From Antedon mediterranea (lineage: Eukaryota > Echinodermata > Crinoidea > Comatulida > Antedonidae), in NCBI RefSeq assembly GCF_964355755.1, contig NC_092670.1:38551795-38615794 (forward strand): 64,000 nucleotides of DNA, in the 5' to 3' direction. The notes under the pieces are model-generated. The model saw nothing but the letters and a program-made list of their open reading frames with translations, was not told the origin of the DNA and searched no databases. Each line of letters begins with the position of its first letter. Position 1 is the stretch's first letter. The translations under genes were made by a program, and so were the position numbers. Shown here in pieces: positions 1 to 64,000 of this stretch.

Positions 1-159
1 TTTTGGGAAATCTGTAATTATCTTAACATGCTGAACTCGTTCCAGCATGGCCCTATATTGTAATACGAGTTTAGTAATACTGATTTGGCAACAAAACTGT
101 AATGAAGTTAGTGCCATTCTATTTCCAAACAGATAATATGTTTTTTACCACCTTAAATT

Positions 160-680
160 AAAGATGTAAAAATAATGTTTACAATTTTTTTGTTGTTGTT
201 GAATATGCCATTATAATGTCACATAATAGTTATCCACTTTATTGGCTGCCATCCAATGGATTTTTGGTTGAATTTAACCATTTATCATGTTATTTTACAA
301 GTGAAAACATTATTTTTTCAGGTTTTTTTCTACGGAGGTGATTAACTTTTTTTTTGTCTTGTGTGGGTTCGTTCGTCCCACTTTTATTATCATACTCTGT
401 TATAAATGTTATATTTTTTGAACATATTTTTTTCTCTCGTTTATATCTTACAATGTTAAAAGTAATTGTAATAAAAACATTGCATTCGTTATTTTACGTT
501 TAAAAAAAGTAATTTAAATATATAAAATAATTAACAAAATGCCTAATAAAAGACAATAAAAATTGATTAAAAACGTACTTTTGACATTAACTTTATTAAA
601 ACTACAAAGTAACCTATTCAAAGTCTGATTTAATTAATCTTCAGTTTTCATGTTTTTTGGGGAAAATACATCTTTTAACA
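160..680. mobile_element. Inverted-repeat element T (copy 1, degraded and interrupted)
   Basis: Blocks here match two other places in the window (13740-14025 and 55716-56050): a segment around 'ATGTCACATAATAGTTATC', a segment around 'GAATTTAACCATTTAT', and an end near 'AATACATCTTT'. The order is kept, but about 200 bp of extra AT-rich DNA interrupts the right half. It looks like a non-autonomous DNA transposon relic. Confidence 0.5.
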
Positions 681-1072
681 AAACAAATTGAAACAATCAT
701 GAGTATGTATATAGCCCTAAAAAATGTAAATCATAAAAAATAATAAGATAATTATAATAATAACAACTTAATTGCCCATGTAATGAACAGAAATAAAATG
801 TATATTGTCGGTAATCGATAATAAACATAACAAGAATAGTGTCTAGACAGATAGCAACGGAGTATTAATTATGAGTTTAACACCTGAATTACGTATCGAT
901 CGAACTGTGAGAGTACGGTTAGTCCTTGTACTCAAATTTACCGTTAGATTGTACCTTGTATGTGCGGCGTTCCTAAAGGAAATTCGACATTGATAAAGAT
1001 GTCTATTTTGTAAACCTTGATTATCATTTAAGGTCGATTATTTCTTATTGTTGTTATAGGTATACTGCCATC

Positions 1073-1139
1073 TGATCAATATCCTGATCAATATCTTGAT
1101 CAATATCCTGATAAATATCTTGATCAATATCTTGATCAT
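1073..1139. repeat. 12-bp tandem repeat (TGATCAATATCY)
   Basis: About 5.5 copies of a 12-bp unit start at 1073, 1085, 1097, 1109, 1121 and 1133. Most units contain the palindrome TGATCA. This is a simple minisatellite in intergenic DNA with no sign of function. Confidence 0.9.
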
Positions 1140-1941
1140 TATTTATGCAAAACAAAAGAGACAAATCTCTTTAAAATATCCTATACAAGACAAAAATGGC
1201 AAAAGGCTTCCTACTTTCTAGAAATTTTATCAGATAATCTATATTGTTTTGACAACAGTTACTACAGTGCCGATTTTCCCCCTAACGGTGTATGTATTAT
1301 GTGCATCTACATGCCATAGGCCTATTATAAAATAAATAATAAAATCATAAATTATTTAGGAAAAATAGATATTAACACATGATATTGCATTGATTTTATA
1401 ATCAATTTTAATTTCACATTAAAGCGTATGTATAACAAAAATGGAAAAGAGTTACCCAAAAAAACCCAGGTGGCGAAAGTACATTTTAATTTAATAGTAT
1501 ATAACCTTGTACTTATATTCCCTGTGGAGCTAAGTATGTTTTTTTGGCAATCATGTGAAACGTTGTATTTGCCAATAAAGATAAGAATACCTATTATTAT
1601 GTTTGTTGAGAATATCAATTTTTAAACCGCAAGTTTATCGAGAGAGCCTTGACTGTGGTGTGCGGCTTAATCCTTCTGCTCAAGATGTCATGTTTTAGAC
1701 TTTCCTTTATCCAAACAATGAGTGACAGACCGTCAGGTGTAATGAAAAATAGTACACATGGGATAATATCAACGGGTGGGAGATCATGTATTTTTCAGGT
1801 AAGTAAGCTTTTTCTAAGCCTGTGGGATAAAATTGGATTTTGAAATAATTAATGAAGGTTGAAAACCAAAACCTGATAATCACCACCCTTCTAAAACAAC
1901 TGAATAACTAGGGGTCATTGTTTTATAATGTTAAAATACTT

Positions 1942-2661
1942 AAAGCTCTGTCTACACTATCAAACTGTGTGTTACAAAAAAATGTGATGTGACACGATGA
2001 TGTCATATTACTACCATATTGTTTGATAATATTAAAATGCTTTAATTAAGATTGAAGAAAATATTGACTCAATCTATCGATTTAATTTGTTTTTAAAATG
2101 GAAACAATGAAAAGAAATAAAACCAGCAATTTATATATAAAATAAAAGCATGTCAATGAATAGAAGTGTAAAAAATATCTTCGATAATGTATTTCTAAAA
2201 AACTATAACTACACTGTTTAAAAAAAGTCCAGTATGATCACCACTTTTACGTACCATTGTATGATAAGCAAGAATCGAAAATTATAAAAAGTTTACAAAT
2301 AAATTTTAATGTAGAAAGGATGTATAATAATGTAAGTAGGTGTATACAACAACAAAAACAAAAGAAAACAAAATTACCCTTAAAGTTTCAAACACCGAAA
2401 AGAGATTACTTTTTTTTGTGAGAAATATTCAAGGTCATGCAAGTACTCAGCAGTACGGGGATTAACCAACAACGAAGGGGATTACACTAATATTTATTTT
2501 TACCTTTATAGATTTAATCAGGATAAAGCAATATTTATAATGGTAAAGCCATGGAGTCTAAATTTGTACAGGTGTACCTCCAATTCGAAATATATATTCT
2601 AATTTATAAAAAAAAAATTCTGGAACGGAGTATTAATTTTGTTGATAGTGTAGACAGAGCT
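1942..2661. mobile_element. Long element bounded by the MITE-A terminal inverted repeat
   Basis: The left end reads AAGCTCTGTCTACACTATC and the right end is its reverse complement, GATAGTGTAGACAGAGCT. The interior is about 700 bp of AT-rich DNA, against about 150 bp in the other copies of this family in the window. It may be a longer founder, or a short copy split by another insertion. No transposase reading frame is visible. Confidence 0.6.
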
Positions 2662-5600
2662 GGATTGGAACAAGGACATTAACCAACAAGCTGCAGCTCC
2701 AATACTTTTTTTGCTGATCAACCTGACCACACGAAATGATATATATAATACAATTCCTCCTCAAACTTAATTTATATGTTTTCTTACTTTTTAATCTTTC
2801 TCAGTTTACTTTATTTTTTTTTTTGTAATTTGTTCTTATGTCAATTTTGTTTTGTATATATAATATGTGTATGTATTATTTTTCACTGTAAACTTGTTGC
2901 ACATCTCATTGAGACTGTGCCTCTGATTTAAAAAGAGACATTTTTTTAGCACCTGATAAATCTGTTATTCGTTATTTTGCAGTTTATATAGCAATTTACC
3001 TGATTCTCATTGCTGTATTTCCCCATGCTATCTACAATATTTGCCCAGTATAGGTTAAGGCTTGAGTATGGTACAGTATTACGATATGCCATAATTGTGA
3101 TGTGATGTTGTATTCTCTGATACTGGGCCAAGATACAGTACCGAGAAGTTTAAAAAATATCACATAACATATATTAATTTTTAATAATAATGATTTATAT
3201 ATCTAAACATTAGCAAATGATATGGCATGCGGCAACAGTTTATTTGTCTTTTTTTCTGTTTAGGGGTTCGTATAAAAAACTATTAAGACAAGTTCTTTTA
3301 CTTCTATTGCCGATCCCTGAAATTTTTCATATTGTTACCATTTAACTTATTGTAAATTGCTTGTTTTTTTTCTTGACTCTTTCAAATAAATGTTGATTAA
3401 AAAAAATGAATGAATCATATGAGTAATTCCAGTAGGCCAAGTTCTTGGTAAAAAGGACATTGCCGGTAGAAGCAATAACTAACGCATTACATTGTTTTGT
3501 CAAAATTTCAGGAAATAGCGGCTTTATAAAGATCAAATTCATTGTCAATATGATGTGGAAATCGCTTTTCCCTTCTTTCTTCGATGGACAGACAGAATGG
3601 ACAAAGAAGAAACCATAACAAAGAAATCAACTTCTCTAAAATCACAAAGACTATAGATTAACAGAGTGCCACATGGTGCTGCATCGTGTGATTGTCTTTA
3701 TATACAATTATTTAAATACGCATGTCTATTCTAGTTGATTGATATCAATATTACGTCAGTTTTTATGATTAATAAAACTATTCGAGATGAAAAAGACATT
3801 TTTCACGCGTCGTCGATCAACTTATGTACGCTCAATGCACGCGCTTCTCTCTACATATGCCCCAAGGGCGCCCAGTGCGTGAAATAAATTAACTGAACAG
3901 TTCACTTCTTGTATGTAGTCATATTATAAGGAAACTATATAAAAACATAGAAGTTTACAGTGGGCACATTCACATCAAGGCCAAGGGAAACACATACACT
4001 TTTGTTTAAACATTCTCCTATGTATACCTCTATCCATAACATTACATTTATTGATGAATACATACCTACATGACATTTTAAAGGGGATGGTTGCTAGAAA
4101 ATGTCACATGGTGTTTTTCTGGAGGGGCGGGGGATAATAAATCATGAAGCATGACCATCTCGAGATGATCTAATAGAATGTTTTTTCAGCAGACTCAAAT
4201 TTTGAAATAACGGGATGAATAAATAAAAAAAGAGACAGGATTTCGACAACCTCTAATTTTCTGGAATTTGTTATTAACTCTATTCGACCGGTTAACTTAA
4301 TTTTGTTTAGGCCTAGGCCTACTTTCGATAATTGTAAAAAACAATTAGCACAAACAGTGAAGTGCCCCACTAACTGAATAAAAGTCTAGACATTTTTTTC
4401 TAAGTCTAAGTCTCATTTTACTGAGTTACAGCGGCCTGAACCTAGAATTTTTGTTATGTTAAGCAGTATACCGTACCATACTCACACGACATGTAAAGAC
4501 ACGTGTAGACACCGGCAGCATATAACTCTTCATTATAAATTTGCTTACATTGCAAAAAATAAAAACGAGTATAGATATATAAAGGTTAGAATACCACATA
4601 CACTCTTGGGAAATACAGGGTGTTTGTAAAAAGTGGAAAACTAATGGAATAATGAACCACAACTTAACCTAATGCATGATTTCAATGGTTGTCAACTGAT
4701 CATCGGATAATAAGTCAAGGCTGGGGATGATTTTATCAACTTAAAAACAAGAATAAGCAACAGCACGCGCGACCTTATTTGCGCGATTAACCCAATTGGT
4801 TTGTCTGTGTATAAGAACACACTGACATCCTCTACTGTACAAATGGTCAAAAAAATCCCGAGAGAATTCTAATTTTTATTTCCTGTAAATCAGAAATCAA
4901 ATCGTTCTACGAACTCTGACTATGTATTGATGGTCAAAAGAAACTCTTGTGCTGGGTGCGAACGTACTTAGCAGATCACGTTTTTACATTTATGCGTAAA
5001 TATCTTGTAAAGAATAATTGATATAATCTATCGTCTGAACAATTTTGTGAAGTCCTAATTTTTTTTAGTCACCCAAATTATGCGAACATCGAATGATTCA
5101 GTGAAGGATCCAGGATTTTTAAATAGGGACACCAAATTGCAACGCATGGTGCAAAAATGACAGACATATGTAATATTTCATTCAGCATTTAATTTTGTTT
5201 AAACAGTAAAGTCCATGAACAACAATACATAATAATAATATTTTTTAACAGATTAAATTTAAAATAAAATAAATTAATTAATTAGAAGTAAAAAAAACTT
5301 CTCCAATAAACGTGACATCAGTATCATACTGTATTTGTTAACAATTAACATTATTTTTTTATTAAATTTAAATTTTCTTCTTCTCTTTCTTAAAAAAGTA
5401 TATATTATAATATTAATATTTTGGAAATTAATCTTTACCAATTATGAACTTTTATTATACCTAAAATACATCAATGGACTAGCTTTGACAACAATTTAAA
5501 AAAATTAAAATTTCCAATAGTTTCCATAAAGATATAAACTTTCTTCGTTAAACTATCAAACATCCAATAAAAATTAATAATAATTAGGCTAAAGACAAAA

Positions 5601-6085
5601 ATAAGTTTTTACAAACACTATTCATCTTGATGTTTAGATAAGACCATATTTTATAGTTTATAGTTAATTTTGTTTTTGTTTGCTTAGTTTAGTTATTCAT
5701 GTCTTTATTTTTCTATAATGTTCTGCATTGTTTGCTGGACCGCACTGCATACTGTGAGTGCCACTGATACAAAGGTGTATATGGTCAACAAATAAATAAT
5801 GAATAAAGTCTTTTTTTTTTAAAGTAAAAAAAAATTAGGATTAAAACATGGTTACACATTTCTTGTTCTTACAACACAGTGGTACTAACATTTTTTTTAA
5901 ACACCAGTATAGTGTAAAGTCATTAATATTATGACTGTACACTTATCTTTTTTCTTTTAAACGATTGCTAAAACCCGAACAAGGACTTAACAACAAACCA
6001 AGGATAAGAACAAAATGCACGAAATCAGGAAACCTGGATTTACTTTCCAGGGGCCAGAGCCTACAAAGATGTCCTTCGTAAAACT

Positions 6086-6093
6086 TATAAAAG
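6086..6093 (+). promoter_or_regulatory. TATA box of gene 1
   Basis: TATAAAAG lies 62 bp upstream of the ATG at 6148. With normal spacing, transcription would start near 6115-6120, giving a short 5' leader of about 30 nt. No competing TATA motif lies nearer the start codon. Confidence 0.6.
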
Positions 6094-6147
6094 GTGATGT
6101 AGATGACAAGTTAGAGCAGAACGTCCGTGGATCCTAGATCCGTCAAG

Positions 6148-6237
6148 ATGTCCCAACGATACTTGCTTCAAGCTTTCCTACTATTGGCTATTTGTATGAC
6201 GTCATCGGCTTTTATTTTAAATTGGTTCGGAAATAAT
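6148..6237 (+). CDS. Gene 1 exon 1: signal peptide
   Basis: Thirty codons begin with MSQRYLLQAFLLLAI, a basic start followed by a Leu/Ala core and a small-residue site (TSSA) before residue 22. This is a standard secretory signal peptide. The exon ends in phase 0 at a clear donor (GTAAGT). The start was chosen because it is the first ATG after the TATA box and it opens the signal sequence. A CRE-like palindrome TGACGTCA (6197-6204) happens to lie within the coding sequence. Confidence 0.85.
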
Positions 6238-9200
6238 GTAAGTTTTAACTTATTTTAACATTAGTTTGAAACAAAATGAGCTTATCTTGTAATCTCGATA
6301 AAAAACAAAGCAAATTATTTCTGAATATTTTGTTTTAATTTAATCAGATTATTGTACATTTTAATATTTAAATTTTTTTTTTTCTATTCCATTGTTAGAA
6401 TTATTATAATACGGTATGTTTAAAAATCCATTGTCTTGAATACTAGAAGATGGCTAACTAGAAAGACTCGCTAAAGACTCGCTAATGACTTTGTTTTAGT
6501 TTCTATGTAAAATATTACTTAAAATTTATTTTGATATCATTTTGAAAACACTAATACTGAGGAGAATTCGTTTGTCTTTTAATAACGCTATAATATGCCA
6601 GCTACAATAGGCGATTGACTTACTTAATATTAATTATTTTTCCAAATTGATCTGGATAGATACAAACAAATTTATTTAGTTTTTTAATCACTAAAAAAAA
6701 TTTCAACAAATTCATTTTGATTTTGTAGTTTTTACTTTACCATTTAATTCAATACTATTACACTCTTCTTACTCACTTAACTATTTCTTCTTATTAAAAA
6801 AAATAGTTTTGACATATAGTTTAACAGTTTGAAATTAAAATCATGTGAGTTTTTCCAGAAAACAAATATTTTGTTTCTTAATTATAATTATATATAATTT
6901 ATCTAAAGTTGTATCAAATATTTAATTGTCTCTTAGAATTGTTATTTTTGTTTAATATACCGTTATTTTTCACATAATAGTAATTTAAAGAAGAATATAC
7001 CGGTAGTCATTCGGAAGTCAATGAGTTTTTAATTACTATTAGATTTTGCTACCGTATTTTTTAAGTGAATAACTTTAGTAAAACTATACAAATGGTCTAT
7101 TCAATGTATTTTTTCTTGTTCTGGGCGATATATCAAACAACTGAACAATTTAGAATTAGTAACAACAAAAATGCTTTCTTTATTTATGTGACAAAAGATA
7201 TGATGTGCCCATATATGGACATGATGTGATATCGCTACCATATTTAAGCATATCACTACCATATTTGGCCACATCACATTTTTTTGTGGCATAAAATTTA
7301 ATAGTGTAGACAAAGCTTTAAGTAGCAAATTTGAATAAGGATTATAGAAGCTTGGTTTAAGTATAAACTTACTAAATATTACACAACCTTTCAAATCAAA
7401 TAGACAGGCGATATATGTATAAGGTAATTTATTAAGCAAACACGTTTTTAAACATTAGGTATTTTCAGGAAAGATTGTAATTTCATTCCTTGGTATTTTC
7501 TGCATCATTAAATACCAATATCGTCGCTCATCGGCTTTAATGTCTTAGTTTCAATACCCATATTTTTGCGGGTCTTTTACCGAAACTTCTAAACAACTGA
7601 TCTTAAGTTCTAACTTGTGATTTATTTCTTGGTGTTGCTAGTAATCACTGTGTATTACTAGGCACTTCTTTTAGGCTTTGTTCACATGAACACTAGAACG
7701 CAAGGACATAAACATCATAACCGCCGACGGATGATTGGTAACAATACTTGAGCAGCTGCATGTAGGCCTACGCCCTTTTGCGTTGCGTCTTAGTGGAACT
7801 AAGTTTTACCTTGGTTCCCAATTGGACGCAACGGAACAACGTGACACAACAAAGCAAGTGAGTTGACCAATCACAAGCGACAGTCAGATGACCCATTGCG
7901 TCGTGATTGGTCCGCATACTTGCGTTGTGATTACGTCTTTTCGCTGCGTTCCTATAGTGGAAAACAATCTCTTAATATGTAAATCCAACACATACATTAC
8001 TAATAATTTTATAAACAACCAAATAATTATAATCTTTTTACGTCACAGAAAGAAACTGATGCCGATAAAGACAGTGAAGACGTATTTGGGGTCAGGGCAC
8101 ATGCCGAAGAAGGTTCGTGTAGCCAACTTATTTTAAAATGTTTTAATTACAGCAAAAATATAAAACAAAAGTCTATACATTATTGGGTGCATTGCAGTTG
8201 TGTTATATATTTTAATATATGTTAATAAATCTCAACTTTGGTTTCTTAAACAAATACCTACACTTTATCATCCTAAATCGGCGCAAACATAAAAAAACAC
8301 GACCTTTGTCCAAGTTTGTCTGTCCTACCTTATTGAACATTTCCTTAGTATGTTTATATTCCAATCAATCCGAAAACATCACTTCGTTTGCCCTTGCGGT
8401 GTAGATTCCTGGGCTCGTGATCCGTCATTTCTCAGGAAGCACTTCAGGTCATTATAGGCGGTGTATCACCAACACCTTATCAAATCTGTGTCAATAATAC
8501 GTCGTATGCATGCTAGCCAGGAAATAATAGACTGGCGTTATTTTACATTCCTTTATGTACTAGGGTAAAGGTACTATTGGTATATAGGCTAACAAGACAC
8601 ATTTTGTACATTAATGTTCCAAGTACAGTTCAAATGAGTTTGTTGGTCTATTTGCAAAATGCTAAGTCACCAACATCAAAAACACCCACGAATATTTACC
8701 ACCATTATGGCGCGAATTGCGAATGGTGTTCCGTGATTGCTGCCTGGAATACGGTGGCCAGAATAACATACGCTTTGAATAATGTTTGCATAATCAGGAT
8801 AATTGTATCATATCTTCATCGTTTACTAAATTGTAAGCATCAATTGTAATAATACTGTTGAACCCAATAGATTGCCTTAGTTGAACTTAATAAATTTAAT
8901 TCTGGAACCGTACCACTGTAGCCTACAGTCTAGTAACTCTTGGACAACTATGTTTAGACATGTTCTTCAAAAACATGTGTGTAGTTAGCCAACCAAATAA
9001 GACGCATTGTATTATTAGTCTAATTAAAATAATATATTTAAATATAAAATTCACCTGATGAAATTACACAAACACTGGTATGCCTACTCAATAATAGCCA
9101 AAACATGAGAAGTTTGTTCGGTATTAGCTATTAATTAGTGGAATGCCATACTCTCCTCAATCACACGATGTAGTATAGTAGCGTAGCCTAAATACAATTG

Positions 9201-12200
9201 TCAAGTAGGTTTGAAAAAAAGTTAAGTTAAGTTATCTAAAGCTCTGTCCACTACACATCAAACGTGTCAAAAAAGTGCCCATATATGGACATGATGATGT
9301 CATCACTACCTTATTTGTGTATATCACTACCATATTTGGGCACATCACACTTTTTTGTCAAACTAGTTTGATAGGTAGACAGAGCTTAAGTAAGGCAGGT
9401 AAGCAAACATTTGTCATGATTATTCTTGTTGTATTTCAGTTATAGAATGTCCGTCGGACATGGAATTTATAGAGTGTGGAGGGCCTTGTCAGGCGACTTG
9501 TACCAATCCCTATGCCGAGTGTCCTACTGATGGACCAGAATGTATAGGGTATTGCAAGTGCAAAGACGGTCTGGTACGTCAAGGTAACCGTTGTATACCG
9601 TTAGGTGAATGCCGATGCGAATACGATGGCAATTTGATGAATACTGGAGACGTCATTAATGTTGACTGCAATAATTGGTGAGCACATCTTATGTTATCAG
9701 GGTATCCTTCCTTCCTTCCAGAGCACATTATAATCACATCATCAATATATTGCATAAATATTAGTAGTCGTCATTTTCGCACGCGTGTCTAGTGTAGACG
9801 CGTGTCTAGTGTAGCCCTGGGTTTAAAATATATATTATTTTTAAAAAAATATATGACCTAACATGTACCAACATTGACAATCACTCAGTGATTCAGGACC
9901 CTTTTGGATCATAGGGGCTTATTTCACAACATTTGTTCTGGTTAACCACGTTCACAAAAATGTTTATTATTATTAATATTGATGTGAAGGTTTATATTTA
10001 TTTTTTTAATAAACAATAAATTTTAACTGGAGCTCCCCTTTAATTTAACTTGATTGTTGGAAGAGTTTGCTTATACAGAGATTAGCGCCCTCTATTTTAT
10101 TCGGAAAGTTAGTGAGGTCCCTGGATTTCTGACGGCTTTTACCTATGTCATGTAGGATGCTGCTGTTTTTTTGAAATATTGTTGTCTGGATTCTGGAACG
10201 CTAATTGACGTATTTTAAAGACATTAACAAGAAACCAATACTAACACATATTCAAGGTAGTCTGAGTGGGTTAATAGCTAGGCTGACTAGCTAATTAAGC
10301 TAGGACTTAGCCCGGTCGGTGTAGCCTAGGCCTAGCTAGGCCTAGCCTAAAAGCCGCCTTGAGGAAGCAGCGGGTGTGCAGTCTACCGCCAGCAGACGGT
10401 TTCCCTGCTGGATGTGAGGAAGCAGTGTGGGTGTGCAGCCTACCGCCAGCAGACGGTGTGCCTGCTGCTGGATGCGAGGCTCAGTCAGACAGAATTGATA
10501 AAGCAAGGCCATGGTTTAATCTGACTGTGTTATCTGATTATCTGAATCAGATTGTGTTATATTATTTATATTTTATTTGTTTTGTTTTGAGGAGCCTATT
10601 CACCACAAGCTTTGCTTTCTTTTAGGCTCCTCCACTTTATATTTATATATTTGTAAAGTGAAATAAATAAATGAAAATGAAATGAAATGAAATGACTGTT
10701 CAGGCCTAGCCTAGGCCTAGCTAAGTTTTGCAAACTGATTGAACATTGCAACTTTATTTTTATTTTGTTTACAGTACTTGCAATGGTGACCAATGGGAGT
10801 GTACTGAAAATAAATGTGGAGGTATGACTAGGCCTAGTTTATATATATTTTTTTCTTTATCCTATGCTTTTTTCCAATTTCTAACACGTTTGCATGTTCT
10901 TTCTACTAGTATGCAATATAAGCTTTATTTATTAATATTTTCAATGATAATATAGCGCCAATGATAATTATTTTGTATGCCTTCTTTCTCTTAGCCACCT
11001 GTTGGACTGCCGGTCTTGGCTCTTTCAAAACATTTGACAACAAGTACTACGAACATGAAGGTAACTGCGAACACTACCTTGCAAAGAACTGCCAACCTCA
11101 AGGTACGAAATACGAGATCAGATTGAAAACCGAGAACTGCTACGCTCAGGCCTCTGGTAAAGACAACCTGTGTAGAAAGTCCATCAACATCAGATACAAA
11201 GGGAGCAATGTTCGCGTGGGTTATGCCAGTGAAGTCATGGTTGATGGCGAAGAAATTGCCGTTTTCCCATGGTCTGAGCCTGGTATCTTCATTGAAAAAC
11301 CAGTATATCATACAACCAAGGTATGTGTTTACATGTATATAAAATATTTAGTTAATCATACATTTTTTAAGTAACTAAAATTGTATTCATTATTTAAACT
11401 GTTTCCTTTGGTTTAAAAACTCTTATTTCCCCAGAAATGTATTACATGCCTACTTAAACTCTGTCTGCACTATCAAACTAGTTTGAAAAAAAAAGTGTGA
11501 TGTGCCTAGATATGGGAGTGATGATATCAATCAATCAATCAATCGTTCGATTTATATAGCGCCATTCCAACATTCATTGCTCATGGCGCTCATATGCTTA
11601 AATATGACATCATCATTTCCATATATGGGCACGTCACATTTTATTTGTCACATAAAGTTTGATAGTGTAGACAGAGCTTTAATAACTTAATCAGTTTCTT
11701 CTCAGATTGTTTGATAAAAACATGGTTAAACGTATAACTATATTACACTATTTATAATATATACAATAAATATAAATGTGTAAAGGTCCATCATTTATTT
11801 TTTTCATAGGTCACTTTGGATATTGGGATTGAAATACTTTTTGATGAGCAAACACGTGTTCAAGTTTTCGCCAACAATGATCTCATTGACGCCACGTGTG
11901 GTTTGTGTGGAACGTTCAACAACAACATCGATGACGAGTTTCTTACTCCCTCAGGTAAAAAGACTAAACACATTTAAACAACTCTTTAAACTAAGCTAAG
12001 ACGCAATGCAAGAATGTAAATTAAGCGCAATCCAAGAACGTATTTGACCAAAAGCAAGCGATTAAAATCTGTCTACACTATCAAACTTTATGTGACAAAA
12101 ATGTGATGTGCCCATATTTGGACATGATGATGTCATATCACTACCATATTTGGGCATATCACTGTACTATTTTGGGCACATTACACTATTTTGATAGTGA

Positions 12201-15200
12201 AGACAGAGCTTTCCTTGCGTTGCGTCCTAGGGGGAACCAAAGTTTATTTGCCATATTAGGTTTTTTCTAAACTAAGGTGATTAAGAGTGAAGTTGTTTGT
12301 CATCTGACAGGATTTGAACCAATGACTCCGGAGATCAAAAGCCAAACATCTTAACAATTAAGATTTACTCATTATATTTTTGTGTTCTAGGTGTGGTTGA
12401 AACAGATCTAGATTTGTTCTGGTTTAATTGGCTGGTAGATCTTTGGTGTAGTCCAAGCTTTACTCCAGTGGTTGCAGCTTGCGTTGCTTACGAAACAATG
12501 CAGCCGCTAGCAGATGATCTCTGTGCAGATTTGGTCCATAGTCTTGGTCCATTTTCAGGTAAGACATTTGTGACATGATTCGCGCATCTAGTATACTAAA
12601 ACTTTCACCATACACAGATAATTGTATCTATAATTAGGCCGTGGGAAATTTTATGCTTCTCATTGGCTCGTTCTCATTTTGAAGCGCTTTTTAGGTAAAC
12701 TCTCATCACAAGATTTTAATTGCATGCGCAAATGCAGCTGGATAAGTTGTAAATGCAGTGGCAACCAAACTAGGCATATACCCAGTTATTCTAACTCTAT
12801 GCCAACAAATTGTAAAAATATATTAAAAGAAGAAAAATAAGGTAGGACTTCCAGTTGGCACCATCCAACTCATGTTCTTTTTCTTTAAAAAAAACAAAAA
12901 TGCAGGGATGACAAGAACCATGTCATCTATTTCCTTTGGCCTTGTTTTTTTTTGCAAGCGCTGTCAACACTATCAAACTTTATGTGACAAAAAATTGTGA
13001 TGTGCCCTTGTATGGGACATGATGATGTCATATCACTAATACCATATTTGGGGACATCACACTTTTTTGTCAAACTAGTTTGATAGTGTAGACAGACCTT
13101 TATTTTACAATTTACTTGATGAAACATAAACAGGCCATGATATACTGTGACTACACAGTACATTGCATCCAAATTTTGGCGATTTAGTGACCACAACCAT
13201 ATTTCCGATCTTGATCTGTTGTTTTCCCATGGTCTATTTTTAGATAAGCCTTAAGAAGGTAAGCCTTAAGGAGGTAAGCCTTAAGGAGGTAAGCCTTAAG
13301 AAGGTAAGCCTAAAGGAGGTCAGCACAAGGCTAAATTATCTTTCACTATCCCAGTCAATCCGCTTCAAATCCTTGTCATCCTACTCAGATATCCCGCTCT
13401 TTTCCTACTCATTCCACTTTGACACGGTCAAGGGTGTGACATTTTGAGTGCTTGTCAGGGTACTAATTCATCTTAATCCATTTCAACAAGGCCCAGGAAT
13501 TTGATCATTTCCTCTGGTTTACCAATTAATATATTTGACACAATAAAGAGTTTTTAAAGTGATACATTTGCATATTCATAATTATGCGCAAAACTTTTCT
13601 TATGTTATATGTTGTCTATTATAGTTTTCAAAACACTCTTAAAAACCCATCTTTTTTCTTTGTAATTTCTTTCTGTTTTTTCTCAGCGCTTTGGGACAAT
13701 CTTTTGATTGTATAAGCGCTATATAAATCCAACAACAGTACATTACATTTAATGTGACATAATAGTTATTCACTCCGACCAAAAACTGTATTGAAAAAAA
13801 AAATTATTTTCCTGAAAAAGTGTAATTTAAAGCAAAAAATACTTAATTTATCTGTCAGACAATGGTTTTTGGTTAAAATTAACAGTTTATTTTTTTATAA
13901 GTGAAATAATTTTTTTTTAAACAGAAGTGAATAACTTTATTCAAATTGCAAAATAGCCTAATAAAGTCTGATTTTATTAATCTTCATTTTTCATGTTTTT
14001 GGAGGACAATACATCTTTAAATTTCAGCACACATAAAATAACAAGCATGATAATTTTTTTTTTAAATAGCCTGTCACAGTAAGGTGAACCCTGACCCCTA
14101 CTATGCAGCTTGTCAGTCCGACGTATGTAGCTGCGCTGAGGGCGCCAACTGTCATTGTAATATTTATTCGCAATACGCAGCTGATTGTAGTGCAAATATG
14201 GTCACCGTTTCCTGGCGACCAACAACTAAAGGATGCTGTGAGTAGACATTCAAATATTTTTTATCTTATAAATTGTTTAATTATAATTTTCAGATACCAT
14301 TTATGCCCTAGTATTAATTGTCATTTGTATATAAGCTCTCAACTTAGCATGAGGTTAGGACATAATATTGGATGTAAACTAGTTGGCCAATCACAAGCAA
14401 CAGTTTGGATAATAAATTTCTTGTAATTGGTCAGATTAATTTCCTTTTGCTTTCGTCCTTGTATCCAAATCTTTTGATTTATTTAATAATAATAACAATT
14501 TTTAATACTAATTATAAGTGACCCAAGAATATTACATTATGGCTTAAAAAAAAAAATTAAAAAATAAGGTGACACAATAACAATTAGTGCAACTAAAAAA
14601 AAAATGGTACAAGAACAATATAGTGCATCAGTATCCATTGTACAGTACCTAAAGCACTGTCTACACTAGCAAACTTTATGTGATAAAAAATGTGATGTGC
14701 CCATGTATGGACACAATGATTTCATATCACTACCATATTTGGGCACATTACACTTTTTTTTGTCAAACTAGATAGTGTAAACAGAGCTTTATTAATTAAG
14801 AAATAACCTCAATACATTTGATTATACATTTTTTATGGTTAATAATTATGTCTTAAATAATACTTCATAGCTCTCGTTTGTCCTGTTGGAACTCAATACA
14901 GTGAATGCCACAACACGTGCAAATCCTCTTGTGGAGCCCAACTATCTGAGGTCAAATGTCATGACACGTGTGTATCGGGTTGCTCATGTCCTCCGGGGAT
15001 GGTCTTCGATACAAACGGCTACTGTATTCCTGAAGACAGCTGCGAATGTCAGGCGTTTGGAAGATCGTTTGATTCTACAGACATACTAAGCCTTGAATGC
15101 AGTAAATGGTAAGATGAGTATTACTTTATCTTTTATATTCCAGATGTTGTCAAAATTGGCAAATATGATTTAAATACAAAATATAGATACTTTACTTAAT

Positions 15201-18200
15201 TTAAATTTTAGTTTTTTCACATGATGAAAGAAATCAGTTTAAATCATATTATGTAACATATAAAAATGCTTTATTGTTGTAAAATTACATTCTTCACAAA
15301 TGTAAAGACATACTCAGACAGCGTTGTAAGTCGAGACCCAATAAGTTGTATTGTCGGGCGAAAATTGAACATGTTTCATGTTTCCCGGCGACCTAAAACC
15401 ATGCAACTTTGTCTCAAGACGGGATTCACCTCAAACAGCACCGAAAAGTCTTTGTCGGGAATTGTCTTATGCTGTCTGAATTAGCCTTAAGGTAATTAGT
15501 TAATAAAATGATTTTGTTCATAGTTCATGTGAAAAGGGGTCATGGAACTGTATATCAACTGGTTGTTACTGTGGCGAAAATGCTGAACTAACCGATTGCA
15601 AGCTACCAAATGAATGCCAAAAGACATGTGCAACTTTAAAGAGTGAAGCAGTCTGTTCTGACACTACATGCTTCCCAGGATGTCAATGTTCATCTGGATA
15701 TGTGTTAGACGAAGTGTCTCGTAAATGTGTTTTGCCGTCTGATTGTTCATGCTACCATGGTGGAGTGGCGTATGCCTCTGGATCTGAGGCAAATATTGGT
15801 TGCAAGAGTTGGTAAGTAGAATTTAATTGATAAATTGATGGGAAAATTTGTTTTTGTTTTTTTCATTTCTAAAAACAATTATGGTGCAGACCTTTCTACC
15901 GGTTTGTTCTCCCTTTATAAGTCAAGTCTAACGCTCTGTCTACACTATCAAACTTTATGTGACACAAAAATGTGATGTGCCCATACAGTATATGGACATG
16001 ATGATGTCATATCACTACCATATTTGGGCATATCACTACCATTTTTTTTAAAACTAGTTTTATAGTGTAGACAGAGCTTTAAGGTGTTTTGTTTAACTGA
16101 TGGAGTGCCCCCACAATTCTACTATTCATTTATAGTTTTACTGTATATCCTTCTTCGGATTGTGAATAAAACAAATAAATAATTATTATGCATAATTCTG
16201 TTGTTTAGTCAATGTTTAATTCCAATATTTTGCAATTACTGCAGTAATTTTATATTTATTTTTATAGTTCTTGTTCTGGTGGGGAATGGACATGCAATAC
16301 TGACAAATGTCAAGGTATGATAATCTTACTGTTGTATCTTGCTTATTATACTTGTATTATTGTGTACAAGTATTGACACCCAGAGACAGTGTGTACCAAA
16401 TTCTAAAAACATTCCTATTTGGGGAAACTGGTTGTACCTAAAGTCATTTTAATTGTATATAATTAATTAATTAACTAATTATATAACTCAACTCTATTAG
16501 TAAACTGGCTGTATTACATTAGGTGGTAAAAATCAGTCCCGAAGTATGTATCAACTTTCTATACTATTGAATAAAGACTCAAGACTAAGCCACAATTTGC
16601 TGAAATTTGCTCTTAATATAATGTATATTATTTGTGATAGAACCATTTTAATTTTAACTTCTTGTAGGCTCATGTATGGCATGGGGCGAATCCCATTTCA
16701 CCTCTTTTGATGGTCAAATGTTTGACTTCTCCGGTAACTGCCAATATGATTTGGTAAGCGTGAACGATGTGGCAAATAATATGAGATTCAACATTGGAAT
16801 TCGAAATGAAGTTTGCAGTACCTCAGGACTAACATGTATCAAAGCTGTTATAATCAAACAATTTGATCAAGGTATTAATTTATTTTTATTATTTTTATGT
16901 GACTATTTTCAAGACAGATAAGATTTTAAAAAAGTTAAAATGGTGGAGTAAGAGTAGTTACTCTGGCCATGACTATTACTTGCTACTGACAAATTATGTA
17001 CTTTTCTAAACTTGTCGAATAAATAATGTTTTTACTATTATTAATGATGTTGGTTGTTTCAATAGAGAATAACATAGATTTACCGTCAATGATAAACTAA
17101 CACAGTAGTACAGATTTCAGAAAACTACAGTATGAGTATACACAAATGAATACAGGCAACTTTATTTTTATTATAATATTTTTTTGTTTTTACCAGTTGT
17201 GGGCCAATGGGACACTTTAAAACTGGTACAAGGTGCTCCAGTAGTTGCCCCACGGGGCGCAGGTCTAAGTTTAAGAGAGCGTGGTCAATACATCATTGTT
17301 GATTCTTGCCTTGGCTATACAATCTTGTGGAACAGAGGAACATGGTTGCAAGTCAAAGTTCAACCTTTCTTAAGAAATAAGGTAAATTCAGCAACAATTA
17401 TGTATATACCTGTTTACTATGAGTTTCTCTATCTTTCTTATATTTAGACAAATTGCCAAGGATAACCATAAGCAAATTCATTCACTAGACAAACATATAC
17501 ACAAAATGCTTTACATAAACAAAGTCTTTGGGAATGGAGTTGTAATTTGTCTTTAGAAAAAATCCTGACATGGCAGGACTTGAACCCAAGGACCCTTGGA
17601 TTGGTAGTGGTGCATGGCTATACCAATCCAAGGGTCCTGGGTCCACTACGTAGAGATGTTACTGTATAAGTGATTGATAGCAAAATAATTTGAATGTTTT
17701 AAATTTTATTTTGTGTAGGTTAATGGTCTATGTGGTAATTTCGACGGCAATAAAACCAATGATTTTCAATCAAGAGACAGCAATGAAGTAATGTCAGTGG
17801 TGGACTTTGGAAACAGTTGGAAGGTATTGTTCTATCTTGTCTATCTTTCAAATACACTATAATATATATCTCTGTTTTAAGATTTGCATGATAAAAATTA
17901 TTTTGTTACAAAGTTGATATACACCATGTACTGTAAAACCATGGAGCCTTTGCAGCCAAGCTGAATTGGGGATTTTTTTTGTGCAAAATCCAATTTAATT
18001 TTCATTTCAAGTCATTATCAACTTTTTTTCAAAGGTGCATAGAACATGCCCAGATACCAGCCCAATTGTAGTGGAACCTTGTGCATCTTCTCCTCATCTG
18101 GAGTTGTGGGCACAGAAGAAGTGTAGCGTCATCACAGGGTCAAAGTTCAGAGCATGTCACGGTCTTGTATCACCAAAACCGTTCTATGATAAGTGTGTGT

Positions 18201-21200
18201 CTGACACCTGCGCTTGTGACTTTGGTGCTGACTGTGAATGTATGTGTACTGCTATTGCGGCATATGCCCAGGAGTGTAATGAACACGGAGTACATGTTTC
18301 ATGGAGGACGGATAACCTTTGTCGTAAGTGGCACATGTGAATACTTCAACTACTAAAGCTCTGTCTACACTATCAGACTAGTTTTACAAAAACGTGTGCC
18401 CAAATATGGTAGTTATCTGTTATCATTGTGTCTACATATATAGGCATATCACTTTTTTTGTCAATACCTCATCTGACTAGTTTGACAAAAAAGTGTGCCC
18501 AAATATGGTATTGATATGATGTCATTGTATCTATATATGGGCATATCACTTTTTTTGTCACATAGTTTGATAATGTATACAGAGCTTTACTATATTAAAA
18601 AGAACAGTCAAAATAATAAATGTCATTAGCGATGTAGCAAAGTTAAACTATGTAATGTAGTGTAGTTATATCTAGGCGTGATTTGGACACAACTGATAAT
18701 TTGTCCCTAGGTCATTGCAAATTGAATTACCCTAATTTCACTCTCTGTCATTCTAACTGTAACTTTGCCAACATTTGCAAATAAAATGTGAATCTACAAC
18801 CTAACTTTGTTATTGTTAAGCTCTGTCTACACTAACAGACTAGTGATGTGCCCAAATATGGTAGTGATGGTCAAATGTGGTAGTGATATGACATAATCAT
18901 GTCCATATATGGGCGCATCACATTTTTTTTATAGTACTAAATACTGTATTTCTTTTAAATTTTATAAATCATTCTTTAATGTTTTAAATTTCAGCAATGC
19001 AGTGTGCTAGTGCCGGTGCTATCAGCGGTCCTGAATGCTTGCAATACAGTCCTTGTGTCGATGTATGTGGTGGAACCTGTATTGAAGGATGCTGTCCAAA
19101 GAATGCAATTATGTACAATGGTGTTTGTATCGAACCAGATGATGAATGTCCAAGTTGTGGTACTGGTTATCAAATTGCCACCTATGGTAAGCTCATCTTC
19201 AACGAACGAATCACTAAACGAAGTAGTAACTACGATAATAGATACTTTTACCGTTTGAAAACTATATGTGTATAATTTCAACACTAAAAGAAAAACAACT
19301 ACAAATTTTTTTTTTTTTGTACATATTGTATCGGTATTGGTAGAAATTTGTGTTAAATTAGACAGCCTCACTTGAGACACACCCTGCCCATGACAGGAGT
19401 AAACGGTGCTATGTCAGACACACCCTGCCCATGACAGGAGTAAACGGTGCTATGTCAGACACATCCTGCCCATGACAGGAGTAAACAATGCTATGTCAGA
19501 CACACCCTGCCCATGACAGGAGTAAACGGTGCTATGTCAGACACACCCTGCCCATGACAGGAGTAAACGGTGCTATGTCAGACACACCCTGCCCATGACA
19601 GGAGTAAATGGTGCTATGTCAGACACACCCTGCCCATGACAGGAGTAAACGGTGCTATGTCAGACACACCCTGCCCATGACAGGAGTAAACGGTGCTATG
19701 TCAGACACACCCTACCCATGACAGGAGTAAACGGTGCTATGTCAGACACACCCTGCCCATGACAGGAGTAAACGGTGCTATGTCAGACACACCCTGCCCA
19801 TGACAGGAGTAAACGGTGCTATGTCAGACACACCCTGCCCATGACAGGAGTAAACGGTGCTATGTCGGACAACAATGAAGTGTATAAGACTTAACGTTTA
19901 GAAATGTATTGGTTTTCTAAGTACATACCGTTATTGTTAAAAAATAACATTGTTTTTGTAGGTATTACATACAGTTATCGGTATTATCAATTCTTTTGGA
20001 CGATTACTGAGGGATACAAAATCACTTGGACATACCTAGGAAATTGTAAGTTTTATGCAAATTATAGAACTTTGACATCAATTATTTTATAGCTGTATTA
20101 GCTGTATCAACACAGCTACCATAAGTGAATTAATAATGATAATATCCTGGATTTATATAGCGCCTAATGTTGTGAAACCCCAGTTATTTTTTAGGGATAA
20201 AACACGTATGGAAACATACTCTCATAATGCAGCTAGTAATCAGCGCGAATTAAAAAGTAATATGTACACTATGTAAACAAATTTGAATTAAAATAATGTA
20301 TTTAATTCATTTAGCATATTGCTGGACTCGGTGGTTTGATGATGAAAATGGTGGAAATGTCTCCCCATCTGCAAACTATGAGGTTGAATCAATTGATGAC
20401 ATCTATGCTCGGTATCCATCTTTGAGCTGTAGAAATCCAACAGCAATCCAATGCCAGACCACTGATGGAGTTGGCTTCGATCAAACTTCACAGAATGTAC
20501 AGTGTGATCCAAGCTATGGTTTAAGATGTACAAACAGTCCAGGAAACACATGTTACAACTATAAAATCAGATTTATTTGCTCAGATTTGTGCAGTCAATA
20601 TTTAATTCGCGAGTATGGATTGATTGGTGGTTCTAGCTCTACAGGTGGCACATATGTATCTGGTGGAAGTACTGGATCACACGTTTCTGGTGGCACTCAA
20701 ACTGGTGGAGGTGGCACTGCAACTGGTGGCACTGTATCAGTTGGAACACAAACAGGAAATGTTGGTGAAGGAGATTCAGAAACAAGTGGCGGCATGGGTG
20801 CAGGAACCAGTGGCACTGCTGCAGGTGAAACACCAGCTAGTGGTGGCATGGGTGCAGGAACCAGTGGCACTGCTGCAGGTGAAACACCAGCTAGTGGCGG
20901 CATGGGTGCTGAGATTGTTTCAGGGCACGATGATAAAGATACTGAACCAAAAGATCCTAGTGAAGATGAAGAGCCATCTGGTGAAGTTGATACTGATTCT
21001 CCAGATTCTAGAACTGATGGTGCTGCGACAGGTGAAACACCAGCTAGTGGCGGCATGGGTGCTGAAATTGTTTCAGAGCAAGATGGTAAAGATACTGAAC
21101 CAAAAGATCCTAGTGAAGATGAAGAGCCATCTCGTGAAGTTGATACTGATGCTCCAGATTCAGGAACCGATGGTGCTGCAGGTGAAACACCAGCTAGTGG

Positions 21201-24200
21201 AGGAACGGGTGCTGAAATTGTATCAGGGCAAGATGGTAAAGATACTGAACCAAAAGATTCTGGTGAAGATGAAGAGCCGTCTGGTGAAGTTGATACTGAT
21301 GCTCCAGATTCAGGAACTGATGGTACTGCAGGTGAAACACCAACTAGTGGTGGCATGGGTGCTGAAATTGTATCAGGGCAAGATGGTAAAGATACTGAAC
21401 CAAAAGATTCTGGTGAAGATGAAGAGCCATCTGGTGAAGTTGATACTGATGCTCCAGATTCTGGAACTGATGGTGCTGCAGGTGAAACACCAACTAGTGG
21501 TGGCATGGGTGCTGAAATTGTATCGGGGCAAGATGGTAAAGATACTGAACCAAAAGGTTCTGGTGAAGATGAAGAGCCAGAGCCGTCTGGTGAAGTTGAT
21601 ACTGATGCTCCAGATTCTGGAACTGATGGTGCTGCAGGTGAAACACCAGCTAGTGGCGGCACGGGTGCTGAAATTGTATCAGGGCAAGATGGTAAAGATA
21701 CTGAACCAAAAGATTCTGGTGAAGATAAAGAGCCATCTGGTGAAGTTGATACTGATGCTCCAGATTCAGGAACTGATGGTACTGCAGGTGAAACACCAAC
21801 TAGTGGTGGCATGGGTGCTGAAATTGTATCGGGGCAAGATGGTAAAGATACTGAACCAAAAGATTCTGGTGAAGATGAAGAGCCATCTGGTGAAGTTGGT
21901 ACTGATGCTCCAGATTCTGGAACTGATGGTGCTGCAGGTGAAACACCAACTAGTGGTGGCATGGGTGCTGAAATTGTATCGGGGCAAGATGGTAAAGATA
22001 CTGAACCAAAAGATTCTGGTGAAGATGAAGAGCCGTCTGGTGAAGTTGATACTGATGCTCCAGATTCAGGAACCGATGGTGCTGCAGGTGAAACACCAGC
22101 TAGTGGAGGAACGGGTGCTGAAATTGTATCAGGGCAAGATGGTAAAGATACTGAACCAAAAGATTCTGGTGAAGATGAAGAGCCGTCTGGTGAAGTTGAT
22201 ACTGATGCTCCAGATTCAGGAACTGATGGTACTGCAGGTGAAACACCAACTAGTGGTGGCATGGGTGCTGAAATTGTATCGGGGCAAGATGGTAAAGATA
22301 CTGAACCAAAAGATTCTGGTGAAGATGAAGAGCCATCTGGTGAAGTTGATACTGATGCTCCAGATTCTGGAACTGATGGTGCTGCAGGTGAAACACCAAC
22401 TAGTGGTGGCATGGGTGCTGAAATTGTATCGGGGCAAGATGGTAAAGATACTGAACCAAAAGATTCTGGTGAAGATGAAGAGCCAGAGCCGTCTGGTGAA
22501 GTTGATACTGATGCTCCAGATTCTGGAACTGATGGTGCTGCAGGTGAAACACCAGCTAGTGGCGGCACGGGTGCTGAAATTGTATCGGGGCAAGATGGTA
22601 AAGATACTGAACCTAAAGATTCTGGTGAAGATAAAGAGCCATCTGGTGAAGTTGATACTGATGCTCCAGATTCAGGAACTGATGGTACTGCAGGTGAAAC
22701 ACCAACTAGTGGTGGCATGGGTGCTGAAATTGTATCGGGGCAAGATGGTAAAGATACTGAACCAAAAGATTCTGGTGAAGATGAAGAGCCATCTGGTGAA
22801 GTTGGTACTGATGCTCCAGATTCTGGAACTGATGGTGCTGCAGGTGAAACACCAACTAGTGGTGGCATGGGTGCTGAAATTGAATCGGGGCAAGATGGTA
22901 AAGATACTGAACCAAAAGATTCTGGTGAAGATGAAGAGCCGTCTGGTGAAGTTGATACTGATGCTCCAGATTCTGGAACTGATGGTGCTGCAGGTGAAAC
23001 ACCAACTAGTGGTGGCATGGGTGCTGAAATTTCAACTGGTGCGACTCAACCAAGTGGTCCATATCTTGATGCTGAAGGTAGATGATTGTTATTTTATTAA
23101 TGTATATTGTACTGCATAATTTTGTAATAATGTTTTATATTTTAATTATTTACTCCAAAGTGTATATGTATGTGTACATCTATACAATTACAATTGTTAC
23201 AACTGTAAAACAATGCAACCATTAATGTAATAATAATTCTTAACTTGTTACTTTATAAAGGTTATTGCTGGACACAATGGTTTGATGACGAGAATGGTGG
23301 TGAGGTATCTCCATCAGCTCAATTTGAAAGTGAATTTATCACAGACATTTTCGCAATGTATCCAACACAGAGCTGTAGATATCCTACAGGGATTAACTGT
23401 CAAACAATTGATGGTATTTCTTACGACCAAACCTCTCAAAACGTCCAATGTGACGCAAGATTTGGTTTGAAGTGTGTGAACAACCAAGGCGAAACATGTT
23501 TAAACTATAAGATTCGCCTTGTTTGTGCTGAGTTATGTAGTCAGGAAGGAGTACCAGAATTGATAACAGATGCTGATGGATCGCAACCAGGTGGCGGAGC
23601 GAGTGGAACAGGATCTGACAGCACCAGTGTCACAGATTCTGGCACAGACTCCGAAACATCTGGTACTGGTATAAGTGAAGAAAACAGTAAAATAGTAACT
23701 GAAGTTACTACTGGAACAAACGGTGCTTCAGTAGGACCACTCCCCAGTATATCAGGTAAATTAATAGTTGATTACTGAATAATAGATTCAATTTAGATAT
23801 AAGTTCTTTGGAAATTTTGTAACGATTTTATTTAAAATAAAATGTTGAAAAATTGTGTCATTAACAGAAATGCTAAAATTGTTAAATCAATTTAATTTAA
23901 CTTTCTGCATTTTTAGACTACTGTTGGACACAATGGTTTGATGATGAAAATGGTGGTAATGTTTCTCCTTTTAACAAATATGAGATTGAATCTATTGATG
24001 ACATCTATGCAAGATATCCAACTTTGAGTTGCAAGAACCCTAAAGGAATCCAATGTCATGCTCCCAGTGGAAAGTATGATCACAATGTTCAATGTGATAC
24101 AGTCTTTGGCTTAAGATGTACAAACACCAAAGAAAAAACATGTATCAATTACAGAATTCGACTCATCTGCCCAGAATTATGTAGTCAACAGGGAGTTACA

Positions 24201-27200
24201 GATTCAGGCTCTATGGCAGGACAAGGTGGCATAGATTCTGGTTCAACAACTGGAGGATCACACACCAGTGGAGGGATGAGTGGAACAGTTGTATCTGGTG
24301 GTAGTGATGGTACAGACTCTGGAGCATCCGGTGCTACTGGAGGATCACAAACCAGTGGAGGCATGAGTGGAACAGTTGTATCTGGTGGAACAGACTCTGG
24401 AGCATCAGGTGCTACCGGAGGATCACAAACCAGTGGAGACATGAGCGGAACAGATGTATCTGGTGGTAGTGATGGTACAGACACTGGAGCATCCAGTGCT
24501 ACTGGAGGATCACAAACTAGTGGAGGCATGAGTGGAACAGTTGTATCTGGTGGTACTGATGGTACAGACTCTGGAGCATCAGTTGCTGCTGGAGGATCAC
24601 AAACCAGTGGAGGCATGAGTGGAACAGATGCATCTGTTGGTACTGATGGTACAGATTCAGGAGCATCAGGTGCTACTGGAGGATCACACACCAGTGGAGG
24701 AATGACTGGAACAGTTGTATCTGGTGGTACTGATGGTACAGACTCTGGAGCGTCCGGTGCTACTGGAGGATCACAAACCAGTGGAGGCATGAGTGGAACA
24801 GATGTATCTGGTGGTACTGAAATTTCAGAAGGTGAATCCCAACCAAGTGGTCCTTATCTTGATGCTGCAGGTAGATTATTTTATTGTTATTATAGAATTC
24901 CATATTAAATACTTTAGTTTACCTTTTTTATCTTTATTTCAATCAAATGAAAACAAGTTTTAATATGGAAATTTATTATTATTATTATTGTATTTTTATT
25001 ATCATCATAATTACAAGTCAAATTGGGTTGTTTAATTTTGTATAAACATTTTGAAATGATAAACAATATACATACATTACAACTATAAAAGCAAAACAAA
25101 GATAAATATATGATATCATTCTTAACTTATTGCTTTTGGTAGGTTATTGCTGGACACAATGGTTTGATGACGAGAATGGTGGTAACGTATCTCCATCAGC
25201 TCAATTTGAAAGTGAATTTATCACAGACATTTTCGCAATGTATCCAACACAGAGCTGTAGATATCCTACAGGAATTAAATGTCAAACAATTGATGGTATT
25301 TCTTACGACCAAACCTCTCAAAATGTGCAATGTGACGCAAGATTTGGTTTGAAGTGTGTCAACAACCAAGGCGAAACATGTTTAAATTATAAGATTCGCC
25401 TTGTTTGTGCTGAGTTATGTAGTCAGGAAGGAGTACCAGAATTGATAACAGATGCTGATGGATCGCAACCAGGTGGCGGAGCGAGTGGAAAAGGATCTGA
25501 CAGCACCAGTGTCCCAGATTCTGGCACAGACTCCGAAACATCTGGTACTGGTATAAGTGAAGAAAATAGTAAAATAGTAACTGAAGTTACTACTGGAACA
25601 AACGGTGCTTCAGTAGGACCACTCCCCAGTATATCAGGTAAATTAATAGTTGATTACTGAATAATAGATTCAATTTAGATATAAGTTCTTTGGAAATTTT
25701 GTAACGATTTTATTTAAAATAAAATGTTGAAAAATTTTGTCATTAACAGAAATGCTAAAATTGTTAAATCAATTTAATTTAACTTTCTGCATTTTTAGAT
25801 TACTGTTGGACACAATGGTTTGATGATGAAAATGGTGGTAATGTTTCTCCTTTTAACAAATATGAGATTGAATCTATTGATGACATCTATGCAAGATATC
25901 CAACTTTGAGTTGTAAAAACCCTAAAGGAATCCAATGTCATGCTCCTAGTGGAAAGTATGATCACAATGTTCAATGTGATACAGTCTTTGGCTTAAGGTG
26001 TACAAACACCAAAGAAAAAACATGTATCAATTACAGAATTCGACTCATCTGCCCAGAATTATGTAGTCAACAGGGAGTTACAGATTCAGGCTCTATGGCA
26101 GGACAAGGTGGCATAGATTCTGGTTCAACAACTGGAGGATCACACACCAGTGGAGGGATGAGTGGAACAGTTGTATCTGGTGGTAGTGATGGTACAGACT
26201 CTGGAGCATCAGGTGCTACTGGAGGATCACAAACCAGTGGTGGAGGCATTAGTGGTACAGTTGTATCTGGTGGTAGTGATGGTACAGACTCTGGAGCATC
26301 AGGTGCAACTGGAGGAACACACACCAGTGGAGGAATGAGTGGAACAGTTGTATCTGGTGGTACTGATGATACAGACTCTGGAGCATCCGGTGCTACTGGA
26401 GGATCACACACCAGTGGAGGAATGAGTGGTACAGTTGTATCTGGTGGTACTGATGGTACAGATTCTGGAGCATCCGGTACTACTGGAGGATCACAAACCA
26501 GTGAAGGAATAAGTGGTACAGTTGTATCTGGTGGTACTGATGATACAGACTCTGGAGCATCCGGTGCTACTGGAGGATCACACACCAGTGGAGGAATGAG
26601 TGGTACAGTTGTATCTGGTGGTACTGATGATACAGACTCTAAAGCATCCGGTGCTACTGGAGGATCACAAACCAGTGAAGGAATAAGTGGTACAGTTGTA
26701 TCTGGTGGTACTGATGGTACAGATTCTGGAGCATCCGGTACTACTGGAGGATCACACACCAGTGGAGGCATGAGTGGAACAGTTGTATCTGGTGGTACTG
26801 ATGGTACAGATTCTGGAGCATCAGGTTCGACTGGAGGATCACAAACCAGTGGAGGCATGAGTGGAACAGTTGTATCTGGTGGTACTGATGGTACAGACTC
26901 TGGAGCATCAGGTGCTACTGGAGGATCACAAGCCAGTGGAGGCATGAGTGGAACAGTTGTATCTGGTGGTACTGATGGTACAGACTCTGGAGCATCAGGT
27001 GCTACAGGAGGATCACAAACCAGTGGAACAGTTGTGCCTGGTGGTACAGGAGTAAAGATACCCACTGTTACAGGTACTTTAAGGATTATTACCAATAACC
27101 AAAATATTATTAAAAAACCATTTTAAATGAAACAACAGTTTACAGTATTGTTTCAATGTAAAAAAAATTAACTAAATAGGAAAATTTATTTATACAATTT

Positions 27201-30200
27201 AAATTTACAACATACTTATATTTGAAACACTATTTTTATTTGACAGGTTTCTGTTGGACACAGTGGTTCGACGATGAAAATGGTGGCAATGTTGATCCAT
27301 CTGCTCAATATGAAATTGAGTCTATTGACGACATCTTTGCACAATATCCAACATTAAGTTGTAAAAACCCTAAGGGAGTCCAATGTCAAACAAACAATGG
27401 TGCTTACGATCAGTCAGTCCAGTGTGATGTAGCATTTGGTTTAAGGTGTACCAATAGTGAAGGAAAGACTTGTGCAAATTACATGATCCGATTTGTTTGC
27501 CCAGAATTGTGCGGCCAAGGAGGAGCTACAGATTCAGGCTCCATGGGCGGACAAGGTGGAATAGATTCTGGTTCAACAACTGGAGGATCACACACCAGTG
27601 GAGGCATGAGTGGAACAGTTGTATCTAGTGATACTGATGGTACAGATTCAGGAGCATCAGGTGCTACTGGAGGATCACAAACCAGTGGAGGCATGAGTGG
27701 AACAGTTGTATCTGGTGGTACTGATGGTACAGACTCTGGAGCATCAGGTGCTACTGGAGGATCACAAACCAGTGAAGGCATGAGTGGAACAATTGTATCT
27801 GGCGGTACTGATGGTACAGACTCTGGAACCTCAGGTGCTACTGGTGGATCACAAGCCAGTGGAGGCATGAGTGGAACAGTTGTATCTGGTGGTACTGATG
27901 GTACAGACTCTGGAGCATCAGGTGCTACTGGAGGATCACAAACCAGTGGAACAGTTGTGTCTGGTGGTACAGGAGTAAAGATACCCACTGTTACAGGTAC
28001 TTTAAGGTTTATTACCATAATCAAAATACTATTAAAAAAACATTTTAAATGAAACAACATTTTACAGTATTGTTTCAATGTAAAAAAAAAAGAAACATAG
28101 CAGAAAAATGTATCTATACAATTTAAATTTACATCATGCTTATATTTTAAACATTATTTTTTTATTTGACAGGTTTCTGTTGGACACAGTGGTTCGACGA
28201 TGAAAATGGTGGCAATGTTGATCCATCTGCACAATATGAAACTGAGTCTATTGACGACATTTTTGCACAATATCCAACATTAAGTTGTAAAAACCCTAAG
28301 GGAGTCCAATGTCAAACAAACAATGGTGCTTACGATCAGTCAGTCCAGTGTGATGTAGCATTTGGTTTAAGGTGTACCAATAGTGAAGGAAAGACTTGTG
28401 CAAATTACATGATCCGATTTGTTTGCCCAGAATTGTGCAGCCAAGGAGGAGTTACAGATTCAGGCTCTATGGGAGGACAAGGTGGACTAGATTCTGGTTC
28501 AACAACTGGAGGATCACACACCAGTGGAGGCATGAGTGGAACAGTTGTATCTGGTGGTACTGATGGTACAGATTCAGGAGCATCAGGTGCTACTGGAGGA
28601 TCACAAACCAGTGGAGGCATGAGTGGAACAGTTGTATCTGGTGGTACTGATGGTACAGATTCTGGAGCATCAGACACTACTGGAGGATCACAAACCAGTG
28701 GAGGCATGAGTGGAACAGTTGTATCTGGTGGTACTGATGGTACAGATTCTGGAGCATCAGGTGCTACTGGAGGATCACAAACCAGTGGAACAGTTGTGTC
28801 TGGTGGTACAGGAGTAAAGATACCCACTGTGACAGGTAATTTAAGGTTTATTACCATAATCAAAATACTATTACAAAACCAATTTAAGTGAAACAACATT
28901 ATACAGTATTGTTTGAATGTAAGAAAAAATTAACTAAATAGAAAAATTTATTTATGCAATTTAAATTTACATCATGCTTATATTTGAAACATTATTTTTT
29001 ATTTGACAGGTTTCTGTTGGACACAGTGGTTCGACGATGAAAATGGTGGCAATGTTGATCCATCTGCTCAATATGAAATTGAGTCTATTGACGACATCTT
29101 TGCACAATATCCAACATTAAGCTGTAAAAACCCTAAGGGAGTCCAATGTCAAACAAACAATGGTGCTTACGATCAGTCAGTCCAGTGTGATGTAGCATTT
29201 GGTTTAAGGTGTACCAATAGTGAAGGAAAGACTTGTGCAAATTACATGATCCGATTTGTTTGCCCAGAATTGTGCGGCCAAGGAGGAGCTACAGATTCAG
29301 GCTCCATGGGCGGACAAGGTGGAATAGATTCTGGTTCAACAACTGGAGGATCACACACCAGTGGAGGCATGAGTGGAACAGTTGTATCTGGTGGTACTGA
29401 CGGTACAGATTCAGGAGCATCAGATGCTACTGGAGGATCACAAACCAGTGGAGGCATGAGTGGAACAGTTGTATCTGGTGGTACTGATGGTACAGACTCT
29501 GGAGCATCAGGTGCTACTGGAGGATCACAAACCAGTGGAGGCATGAGTGGAACAGTTGTATCTGGTGGTACTGATGGTACAGACTCTGGAGCATCAGGTG
29601 CTACTGGAGGATCACAAACCAGTGGAGGCATGAGTGGAACAGTTGTATCTGGTGGTACTGATGGAACAGACTCTGGAGCCTCAGGTGCTACTGGAGGATC
29701 ACAAGCCAGTGGAGGCATGAGTGGAACAGTTGTATCTGGGGGTACTGATGGTACAGACTCTGGAGCATCAGGTGCTACTGGAGGATCACAAACCAGTGGA
29801 ACAGTTGTGTCTGGTGGTACAGGAGTAAAGATACCCACTGTTACAGGTAATTTAAGGTTTATTACCATGATCAAAATACTATTAAAAAAACATTTTAAAT
29901 GAAACAACATTTTACAGTATTGTTTCAATGTAAAAAAAATAAACATAGGAGAAAAATGTATCTATACAATTGAAATTTACATCATGCTTATTATTTGAAA
30001 CATTATTTTTTTATTTGACAGGTTTCTGTTGGACACAGTGGTTCGACGATGAAAATGGTGGCAATGTTGATCCATCTGCTCAATATGAAATTGAGTCTAT
30101 TGACGACATTTTTGCACAATATCCAACATTAAGTTGTAAAAACCCTAAGGGAGTCCAATGTCAAACAAACAATGGTGCTTACGATCAGTCAGTCCAGTGT

Positions 30201-33200
30201 GATGTAGCATTTGGTTTAAGGTGTACCAATAGTGAAGGAAAGACTTGTGCAAATTACATGATCCGATTTGTTTGCCCAGAATTGTGCAGCCAAGGAGGAG
30301 TTACAGATTCAGGCTCCATGGGAGGACAAGGTGGAATAGATTCTGGTTCAACAACTGGAGGATCACACACCAGTGGAGGCATGAGTGGAACAGTTGTATC
30401 TGGTGGTACTGATGGTACAGATTCTGGAGCATCAGGTGATACTGGAGGATCACAAACCAGTGGAACAGTTGTGTCTGGTGGTACAGGAGTAAAGATACCC
30501 ACTGTTACAGGTAATTTAAGGTTTATTACCATAATCAAAATACTATTACAAAACCAATTTAAATGAAACAACATTATACAGTATAGTTTGAATGTAACAA
30601 AAAATTAACTAAATAGAAAAATTTATTTATGCAATTTAAATTTACATCATGCTTATATTTGAAACATTATTTTTTATTTGACAGGTTTCTGTTGGACACA
30701 GTGGTTCGACGATGAAAATGGGGACAATGTTGATCCATCTGCTCAATATGAAATTGAGTCTATTGACGACATCTTTGCACAATATCCAACATTAAGTTGT
30801 AAAAACCCTAAGGGAGTCCAATGTCAAACAAACAATGGTTCTTACGATCAGTCAGTTCAGTGTGATGTAGCATTTGGTTTAAGGTGTACCAATAGTGAAG
30901 GAAAGACTTGTGCAAATTACATGATCCGATTTGTTTGCCCAGAATTGTGCAGCCAAGGAGGAGTTACAGATTCAGGCTCCATGGGCGGACAAGGTGGAAT
31001 AGATTCTGGTTCAACAACTGGAGGATCACACACCAGTGGAGGCATGAGTGGAACAGTTGTATCTGGTGGTACTGATGGTACAGATTCAGGAGCATCAGGT
31101 GCTACTGGAGGATCACAAACCAGTGAAGGCATGAGTGGAACAATTGTATCTGGCGGTACTGATGGTACAGACTCTGGAGCATCAGGTGCTACTGGAGGAT
31201 CACAAACCAGTGGAGGCATGAGTGGAACAGTTGTATCTGGTGGTACTGATGGTACAGACTCTGGAGCATCAGGTGCTACTGGAGGATCACAAACCAGTGG
31301 AGGCATGAGTGGAACAGTTGTATCTGGTGGTACTGATGGTACAGACTCTGGAGCCTCAGGTGCTACTGGAGGATCACAAGCCAGTGGAGGCATGAGTGAA
31401 ACAGTTGTATCTGGGGGTACTGATGGTACAGACTCTGGATCATCAGGTGCTACTGGAGGATCACAAACCAGTGGAACAGTTGTGTCTGGTGGTACAGGAG
31501 TAAAGATACCCACTGTTACAGGTAATTTAAGGTTTATTACCATAATCAAAATACTATTAAAAAAACATTTTAAATGAAACAACATTTTACAGTATTGTTT
31601 CAATGTAAAAAAAATAAACATAGGAGAAAAATGTATCTATACAATTGAAATTTACATCATGCTTATATTTGAAACATTATTTTTTTATTTGACAGGTTTC
31701 TGTTGGACACAGTGGTTCGACGATGAAAATGGTGGCAATGTTGATCCATCTGCTCAATATGAAATTGAGTCTATTGACGACATCTTTGCACAATATCCAA
31801 CATTAAGTTGTAAAAACCCTAAGGGAGTCCAATGTCAAACAAACAATGGTGCTTACGATCAGTCAGTCCAGTGTGATGTAGCATTTGGTTTAAGGTGTAC
31901 CAATAGTGAAGGAAAGACTTGTGCAAATTACATGATCCGATTTGTTTGCCCAGAATTGTGCAGCCAAGGAGGAGTTACAGATTCAGGCTCCATGGGAGGA
32001 CAAGGTGGAATAGATTCTGGTTCAACAACTGGAGGATCACACACCAGTGGAGGCATGAGTGGAACAGTTGTATCTGGTGGTACTGATGGTACAGATTCAG
32101 GAGCATCAGGTGCTACTGGAGGATCACAAACCAGTGAAGGCATGAGTGGAACAATTGTATCTGGCGGTACTGATGGTACAGACTCTGGAGCATCAGGTGC
32201 TACTGGAGGATCACAAACCAGTGGAGGCATGAGTGGAACAGTTGTATCTGGTGGTACTGATGGTACAGACTCTGGAGCATCAGGTGCTACTGGAGGATCA
32301 CAAACCAGTGAAGGCATGAGTGGAACAATTGTATCTGGGGGTACTGATGGTACAGACTCTGGAGCATCAGGTGCTACTGGAGGATCACAAACCAGTGGAG
32401 GCATGAGTGGAACAGTTGTATCTGGTGGTACTGATGGTACAGACTCTGGAGCATCAGGTGCTACTGGAGGATCACAAACCAGTGGAGGCATGAGTGGAAC
32501 AGTTGTATCTGGTGGTACTGATGGAACAGACTCTGGAGCCTCAGGTGCTACTGGAGGATCACAAGCCAGTGGAGGCATGAGTGGAACAGTTGTATCTGGG
32601 GGTACTGATGGTACAGACTCTGGAGCATCAGGTGCTACTGGAGGATCACAAACCAGTGGAACAGTTGTGTCTGGTGGTACAGGAGTAAAGATACCCACTG
32701 TTACAGGTAATTTAAGGTTTATTACCATAATCAAAATACTATTAAAAAAACATTTTAAATGAAACAACATTTTACAGTATTGTTTCAATGTAAAAAAAAT
32801 AAACATAGGAGAAAAATGTATCTATACAATTGAAATTTACATCATGCTTATTATTTAAAACATTATTTTTTTATTTGACAGGTTTCTGTTGGACACAGTG
32901 GTTCGATGATGAAAATGGTGGCAATGTTGATCCATCTGCTCAATATGAAATTGAGTCTATTGACGACATTTTTGCACAATATCCAACATTAAGTTGTAAA
33001 AACCCTAAGGGAGTCCAATGTCAAACAAACAATGGTGCTTACGATCAGTCAGTCCAGTGTGATGTAGCATTTGGTTTAAGGTGTACCAATAGTGAAGGAA
33101 AGACTTGTGCAAATTACATGATCCGATTTGTTTGCCCAGAATTGTGCAGCCAAGGAGGAGTTACAGATTCAGGCTCCATGGGAGGACAAGGTGGAATAGA

Positions 33201-36200
33201 TTCTGGTTCAACAACTGGAGGATCACACACCAGTGGAGGCATGAGTGGAACAGTTGTATCTGGTGGTACTGATGGTACAGATTCTGGAGCATCAGGTGAT
33301 ACTGGAGGATCACAAACCAGTGGAACAGTTGTGTCTGGTGGTACAGGAGTAAAGATACCCACTGTTACAGGTAATTTAAGGTTTATTACCATAATCAAAA
33401 TACTATTACAAAACCAATTTAAATGAAACAACATTATACAGTATAGTTTGAATGTAACAAAAAATTAACTAAATAGAAAAATTTATTTATGCAATTTAAA
33501 TTTACATCATGCTTATATTTGAAACATTATTTTTTATTTGACAGGTTTCTGTTGGACACAGTGGTTCGACGATGAAAATGGGGACAATGTTGATCCATCT
33601 GCTCAATATGAAATTGAGTCTATTGACGACATCTTTGCACAATATCCAACATTAAGTTGTAAAAACCCTAAGGGAGTCCAATGTCAAACAAACAATGGTG
33701 CTTACGATCAGTCAGTCCAGTGTGATGTAGCATTTGGTTTAAGGTGTACCAATAGTGAAGGAAAGACTTGTGCAAATTACATGATCCGATTTGTTTGCCC
33801 AGAATTGTGCAGCCAAGGAGGAGTTACAGATTCAGGCTCCATGGGCGGACAAGGTGGAATAGATTCTGGTTCAACAACTGGAGGATCACACACCAGTGGA
33901 GGCATGAGTGGAACAGTTGTATCTGGTGGTACTGATGGTACAGATTCAGGAGCATCAGGTGCTACTGGAGGATCACAAACCAGTGAAGGCATGAGTGGAA
34001 CAATTGTATCTGGCGGTACTGATGGTACAGACTCTGGAGCATCAGGTGCTACTGGAGGATCACAAACCAGTGGAGGCATGAGTGGAACAGTTGTATCTGG
34101 TGGTACTGATGGTACAGACTCTGGAGCATCAGGTGCTACTGGAGGATCACAAACCAGTGGAGGCATGAGTGGAACAGTTGTATCTGGTGGTACTGATGGT
34201 ACAGACTCTGGAGCCTCAGGTGCTACTGGAGGATCACAAGCCAGTGGAGGCATGAGTGGAACAGTTGTATCTGGGGGTACTGATGGTACAGACTCTGGAG
34301 CATCAGGTGCTACTGGAGGATCACAAACCAGTGGAACAGTTGTGTCTGGTGGTACAGGAGTAAAGATACCCACTGTTACAGGTAATTTAAGGTTTATTAC
34401 CATAATCAAAATACTATTAAAAAAACATTTTAAATGAAACAACATTTTACAGTATTGTTTCAATGTAAAAAAAATAAACATAGGAGAAAAATGTATCTAT
34501 ACAATTGAAATTTACATCATGCTTATATTTGAAACATTATTTTTTTATTTGACAGGTTTCTGTTGGACACAGTGGTTCGACGATGAAAATGGTGGCAATG
34601 TTGATCCATCTGCTCAATATGAAATTGAGTCTATTGACGACATCTTTGCACAATATCCAACATTAAGTTGTAAAAACCCTAAGGGAGTCCAATGTCAAAC
34701 AAACAATGGTGCTTACGATCAGTCAGTCCAGTGTGATGTAGCATTTGGTTTAAGGTGTACCAATAGTGAAGGAAAGACTTGTGCAAATTACATGATCCGA
34801 TTTGTTTGCCCAGAATTGTGCAGCCAAGGAGGAGTTACAGATTCAGGCTCCATGGGCGGACAAGGTGGAATAGATTCTGGTTCAACAACTGGAGGATCAC
34901 ACACCAGTGGAGGCATGAGTGGAACAGTTGTATCTGGTGGTACTGATGGTACAGATTCAGGAGCATCAGGTGCTACTGGAGGATCACAAACCAGTGAAGG
35001 CATGAGTGGAACAATTGTATCTGGCGGTACTGATGGTACAGACTCTGGAGCATCAGGTGCTACTGGAGGATCACAAACCAGTGGAGGCATGAGTGGAACA
35101 GTTGTATCTGGTGGTACTGATGGTACAGACTCTGGAGCATCAGGTGCTACTGGAGGATCACAAACCAGTGGAGGCATGAGTGGAACAGTTGTATCTGGTG
35201 GTACTGATGGTACAGACTCTGGAGCCTCAGGTGCTACTGGAGGATCACAAGCCAGTGGAGGCATGAGTGGAACAGTTGTATCTGGGGGTACTGATGGTAC
35301 AGACTCTGGAGCATCAGGTGCTACTGGAGGATCACAAACCAGTGGAACAGTTGTGTCTGGTGGTACAGGAGTAAAGATACCCACTGTTACAGGTAATTTA
35401 AGGTTTATTACCATAATCAAAATACTATTAAAAAAACATTTTAAATGAAACAACATTTTACAGTATTGTTTCAATGTAAAAAAAATAAACATAGGAGAAA
35501 AATGTATCTATACAATTGAAATTTACATCATGCTTATATTTGAAACATTATTTTTTTATTTGACAGGTTTCTGTTGGACACAGTGGTTCGACGATGAAAA
35601 TGGTGGCAATGTTGATCCATCTGCTCAATATGAAATTGAGTCTATTGACGACATCTTTGCACAATATCCAACATTAAGTTGTAAAAACCCTAAGGGAGTC
35701 CAATGTCAAACAAACAATGGTGCTTACGATCAGTCAGTCCAGTGTGATGTAGCATTTGGTTTAAGGTGTACCAATAGTGAAGGAAAGACTTGTGCAAATT
35801 ACATGATCCGATTTGTTTGCCCAGAATTGTGCAGCCAAGGAGGAGTTACAGATTCAGGCTCCATGGGAGGACAAGGTGGAATAGATTCTGGTTCAACAAC
35901 TGGAGGATCACACACCAGTGGAGGCATGAGTGGAACAGTTGTGTCTGGTGGTACTGATGGTACAGATTCAGGAGCATCAGGTGCTACTGGAGGATCACAA
36001 ACCAGTGGAGGCATGAGTGGAACAATTGTATCTGGCGGTACTGATGGTACAGACTCTGGAGCATCAGGTGCTACTGGAGGATCACAAACCAGTGGAGGCA
36101 TGAGTGGAACAGTTGTATCTGGTGGTACTGATAGTACAGACTCTGGAGCATCAGGTGCTACTGGAGGATCACAAACCAGTGGAACAGTTGTGTCTGGTGG

Positions 36201-39177
36201 TACAGGAGTAAAGATACCCACTGTTACAGGTAATTTAAGGTTTATTACCATAATCAAAATACTATTAAAAAAACATTTTAAATGAAACAACATTTTACAG
36301 TATTGTTTCAATGTAAAAAAAAAATAAACATAGGAGAAAAATGTATCTATACAATTTAAATTTACATCATGCTTATATTTTAAACAGTATTTTTTCATTT
36401 GACAGGTTTCTGTTGGACACAGTGGTTCGACGATGAAAATGGTGGCAATGTTGATCCATCTGCTCAATATGAAATTGAGTCTATTGACGACATCTTTGCA
36501 CAATATCCAACATTAAGTTGTAAAAACCCTAAGGGAGTCCAATGTCAAACAAACAATGGTGCTTACGATCAGTCAGTCCAGTGTGATGTAGCATTTGGTT
36601 TAAGGTGTACCAATAGTGAAGGAAAGACTTGTGCAAATTACATGATCCGATTTGTTTGCCCAGAATTGTGCAGCCAAGGAGGAGTTACAGATTCAGGCTC
36701 TATGGGAGGACAAGGTGGAATAGATTCTGGTTCAACAACTGGAGGATCACACACCAGTGGAGGCATGAGTGGAACAGTTGTATCTGGTGGTACTGATGGT
36801 ACAGATTCAGGAGCATCAGGTGCTACTGGAGGATCACAAACCAGTGGAGGCATGAGTGGAACAATTGTATCTGGTGGTACTGATAGTACAGACTCTGGAG
36901 CATCAGGTGCTACTGGAGGATCACAAACCAGTGGAGGCATGAGTGGAACAGTTGTATCTGGTGGTACTGATGGTACAGACTCTGGAGCATCAGGTGCTAC
37001 TGGAGGATCACAAACCAGTGGAGGCATGAGTGGAACAGTTCTATCTGATGGTACAGATTCTGGAGCATCAGACACTACTGGAGGATCACAAACCAGTGGA
37101 GGCATGAGTGGAACAGTTGTATCTGGTGGTACTGATGGTACAGACTCTGGAGCATCAGGTGCTACAGGAGGATCACACACCAGTGGGGAAATGACTGGAA
37201 CAGTTGTATCTGATGGTACTGATAGTACAGATTCTGGAGCATCAGGTGTTACTGGTGGATCACAAACCAGTGGAGGCATGAGTGGAACAGTTGGTTCTGG
37301 TAGTACTGATGGTACAGACTCTGGAGCATCCGGTGCTACTGGTGGAATTAGTGGTCCTGATACATTGCCAACTGCAGGCACAGTTTTAGTAGCAGGTTAG
37401 TGAATTGCTCTTTCTCTTTTTATTGTGATTAATATTGTACTTGGTGAGGAACAATACATGATTGTATCCATTTGTTTTTTTTTAATACAGTTTCTTGTAC
37501 AACAAGTTTGTGTGATGCATTGAGTATGCCAGTCTTTGATATTACCCGTGACGTCGTAGATGTCTCTAAATACTACGTCATGTGTATGGCTGGCAATGCG
37601 TGCAATCCATTTTTCGCCTGCTCCGTCATTAGTGCCATGGTAACAGAATATGAACAAAAATCATCTAGATGTTTGAGTTGGAGAAAAGAAGTAGGATGCG
37701 GTAAGTAATTATTTATGTTTTATTGAAGTTTTATAATTATTCTATAATGGCGCTATTATAAGATATCTTGTACTTATTTTATCGTAATTGTTTGTAATTC
37801 TGGATCTTCGCCAGATGATTTTAGAGTAACCATTTTTTAAAATAATTTATCTTTAAGTTAATTAATTGGTACACTGTGTTTTCTAGATACATCTTGCTCC
37901 GCTGGTCTTGAATTCAAGGAATGTGGATGTGTCAACTCTGTGTGTAGTGTTAGTGACGTGTGTGAACCATGGCAGAGACGCTCCGGATGTGGGTGCGGCA
38001 AAGGATTCTATTTCAAAAACGGCGTTTGTGAATCTTGTGGTAAGCTCTATTTTACTCTTTTGCAGTAAACAATGCTGGGTTTTAAGTTCTACAGAAGTTA
38101 CAAAATTGTTGTCTTTGGAACCATCGCAACGTTTGAATAAAATAAAATCTTTTAAACCTAATTCTAAAAACATCTCATAGGTAGACCAACTACAATTGTC
38201 TGGACACCCAAGTCAAATAAAAATAAACAGCATGCAGTATCTTGTCTTTTGACAAACCGTATGTCATACTGTATAATATATCTCTCATCACAGTATACAA
38301 TATTGATATAGAATCCCCAAAACAATCCAGTGTATGCATTTGCAAATATATGTACCACATTGTGTAATCAAAACATCAGTATTAAAGTACACCCTCGAAG
38401 TATACTCAATGCATTATGCAAACATTCTCATGTTGTTATTTTTGTATTTCTTTTTCATTTTTCAGAACATTATGATGGTAGCTTGGATGTTGTACCAGCA
38501 TCAACCGCAGGTTAGTTTTTCTAATTGTGTTTTTATATTAAGCTGGTACTAGATTCTTTCTAGTACATCATCCACTAGTATATCATTAAATTGTACATGA
38601 TGCAATAGTGCATGATGCAATAGTACATCATGCAATAGTACATAATCCAATAGTACATCATGTTATATTACATCATCCAATAGTGCATCATTTAATAGTA
38701 CATCATTCAATAGTACATCATTTAATAGTAATGTGTAATTCCTTCATCTTCCTTAACATCTTTACCAAGGATATTCAATTATTACACTTGGAAACAAACT
38801 TCAATGGTGTAATTTAATCTTTGTTAAATGTAGGCCTACGTTTAACAGATATTTGAATCTTTTTTACAGGAAATTGTCGCCACCGTCGAGTTGAGAAAGT
38901 ACACAACGTACAGTTCGATGATGGATCAGTGTGCAATGCAACATTTGCTGTTGATGAATGCAGCGGTAAATGCGCGTCACGATCAGCAACAAATGGAATG
39001 GTCGAAAACATGATGGCTTCACGTTCGCAAACATGCGGATGTTGTAGACCTTTTGAACCCGTTGGAAAAATGATTCCTGTTCAATGCGACGCTAGTGGTG
39101 CCATCAAGGAAATCAATGTAGAAGTGTTCGATAGTTGTGTTTGTGAACAAAACCGGGATTGTACATTTCAAGATTAA
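6148..39177 (+). CDS. Gene 1: large secreted gel-forming mucin-like protein (VWD/C8/TIL, 16 CysD modules, cystine knot), spliced, complete
   Basis: This is a spliced gene with 37 predicted exons totalling 17,979 nt, or 5,992 codons plus stop. Every junction is GT...AG and all phases are consistent from ATG to TAA, which is strong internal support. Domain order with approximate residues: signal peptide 1-22, acidic linker to 52, TIL/E to 146, VWD 147-303, C8 304-415, TIL 416-494, TIL'/E to 606, VWD 607-771, C8 772-867, TIL 868-931, aromatic linker to 959, 16 CysD modules with tandem repeats 960-5754, C8-like 5755-5824, TIL-like to 5875, linker to 5890, cystine knot 5891-5992. Families of this kind (MUC2, MUC5, VWF) are secreted and polymerise by disulfide bonds through D assemblies and the C-terminal knot; that function is inferred here. 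Gene 1 lacks the VWD and C8 of D1 and the VWD of D4, both present in gene 2. The tentative exons are 8049-8112 and 19962-20045. Confidence 0.85.
7672..7969. mobile_element. Two adjacent MITE-B copies (CGTTGCGTC terminal repeats)
   Basis: The left copy (about 7672-7804) starts near 'CTTTGTTCACATGAACACTAG' and ends at 'GCGTTGCGTCTTAGTGGAAC'. The right copy (about 7809-7969) starts 'TTGGTTCCCAATTGGACGCA' and ends 'CGCTGCGTTCCTATAGTGG'. The ends are inverted copies of one another and match the element at 55224-55342. No coding capacity is present. Confidence 0.65.
8049..8112 (+). CDS. Gene 1 exon 2 (tentative): short acidic linker
   Basis: The exon is inferred. Exon 1 ends in phase 0 but the TIL exon at 9440 needs one carried base, so at least one exon must lie between them. 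This 64-nt segment follows a good acceptor (pyrimidine tract, then CACAG), stays open, and gives KETDADKDSEDVF... with 21 codons plus one base, exactly the phase required. The donor (GTTCGT) is weak. Gene 2 likewise has short linker exons after its signal peptide. Without transcript data another small exon in 6238-9439 remains possible. Confidence 0.45.
9238..9388. mobile_element. MITE-A copy in the intron before the first TIL exon
   Basis: Starts AAGCTCTGTCCACTAC and ends GATAGGTAGACAGAGCTT, with the characteristic interior (GTGCCCATATATGGACATGATGATGTCAT and an inverted counterpart). It lies about 50 bp upstream of the exon acceptor. A further copy lacking its left terminal repeat lies at 7198-7320. 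Confidence 0.85.
9440..10821 (+). CDS. Gene 1 exons 3-4 (9440-9677, 10775-10821): TIL/E module
   Basis: Exon 3 (238 nt) encodes a trypsin-inhibitor-like Cys-rich fold: IECPSDMEFIECGGPC, CxxTC, CIGYCKCKDG, GNRCIPLGECRCEYDG, ending ...DVINVDCNN. Exon 4 (47 nt) completes it with CTCNGDQWECTENKCG, the E-type tail found after TIL domains in VWF and mucins. The codon split across the junction (TG|T) restores a Cys. In gene 2 the matching exons (48085-48316, 48811-48860) follow VWD1-C8, so this is the residue of the D1 assembly. Confidence 0.85.
10270..10480. repeat. Short tandem duplication in intron (about 55 bp, 2 copies)
   Basis: Two copies of a GC-richer unit read 'GAGGAAGCAGYG...GTGCAGYCTACCGCCAGCAG' and then 'CCTGCTG...GATG'. 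They lie in a part of the intron that is also rich in GGCCTAGCCTAGGC motifs. The region is much more GC-rich than its surroundings and may be a young insertion. No function is evident. Confidence 0.5.
10995..11954 (+). CDS. Gene 1 exons 5-6 (10995-11320, 11810-11954): VWD domain of D2
   Basis: Exon 5 (326 nt) opens ATCWTAGLGSFKTFDNKYYE, matching the VWD start (GDPHxxTFDG in the family) in a diverged form: the usual GDPHY reads GLGSF. EGNCEHYLAKNC and the ending IFIEKPVYHTTK follow. Exon 6 (145 nt) carries VTLDIGIEILFDEQTRV and CGLCGTFNNNIDDEF, the CGLC motif and acidic Asn-rich loop of VWD. CGLC motifs in D assemblies are linked with disulfide exchange during polymer assembly in VWF and mucins. 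Exon lengths match gene 2 exons 10-11 (314 and 145 nt). Confidence 0.9.
11455..11681. mobile_element. MITE-A copy with an internal insertion
   Basis: Ends ACTCTGTCTGCACTATC and GATAGTGTAGACAGAGCTTT. The middle holds an extra block of about 75 bp with (ATCA)n and TTTATATAGCGCCATTCC, a motif seen again at 20150-20165 and so perhaps a fragment of another dispersed repeat. Confidence 0.75.
11988..12245. mobile_element. MITE-A inserted inside MITE-B
   Basis: A MITE-A copy (12062-12213, TCTGTCTACACTATCAAAC ... GATAGTGAAGACAGAGCTTT) interrupts a second element whose left part reads 'AGACGCAATGCAAGAATG' and whose right end reads 'CCTTGCGTTGCGTCCTAGG'. The flanking parts look like the two halves of a MITE-B copy. 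The nesting gives a relative age: MITE-A moved after MITE-B here. Confidence 0.6.
12391..14237 (+). CDS. Gene 1 exons 7-8 (12391-12558, 14070-14237): C8 domain
   Basis: Two 168-nt exons in phase 1-1. The first ends ...DDLCADLVHSLGPFSA, the second runs CHSKVNPDPYYAACQSDVC, then CSCAEGANCHCNIYSQYAADC and VSWRPTTKGC. The spacing of the Cys residues and the PYYxxC...C.C....C.C...YA..C order is typical of C8. The split of C8 over two exons of identical length recurs in gene 2 (50130-50297 and 51530-51697). The intron between holds MITE-A, a 15-bp minisatellite and inverted-repeat element T. Confidence 0.88.
12957..13102. mobile_element. MITE-A copy
   Basis: Starts CTGTCAACACTATCAAAC and ends TTTGATAGTGTAGACAGACC. 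Interior motifs GTGATGTGCCC and GGGGACATCACAC match the other copies in inverted order. Confidence 0.8.
13246..13320. repeat. 15-bp minisatellite, 5 copies (AAGCCTTAAGRAGGT)
   Basis: Five contiguous 15-bp units (13246, 13261, 13276, 13291, 13306), differing at one or two positions. The last unit has CCTAAAGG in place of CCTTAAGG. It lies within the C8 intron of gene 1. Confidence 0.92.
13740..14025. mobile_element. Inverted-repeat element T (copy 2)
   Basis: Shares with 55716-56050 the blocks 'TGTGACATAATAGTTATTC', 'CCGACCAAAAACTGTATTG' and the right end 'GGAGGACAATACATCTTTA'. The right end stops 45 bp before the acceptor of exon 8 (14070), so part of this intron's pyrimidine-poor flank is element-derived. 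The left end is degraded. Confidence 0.6.
14650..14791. mobile_element. MITE-A copy
   Basis: Starts at CTAAAGCACTGTCTACAC and ends AGTGTAAACAGAGCTTTA. TA flanks both ends of the AAGC...GCTT element, consistent with a TA target duplication as in Tc1/mariner-type elements. It lies 80 bp before the TIL exon at 14871. Confidence 0.85.
14871..16314 (+). CDS. Gene 1 exons 9-11 (14871-15108, 15524-15811, 16268-16314): TIL, then TIL'/E
   Basis: Exon 9 (238 nt): LVCPVGTQYSECHNTC, SSCGAQLSEVKCHDTC, CSCPPGMVFD, IPEDSCECQ. Exon 10 (288 nt): SCEKGSWNCISTGCYC then DCKLPNECQKTC, CFPGCQCSSGYVLDE, LPSDCSCYHGG. Exon 11 (47 nt): CSCSGGEWTCNTDKCQ. The order is TIL, E-like tail, second TIL, E-like tail, equal to the D2 TIL plus D' region of VWF-type proteins. 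Split TG|T codons join the exons and restore Cys. The matching gene 2 exons are 52053-52293, 53091-53372 and 54869-54918. Confidence 0.87.
15929..16082. mobile_element. MITE-A copy
   Basis: Starts TAACGCTCTGTCTACACTATC and ends ATAGTGTAGACAGAGCTTTA. It lies in the intron between gene 1 exons 10 and 11. Confidence 0.87.
16668..17823 (+). CDS. Gene 1 exons 12-14 (16668-16871, 17197-17381, 17719-17823): VWD domain of D3
   Basis: Exon 12: SCMAWGESHFTSFDGQMFDF and SGNCQYDLVSV, the VWD opening with GESHF in place of GDPHY. Exon 13: LVQGAPVVAPRGAGLSLRER, then IVDSCLGYTILWNRGTWLQV. Exon 14: VNGLCGNFDGNKTNDFQSRD and DFGNSWK. The CxxC motif is NGLC, so the first Cys is absent; gene 2 shows the same loss (GGLC) at the matching place. 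Exon lengths 204/185/105 match gene 2 198/185/108. Confidence 0.9.
17455..17650 (-). mobile_element. tRNA-like SINE copy (minus orientation) with a terminal hairpin
   Basis: Read on the minus strand, this matches 56400-56650: a segment with a B-box-like GGGTTC.AGTCCTG, then the sequence around TTTGTCTTTAGACAAATTACAAC. On the + strand the end forms a near-perfect inverted repeat: ACCCAAGGACCCTTGGATTG (17584 onward) pairs with CCAATCCAAGGGTCCTGGGT, with a 14-nt loop. It lies in the intron between the two last VWD exons. Confidence 0.6.
18035..19186 (+). CDS. Gene 1 exons 15-16 (18035-18323, 18995-19186): C8 and TIL of D3
   Basis: Exon 15 (289 nt) is a whole C8 domain: HRTCPDTSPIVVEPC, WAQKKCSVITGSKFRACHGL, PFYDKCVSDTCACDFGADCE, CMCTAIAAYAQECNEHGV, VSWRTDNLC. 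Exon 16 (192 nt) is TIL-like: MQCASAGAISGPECLQYSPC, VCGGTCIEGCCPKN, YNGVCIEPDDECPSCG. Exon 16 lacks the long Cys-rich tail of the other TIL exons. Both exons end in phase 1. Gene 2 has the same pair at 57255-57540 and in the first part of 57699-58562. Confidence 0.88.
18353..18589. mobile_element. MITE-A copy with internal duplication
   Basis: Starts CTAAAGCTCTGTCTACACTA and ends GATAATGTATACAGAGCTTTA. The block 'GACTAGTTT.ACAAAAA.GTGTGCCCAAATATGGTA' occurs twice inside, making this copy about 80 bp longer than usual. Confidence 0.8.
18818..18945. mobile_element. MITE-A copy, right end degraded
   Basis: Starts TTAAGCTCTGTCTACACTA and has GTGATGTGCCCAAATATGG and the matching GGGCGCATCACATTTTTT. 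The right terminal repeat is missing beyond about 18935. It ends some 50 bp before the TIL exon at 18995. Confidence 0.7.
19377..19870. repeat. 41-bp minisatellite, 12 copies
   Basis: Twelve contiguous 41-bp units with starts at 19381, 19422, 19463 and so on to 19832. The unit contains ACCCTGCCCATGACAGGAGT and AAACGGTGCTATGTCAGAC. Units are nearly identical (a few single-base changes such as CATCCTG and TACCC), so the array is young and probably length-variable between individuals. It sits in the intron just before the aromatic linker exon. Confidence 0.95.
19962..20045 (+). CDS. Gene 1 exon 17 (tentative): short aromatic-rich linker
   Basis: An 84-nt segment with a good acceptor (TTTTTGTAG) and donor (GTAAGT), phase 1-1. 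It encodes about 28 residues that include GITYSYRYYQFFWTI and ITWTYLGN, so over a third are Tyr, Phe or Trp. It has no Cys and no recognised domain. Because it is symmetrical in phase, skipping it leaves the frame intact. It is a candidate cassette exon, or a spurious one if transcripts do not support it. Confidence 0.55.
20315..23077 (+). CDS. Gene 1 exon 18: CysD 1 followed by an acidic 50-residue tandem repeat
   Basis: A 2,763-nt exon in phase 1-1. The first 90 or so codons are a CysD (WxxW) module: YCWTRWFDDENGGNVSPS, YPSLSCRN, QCDPSYGLRCTN, CYNYKIRFICSDLC. A Gly/Thr/Ser-rich segment follows, then two 18-residue units (GETPASGGMGAGTSGTAA) and 14 units of a 50-residue repeat with GETPTSGGMGAEIVSGQDGK, DTEPKDSGEDEEPSGEVDTD and APDSGTDGAA. 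The 150-bp unit is organised into two 906-bp blocks of six units (21181-22086 and 22087-22992). The repeats are strongly acidic (Asp/Glu) with Ser and Thr, unlike the repeats in the other CysD exons. A calcium- or water-binding gel segment is possible but is inference. Confidence 0.9.
20697..23022 (+). repeat. 150-bp coding tandem repeat with 906-bp higher-order structure
   Basis: The start GGTGAAACACC recurs every 150 bp (e.g. 21181, 21331, 21481), with two 156-bp units carrying an extra Glu-Pro (EPEP). Marker variants repeat in order: ASGGTG, TSGGMG, EPEP, DKEP, VGTD, with period six units. That is why units 3-8 and 9-14 form two copies of a 906-bp block. All unit lengths are multiples of three, so reading frames on both strands stay open. 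Confidence 0.93.
23261..24870 (+). CDS. Gene 1 exons 19-20 (23261-23755, 23917-24870): CysD 2 and CysD 3
   Basis: Exon 19 (495 nt): YCWTQWFDDENGGEVSPSAQ, YPTQSCRYPTGINCQ, QCDARFGLKCVN, CLNYKIRLVCAELC, then a short Ser/Gly/Thr linker without tandem repeats. Exon 20 (954 nt): YCWTQWFDDENGGNVSPFNK, YPTLSCKNPKGIQCHAPSGK, QCDTVFGLRCTN, CINYRIRLICPELC, followed by Gly/Ser/Thr-rich repeats of 25-29 residues built on SGGMSGTVVSGG and DGTDSGASGATGGSQT. Both are phase 1-1. The pair recurs 1,882 bp downstream. Confidence 0.92.
25143..27073 (+). CDS. Gene 1 exons 21-22 (25143-25637, 25799-27073): CysD 4 and CysD 5, duplicate of the previous pair
   Basis: Exon 21 has the same length as exon 19 (495 nt) and differs by a handful of bases. 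The intron (161 bp) is the same length as that at 23756-23916 and nearly identical. Exon 22 repeats exon 20 but carries more Gly/Ser/Thr repeat units (1,275 against 954 nt). All exon starts are shifted by exactly 1,882 bp. Both CysD modules keep the eight Cys and the CWTQW motif. Confidence 0.92.
27247..36229 (+). CDS. Gene 1 exons 23-32: tandem array of ten CysD + 29-residue repeat exons (CysD 6-15)
   Basis: Exons: 27247-27996, 28173-28835, 29010-29846, 30022-30510, 30685-31521, 31696-32706, 32882-33370, 33545-34381, 34556-35392, 35567-36229. Each starts FCWTQWFDDENGGNVDPS (GDNVDPS in the fifth and eighth), has eight Cys including YPTLSCKNPKGVQCQ, QCDVAFGLRCTN, CANYMIRFVCPELC, and continues into one to seven copies of an 87-bp repeat (TDGTDSGASGATGGSQ, TSGGMSGTVVSGG). 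Each ends with GVKIPTVTG. All are phase 1-1, so any number can be gained, lost or skipped in frame. Introns are 174-176 bp and nearly identical. CysD modules in vertebrate mucins mediate non-covalent cross-linking of the gel; the WxxW motif is a possible C-mannosylation site. Confidence 0.93.
29847..35566 (+). repeat. 2,860-bp segmental duplication within the CysD array
   Basis: Exon starts 30022, 30685 and 31696 recur as 32882, 33545 and 34556, each shifted by exactly 2,860 bp, and exon ends 30510 and 31521 shift likewise. Diagnostic variants travel with the block: the GDN variant CysD, the 489-nt short exon, the 175-bp intron with CTTATTATTT. The last exon of the second block is 174 bp (two 87-bp units) shorter, which shows later repeat loss or gain. 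Confidence 0.93.
36406..37395 (+). CDS. Gene 1 exon 33: last CysD (CysD 16) with diverged repeat tail
   Basis: A 990-nt exon with the same CysD opening as the array (FCWTQWFDDENGGNVDPS) and eight 25-29-residue repeats. The distal repeats are more diverged (VLSDGTDSGASDTTGGSQ, SGEMTGTVVSDG, SGTVGSGSTDG). It ends GISGPDTLPTAGTVLVAG in place of GVKIPTVTG, marking the end of the homogenised array. Confidence 0.92.
37491..38510 (+). CDS. Gene 1 exons 34-36 (37491-37700, 37887-38039, 38466-38510): C8-like, TIL-like and linker
   Basis: Exon 34 (210 nt): SCTTSLCDALSMPVFD, SKYYVMCMAGNACNPFFACS, RCLSWRKEVGCG, the second half of a C8 domain. Exon 35 (153 nt): SCSAGLEFKECGCVN, CSVSDVCEPWQRRSGCGCG, GFYFKNGVCESCG, a compact TIL-like unit. 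Exon 36 (45 nt): EHYDGSLDVVPASTAG, an acidic linker. All are phase 1-1. In VWF-type proteins a VWD domain precedes C8-TIL; here the C8 follows the CysD array directly, so the D4 VWD is missing. Confidence 0.8.
38592..38735. repeat. 15-bp minisatellite, about 9 copies (AATAGTACATCATGC)
   Basis: Imperfect 15-bp units containing CAATAGTRCATSATG run through the intron before the terminal exon. Units differ by single substitutions (CATAATCC, CATCATTT). No function is evident. Confidence 0.88.
38870..39177 (+). CDS. Gene 1 exon 37: C-terminal cystine knot (CTCK) and stop
   Basis: The exon encodes 102 residues with 11 Cys, starting GNCRHRRVEKVHNVQFDDG. It shows the cystine-knot ring CSGKC (C-x-G-x-C), the triple CGCC, VQCDASG and the final CVCEQNRDC. 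The stop TAA follows QD. In VWF and gel-forming mucins this domain forms intermolecular disulfides that dimerise the protein in the ER. It is about the usual size for CTCK (roughly 90-100 residues). Confidence 0.9.
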
Positions 39178-41332
39178 AAACTCGGAAATAATTAATCAAC
39201 TTCAGCAATTATTTTAGATAGAAACCATAGATTCCCGAAGGGATCTGAATTCGGCAATGTTTTGTAATTTTATTTTTAAATGTGCTATAGTTACAAAAAT
39301 TGTCTGTTATGTTTGTTTTGTTAGCAGGATGCTGTGTATATATCATTTTAAATGATTTATGATGAAGAAATAATTTGTTACATAAAAACACTGCTCTGTT
39401 ATTTATCATTTTTTTCCTATTTCGCCATCATAGGGCGTACATTAAAGTTAACTGATATTGAGAAAGTGAACCCAAAGTTTAACAACCAAAACGAAAGTTT
39501 GGCTATTATTTATTGAGGCTGTACACGATTGAGACAATGTCTAACGTTATGATTATGTGAACATAGGCATACTAGTTATTAAGCACGCTGTTTTTGCTGT
39601 TAAATATTGCTTGATTACTGACGTTTCTAAAATGTTTGTCTCCTCTGTTAAAACATAGGTTCAATTAAAGATAATGTGTGTTGATTTACTAAAAAAAAAG
39701 TCCAATAATAATTGTGTGTTTTATTAAGTTAAAATAAATGTGGAACCTTTTTAAAAACTGTTTTGTTTTTTAATTGTTGTTTTCTTAATTTCATTACATT
39801 TATTTAAAAAAACAAGGTCATGGATAATAGATTTATCAGATTCAGAAGTTGAACTGAACTTGTTCGTATTCACAATGTTTAATATACTGTTTGTGGTTGA
39901 TAGAACTTTCAGTTATATTGAGCTTATAAGAGCTAGAATAGTGTGTGGGTTGGGTCTCTGATATTATCACCGGCTCTTAAACCTAATTAATTGCGGTTTA
40001 TGTTTACTTTCCGTGTTTAGATTGTTGACTTGGTTACAGGCGATAAGCTTGTTGTTTTGCAATTGCGCATATTTGGTTTCTTTGATTCCAAAAGTTTCAA
40101 AGAACACAGCTTATAAATGTCAACCAAACATCATTATCGAATGTTAACTTTTTAGAAATTAATTACATTTTGTGATATTAGTAGGCATATTATATGTCAT
40201 AATGTAACAATGTTTTTAACACCAAGATCGGCGAATTTCAGCAAGGTTTCTGATACTTTTAGAGAAATCTTTTTAGTTAAATTGTGAATTCATCATTTTA
40301 TTTCATTATTTATTCGGTCTATTTCTATATAGACAAGAGACTAAGTGAACTTAATCACTGTAGCTGAGCCGGTTGACCAAACCCCAAAGTCAGTTTACAC
40401 ATAAAAGACACTAAATACAGTTAAAGCGAATTATATATCGTAATGTAACAATTTTTTAACACCAAGATCGGCGAATTTCAGCAAGGTTTCTGTTAAATCC
40501 GTTTTAGTCAAATTATGAATTCATTATTTCATTTTATTGTTTATTCGGTCTATTTCAATATATAAATAACAAAAAAAAAATGAAATTGGGGAGACCAGGT
40601 TCAACCTAAGTGAACCTAATCACTGTAGCTAAATACAGTTAAAGCGAATCAAAATGAATGTGAACTTTTCTAATAAAGGATGATGGCTTTATAGAACTGC
40701 AGCATCTGTCAATAAGTATCAAATCTTAAAGAAAGTGGTATTTTACTTATTAATATATTTTAAACCCTTTATATTGCAGTTGATTTTCATAGTTTCCAGA
40801 ACAAAAAATTGTGTGTAAGATTTTTCTAAATGTTTGGGGTTAGCAAATCAGAAAAAGTCTACACTTTACTTCTGACGTAATTTTAATATTCTTCTAAACT
40901 ACTCATTAATGTTAAATAACAAAATAATACAGCAGCAGGCATACAATAGAGTTTTTCTAGAAAGCTTCGCATTTCTACATTTTTGCTTTAAAAATTCTTC
41001 TGCTATCTAGAAGTGTTGCTTTTTCAGAAATGTTTCTCTGGGCCTTAATACTATGGAAGCTTGTGATATTTTAACATGGAAACGTCTGATATTGGGTCGA
41101 TACGTTGAGTTGTTCAGGTTAGGCATGTACCTCTAGTCTGTCATTATCTCACATCAAACAAACCAATGTCTGTATGAACAAGATAATCGTAATCTTTTCT
41201 GATTTATGGGGAGGATATGTAGTTGACCCTTGTATTACCCGTCGTATACACTAAAAGGTGTCATCCCGATTTTCCACATTGTAAAACTAGACGAGAGACA
41301 GGAACGTACTCAGTTTTGCGTGATATACAGTG
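39178..41332. other. Gene 1 3' UTR and intergenic region upstream of gene 2
   Basis: No coding sequence is visible. A block of roughly 180-220 bp occurs twice (about 40188-40370 and 40430-40650), sharing 'AACACCAAGATCGGCGAATT', 'TCAGCAAGGTTTCTG', 'TTATTCGGTCTATTTC' and 'CACTGTAGCT'. Its position 0.8-1.2 kb upstream of gene 2 means a regulatory role is possible but not shown. Confidence 0.6.
39733..39738 (+). terminator. Candidate polyadenylation signal of gene 1
   Basis: AATAAA lies 556 bp after the stop, followed about 20 bp later by a T-rich stretch (GTTTTGTTTTTTAATTG). An alternative ATTAAA lies at 39664-39669. The site is chosen by motif only. Confidence 0.45.
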
Positions 41333-41340
41333 TATATATG
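41333..41340 (+). promoter_or_regulatory. Candidate TATA box of gene 2
   Basis: TATATATG lies 75 bp upstream of the ATG at 41408, close to the 62-bp spacing in gene 1. The motif is weaker than that of gene 1 and the region is AT-rich, so this is only a candidate. Confidence 0.4.
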
Positions 41341-41407
41341 AGTACTTGTACAAAGTGGAAAACTTGTGAAAGAGAAGATCCGGTGTTGAGCTTAGGGTTC
41401 TAGAACC

Positions 41408-44400
41408 ATGGCCTCCATCATCAAATCGGTCACATTCATCTTCGCCATTATTTATTGCGCGTCCATTGGTGAAACTTCAAGGTATGAAATATAATTTATT
41501 TTCAATTTAAACTTTCAATAATTATTTTGGTTAGGCCTACTCTCTTAAGGAATAGTAGTATCTAAAACATTATTTATCTATTGTAGGGTATTTTAATTAT
41601 AATCAATATTCATTGTTGCTTTAATTGAATATTCCTGACATGTTAGATCCATACTTTCATGTTTTTGGCTTTGTATCGAATTCTGAATTGTAGAAAATTT
41701 ATGCTGTTTTTTTTATTTAAGAAATATTATTTCCCTCCATAATAATACATTTCAGTCATATTTTTCAAAGTCTGATTTTCTTAAGCGGCATCTTTTTTTA
41801 TGTTATAAAAAAAATAGCAAAGATAATTTTATTTCTACCTTACTGAAGTGAAATTTGAGTAATTTTATCAACACGATTTCCACTTTTTCTACAATAATTA
41901 CTAGTACAGTACTTATCATTTTTCTGTGGAATTAGGCAACTTAATCTGAACGTATATACTTTAAATTAATACATGTTAGTGTACATATTCAAAATACTGT
42001 TAATCTGAGATACAGCACTGGGAATCGTGTGAATTCATGTCTGAAACCAGTCAAGTAGCATAGAGTGGTTCCACCTCTTCCATGAGCAGCAGTAGTAAAA
42101 TCATTCTACGAATGAAGTACTGTAGATCCTAATAACAGCTGTTACTGTGTATGATTCCACCAAACATTCGAGTTAAAATCACGATTGTGAGGCATTTAAT
42201 AAATATTCAAACTGCTTAAAATATCTTGACATGTTTCGAGAAACTATTCTCATCATAAGAACAGAAAACAAGGCCTAGAGTACTTATATACAGGAGAGTA
42301 TTTATATAGGACATGTTGTATGTAAATGAGGAAGTAATTAGCATGATACTGTAGTTACTTCTTGTTGAGTTTCTTAAATAAATTAATATCAAGGTGTTAC
42401 TTGATTTACCTCAAAACGATAATTTGCTTTACTATCACTAAACTGAAATCCTATGAAATAATTTTTGTTTTTTATAGATATGTAGGAAAATACAGTGCCG
42501 ATCAGTCTTTAAATGCTTACCGAGATTTCAATGGTAAGATTCATTTTCATTTTCTTTGTTTTCACATCTTTATTAGTGGCTTAACTTATCAGGCCTAGGC
42601 CAAATAATACATAATATTAATGATATAAATAGCGTATAAGCAGGCTCTCAAAGCGCTGTACATTGAAGTAAAACATAGGAAAGGGAACAATTGTTAGGGT
42701 CTAGATAAATGGAAAGCTTGCTGAAAAGAAAAACATTTCAGTGGGTCTTAAAAGACATCAAAATTGCACACTGTCGGATTGGAATTGGTACAACGTTAGA
42801 GCTGCCACGCCTTACTAGACTATTTGATGTACATGACAAAGTTTCACAATTTTGAATAGAATGAGCTTGATAGACCTAATAACAGCAATGTTACATTTAA
42901 GATACACAAATTTTCTTGGTAATAACAAATATTTTATTGTAACGATACCTGTTACGATACCTGTTATGATACCTGCTTTCTGCAATAATAATCTGTCATC
43001 AGAAAAGGTAGAGAATATTTACATAAATAGGCATAGCACAAATATATAAGTCTATTACTATATTTTAAGATAGGCCTACTGGAATGCGTTGTATTCCTCA
43101 CTCAGTTTTTACTTGGGAAGAATGAGAGTACTCTCAGTCTTTCCAAGGCTATCTAGTCTTGCTTATTCCTGGTTATAATAATATGAAACTAATGGTAGAT
43201 GCAGCCAGCTTAAATGATATTTTACATGATGATGTTTTCTTTTTTTTTTCGTTTTCTTAATACAGTCTTATTTTGTTAAAGATGATATTTTTTTTTTTTT
43301 TTTTAATACAGTCTTATTTTGTTAAAGAACATTTACGTGTGTGTTGTGTGTTTAAAAAAAAATCTTTTTTGTTCTTTCACTAAAAAATAGGGAGCATTAG
43401 AGCCAATCTGTAATTGTGTAATGCTTTAAGTTTTACTCTTAATGTCGTAATCGAAATGGGGAATAAATGATGTAAAAAAAGATACAATTAAAATAATTTC
43501 GTTGCAAAATGTTTACCTTAAATGTTTGCATAAAGTTAAGAGACAAACAGGACGTTGGCGTGATGACGTCAAACCGAAGATACCCTATTCCACCCACGGT
43601 CTCAGTGCATATTGTGCTTTCTAATAATATCAGGTTGTCTTTTTGTAGTTTATAAAAGACCACGGTCGACAAATAACACATTATATGATAACGATGTATT
43701 TGACTAGTATGTTTTTATCAGTTGTGATCTTGTTATGTTCTTTAACATTCCAAATATTAAGGTTGAATGTGTATTTAATGCATTGGGTTACAGATAAATC
43801 TGTACATTTAGCTCTACCTATTCATCTCTTGGTTTTGTTATTTAACATTCCAAATAGAAGGATTTTATGTTGTATGAACATTTTCTAACAATTCGTTTAT
43901 GTGAAAAGTCAGGAAAAAAGGAAATGAAGCAAGTATCGTATATAGAAAACGTTGATAACTAATATACAGTGCCAATTAATATACTCATTACAATATGTTT
44001 TGTTTTCAACATGACAAATCCTATGTAGGTTACAACTAATGGTAATGACTCGAGAACTTTTCGTTTGTTTTTAATAGTTGTTTTTCGGTTGTTTTCATTT
44101 AGTTCTTGTAATGTATTATGAAAGATTAAAAGTAATAAATAAAAAATAATTTAAAAAATAAGTTATTAGGGAAACACGCAAACGTTATTGTACAATAATT
44201 GGTTTATGGAAATCAATGACAACATTGTCAAAATGAAGTTTAACAGAACGCAAAAATAATTTAAAACACAGAATAGCGTCAATTTAAAATTATTGTTAAA
44301 TCCGATCTATTGTGTCTTTGTGATGAAAACTATATTACAAATTAGATTATGCCTATTAAACAAAAATAATGACTCGAGTGAAAGTAAGAAACTAGTAGTT

Positions 44401-45239
44401 TAGACCTACTACCATTGTGTCTTTTTAAGATAAGATAAGATAACTTTATTTCGTCTACAAACAAGTGGAAATGATGGTGTTTGTCTCATACAAAGTTAAA
44501 ACATTAACAGAAAACCAAATATCAGAAACAATTTGAAAACATGTATTGTGTAGATGTCAATTATACTGAAACTATGACGTAAATGTTTCCTCATTTATAA
44601 CTGTCATAATAATTATGGGGGAAGGGGGTGGAGGGTCTACGATAATTGATAACAAGTCCTTCCAAAATAGAACAAAATGGTCGTGCCGAATCGTACGTTT
44701 TATGATCGGTGCAGATGAATACGTGGGTTGTCAAAATAGATACTCACGCCTACGTTTAGATACTGTAAAGCTACTGAGTAAACACACACATCTTGCTTGA
44801 CCCTGTTCATCGATTCGCAAAAACGAATACAGTATTAGGCTTTATAATATCAGAAAGGATAATGTTTTAATATTAGAGATTATAGAGAGAAAAAAGCGTG
44901 TATTAAGAATGTAGACATTGTAATATTAATGGGAAAGGTCAATAAAAGGTCAATAAAAGGTCAATAAAAGTATACTGTCAGAAAAAATAATATATTAGAG
45001 ATTAAAGAGAGAGAAAAAAACATGAATTAAAAATGTAGAAATTGTAAAATAACTAAAAAACTATATTAGGCTACAATTGTCTGTCATTCAGAATGCAATG
45101 AGGAAGGATTAACAAGAATGGAAAGAACAATGAAATTATAATATTCTTAATTATAATTGGTTTTCAGATCTTCATGTTCAGAAACGTGCTGCCCAACCGA
45201 TTCCGAGGCTACCTCCGCTTCCCGCAACCGGCTCACCAC
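41408..45239 (+). CDS. Gene 2 exons 1-3 (41408-41481, 42478-42533, 45168-45239): signal peptide and prodomain linker
   Basis: Exon 1: MASIIKSVTFIFAIIYCASI, a signal peptide whose ATG sits in a good context (ACCATGGCC). Exon 2 gives RYVGKYSADQSLNAYRDFN. Exon 3 gives DLHVQKRAAQPIPRLPPLPA, with a dibasic KR that could be cut by a proprotein convertase, followed by a Pro-rich hinge. Junction phases are 2, 1 and 1. The 2.6-kb intron before exon 3 contains dispersed-repeat fragments (around 42610-42835) and nothing coding that I can support. Confidence 0.75.
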
Positions 45240-48200
45240 GTAAGTACATCATCTAAACAATTTCCCCGTAACTTCCTTCATATATGTTTTATTTGTACAA
45301 AACACTCAGATATATACATATTTAACTTAGAAGACTCAGCAAAATAACTATCCGATGACTAAAGCCATACTACACAATGTTCTATAAGACGTGTGAGTAG
45401 CATAGAGTACTTCATTTGCGTAACATAACAGGTGGCGAAACACCATTAACTAACTAAAAATGTATTGTATTTTATTTCAGCCGTTGCAGCAACAGGCACA
45501 TGTTCAACGTGGGGTCAATCGCATTACAATACGTTCGACGGGCAAATATACACGTTTCCCGGTTACTGCGAATACATCCTAGTTTCCGATTGTCTGGACT
45601 TCTCTTTCCACATTTACGTGCGTAATGAAGCAGCCGGCGTATGCACAGGTAGCGCGCCGTGTAGACGGTGGGTGACAATCGAAAACGGCGCTCCATCTAG
45701 CCTACTTGAGCTATCACCCAGGGATGGTGGTTCGCTGGTTACCTACAAAGGGATAGAACTAACTTTACCAGCATCAATTGATGGAATGATAGTAGAAGAA
45801 ATAGCCTCGTATATTGTGGTTAGAAGCGGTCTTGGATTTAATCTTGTTTGGGATGGAGCCGAGTACATCGATGTCCACGTTACGTCCTCAAGTTTGAAAG
45901 ATAACACGTGCGGTCTTTGTGGTATATACAATGACGATCCAACGGACGATTTCTCAACTCCATTGGGTGTGGTAAAAGACGACCCGTACGACTTTGGACA
46001 GTCTTGGCAAAACACGGAACCAGGTAATCATTAATTATTAATCATTTTCCATCATATAGACTAACTAAATAATAGTATCTCATTATACATTCTGTTTAAT
46101 ATTACTAATTATGTTTAAACAAACATTAATCTATAACAATTCGGTTGAACGACGTGGCATCACAGACTAATATAATATTTATCCAGATAATAAGTTGGGT
46201 TCATTAGCCAAACCAGTTCATCATTTATCCGGGTATAGACTAAGCCTAAATAGGTCATATAAGCAATCACTGCGCATGCTTGCACACCGCTTATGTGTTA
46301 TGTCCCATTCTGAATGTGTATCAGAACGCGCGCAGAGTGTCATATCAAGCATGGGGCGCACGCTGCGTCCAATGATTGTTTGGTAGTCTTTTAATGCCAC
46401 AGTTGATAATCAACATGATCTAAAATTAAATTATAGACGTATTACTTGCACACTAGATTCATTATGCACAAAAAAGAAACTTTGTTATTAAACCATTAGT
46501 TACAAAAAGCAACTCATCACCAAACCGAAATGGTGTGTAAATCAAAACAAAAATACAATTTTTTACAAATTATATTTGAAGACGTTCTTGTACGTTGATA
46601 GTGACTATAGCAATTGTTGGTTTTATAACAAAGATTCTCTAAACTAACTTTTAGAATAGTATAAAAACATTAGAATTATATCGCTTTAAAAATAGATTGC
46701 TTCACCGACACAACCGACACAACATACCGATATCGTTATAACCTTCCCGAGATTCAAAGTGACGTCACTTTACTGGAGTTTGAAGTGCGCGCGTACAGTG
46801 ACGTATACATCTCACTTTCGTCTGCAAAAAGTGATGTTGATCCTATGTATGAGATTGTGATTGGTGGAACCAACGACACCCGCTCTGAGATCAAACGCTG
46901 TAAACAATGTCCGACGTTGGCAACATCTGTTAGATCGAATGGATTTGTCAACATGCAAACTTTTACGAAATTCTGGATAAAACTTGAGAACGGACGAATA
47001 TCCGTTGGAGATGAAAAAAGCACATATCCATTTATGTTTTGGACCGATGCTAATCCGTTAAGTATTCGATATCTTGGATACAGTACGGGTACAAACAGTA
47101 TTGGAATATTTAGATTCTGTGGGTTTTCTAGTAAGTATTATGCTTTAATGGAACAGCTTAAACAATTTCTAAAGCAGTATTTGGTGTGTTTAAATGTTGC
47201 TCCTAAACAAATCATTACAATTTGTATAAATGTTCTACAATATACCTTTGACTACCATAGAAATACCATCAAATTCATGTCATAGAGCTCTAGTCAAAAG
47301 TTCATCATTAATCTATTTCAATGTCATAAAAATGTTACACTGGAAATAGAGTTTACAAAAGTTCGTTCGTTTTTAGGTGCCTGTACCGTTGCACCGCCAC
47401 CGCCTGCAGCCAGATGCACTGAGGCCCAGTTCCCGTCATATTTTTACACCAATCCGGCCTATAAACACTTGATCGATACGGCTAACTTTGCGCGGGAGAC
47501 TTGCAACCAGTTAATGAGTGCGCCATTTAACTCCTGCCACTCGGTAAGATTCCCTTTTATATTTTTTCTTTCTGCTTAATCACCGAAATTCTCTAAAGCA
47601 AGTTATGTAGGTAAAGTTCAAAAGACAACTTGGATAAATGCTGATTCTTTACCTCTTTTCAATCATATTCTACAGGTTGTTGATGTTAACCCTTACGTAT
47701 ACGCTTGTGAAGAAGATCTTTGCTCGTGTAGCCCTAACAGAGACGACTGTCCGTGTGGTCCATTTGAAGCATATGCTCTGGAATGTTCCAGAAATGGCGT
47801 AGTATTATCGTGGAGAAGTGACGACCTTTGTCGTAAGTAGCCTACACCCCATTCCTTTTTGTACCAACAAATTGAGAATAGGTTTCATTTCTAGTTAAAG
47901 GATTAATATTCAACAAAATGTTTGTAAATGTATGCTGTTCTGCTGTGTTGATCTAGAAAAAGGAAAGCATGTGAACATCGATAAGGGGCTCTGGTTTTAG
48001 TATGTCGTATTTGTATGTTCAAAATGTAATTGTATGTATTTTTAATGCTCTGTTGTATATATTGATGTAAATCTTCTCCTCTAGCTCTCGTTTGTACAAA
48101 CGGAACAGTGTATGACTCATGTGGTGGTTCTTGTCCGGCTACTTGTGAAAATCGTCAAAGAACATGTTCCAAAGATTACTGTTTGGATGGATGTCACTGT

Positions 48201-51200
48201 CCAGAAGGCCAGCTGCTCGAGAATGGTCAGTGCATCGATTCAAGTGGATGTCCATGTGAATATAACAATAAGGAATATCCATCCGGCCATGTTCTACGTC
48301 AAGGATGCAACTCTTGGTATGTGACAAAATATTTGTGACGTCACTTTAACAAAAGTTTTCCAAACATGACTTGACCTTTGGAAATACATTTCACAATGCT
48401 ATATAGCTTTTCGCAACCGTACTTGACCACGATTCGAGATCCTTATTTTTCATGAGGCGCCACTTCACTACGCAGCTGCTGCGCATGCTCAGAAATATAT
48501 GTGGCTCCTTGTGTAATTAGGAAAGCCGTAAACATATGAAAATTTGTTTCTTTGCACAATAACGTCAACAATGTTTAAGTTATCGTAATAAAAATATACT
48601 CACAAACAGGGCGGCCATGACAATTGATTGTCAAAATATTGCTCAAGTCATCACAATTACAATCTCGAGTTATCTGTATCTTCAATACGTCGAAATACTA
48701 AATAGTACGCCCTCTGTCTGTACTGTACTAAGTTTTTCACTCAATTTCTGAGCATTCAATGTTTTTGGAAAAAAGTAAGCTTATAGTTGTTTTACTTTAC
48801 TATATTTCAGTACTTGTAAAGGTGGTTTGTGGACTGACTGCACGAATAACATATGTGGAGGTAAGTTTTTTTTTGGAGATGGAGATGGATGGATATATAG
48901 CATAGGCATCACATCTTTTAAATATGCCTATGCAGCCTGTTCTATTTGAGAAAAAAGGCTAACCAGTCAAGTCTTTTATCTATATTATTATTATAATCTC
49001 TTATCAATTTACAGCAAAATGCTGGGCTTCTGGAGACCCTCATTACCGTACGTTTGACAATAAGCGCTATGACTTCCAAGGGGCCTGTTCTTACGTCATG
49101 GTACAGGACTGCTGGGATTACTCTAATGATTATGCCATCCACACTGAAAACGTACCATGTAGAGGCCCTGGAATCACCTGTACTAAATCGATAACCATCA
49201 AGATGGGAGGTTCTGAAGTTGTTCTTAAGCAAGATTTTGCTTGGACATTTGACGGGAAGCCAGGTGATAGCCTACCGTTTGGCAACCACCATTTGTACGT
49301 AGAGATGCCTTCAGAGGAAATGATCAAGGTATCGTAAAATCATACATATAGACATAGTCCTCTATCTAACTGAAAGTTGAAGTAAAGGTATTAAAAGCAT
49401 TTAAAATTAATCTATAAATAGAATGTAGAATTCGTGAAAAACAGAAAAGTTATACTGTAAAAGTACTGATACAGTAAGAGCTGAACCGCTCACAAGACCG
49501 CTCACAAGTCTAAAGCTCCGTCTACACTATCAAACTTTATGTGACAAAAAATGTGATGTGCCCAAATGTGGTAGTAATATGCTTAAAATGGTAGTGATAT
49601 GACATCATCATGTCCATATATTTGCACATTTAGTTTGATAGTGTAGACAGAGTTTTAGTATTTTGTTCCGTTCATTTTTCTTTTTAAAAGTAAAATGGAT
49701 ATCTTCAAACATGTTCATTTCATACTATAGGTAACGTTGGAAAACAACATCGAAGTATTTTGGGATGGCATGAAACGTGTTGAGGTATCTGTACCTGCTG
49801 AACAGTACAACAAGACGTGTGGGTTATGTGGAACGTACACCAACAAACAGAACGATGATTTCTACACACGAGCTGGTGAGATAAATCATTTATTTTAAGT
49901 CCTACATAATAGAAATACTTAGTAATAATATAGATTATTGTAAAGTCTACACTATTAAACTAGTTTGAAAACAAAAAATTATGTTCCCAAATATGGTAGT
50001 AGTGGTATGCCCAGATATGGTAGTAATATGACAACGTCATGTTCATATATGGTCACTCATCATTTTTTGTTGTCACATAAATTTTGATAGTGTAGAACAG
50101 AACTTAATGTTGTTTTATTCTATTTCCAGGTGATATTGAGACGAATCCAATCTCATTTGGAAACAAGTGGAAAGTGTATGGGACATGTCCAGACCTGCCC
50201 ATAACTCCTCCAGTTCATCCATGTGATCTGTTTTCTCAGAGGGCGCCAGCAGCCACACTACAATGTCAAAAATTAAAGAAAGATGACGCTTTTAAAGGTA
50301 CCTAAAAAATATTTATTCAAAGAAAGTTACCATTCCAATTTCTCTAAGCACACTTTCAATTTGGTCTTTAAAAATATTTAAATTAGGTTTTAATTGATTT
50401 TTCTTGTTCAGGCCCATCAATTCCCCATCACCTATGAAGTCTCACTGCCACCTTAATTAATATTCGTAAATAATCAATTGTACAATTACATCCTATATTT
50501 TTTAGTATACTGTATATTTGCTAGTAAATAATGAAGAAGATTGTGAGATTGTATATGCGCGCCTACGTGTGAAATTAAAAGAAAAGTTTCAAGATCTAGA
50601 TACTATAATGACAATTAGCTGATCTTTTTATTGTCTTTGTTTGGTTAAACATTATAAAATGTAACTTATTATGTTTGCTATTGTCTGCTCAGCGTGTCAT
50701 GATGTCATTGACCCGGCGCCATATTACGATAACTGTTTGTATGACGTATGCAATCAATTCCCCATCACCTATGAAGTCCCACTGCCGTCGAATTAGTATT
50801 CATAAATAATCAATTGTACAGTTACATCCTAATTTTAGTATACCGTATATTTGCTAGTAAATAATGAAGAAGATTGTGAGATTGTTTGTATATGCGCGCC
50901 TACGTGTGATATTAAACGACAGGTTCCCGGATCTAGATACTATAATTACAATTGATTTTTATTTTTGACCCATCAATTAATATTCGTAAATATTCAATTG
51001 TACTGTAAATTTGCTAGTAAATAATGAAGAAGATTGTGAGATTGTATATGCGCGTCTACGTGTGATATTCAAAGAAAAGTTTCAGGATCTAGATACTATA
51101 ATGACAATTAGCCGATATTTGTATTGTCTTTGTTTGGTTAAACATTATAAATGTAACTTATTATGTTTGCTATTGTCTGCTCACAGCGTGTCATGATGTC

Positions 51201-54200
51201 GTTGACCCGGCGCCATATTACGATAACTGTTTGTATGACCATATGACGTATGCAATCAATTCCCCATCACCTATGAAGTCCCGCTGCCGTCGAATTAGTA
51301 TTCATAAATAAACAATTGTACAGTTACATCCTATTTTTAGTATACCGTATATTTGCTAGTAAATAATGAAGAAGATTGTGAGATTGTATATGCGCGTCTA
51401 CGTGTGATATTCAAAGAAAAGTTTCAGGATCTAGATACTATAATGACAATTAGCCGATATTTTTATTGTCTTTGTTTGGTTAAACATTATAAATGTAACT
51501 TATTATGTTTGCTATTTGTCTGCTCACAGCGTGTCATGATGTCGTTGACCCGGCTCCATATTACGATAACTGTTTGTATGACGTATGCAATTGTAAACCA
51601 GGAGGATTATGTGAATGTGACGTGTTTGCGCAGTACTCTCTTGACTGCGCACACAAAGGTGTCGTCTTAAACTGGAGAGATCAAATAGACGAATGCAGTA
51701 AGAAATAATAATTATCGTCTTTTATTTCTATTTCTACCTACCTTTGAATATTTTAGTTACGATGCTCTGAAAATGAAAATGAAATAGAAAATTAAGCGAA
51801 CCACCTGAATAAATGTAGAAGAAGTAACTAAAAAAAGTGTGATGTGCCCAAATATGGTAGTGATAGGACATCACTATATGTGACATGTCCATATATGGGC
51901 ATATCACATTTGTTTGTCACATAAAGTTTGATAAGTCTTGTGCAAACAAGACTTAATAGTTAGTAATATTTTTTTGGCCTCTGTTGAAAACTTACTTAAA
52001 AAGTTCTTTGCTTAAAATCAATAATTTCCCACAATTTCTTTGAAACCAATAGAAATTGAGTGTTCGAATGAAGAGTTGGTTTACCGAGAGTGTGGACCTT
52101 CTTGCTATTCATCCTGTGCTTCATTAGAAAGTACTTTCAACTGCACCGAACAATGCGTACAGGGCTGCTCCTGTCCTGACGGAATGGTTCTTGACAGAAA
52201 TAGGAAATGCGTCACTCCAGAGTTGTGCAGCTGTGAGATGGATGGATCCGTGTATAAAACTGGTGATGTTGTCAAGAAAGGATGTGGAGAATGGTAATTT
52301 TAATCTTAATTTACATACATAGACTATTTAAATAATTACTGTATATTTCATTTACAAGGCCAAATCCAGACAATTAGCGAAACGTTTTATTTGGTATTTT
52401 TGTCAAATAAGTTGAGCAATGTCATTATGATTATTATTTTACATTTTGACAATAAAGTGATATGTAATATACTGCGCCTTATCAAACAATTGCCATGCGT
52501 ATTACAGATATTAAAACTAAATGAGAAAAGTGTGATGTTAGGAGTATGTTTTAACCTAATGATATTTGATACCTCACGATGACGCTGTGGAAACATGTTT
52601 CACATACGGGGCCAGCAACATGGAAGGACTGATCCCCGTGGCGACGATTTGTTGGAGGAAGACAGAGTCGGAGTTGGCGTTTGATTGCCCAAGAAATGAA
52701 ACGCATGTGCTAATATGGTTGTTTCAATTCTTGGAGTTTAAATACTGCGAAATCATTAAATCTTTAGGACGTTTGGTCAATAGAAGGCAAAATGTCAGGA
52801 ATGTATATTGCACAAAACGTAAACGCAGTAGCGTACCTAGCGTACTACTTTGCCAGTATAAATTCATTTTGTTCCAACAATGTTTTTTTTTTACGTTTTT
52901 GTTGAACAAAAGTAACACAATTGTTTAAAATACAGTACTTTTAAGAAGAAGGTATTCGACGAAACGTTTGGTTCAACACAAAAGTAAAAAAATAACATTT
53001 CTATTTTGTAATTAGTTATATCTTTGGTTTTATTTCAATAAAAGAAGATTAGTGACACTGACAAAGTTCCAAATAATAATTTGATTTCAGCACTTGTTTT
53101 GGAGGTTCGTTCGTGTGCTCAGACACACAATGCCCTCTTTCTTGTGGCGTCAACGAAGAAACAACTAAATGTGTGCCCGAGTGTGTCAAAACATGCGGCA
53201 ACATGCACGAATTTGAAGACTGTTCATCGGCTCAGTGTCTTGAGGGTTGTAAATGTAAGGATGGCTACGTCTGGGATGGCTTCATGTGTATTCTACCCAG
53301 CCAATGTCCATGTCATCATGCAGGGAAAAGCCACATGCCTAATGACGTCATCAAGATTGAATGTAACAAATTGTAAGTATTATATCAAATCTTCATATTC
53401 ACTTAGAAACTGTTTGTCTAAACTTATACGATCATATTCAAATAGTAATTAAACTCTCACATCTTTATTTTAAACGTAACAATTTTTTGCCTGTTGTTTT
53501 CGTCTTGTTGTTGTTGCTGTGTTTAAAAAAATCATATTATTCATATTGTATCTTTTAAGACATCCTTTTATTGGCTTTTGGCTGTTAGATGTGAACGTGA
53601 ATTAAAATTTTACAAACATTTTTATTAAAATTGAAACTAATATGAATGAATAAAATGCTGGTTTAGTTTAGAATGTCATGAGGAATTTTTCAGAATGGTC
53701 GAAATCAAACCGGTACTGGGTTTGGTCTACTAGCGTTCCTGCTCCCAAAATATTGTTAGAGATGCGTATGCATATCTAATTCACTCTGTGAGGTTGTGAG
53801 ATTATCTCTATGAGGTTGTGAGATTTTCTCTGTGTCTAAATTACGTTGTTATTCGCGCGTTCAGGTTTTGTGTAGTTAGCTTATGTAGGCGTTTGTAAGT
53901 GTTTGTTGAAAGACACAACTATGTGTTTTATCAGTCGATTTATGTGTTGATTGTAAGGAGATAAGTCGATTCAATGGTCATTAAGCACCATTCTAATCTA
54001 TCAAGAACCCCCAATATTATCAAGGCCATATCAATAACAACGGTTCAATATGTTTAGCTCAACCTAAATAATATTTTAATTCACAATAAAGTTATTCAAT
54101 TAAATGTAAACTGATGTGAAAATATCTATAGTGTAGACACAATATCTAAGTTCTGGCAGTTTCATTTTCTGGAATATCTTTGATCTTTCTCTAGAATACA

Positions 54201-57200
54201 GTTTTATCAATTTAAAACAAAATCGTTAATGAAATTAAATTAGTTGTATACTCCTCTGCTGACTAGATTTGCCCCAAGTTTGTAGTTTAAAAGCTCAGGT
54301 AGTATACGTATGAAACGCCATTTGTGCCAAAAAATTTATCTTTTTACTAATATTAAGTCAAAACTCCGTCTGGAACCCAGACTAACTGCTGACCTACGAT
54401 TTGATTTTTTTGTACCGATCGCATTAAAATGCTGATGAAAAAGGTATATATATTTTGATAGATTTTATACTTATAAATTATTTGACCGGGTGTACTTAAA
54501 TATGTTTTCACCATTATCTTACAATGTAAACAGTTATCTAATAGAATATAGTGTGAATATACTCATTGCGATTAGGTTATGTAGATTAGGCATATTGTAG
54601 GACATTAACATTTGTTAGTGACACAAAACTTGCCACGCTCTTACTTCGTGATTTTCTGACGTCATTATTACCTCATTTGGAGATTTCGTAGTGTGCAACA
54701 CTTGTTTTTCTCTGTCCATGAACATTGATCCGCATTTTATAAAATTTGTTTTCCTGGAGGAACCTGTCTTAAAGCTCTTTGAGCTTGAACAAAGAGCATC
54801 AATATCTTTAAAAATATCTTTGTTGCTTTTTTTATTGCCACTGTAATTGTAACCCTTCTTCTTTATAGACAATGTAATGGAACATCCTGGCTTCCTCTAA
54901 CCGACCATGACTGTCCAGGTAAATACATGATTTAGAAATGTCTTCGTATTCAACGAAATATTTACAGTAACTTCATACATCCAAAATCAACAGAAAATAC
55001 AGGTAGAGCAATATACAAATGCTCTTTGCTGTAATGCCAATGCGCGATGAGAAATATCATGATGGTGGTATTCCCAGACGTTTTGTGGTGAGAAATCGGA
55101 TACAGTAGTACGCAACGTGACGTGTAGAGACAACTTTAGAAAGATGACTATTAATCCTACGTTCACACCTCGTCCAGATAGATCCATTCAAATGGCCGTA
55201 CAATGCAGGATAACACTACGTTTAGCTTGGTTCACACTAGGGACGCAACGCAAGGACGTAACGCAACGGAAGTGATCAATCAATCAAACAATGGATTATT
55301 CAAACATTGCGTTGCGTCTACGTCTAGTGGGAACCAAGCTTTGTGTGCAGATATATGTGCAGATGATGTGAACGTTTTTACCATATGTTGTTTTATTTAC
55401 AGTTACCTGTGTCGCCTGGGGAGACCCACACTATGAAACATTCGATGGTAAGAAGTACGGTTTCCAAGGAGCTTGTGAATACATATTGGTGACCAATTAC
55501 CTGTACACACACTCCAACTCTGACTTTCAAATCACCGCAGCCAATGAGCCGTGTGGAACGTCAAAAGCCACATGCACAAAAGTGGTCACTCTCACTGTTG
55601 GTAAGTTTTCATTTAATTTATAACCTGATTGTTGAGACCTCGTCAAAAAGTTTGTGTCCATTTAACCTCTGTTCACTTCAATTCACCTCTTGCGTATTTC
55701 ATTTAGATAAGAAAATGTTAAAGATGTATTGTCCCCCTGAAATAATAATTATTAAAAAAAATTTTGAATATGCCATTTTAATGTCACCTAATAGTTATCC
55801 ACTTTGACCAAAAATTGGATCGAAAAAAATTGTATTTACCTGAAAAATGTAATTTTAAGCAAAGCAAACAGCCAATGGGTTTTTGGATGAATTTAACCAT
55901 TTATTTTGTCATTTTATAAGTGAAAACATTAAGTTCTCCCTGTTTTTTTTTCTACGGAAGTTTATTAAAACTCCAAAATAATAATTGTATTTATAGTCTG
56001 ATTTAATAATCTTTATTTTTCATATTTTTGGGGGACAATACATCTTTAAGTGACTCCGTTATGTTTGTACAGTATGCCAATATAAATGATATATTAACAT
56101 ACACTTGTGTTTTTATTGAAGGATCGGGTCGGAATAAACAGACGATAGTGCTAGATCGATATTCAGAAGTTCCCGCCTCAAGTAAAACGTTCGACGTCAC
56201 CGAAGTAGGCTTATCTGTTTTTGTTCATACCGACATTGGTGTGACGTTGGTATGGGATAAAAAAACAAGAGTTGACATCAAAGTCGAACCTTTTCATAAA
56301 AACACGGTAAGATCATTACTGATTTCGCACATTATTTTTTATATAATCGAAAAATTGTGCTGTAAACATCGCCATGTTGAGAATGAAGTGGAGTTTGTGA
56401 CTTGGTGGTTATGATGCTTTACTACCAATTCAAGGGTCCTGGGTTCCAGTCCTGTCATGTCAGGATTTTGTCTAATGACAAATTACAACTCCACTCCTAA
56501 AGACTTGTAATTAGACTGTGTTTATGTAAAGCATCTTGTGTATTTGTTTGTCTTTTGAACGGGATTGCCACCTTTACGAAGGATAGTGAATGAATTCGCT
56601 TATGTTTTTCCTTGGCACTTTGCCTAAACATATAAAAAATAAATAAAATAAATGACATTATATCCTTATAAAATGATGTGACGAAATATATAGATTACAT
56701 ATATCTTACTTGTAGCTTGGCGGATTATGTGGAACATACAATGGCAACCAAGAGGATGACTTTACAAAATCCAATGGTGGTTTCCCCGTGGTGTCTGCAA
56801 AGGAGTTTGCAAACAGCTGGAAGGTTAGTTATCATGAGTGTATTTGTTTTATTGTTCTATTACTAGCCTAGACTTGGGCATATAGGCCTACTAGTACTAC
56901 CTTATATCGTGCTTTGGTTAACTTATGAAACATTGGTTTTATTTTTAGACGATTCTATTTACAAAAGCTAGGATACTATTACTATTACTAAACTGTTGGG
57001 ATCATATAGCAACGTTTGTTCTCAATATGAAATTGTTTACGAGCATTACGTTGAGGTTGATTGTTTTACATGTTGTATCCACCAATGTATTTACAGTTTT
57101 CATTTAAACCATGGTTAATGTAATGCAACTACTTCCACTTGTGCGCTTTGCTATCCTGACACAAGATAATTGCTAGCTTGCTATTGAATAGTGGAATTGC

Positions 57201-60200
57201 CTGGTTTTGATTTTACTTGAAATACAATTTTCCCTCCTTTTCTGTTTTATACAGACATCCGAATCTTGTGGTGACGCTCCAGATGTCGGCGACCCCTGCG
57301 AAGATAATCCTCACCGTAAACCATGGTCTCAACGCAAATGTAGCATTATTAAATCAAATACATTTAAAGAATGTCACAACCTTGTGCCGTACGAAGAATA
57401 TTACACAAAGTGTATGTACGACGCATGTGGATGTGATAGTGGCGGTGACTGTGAGTGTCTTTGTATCGCCATTGCGGCCTATGCACAGGCTTGTAACGAG
57501 CAGGATGTACCAATAAAATGGCGCTCCCAAGAACTATGTCGTGAGTATTTTTATTGTATGTTATTGAAAGATTCGGAATCAAATAGTCACAAAATGTCAC
57601 TTTATTGCACATCGTGTTTCTGTTGTTTTAGAACATCACATTTAAATACTGAGCTTACTATGCTATCTGTATAACAACCTGTACATTTCTCTCTACAGCA
57701 ATTCAATGTGAAGGTTGTTTCACCTATGACCCATGTGTGTCAATTTGTGATAGTTGTGGATATACCGATAACCGTGATAGAGATGGCCATTGTGAAGACA
57801 CATGTGTAGAGGGTTGTAAATGCCCAGATGGCGAATACTTTGATGATGGAGAATGTGTGAAGACTTGTCCAGAGCCTACTACTTTGCCAACAACAACGAT
57901 AACCACCACCACCATACCAACGACTACAAAAGAATCGACCACAAAAGAATCGACCACAATGAAACCAACAACCACGCAACCAACTACTGCAGAACCAACA
58001 ACTACACAATCGACAATCGTAGATCAAACAACCACAAGATCAACAACTGCAGAACCACCAAGTACTGTGATTTCGACAACCACTGAATCAACAACAGAAA
58101 TTGTCACTGTTACTTACCCCGATGTCTCGACAGAGGCCTCAACTACTTCATCTAAGCCTCCTCCTCCTCCTCGACATAGTACGACTTTAGAGTCGACTAC
58201 TGCTAAAGTCACAACTCCTGAGCCACCGACCACTGCAGAATCGACAACAACCAAACCAACGACGTCGGTGACAACGGCTGAATCAACGACAACGGCTGAG
58301 CCAACGACATCAGTGACAACGGCTAAACCAACGACAACGGCTGAGCCAACAACATCAGTGACAACGGCTAAGCCAACGACATCGGTGACAACGGCTGAAC
58401 CAACGACATCGGTGACAACGGCTGAACCAACGACATCTGTGACAACAGCCGAGCCAACGACATCGGTGACAACGGCCGAGTCAACTACCACTGTTACGAC
58501 TAAACCGACTACAACGGAGACAACCACAGTAACCACAAAATGTGTACCGCAGCCAACAAAGAGTAGGTTTAATGATTTTGTTTTATGGTTTGTGTATTTC
58601 ACCAGATAACTTAAACGTCCTACTCCAATGCATGCAATATTCATCCATGTTGTGTTTCAGTTTGGTAAAGATTATATTTTTATTGTGACTATTGACATAA
58701 CCTGTATTGTGTTCAATTAAATATTTAGTGTGTTGGACTGATTGGTTTAATGATGAGGGACCAGGAGATAAAATTACACCATTCGATGAAGGGGAATTTG
58801 AGCTTCTTGCCGACTTGCGTAAGGTATACCCAATCTGTGAAAACCCAGCCGACATCGAATGTACGTTTGCATACGACCCTTACTACCCGGCATCAGAGAC
58901 GGGTCAAGAACTAGAATGCAGAGCTGATCTTGGATTAACGTGCTTGAATGATTTTCCGATTCAAACGTGTTACGATTATCGAGTACGTTTTTCATGTCCG
59001 TGCCCCGATCAGCCACCTACATGCGAACTAGACCATTCCACTGTGACGGAACCGACAACGTCGGTACCAACGACAATCGTTCCGACAACAAAGGAGCACA
59101 CAACACAGTGTATCGAAACACCAATCGGTAGGTCGTCTGTTTTTTTTTGTCTTTCTGAAACTGAAATTAAATGTGGGCGAATGACATTCCTTGAGTGTGC
59201 ATATCTTGAGTGTGTATATACATGGAATAGACAGCTTCTTAATTAGACTTTACCGTCCAATGGACTGGTACCATCTGAATTCATGATGACCTCTCTGTGA
59301 CTTGATAGTGAAATTGGTCTAAATAATACATTGTTAAAAAAAATATAAATTAAAAGATGACGGTGTGTGTTTTGGTCAAATCGTTTAGGACGAGATAGAG
59401 TAATACGTTTTGGGTTAGTGTTATTATTACATAGATTCTGATTTGTTACAGAATGCTGGACCGACTGGATGAACGATGAAAATGGCAATAAAGTACCGGA
59501 CTCTGCTCTTGGAGAATTTGAGCTTCTGGATGAACTTCAAAAGGATTATCAATTCTGTGACAATCCTTCTGCTATAGAATGTCGTGTTGCATCAGAACCG
59601 AACTGGTCTTATTACCGCACGGGACAGGAAGTCGAATGTAATTTAGAAACTGGGCTAACATGTTATCATTCCTCAAATGAATCTTGCTATGATTATGAAA
59701 TAAGGGTTAGATGCGAATGTGAAGACCAACCATTCCCAATATGTTCAACAACAGCAGCTCTAACTACTGAAAGCGCTACAACTGTACGTTCAACGACTAA
59801 GGGACGTACAACCGATGTAAAAAATGATGATCGTACTACTACCTCTCGCGTGTTTACACCACCACGTGAATCAACCACTGAAGTTGATCACACAACAGCT
59901 GAATCATCAACAGAAAGGTCAACAGTTGTTGTAACGTACGAGTCAAGTACAGCCGCTGAGTCAACCACAACATTAGAACCAACCACGCTTGAATCAACAA
60001 CAAATACACCAACTACAACTTCCACAACCCCTCGACAAACAACAACACCACACGAAACAACTGAAGAACCAACAACCCCAGAGACAACTACGCTTAAAGT
60101 AACAACAAGTAAACAAACTACACCTCATGAGACTTCTGAAGAACCAACAACCCCAGAGTCAACAACTGCTCCAAAAACTACAAAAGAAAGTACAACCGTT

Positions 60201-63200
60201 CAACCAACGACTGAATTGAAACAAACAACAGCTGAATCTACAACAGAAGAGTCAACAACGGGAACAGTTGTTGTAACGTACGAGTCAAGTACAGCCGCTG
60301 AGTCAACAACAACATTAGAACCAACCACGCTTGAATCAACCACAAATACACCAACTGAAACTACCACAACTCCCCGAAAAACAACAACACCACACGAAAC
60401 AACTGAAGAGCCAACAACCCCAGAATCGACTCCACCTTCAGTAACAACAAGTAAACAAACAACACCTCATGAGACTTCTGAAGAACCAACAACCCCAGAG
60501 TCAACAACTGCTCCAAAAACTACAAAAGAAAGTACAACCGTTCAACCAACGACTGAATTGGAACAAACTACAGCTGAATCCACAACAGAAGAGTCAACAA
60601 CGGGAACAGTTGTTGTAACATACGAGTCAAGTACAGCCGCTGAGTCAACAACAACATTAGAACCAACCACGCTTGAATCAACCACAAATACACCAACTAC
60701 ACCTCCCACAACCCCTCGAAAAACAACAACACCACACGAAACAACTGAAGAGCCAACAACCCCAGAGTCAACAACTGCACCAAAAACTACAAAAGAAAGT
60801 ACAACCGTTCAACCAACCACTGAATTTGAACAAACAACAGCTGAATCGTCAACAGAAGAGTCAACAACAACATTAGAACCAACTACGCTTGAATCAACCA
60901 CAAATACACCTCCCACAACACCTCGAAAAACAACAACACCCCACGAAACATCTGAAGAACCAACAACCCCAGAATCAACGACACCTTCGAAAACTACAAA
61001 AGAAAGTACAACTGTTCAACCAACGACTGAATTTAAACAAACAACAGCTGAATCGTCTACAGAAGAGTCAACAACCACATTAAAACCAACCACGCTTGAA
61101 TCAACAACAAATACACCTCCCACAACTCCTCGAAAGACAACAACACCACACGAGACTTCAGAAGAACCAACAACCCCAGAGTCAACAACTGCTCCAAAAA
61201 CTACAAAAGAAAGTACAACCGTTCAACCAACGACTGAATTGGAACAAACAACAGCTGAATCCACAACAGAAGAGTCAACAACGGGAACAGTTGTTGTAAC
61301 GTACGAGTCAAGTACAGCCGCTGAGTCAACAACAACATTAGAACCAACCACGCTTGAATCAACCACAAATTCACCAACTGAACCTCCCACAACTCCCCGA
61401 AAAACAACAACACCACACGAAACAACTGAAGAACCAACAACCCCAGAATCAACGACACCTTCAGTAACAACAAGAAAACAAACTACGCCTCACGAGACTT
61501 CTGAAGAGCCAACAACCCCAGAGTCAACAACAGCTCCAAAAACAACAAAAGAAAGTACAACTGTTCAACCAACCACTGAAGTTGATCACACCACAGCTGA
61601 ATCATCAACAGAAATGTCAACAACAGGAACAGTTGTTGTAACGTACGAGTCAAGTACTGCCGTTGAGTCAACAACAACATTAGAACCAACCACTATCGAA
61701 TCAACAACAAACACACCAACTACACCTCCCACAACTCCTCGAAAGACAACACCGCACGAAACATCTGAAGAACCAACAACCCCAGAATCAACGACACCTA
61801 CAGTAACAACAAGGAAACAAACGACACCTCATAAAACATCTGAAGAACCAACAACCCCAGAATCAACGACAGTTGTTCAACCAACAACTGAATCAAGTAC
61901 AACTCATCTTACAACCGAACCAACCACTACTACCGTTGTGACAACTCAGCCCATAGTGACGTCATTACCAGATGGTGCCTGTAAGTCAAACTTAAATTAT
62001 AATTTTTTCTTTTGACTGTCGATCGAAACCAATAGCCCCATAATATGGCCTAGGCTACACAAATTACAATAGTAAAAAAACTGTAAAAGTTTTCTAAATT
62101 CATTAAATGTCTTTAAAGGTGAATGCAGTGGATATGGTGACCCGCATTACTTTACTTTCGATGGTAAATCATATGATCACCAGGGCAACTGCACATATAT
62201 CCTTTCACGTGATGCGTCACCAGAACACCAGTACACTGTATACATTCACAACGAAGAGTGCGCAAATTTCCCAGGTACCACTTGTCCCGAATCGATGACA
62301 GTTCTTTACAAAAATTATACGATTGTTATGCAACATGACTTTGAGGTAATTTTCCTTTTTTTTTAAATTATTATTTTGGCTCGCAGTACAGACCTATCAC
62401 AGCAAGCAAAGATAAAACTATATGTTTTTCTTAATTTCATTTAATTTATTTGGTCTCAAAACAAACAAAAAATATACGAGTAGATTACAAACGGTGAACT
62501 AAATGAAAGCCGCAACCGATCATTAAAAATTCTTTAAACAATCTATAAAAATGTCTTTTTTAAACAAGACAATTGCTCTACAGGTAATAAAATGCATTTA
62601 GATAAGTCTAGGAATGAATATTACAATTTACCAAAAACTGCAACACATTCTCTTAATCATCATTTTTATACTTCTGTTAGTTTAACGTTAGTGGAAATGT
62701 AGTGTATGCTCCTGCATATTTCGATGGAATTGAGTTGCGTCAAAATGGTCTCAAAATGATGGTAATTGTTGCTGCAATTGGTTTAGAGGTTCGATTTGAA
62801 CCACTGTCTCCGCGATATTTTCGTGTGGTTGTTTCTGCTCAATTGTTTTGGAATAACACAGAAGGATTATGCGGTAAGAAATACATCAATTCCTTCTGCC
62901 CTCAATTTAAAGAATAGGGCACTTACTTCTGTCCACTACGCTTTTCCGGTGTAGGCTGCAGTCCTTGTCTACGTCCAACACCCTAACTTGTTTCTTTCCA
63001 CACTTGGAAAAAAAGTGCTTACATTTTCAACAATAAAATAATAATTATTCATTATTTAATTGTGTTTCTTAATCTTAAATGAAGCCCAACAGCAGATGTC
63101 TGGCGAATCTTCTCCGGGATCCTGGTGTTAGGATATTGTGATGATGGAACATTAATCATGTCCTTTATCGACTGAGTCTATTCTATCTCTATTCTTTTTC

Positions 63201-64000
63201 TATGTCACCTACTGTATTTTCTGTTTATAATATGAATTATTTATAATAATTTATTCTTTATCAGGTCTATGTAATAATATCACAGAGGATGATTTCATCT
63301 CACGTGAAGGCAAAGTGATTTCTGATCCGTTTGAGTTCGGTTACGAATGGCTTGAGTCTGTAAACGGTGATGAAGCCCACTGCATTCCACAAGTGAAACC
63401 AACTCAATGTATCCCCAGCCAGGAGATTATCGATTGGTGTGGTAACATGAATTCAACCGTGTTCCAATCATGTCATCCATACGTGGATCCACGAGAATAC
63501 TTCAAGACCTGTATTCGAGACAATTGCGCAGAAGGATTTCCAGGAAATTGCTGGGCCTTTGAAAGTTATGCTGAGGAATGTAGTGGATTGAAAGTGTGTA
63601 TTCCTTGGCGATCAGACGATTTTTGTCGTAAGTGATTTATCTTCTACTTGATAAACATTATAGGAAACGACTTCTAATTGTTTTCCCTTGCATATGTACA
63701 TTTCTTACAGTCATTCTTCAACAGAACATTATTTGATTTATATGGTCTTTTCCTTTTTAGCTGAAACATGTCCAGATGGCCTAGTGTACCGTCAATGCAA
63801 CTGTCCAATACCTGAGGTCGATAGCTGCTCATCCTGGGAAGAATTTGACTGTCCTCTTGATCCGATAGCTGGCTGTTTTTGTCCTGAAGGTACCGTTCCC
63901 GATGGAACTCATCCAAGTAATATGACCTGTATTCCCTGTGAAGGTATTATTTTACATATTTATCTACTGTTCTAACAAACGATGATAGGTTTCCCAAAAG
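41408..64000 (+). CDS. Gene 2: gel-forming mucin with D1-D2-D3, PTS, CysD and D4, plus a FAMeT-like domain; spliced, 3' end outside window
   Basis: There are 27 exons in the window, 8,689 nt, about 2,896 codons; all phases agree and the last exon (63761-63943) ends in phase 1 with further exons expected. Domains with approximate residues: signal peptide 1-20, linkers to 67, VWD1 68-248, FAMeT-like 249-393, C8 394-501, TIL/E to 595, VWD2 596-748, C8 749-860, TIL to 940, TIL'/E to 1051, VWD3 1052-1215, C8 to 1310, TIL plus PTS1 to 1598, CysD to 1731, CysD plus PTS2 to 2574, VWD4 and C8 to 2835, TIL 2836-2896. The order D1-D2-D'-D3-PTS/CysD-D4 is that of vertebrate MUC2/MUC5-type mucins and VWF. 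The role (secreted, disulfide-linked, O-glycosylated gel) is inferred from the family. The gene is in the same orientation as gene 1, 2.2 kb downstream, and shares its exon plan. Confidence 0.87.
42534..45167. other. Gene 2 intron 2: non-coding, with repeat fragments
   Basis: About 2.6 kb. A fragment around 42615-42835 has the 'ATAGCG...CAAAGCGCTGTACATTG' and 'GGGTCTTAAAAGACATC' pattern of a dispersed element. There are duplicated 25-bp segments (TAATACAGTCTTATTTTG at 43258 and 43305) and three copies of an 11-bp unit GGTCAATAAAA near 44937-44970. No exon with domain support was found. Confidence 0.55.
45481..46023 (+). CDS. Gene 2 exon 4: VWD domain of D1
   Basis: A single 543-nt exon, 181 codons, phase 1-1. 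It begins TGTCSTWGQSHYNTFDGQIY with GQSHY in place of GDPHY, then FPGYCEYILVSDC, IENGAPSSLLELSPRDGG, IVVRSGLGFNLVWDG, and CGLCGIYNDDPTDDFSTPLG with the full CGLC motif and acidic loop, ending DDPYDFGQSWQNTEP. VWD2 and VWD3 are each split over two or three exons, so D1 has lost introns or arose separately. Gene 1 has no counterpart. Confidence 0.92.
46696..47130 (+). CDS. Gene 2 exon 5: FAMeT-like (farnesoic acid O-methyltransferase-type) domain
   Basis: A single 435-nt exon, 145 codons, phase 1-1. The sequence has LEFEVRAYSDVYISLSS, YEIVIGGTNDTRSEIKRCKQ, FTKFWIKLENGRISVGDEK, YPFMFWTDANPLSIRYLGYS and GIFRFCGFSS. This is the pattern of the FAMeT-like fold (Pfam Methyltransf_FA, PF12248): EIVIGG.N..S.I, then FWI....G.I.VG, then W.D..PL....G. 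The family is named after a crustacean protein, but this domain carries no S-adenosylmethionine-binding motif I can see, so enzymatic activity is not implied. It lies between VWD1 and C8, where vertebrate mucins have nothing. Confidence 0.82.
47377..47832 (+). CDS. Gene 2 exons 6-7 (47377-47543, 47676-47832): C8 domain of D1
   Basis: Exon 6: GACTVAPPPPAARCTEAQFP, YKHLIDTANFARETCNQ, PFNSCHS. Exon 7: VVDVNPYVYACEEDLCSCSP, DDCPCGPFEAYALEC, GVVLSWRSDDLC. The Cys pattern (C...C...PY.Y.C..D.C.C....C.C..F.AYA.EC) is that of C8. The exon boundary falls after CHS in phase 0, unlike the C8 of D2. Confidence 0.88.
48085..48860 (+). CDS. Gene 2 exons 8-9 (48085-48316, 48811-48860): TIL/E of D1
   Basis: Exon 8: LVCTNGTVYDSCGGSCPATC, RTCSKDYCLDGCHCPEGQLL, CIDSSGCPCEYNNK. 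Exon 9: CTCKGGLWTDCTNNICG. The split codon TG|T restores Cys. This pair matches gene 1 exons 3-4. Confidence 0.9.
49015..49875 (+). CDS. Gene 2 exons 10-11 (49015-49328, 49731-49875): VWD domain of D2
   Basis: Exon 10: KCWASGDPHYRTFDNKRYDF, with an intact GDPHY, QGACSYVMVQDCWDYS, VPCRGPGITCTKSITIK, and the end YVEMPSEEMIK. Exon 11: VTLENNIEVFWDGMKRVEVS and TCGLCGTYTNKQNDDFYTRA with an intact CGLC motif. Phase pattern and lengths match gene 1 exons 5-6. The intron has a MITE-A copy (49511-49657). Confidence 0.92.
49511..49657. mobile_element. MITE-A copy
   Basis: Starts TAAAGCTCCGTCTACACTATC and ends GATAGTGTAGACAGAGTTTTA, flanked by TA. Interior GTGATGTGCCCAAATGTGG is typical. Confidence 0.87.
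49941..50105. mobile_element. MITE-A copy
   Basis: Starts TAAAGTCTACACTATTAAACT (a deletion removes part of the left terminal repeat) and ends GATAGTGTAGAACAGAACTTA. It ends about 25 bp before the C8 exon at 50130. Confidence 0.8.
50130..51697 (+). CDS. Gene 2 exons 12-13 (50130-50297, 51530-51697): C8 domain of D2
   Basis: Two 168-nt exons. Exon 12: GDIETNPISFGNKWKVYG, TCPDLPITPPVHPCDLFSQ, LQCQKLKKDDAFK. Exon 13: CHDVVDPAPYYDNCLYDVCN, CKPGGLCECDVFAQYSLDC, VVLNWRDQIDEC. The true exon 13 was chosen as the most downstream of several copies, because only this one has the full Cys series and a donor (AGTAAGAA) at the right place. Confidence 0.87.
50414..51275 (+). pseudogene. Tandem broken copies of C8 exon 13 and its upstream intron
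   Basis: A unit starting 'ATCAATTCCCCATCACCTATG' and containing 'TTTGCTAGTAAATAATGAAG' and the 5' part of the C8 exon (TGTCATGATGTC...TTTGTATGACGTATGCA) is repeated. Copy 1 has the exon fragment at about 50693-50754, copy 2 (about 50754-50960) has lost the exon part, copy 3 has it at about 51187-51255. In each fragment the sequence runs straight from the GACGTATGCA point into the next unit, with no donor. The final, intact copy is the true exon 13 (51530). Fragment acceptors (CTGCTCAG or CTCACAG) still look usable. Confidence 0.85.
51832..51938. mobile_element. MITE-A fragment
   Basis: The interior is intact (AAAAAGTGTGATGTGCCCAA ... ATATGGGCATATCACATTTG) and is followed by GTCACATAAAGTTTGATA. 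Both terminal repeats are truncated. Confidence 0.75.
52053..54918 (+). CDS. Gene 2 exons 14-16 (52053-52293, 53091-53372, 54869-54918): TIL, TIL'/E
   Basis: Exon 14: IECSNEELVYRECGPSC, CTEQCVQGCSCPDGMVL, VTPELCSCEMDG. Exon 15: CFGGSFVCSDTQCPLSCG, CVPECVKTCGNMHEFEDC, CLEGCKCKDGYVWDG, LPSQCPCHHAG. Exon 16: QCNGTSWLPLTDHDCPG. Lengths 241/282/50 correspond to gene 1 238/288/47. At the exon 15-16 junction the split codon gives Leu, where the other junctions of this kind give Cys. The intervening 1.5-kb intron (53373-54868) has no gene-like content that I can support. Confidence 0.87.
55224..55342. mobile_element. MITE-B copy
   Basis: Starts AGCTTGGTTCACACTAGGGA and ends TCTAGTGGGAACCAAGCTTT, an inverted repeat of about 20 bp. 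Inside, GACGCAACGCAAGGACG pairs with CATTGCGTTGCGTC. It is the most intact member of the family in the window and lies 60 bp before the VWD3 exon. Confidence 0.85.
55403..56823 (+). CDS. Gene 2 exons 17-19 (55403-55600, 56122-56306, 56716-56823): VWD domain of D3
   Basis: Exon 17: VTCVAWGDPHYETFDGKKYG, GACEYILVTNYLYTHS, EPCGTSKATCTKVVTLTV. Exon 18: NKQTIVLDRYSEVPASSKTF, VFVHTDIGVTLVWDKK, VDIKVEPFHKNT. Exon 19: LGGLCGTYNGNQEDDFTKSN and EFANSWK. GDPHY is intact but the CxxC motif is GGLC, without the first Cys. Exons match gene 1 12-14 in number, phase and length. Confidence 0.92.
55716..56050. mobile_element. Inverted-repeat element T (copy 3, best preserved)
   Basis: Left end TAAAGATGTATTGTCCCCC; right end GGGGGACAATACATCTTTA, an exact inverted match of 19 bp. 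The interior is AT-rich and non-coding. Related copies lie at 160-680 and 13740-14025. No transposase is seen, so it is non-autonomous. Confidence 0.85.
56400..56660 (+). mobile_element. tRNA-like SINE copy (plus orientation)
   Basis: Begins near TTGGTGGTTATGATGCTTTAC, then a B-box-like GGGTTCCAGTCCTG, then a body (TTTTGTCTAATGACAAATTAC ... TTAGACTGTGTTTATGTAAAG) and an A-rich tail (AAAAAATAAATAAAATAAAT). The body matches the reverse complement of 17455-17620. The tRNA origin is inferred from the B-box. Confidence 0.6.
57255..57540 (+). CDS. Gene 2 exon 20: C8 domain of D3
   Basis: A 286-nt exon: [87 protein letters not shown]. It is nearly the length of gene 1 exon 15 (289 nt) and shares the [11 protein letters not shown] signature. 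Confidence 0.92.
57699..58562 (+). CDS. Gene 2 exon 21: TIL-like segment and first Thr/Pro-rich (PTS) region
   Basis: An 864-nt exon, phase 1-1. The start is TIL-like: IQCEGCFTYDPCVSICDSCG, CEDTCVEGCKCPDGEYF, CVKTCPEPTT. Then about 230 residues of Thr-dominated sequence: TTKESTTKESTT, TTAEPTTTQST, then seven or so copies of SVTTAEPTT or its variants. A short Pro run (KPPPPPRHS) sits in the middle. Such PTS regions are heavily O-glycosylated in mucins. Confidence 0.9.
58729..59127 (+). CDS. Gene 2 exon 22: CysD module A
   Basis: A 399-nt exon, phase 1-1: CWTDWFNDEGPGDKITPF, YPICENPADIECTF, QELECRADLGLTCLND, CYDYRVRFSCPCPDQP, then TTSVPTTIVPTTKEHTT. It has the CWxxWF motif and the GLxC...CxDYxxRxxC core, but is clearly diverged from gene 1 CysD modules. 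Confidence 0.92.
59452..61980 (+). CDS. Gene 2 exon 23: CysD module B and the second, long PTS region
   Basis: A 2,529-nt exon, phase 1-1. The CysD reads CWTDWMNDENGNKVPDSA, YQFCDNPSAIECRV, QEVECNLETGLTCYH, CYDYEIRVRCECEDQPF. Then about 740 residues rich in Thr, Pro, Glu and Ser with blocks such as TVVVTYESSTAAESTTTLEP, TTPRKTTTPHETTEEPTT, PESTTAPKTTKESTTVQP and TTELEQTTAESTTEESTT. The VVVTYESS block starts at about 60261, 60603, 61283 and 61626. High Thr/Pro content is typical of O-glycosylated mucin cores, and Glu makes it acidic. Confidence 0.93.
59925..61900 (+). repeat. Coding higher-order PTS repeat (about 342 bp)
   Basis: GGAACAGTTGTTGTAACGTA recurs at 60261, 60603 (with ACATA), 61283 and 61626, spaced 342, 680 and 343 bp. 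The 680-bp gap corresponds to two units in which the VVVTYESS segment was lost and shorter sub-blocks were repeated (60850-61090). Units are less alike than in the gene 1 repeats, so this array is older or less homogenised. Confidence 0.8.
62119..63627 (+). CDS. Gene 2 exons 24-26 (62119-62345, 62681-62873, 63265-63627): VWD and C8 of D4
   Basis: Exon 24: CECSGYGDPHYFTFDGKSYD, HQGNCTYILSRDAS, ECANFPGTTCPESMTV, with intact GDPHY. Exon 25: FNVSGNVVYAPAYFDG, LRQNGLKMMVIVAAIG, NNTEGLC. Exon 26 completes CGLCNNITEDDFISREG across the junction, then the C8: QCIPSQEIIDWCGNMNS, SCHPYVDPREYFKTCIRDNC, NCWAFESYAEECSGLKV, IPWRSDDFC. This is the D4 assembly after the PTS region, present in MUC2-type mucins and in VWF. 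Gene 1 retains only the C8 and TIL parts. Confidence 0.9.
63761..63943 (+). CDS. Gene 2 exon 27: TIL-like segment of D4, last exon in window
   Basis: A 183-nt exon: ETCPDGLVYRQCNCPIPEVD, SCSSWEEFDCPLDPIAGCFC, PEGTVPDGTHPSN, TCIPCEG. It ends in phase 1 at a GTATTA donor. By analogy with the family, VWC-type repeats and a cystine knot would be expected beyond the window; none can be seen here. Confidence 0.87.

Follow-up and report, generated by a model that had tools for sequence, protein, structure and literature searches.

The window, by which we mean the whole 64,000-nucleotide stretch of DNA that was analyzed, is free of any N and derives from a 354-Mb genome assembled in 18 contigs. On its plus strand lies a mucin-like gene in which TIL, VWD, C8, TIL, TIL, VWD, and C8 domains, in that order, are followed by 16 exons carrying CysD (WxxW) modules; this exon structure is predicted from the genomic sequence of one assembly. 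A neighboring mucin gene lies in tandem on its 3' side; it starts at about 41.4 kb and runs past the end of the window (64000).

Domain order and the CysD exon series

The segments of the array gene that flank its CysD exons, with their Pfam scores, are as follows.

9403-9678, plus strand: TIL (would be the TIL of D1), the most N-terminal mucin domain found; PF01826, 40.3 bits (cut-off 24.5)
10922-11371, plus strand: VWD (D2); PF00094, 55.3 bits, with a second VWD piece at about 11759-11959
14066-14242, plus strand: C8 (D2); PF08742, 52.7 bits
14861-15109, plus strand: TIL (D2); PF01826, 47.3 bits
15507-15812, plus strand: TIL (D'); PF01826, 42.4 bits
16658-16918, plus strand: VWD (D3); PF00094, 57.6 bits
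17999-18337, plus strand: C8 (D3); PF08742, 80.7 bits
37448-37705, plus strand: C8-like segment 3' of the array; PF08742, 16.4 bits, under the cut-off of 23.7
38857-39174, plus strand: cystine-knot-like C-terminus; DAN PF03045, 20.1 bits, under the cut-off of 22

The limits of the first TIL segment are those of a stop-to-stop open reading frame and not exon borders. The C8 of D1 was not found (no C8 match before window position 14069; 110 of 110 candidates scored, 104 matches), nor was there any VWD before position 11000 among the matches listed (150 of 233 candidates scored). By eye, a hydrophobic open reading frame begins near position 6150. At the other end, a stop codon directly after 39174 closes the open frame of the cystine-knot-like segment. 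Between coding segments just 5' of the CysD exons sits a 41-bp minisatellite (19375-19871; 12.1 copies, 97%).

The CysD exons themselves, in which n gives the size of the array exons as 489 + 87n bp, are as follows.

20315-23077, plus strand: exon 1; CysD and an acidic Ser-Gly linker in which a 150-bp repeat recurs about 14 times
23261-23755, plus strand: exon 2; with exon 3, the first copy of the 1,882-bp-offset repeat (23261-24870)
23917-24870, plus strand: exon 3; in the first copy of the 1,882-bp-offset repeat
25143-25637, plus strand: exon 4; with exon 5, the second copy of the 1,882-bp-offset repeat (25143-27073)
25799-27073, plus strand: exon 5; chimera, in the second copy of the 1,882-bp-offset repeat
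27247-27996, plus strand: exon 6; array, n=3
28173-28835, plus strand: exon 7; array, n=2
29010-29846, plus strand: exon 8; array, n=4
30022-30510, plus strand: exon 9; array, n=0
30685-31521, plus strand: exon 10; array, n=4
31696-32706, plus strand: exon 11; array, n=6
32882-33370, plus strand: exon 12; array, n=0
33545-34381, plus strand: exon 13; array, n=4
34556-35392, plus strand: exon 14; array, n=4
35567-36229, plus strand: exon 15; array, n=2
36406-37395, plus strand: exon 16; last array exon

The first-pass annotation had described one gene with sixteen CysD exons, the last eleven of them nearly identical, and both statements held. All 16 lie on the plus strand, score above the PF13330 cut-off in a genome scan, and have an AG acceptor, a GT donor, a length divisible by three, a phase-1 start, and an open frame. 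The proposed array coordinates (27247-37395) match those of exons 6 to 16, whose ten introns measure 174 to 176 bp each. On the CysD side of the 11 array exons, 14 of 330 columns (330 bp) are variable, and the 5' parts of these exons, including 100 bp of intron, share 93.3 to 100% identity. In exon 1, the coding 150-bp repeat (20871-23031) runs to 14.3 copies at 94% with a higher-order period of 456 bp and is acidic and Ser-Gly-rich.

Assignment to the Pfam CysD family rests on the profile and not on cysteine count: exon 6 matched Mucin2_WxxW (PF13330) over profile positions 1 to 88 with 55.7 bits (cut-off 22.4). A CysD profile built from 16 sequences (from this gene, the 5 outside the array and 4 of the 11 within it, plus 2 from the neighboring gene and 5 from other mucin loci, L001 to L003) matched solved MUC5AC, MUC5B, and MUC2 chains of nine distinct sequences (E 4e-17 to 6e-7), and a single array CysD searched against PDB sequences gave no match at E up to 0.01. 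An AlphaFold2 model of the CysD reached a mean pLDDT of 81.9, and its top PDB match in Foldseek was human MUC2 (7a5o; probability 1.00, TMq 0.63, E 7.7e-3); at E 0.001 this search with the predicted fold returned no PDB match. In an alignment counted by eye, there are 8 cysteines in the array CysDs, in both CysDs of the neighboring gene, and in one of L003, and 10 in those of L001 and L002. Five conserved disulfides, that is, ten cysteines, are reported for the CysD fold family (PMC11912381), a feature that the array CysDs lack; with 8 cysteines, they could form at most four internal disulfides.

Repeats, duplicated blocks, and chimeric exons

The linker part of the array exons consists of an in-frame 87-bp (29-codon) repeat. 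With a motif pattern, 60 stretches of the repeat were recognized across exons 3, 5, and 6 to 16, 56 of which were exactly 87 bp; the 44 stretches in exons 6 to 16 come in 20 different DNA and 14 different protein versions, and the 29-amino-acid unit contains 38% Ser plus Thr and no proline. Because each array exon holds 1 to 7 copies of this unit, successive modules are spaced by 663 + 87n bp within 2 bp (926, 837, 1012, 663, 1011, 1186, 663, 1011, 1011, and 839 bp), a regularity that replaces the fixed steps of 0.66, 1.0, and 2.86 kb proposed earlier.

Two blocks had been described as duplicated to the base. For the three-exon block, the 2,860-bp offset is exact and pairs exons 9 to 11 with exons 12 to 14, but the copies are not identical: the ungapped match (29342-32486) has 22 mismatches in 3,145 bp, only 8 of which fall in a 2,831-bp core (29480-32310; divergence 0.28%). 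The left side of the block lies inside exon 8, and the copies can be placed as follows.

29480-32339, plus strand: 2,860-bp block, first copy; placed to start where the low-mismatch core does, within the exon 8 repeats, its exact borders being uncertain
32340-35199, plus strand: 2,860-bp block, second copy; exons 12 and 13 and parts of exons 11 and 14

The two-exon repeat at an offset of 1,882 bp is likewise present and inexact, being ungapped over only 1,100 bp (23259-24358; 18 mismatches, 98.4%). A 1,011-bp step is also near-identical (33530-35172; 6 mismatches in 1,643 bp). On the left, the matches at offsets 1,882 and 1,011 begin close to splice acceptors. The right ends of the matches at offsets 2,860 (exons 11/14) and 1,011 (exons 14/15) were considered as crossovers within the repeats and rejected, since they fall where the 87-bp counts differ and so locate no crossover; only exon 5 and exon 8 therefore remain as within-exon switches. 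For kilobase repeats at 98 to 99.7% identity, chance is no serious alternative. When the genome was searched at the DNA level with one module, five matches came back, all at this locus and none of them array copies; as this search skips common words, it is uninformative on copy number.

Exon 5 is a clear chimera, of exon-3 type in its 5' part and of exon-6-to-15 type in its 3' tail and intron. The 5' part shares 98.6% identity with exon 3 and 67.1 to 68.6% with exons 6 to 16, whereas the 3' tail and intron share 42.0% with exon 3 and 89.5 to 91.4% with exons 6 to 15; because 87-bp repeats fill the region between the two parts, the switch of type falls within them. Exon 8 is probably chimeric as well. 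In its CysD, 1 of 332 positions differs from exon 6 and 3 to 9 differ from exons 7 and 9 to 15, while its intron differs at 2 positions from introns 10, 11, 13, and 14 and at 9 from intron 6; few differences lie behind this call, and introns may simply evolve faster. A grouping of the 3' end of exon 11 with exon 8 was dropped, as 99.2% identity against 98.8% for exons 10, 13, and 14 amounts to one difference.

The array introns fall into two types, A (after exons 6, 8, 10, 11, 13, 14, and 15) and B (after exons 7, 9, and 12), which diverge by 9.7% from each other and by 1.6% within A and 1.1% within B. Distances for intron k were correlated with those for the CysD of exon k+1 (Mantel r=0.62, p=1e-4) more strongly than with those for the CysD of exon k (r=0.33, p=0.04), also when exons 12 to 14 were left out (0.68, p=0.001, versus 0.20, p=0.24). 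A four-gamete test did not separate the two linkages, as incompatible site pairs numbered 2 of 70 between intron k and CysD k+1 and 3 of 84 between intron k and CysD k; given these similar counts, and with the same-exon pair physically farther apart, the Mantel contrast may reflect only the shorter distance. An intron-centered unit is thus not claimed as proven, the four-gamete test giving no clear difference. Also against a closer tie of intron k to CysD k+1, one silent CysD site (column 88) tracks exactly the type of the intron 3' of its own exon.

Probable growth of the array and competing explanations

We think it probable that the gene is functional, that it encodes a secreted protein of a bilaterian animal resembling gel-forming mucins, and that its CysD array has grown, and is probably still changing, by unequal exchange between misaligned modules; both the exchange and the secretion of the product are here inferred from genomic sequence. 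In such a protein, a chain of CysD modules with Gly/Ser/Thr-rich linkers between them would form the middle region. Misaligned modules would undergo unequal exchange, at least sometimes within the in-frame 87-bp repeats, which would yield hybrid exons with the frame kept. The suggestion of the first-pass annotation that the uniform 1-1 phase makes such changes safe is correct, and exchange within the exonic repeats, where the type of exon 5 switches, adds a second frame-safe route to that through the introns, the latter being safe because all exons are phase 1-1. Its proposal of recent duplication within the gene also agrees with what we found: intron sequence was duplicated together with the exons, the 2,860-bp offset is in exact register, and exon 5 is clearly and exon 8 probably chimeric. 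Unequal exchange is the best explanation, pointed to directly by exon 5 and probably by exon 8, and other routes may have contributed as well. Since the core of the 2,860-bp block has diverged by so little, segregating copy-number alleles are plausible in an outbred animal, and CysD copy number may plausibly be polymorphic between individuals.

Each CysD would, by analogy with MUC2, MUC5AC, and MUC5B, be a compact, disulfide-rich site at which the polymer docks or is cross-linked, for the most part non-covalently. CysD1 of MUC2 is reported to dock on adjacent beads of the filament, and duplicated CysDs have been proposed to serve further protein-protein contacts (PMC9169620, PMC11912381); docking was reportedly not observed for CysD1 of MUC5AC (PMC11912381). 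The array might on this analogy be a string of docking modules, with the number of 87-bp repeats corresponding to linker length and thereby setting the spacing between docking points.

Among the competing explanations, the one that carries some weight, though we hold it to be unlikely, is that the array is old, that gene conversion homogenizes its copies so that they look young, and that copy number may be fixed. Conversion would leave chimeras as well, and the divergence of 9.7% between intron types A and B exceeds that of the CysD parts grouped by preceding intron type, which is only 4.7% at silent sites; in counts, however, this gap is small (about 3 of 68 versus 17 of 173 per pair). An exact-register match of 2.8 to 3.1 kb without an indel, one that takes in the introns and the 87-bp counts of exons 9/12 and 10/13, is most simply read as one tandem duplication. 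It is less likely still that the second 2,860-bp copy, or more, is an assembly artefact, such as two haplotypes placed end to end. A divergence of 0.3 to 0.7%, as seen between the two copies, is within the possible range between two alleles of an outbred animal and would fit this explanation. However, the other modules are also in tandem, with distinct repeat counts and intron types, and the array would survive removal of one block; the window holds no N; and a second, larger array of modules, in a different mucus-type gene of this assembly, argues that such arrays are real here or that both are wrong.

That the array is decaying or non-coding, with no protein function, we regard as very improbable. 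Repeats can expand neutrally, and constraint on the 87-bp units is weak, 17 of 30 distinct changes being nonsynonymous (p=0.06). In the CysD part of the 11 array exons, by contrast, pN/pS is 0.17, and nonsynonymous changes account for 6 of the 14 variable columns versus 79% expected (binomial p=0.003); splice dinucleotides, reading frames, and divisibility by three are moreover intact throughout the 16 exons. The array exons thus look like working protein-coding sequence, and these counts indicate that the CysD codons were held under purifying selection while the copies built up. Under growth by unequal exchange, selection of this kind would keep the CysD amino acids as copies accumulate.

Linkers, related loci, and known CysD proteins

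The non-CysD part of exons 1 to 16 (3,019 amino acids) contains 33.7% Ser plus Thr, 28.5% Gly, 2.8% Pro, and 12.7% Asp plus Glu, against 49 to 82% Ser plus Thr, 11 to 17% Pro, and almost no Gly in stretches of L001, L002, and the neighboring gene. These linkers do not have the high Ser/Thr with clear proline that defines a PTS mucin domain, and for that reason the gene is not filed among the gel-forming mucins, although it would work like one. Nearly proline-free Gly/Ser/Thr linkers raise the question of how strictly a mucin-like gel former needs a PTS domain. Ser-Gly occurs 393 times in the linkers, 126 times with at least two acidic residues no more than four positions away, versus 150 +/- 10 and 41 +/- 6 in shuffled sequences, an excess that overstates independence because repeats multiply a few units; the most acidic linker part is the 150-bp repeat of exon 1. 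Such Ser-Gly-rich, partly acidic linkers resemble glycosaminoglycan attachment sites. A bolder combined proposal strikes us as doubtful at best: that the product would be a mucin-proteoglycan hybrid gel former, with glycosaminoglycan chains on its proline-poor linkers instead of or besides mucin-type O-glycans, and that the exonic 87-bp minisatellite would be the crossover site through which gel stiffness is set by CysD number and linker length, both of them heritable and variable within the population.

The neighboring gene resembles the array gene in its VWD/C8 assemblies, CysD exons, and 8-cysteine CysDs, and the D3 C8 segments share 48% identity over 102 positions. It differs in having only two CysD exons found in the window (58731 and 59454), more N-terminal VWD matches, a Thr/Pro-rich repeat region (59921-61867; 342-bp period, 49% Ser plus Thr, 11% Pro), and VWD after the repeats. 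Genome-wide, the 34 WxxW matches listed comprise 16 in the array gene, 2 in the neighboring gene, 3 near C1:14.85-14.88 Mb, 2 near C1:41.34 Mb, and 11 partial ones. The partial matches (profile positions 20-27 to 88; C1:25.25, C1:37.83, C3:9.15, C4:22.19, C6:8.03/8.06, C7:30.45, and C8:12.17/24.74 Mb), some with an internal stop, may reflect genes with a different exon structure, remnants of genes, or a separate family of genes. In the mucin gene at L001 (C1:14842000-14851000), a CysD exon is duplicated over 932 bp (L001 positions 3147-4078 and 4797-5728; offset 1,650, 28 mismatches). T/S/P repeats with a 27-bp period lie between the two copies and again after them.

On C3 (38096795-38152035, including L004 at 38120000-38129999) lies a large VWD/C8 module array in a gene that we presume to be FCGBP- or zonadhesin-like. 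At least 17 VWD matches with near-equal scores are spaced at about 1,722 bp; they are preceded by at least 13 at about 1,690 bp with one 5.3-kb gap, and the C8 matches correspond. Five units were compared: two show no difference over 1,721 bp, another departs from these two by 3 substitutions, a fourth departs from all the rest by 26 to 29, and the last, on the margin of an adjoining sub-array, by 685 to 689. Judged by these matches, the C3 array appears more extreme than the CysD array, and module amplification in mucus-type genes may be a wider trait of this genome.

CysD is reported to appear first in Bilateria, and together with PTS in Deuterostomia (PMC9169620); other genes of the present genome combine the two, so that the host may be a deuterostome, and a COX1 search gave no match. 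Among human mucins, nine CysD modules are given for MUC5AC, seven for MUC5B, and two for MUC2 (PMC11912381), and the earlier benchmark of usually up to about nine in vertebrate gel-forming mucins fits these numbers, but higher counts are reported for fish CysD proteins. Fish "Mucin-5AC" proteins that consist of CysD chains are listed with 6 modules in zebrafish, 19 in catshark, and 27 in little skate, and are described as differing in structure from human MUC5AC with its VWD and PTS (PMC11765562). The array gene shares with these fish proteins the long CysD chain, whose module number differs by lineage (PMC11765562), and differs in having VWD/C8/TIL domains and long repeat linkers. Among the matches listed in a literature search, with most subscription papers outside its coverage, no comparable non-vertebrate CysD array appeared in titles or abstract beginnings.

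Human MUC5AC, MUC5B, and MUC2 are alike in having VWD-C8-TIL assemblies followed by CysD modules with repeat linkers between them, and they match in CysD profile and predicted fold. They differ in exon structure, the mucin domain being reported as one large exon in human MUC2, MUC5AC, MUC5B, and MUC6 (PMC9712336) as opposed to one exon per CysD here; in the PTS of the human gel-forming mucins, as against the Gly-rich, Pro-poor linkers of the array gene, in which no C8 of D1 was found; and in the five disulfides, which need 10 cysteines, versus 8 counted by eye in the array. Variation in CysD copy number is itself already known, as the number of cys-domains and repeats of MUC5AC is reported to vary between humans (PMC10983947; also PMC11912381); here, each module has its own exon, with repeats inside the exons as likely exchange points. 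The array looks like a second route to a MUC5AC-type change in CysD number by recombination within the gene. Because its modules carry barcodes (the 87-bp count and the intron type, A or B), copy-number alleles could be typed exactly, and typed alleles would make it possible to ask whether CysD number alters the properties of mucus in another animal lineage.
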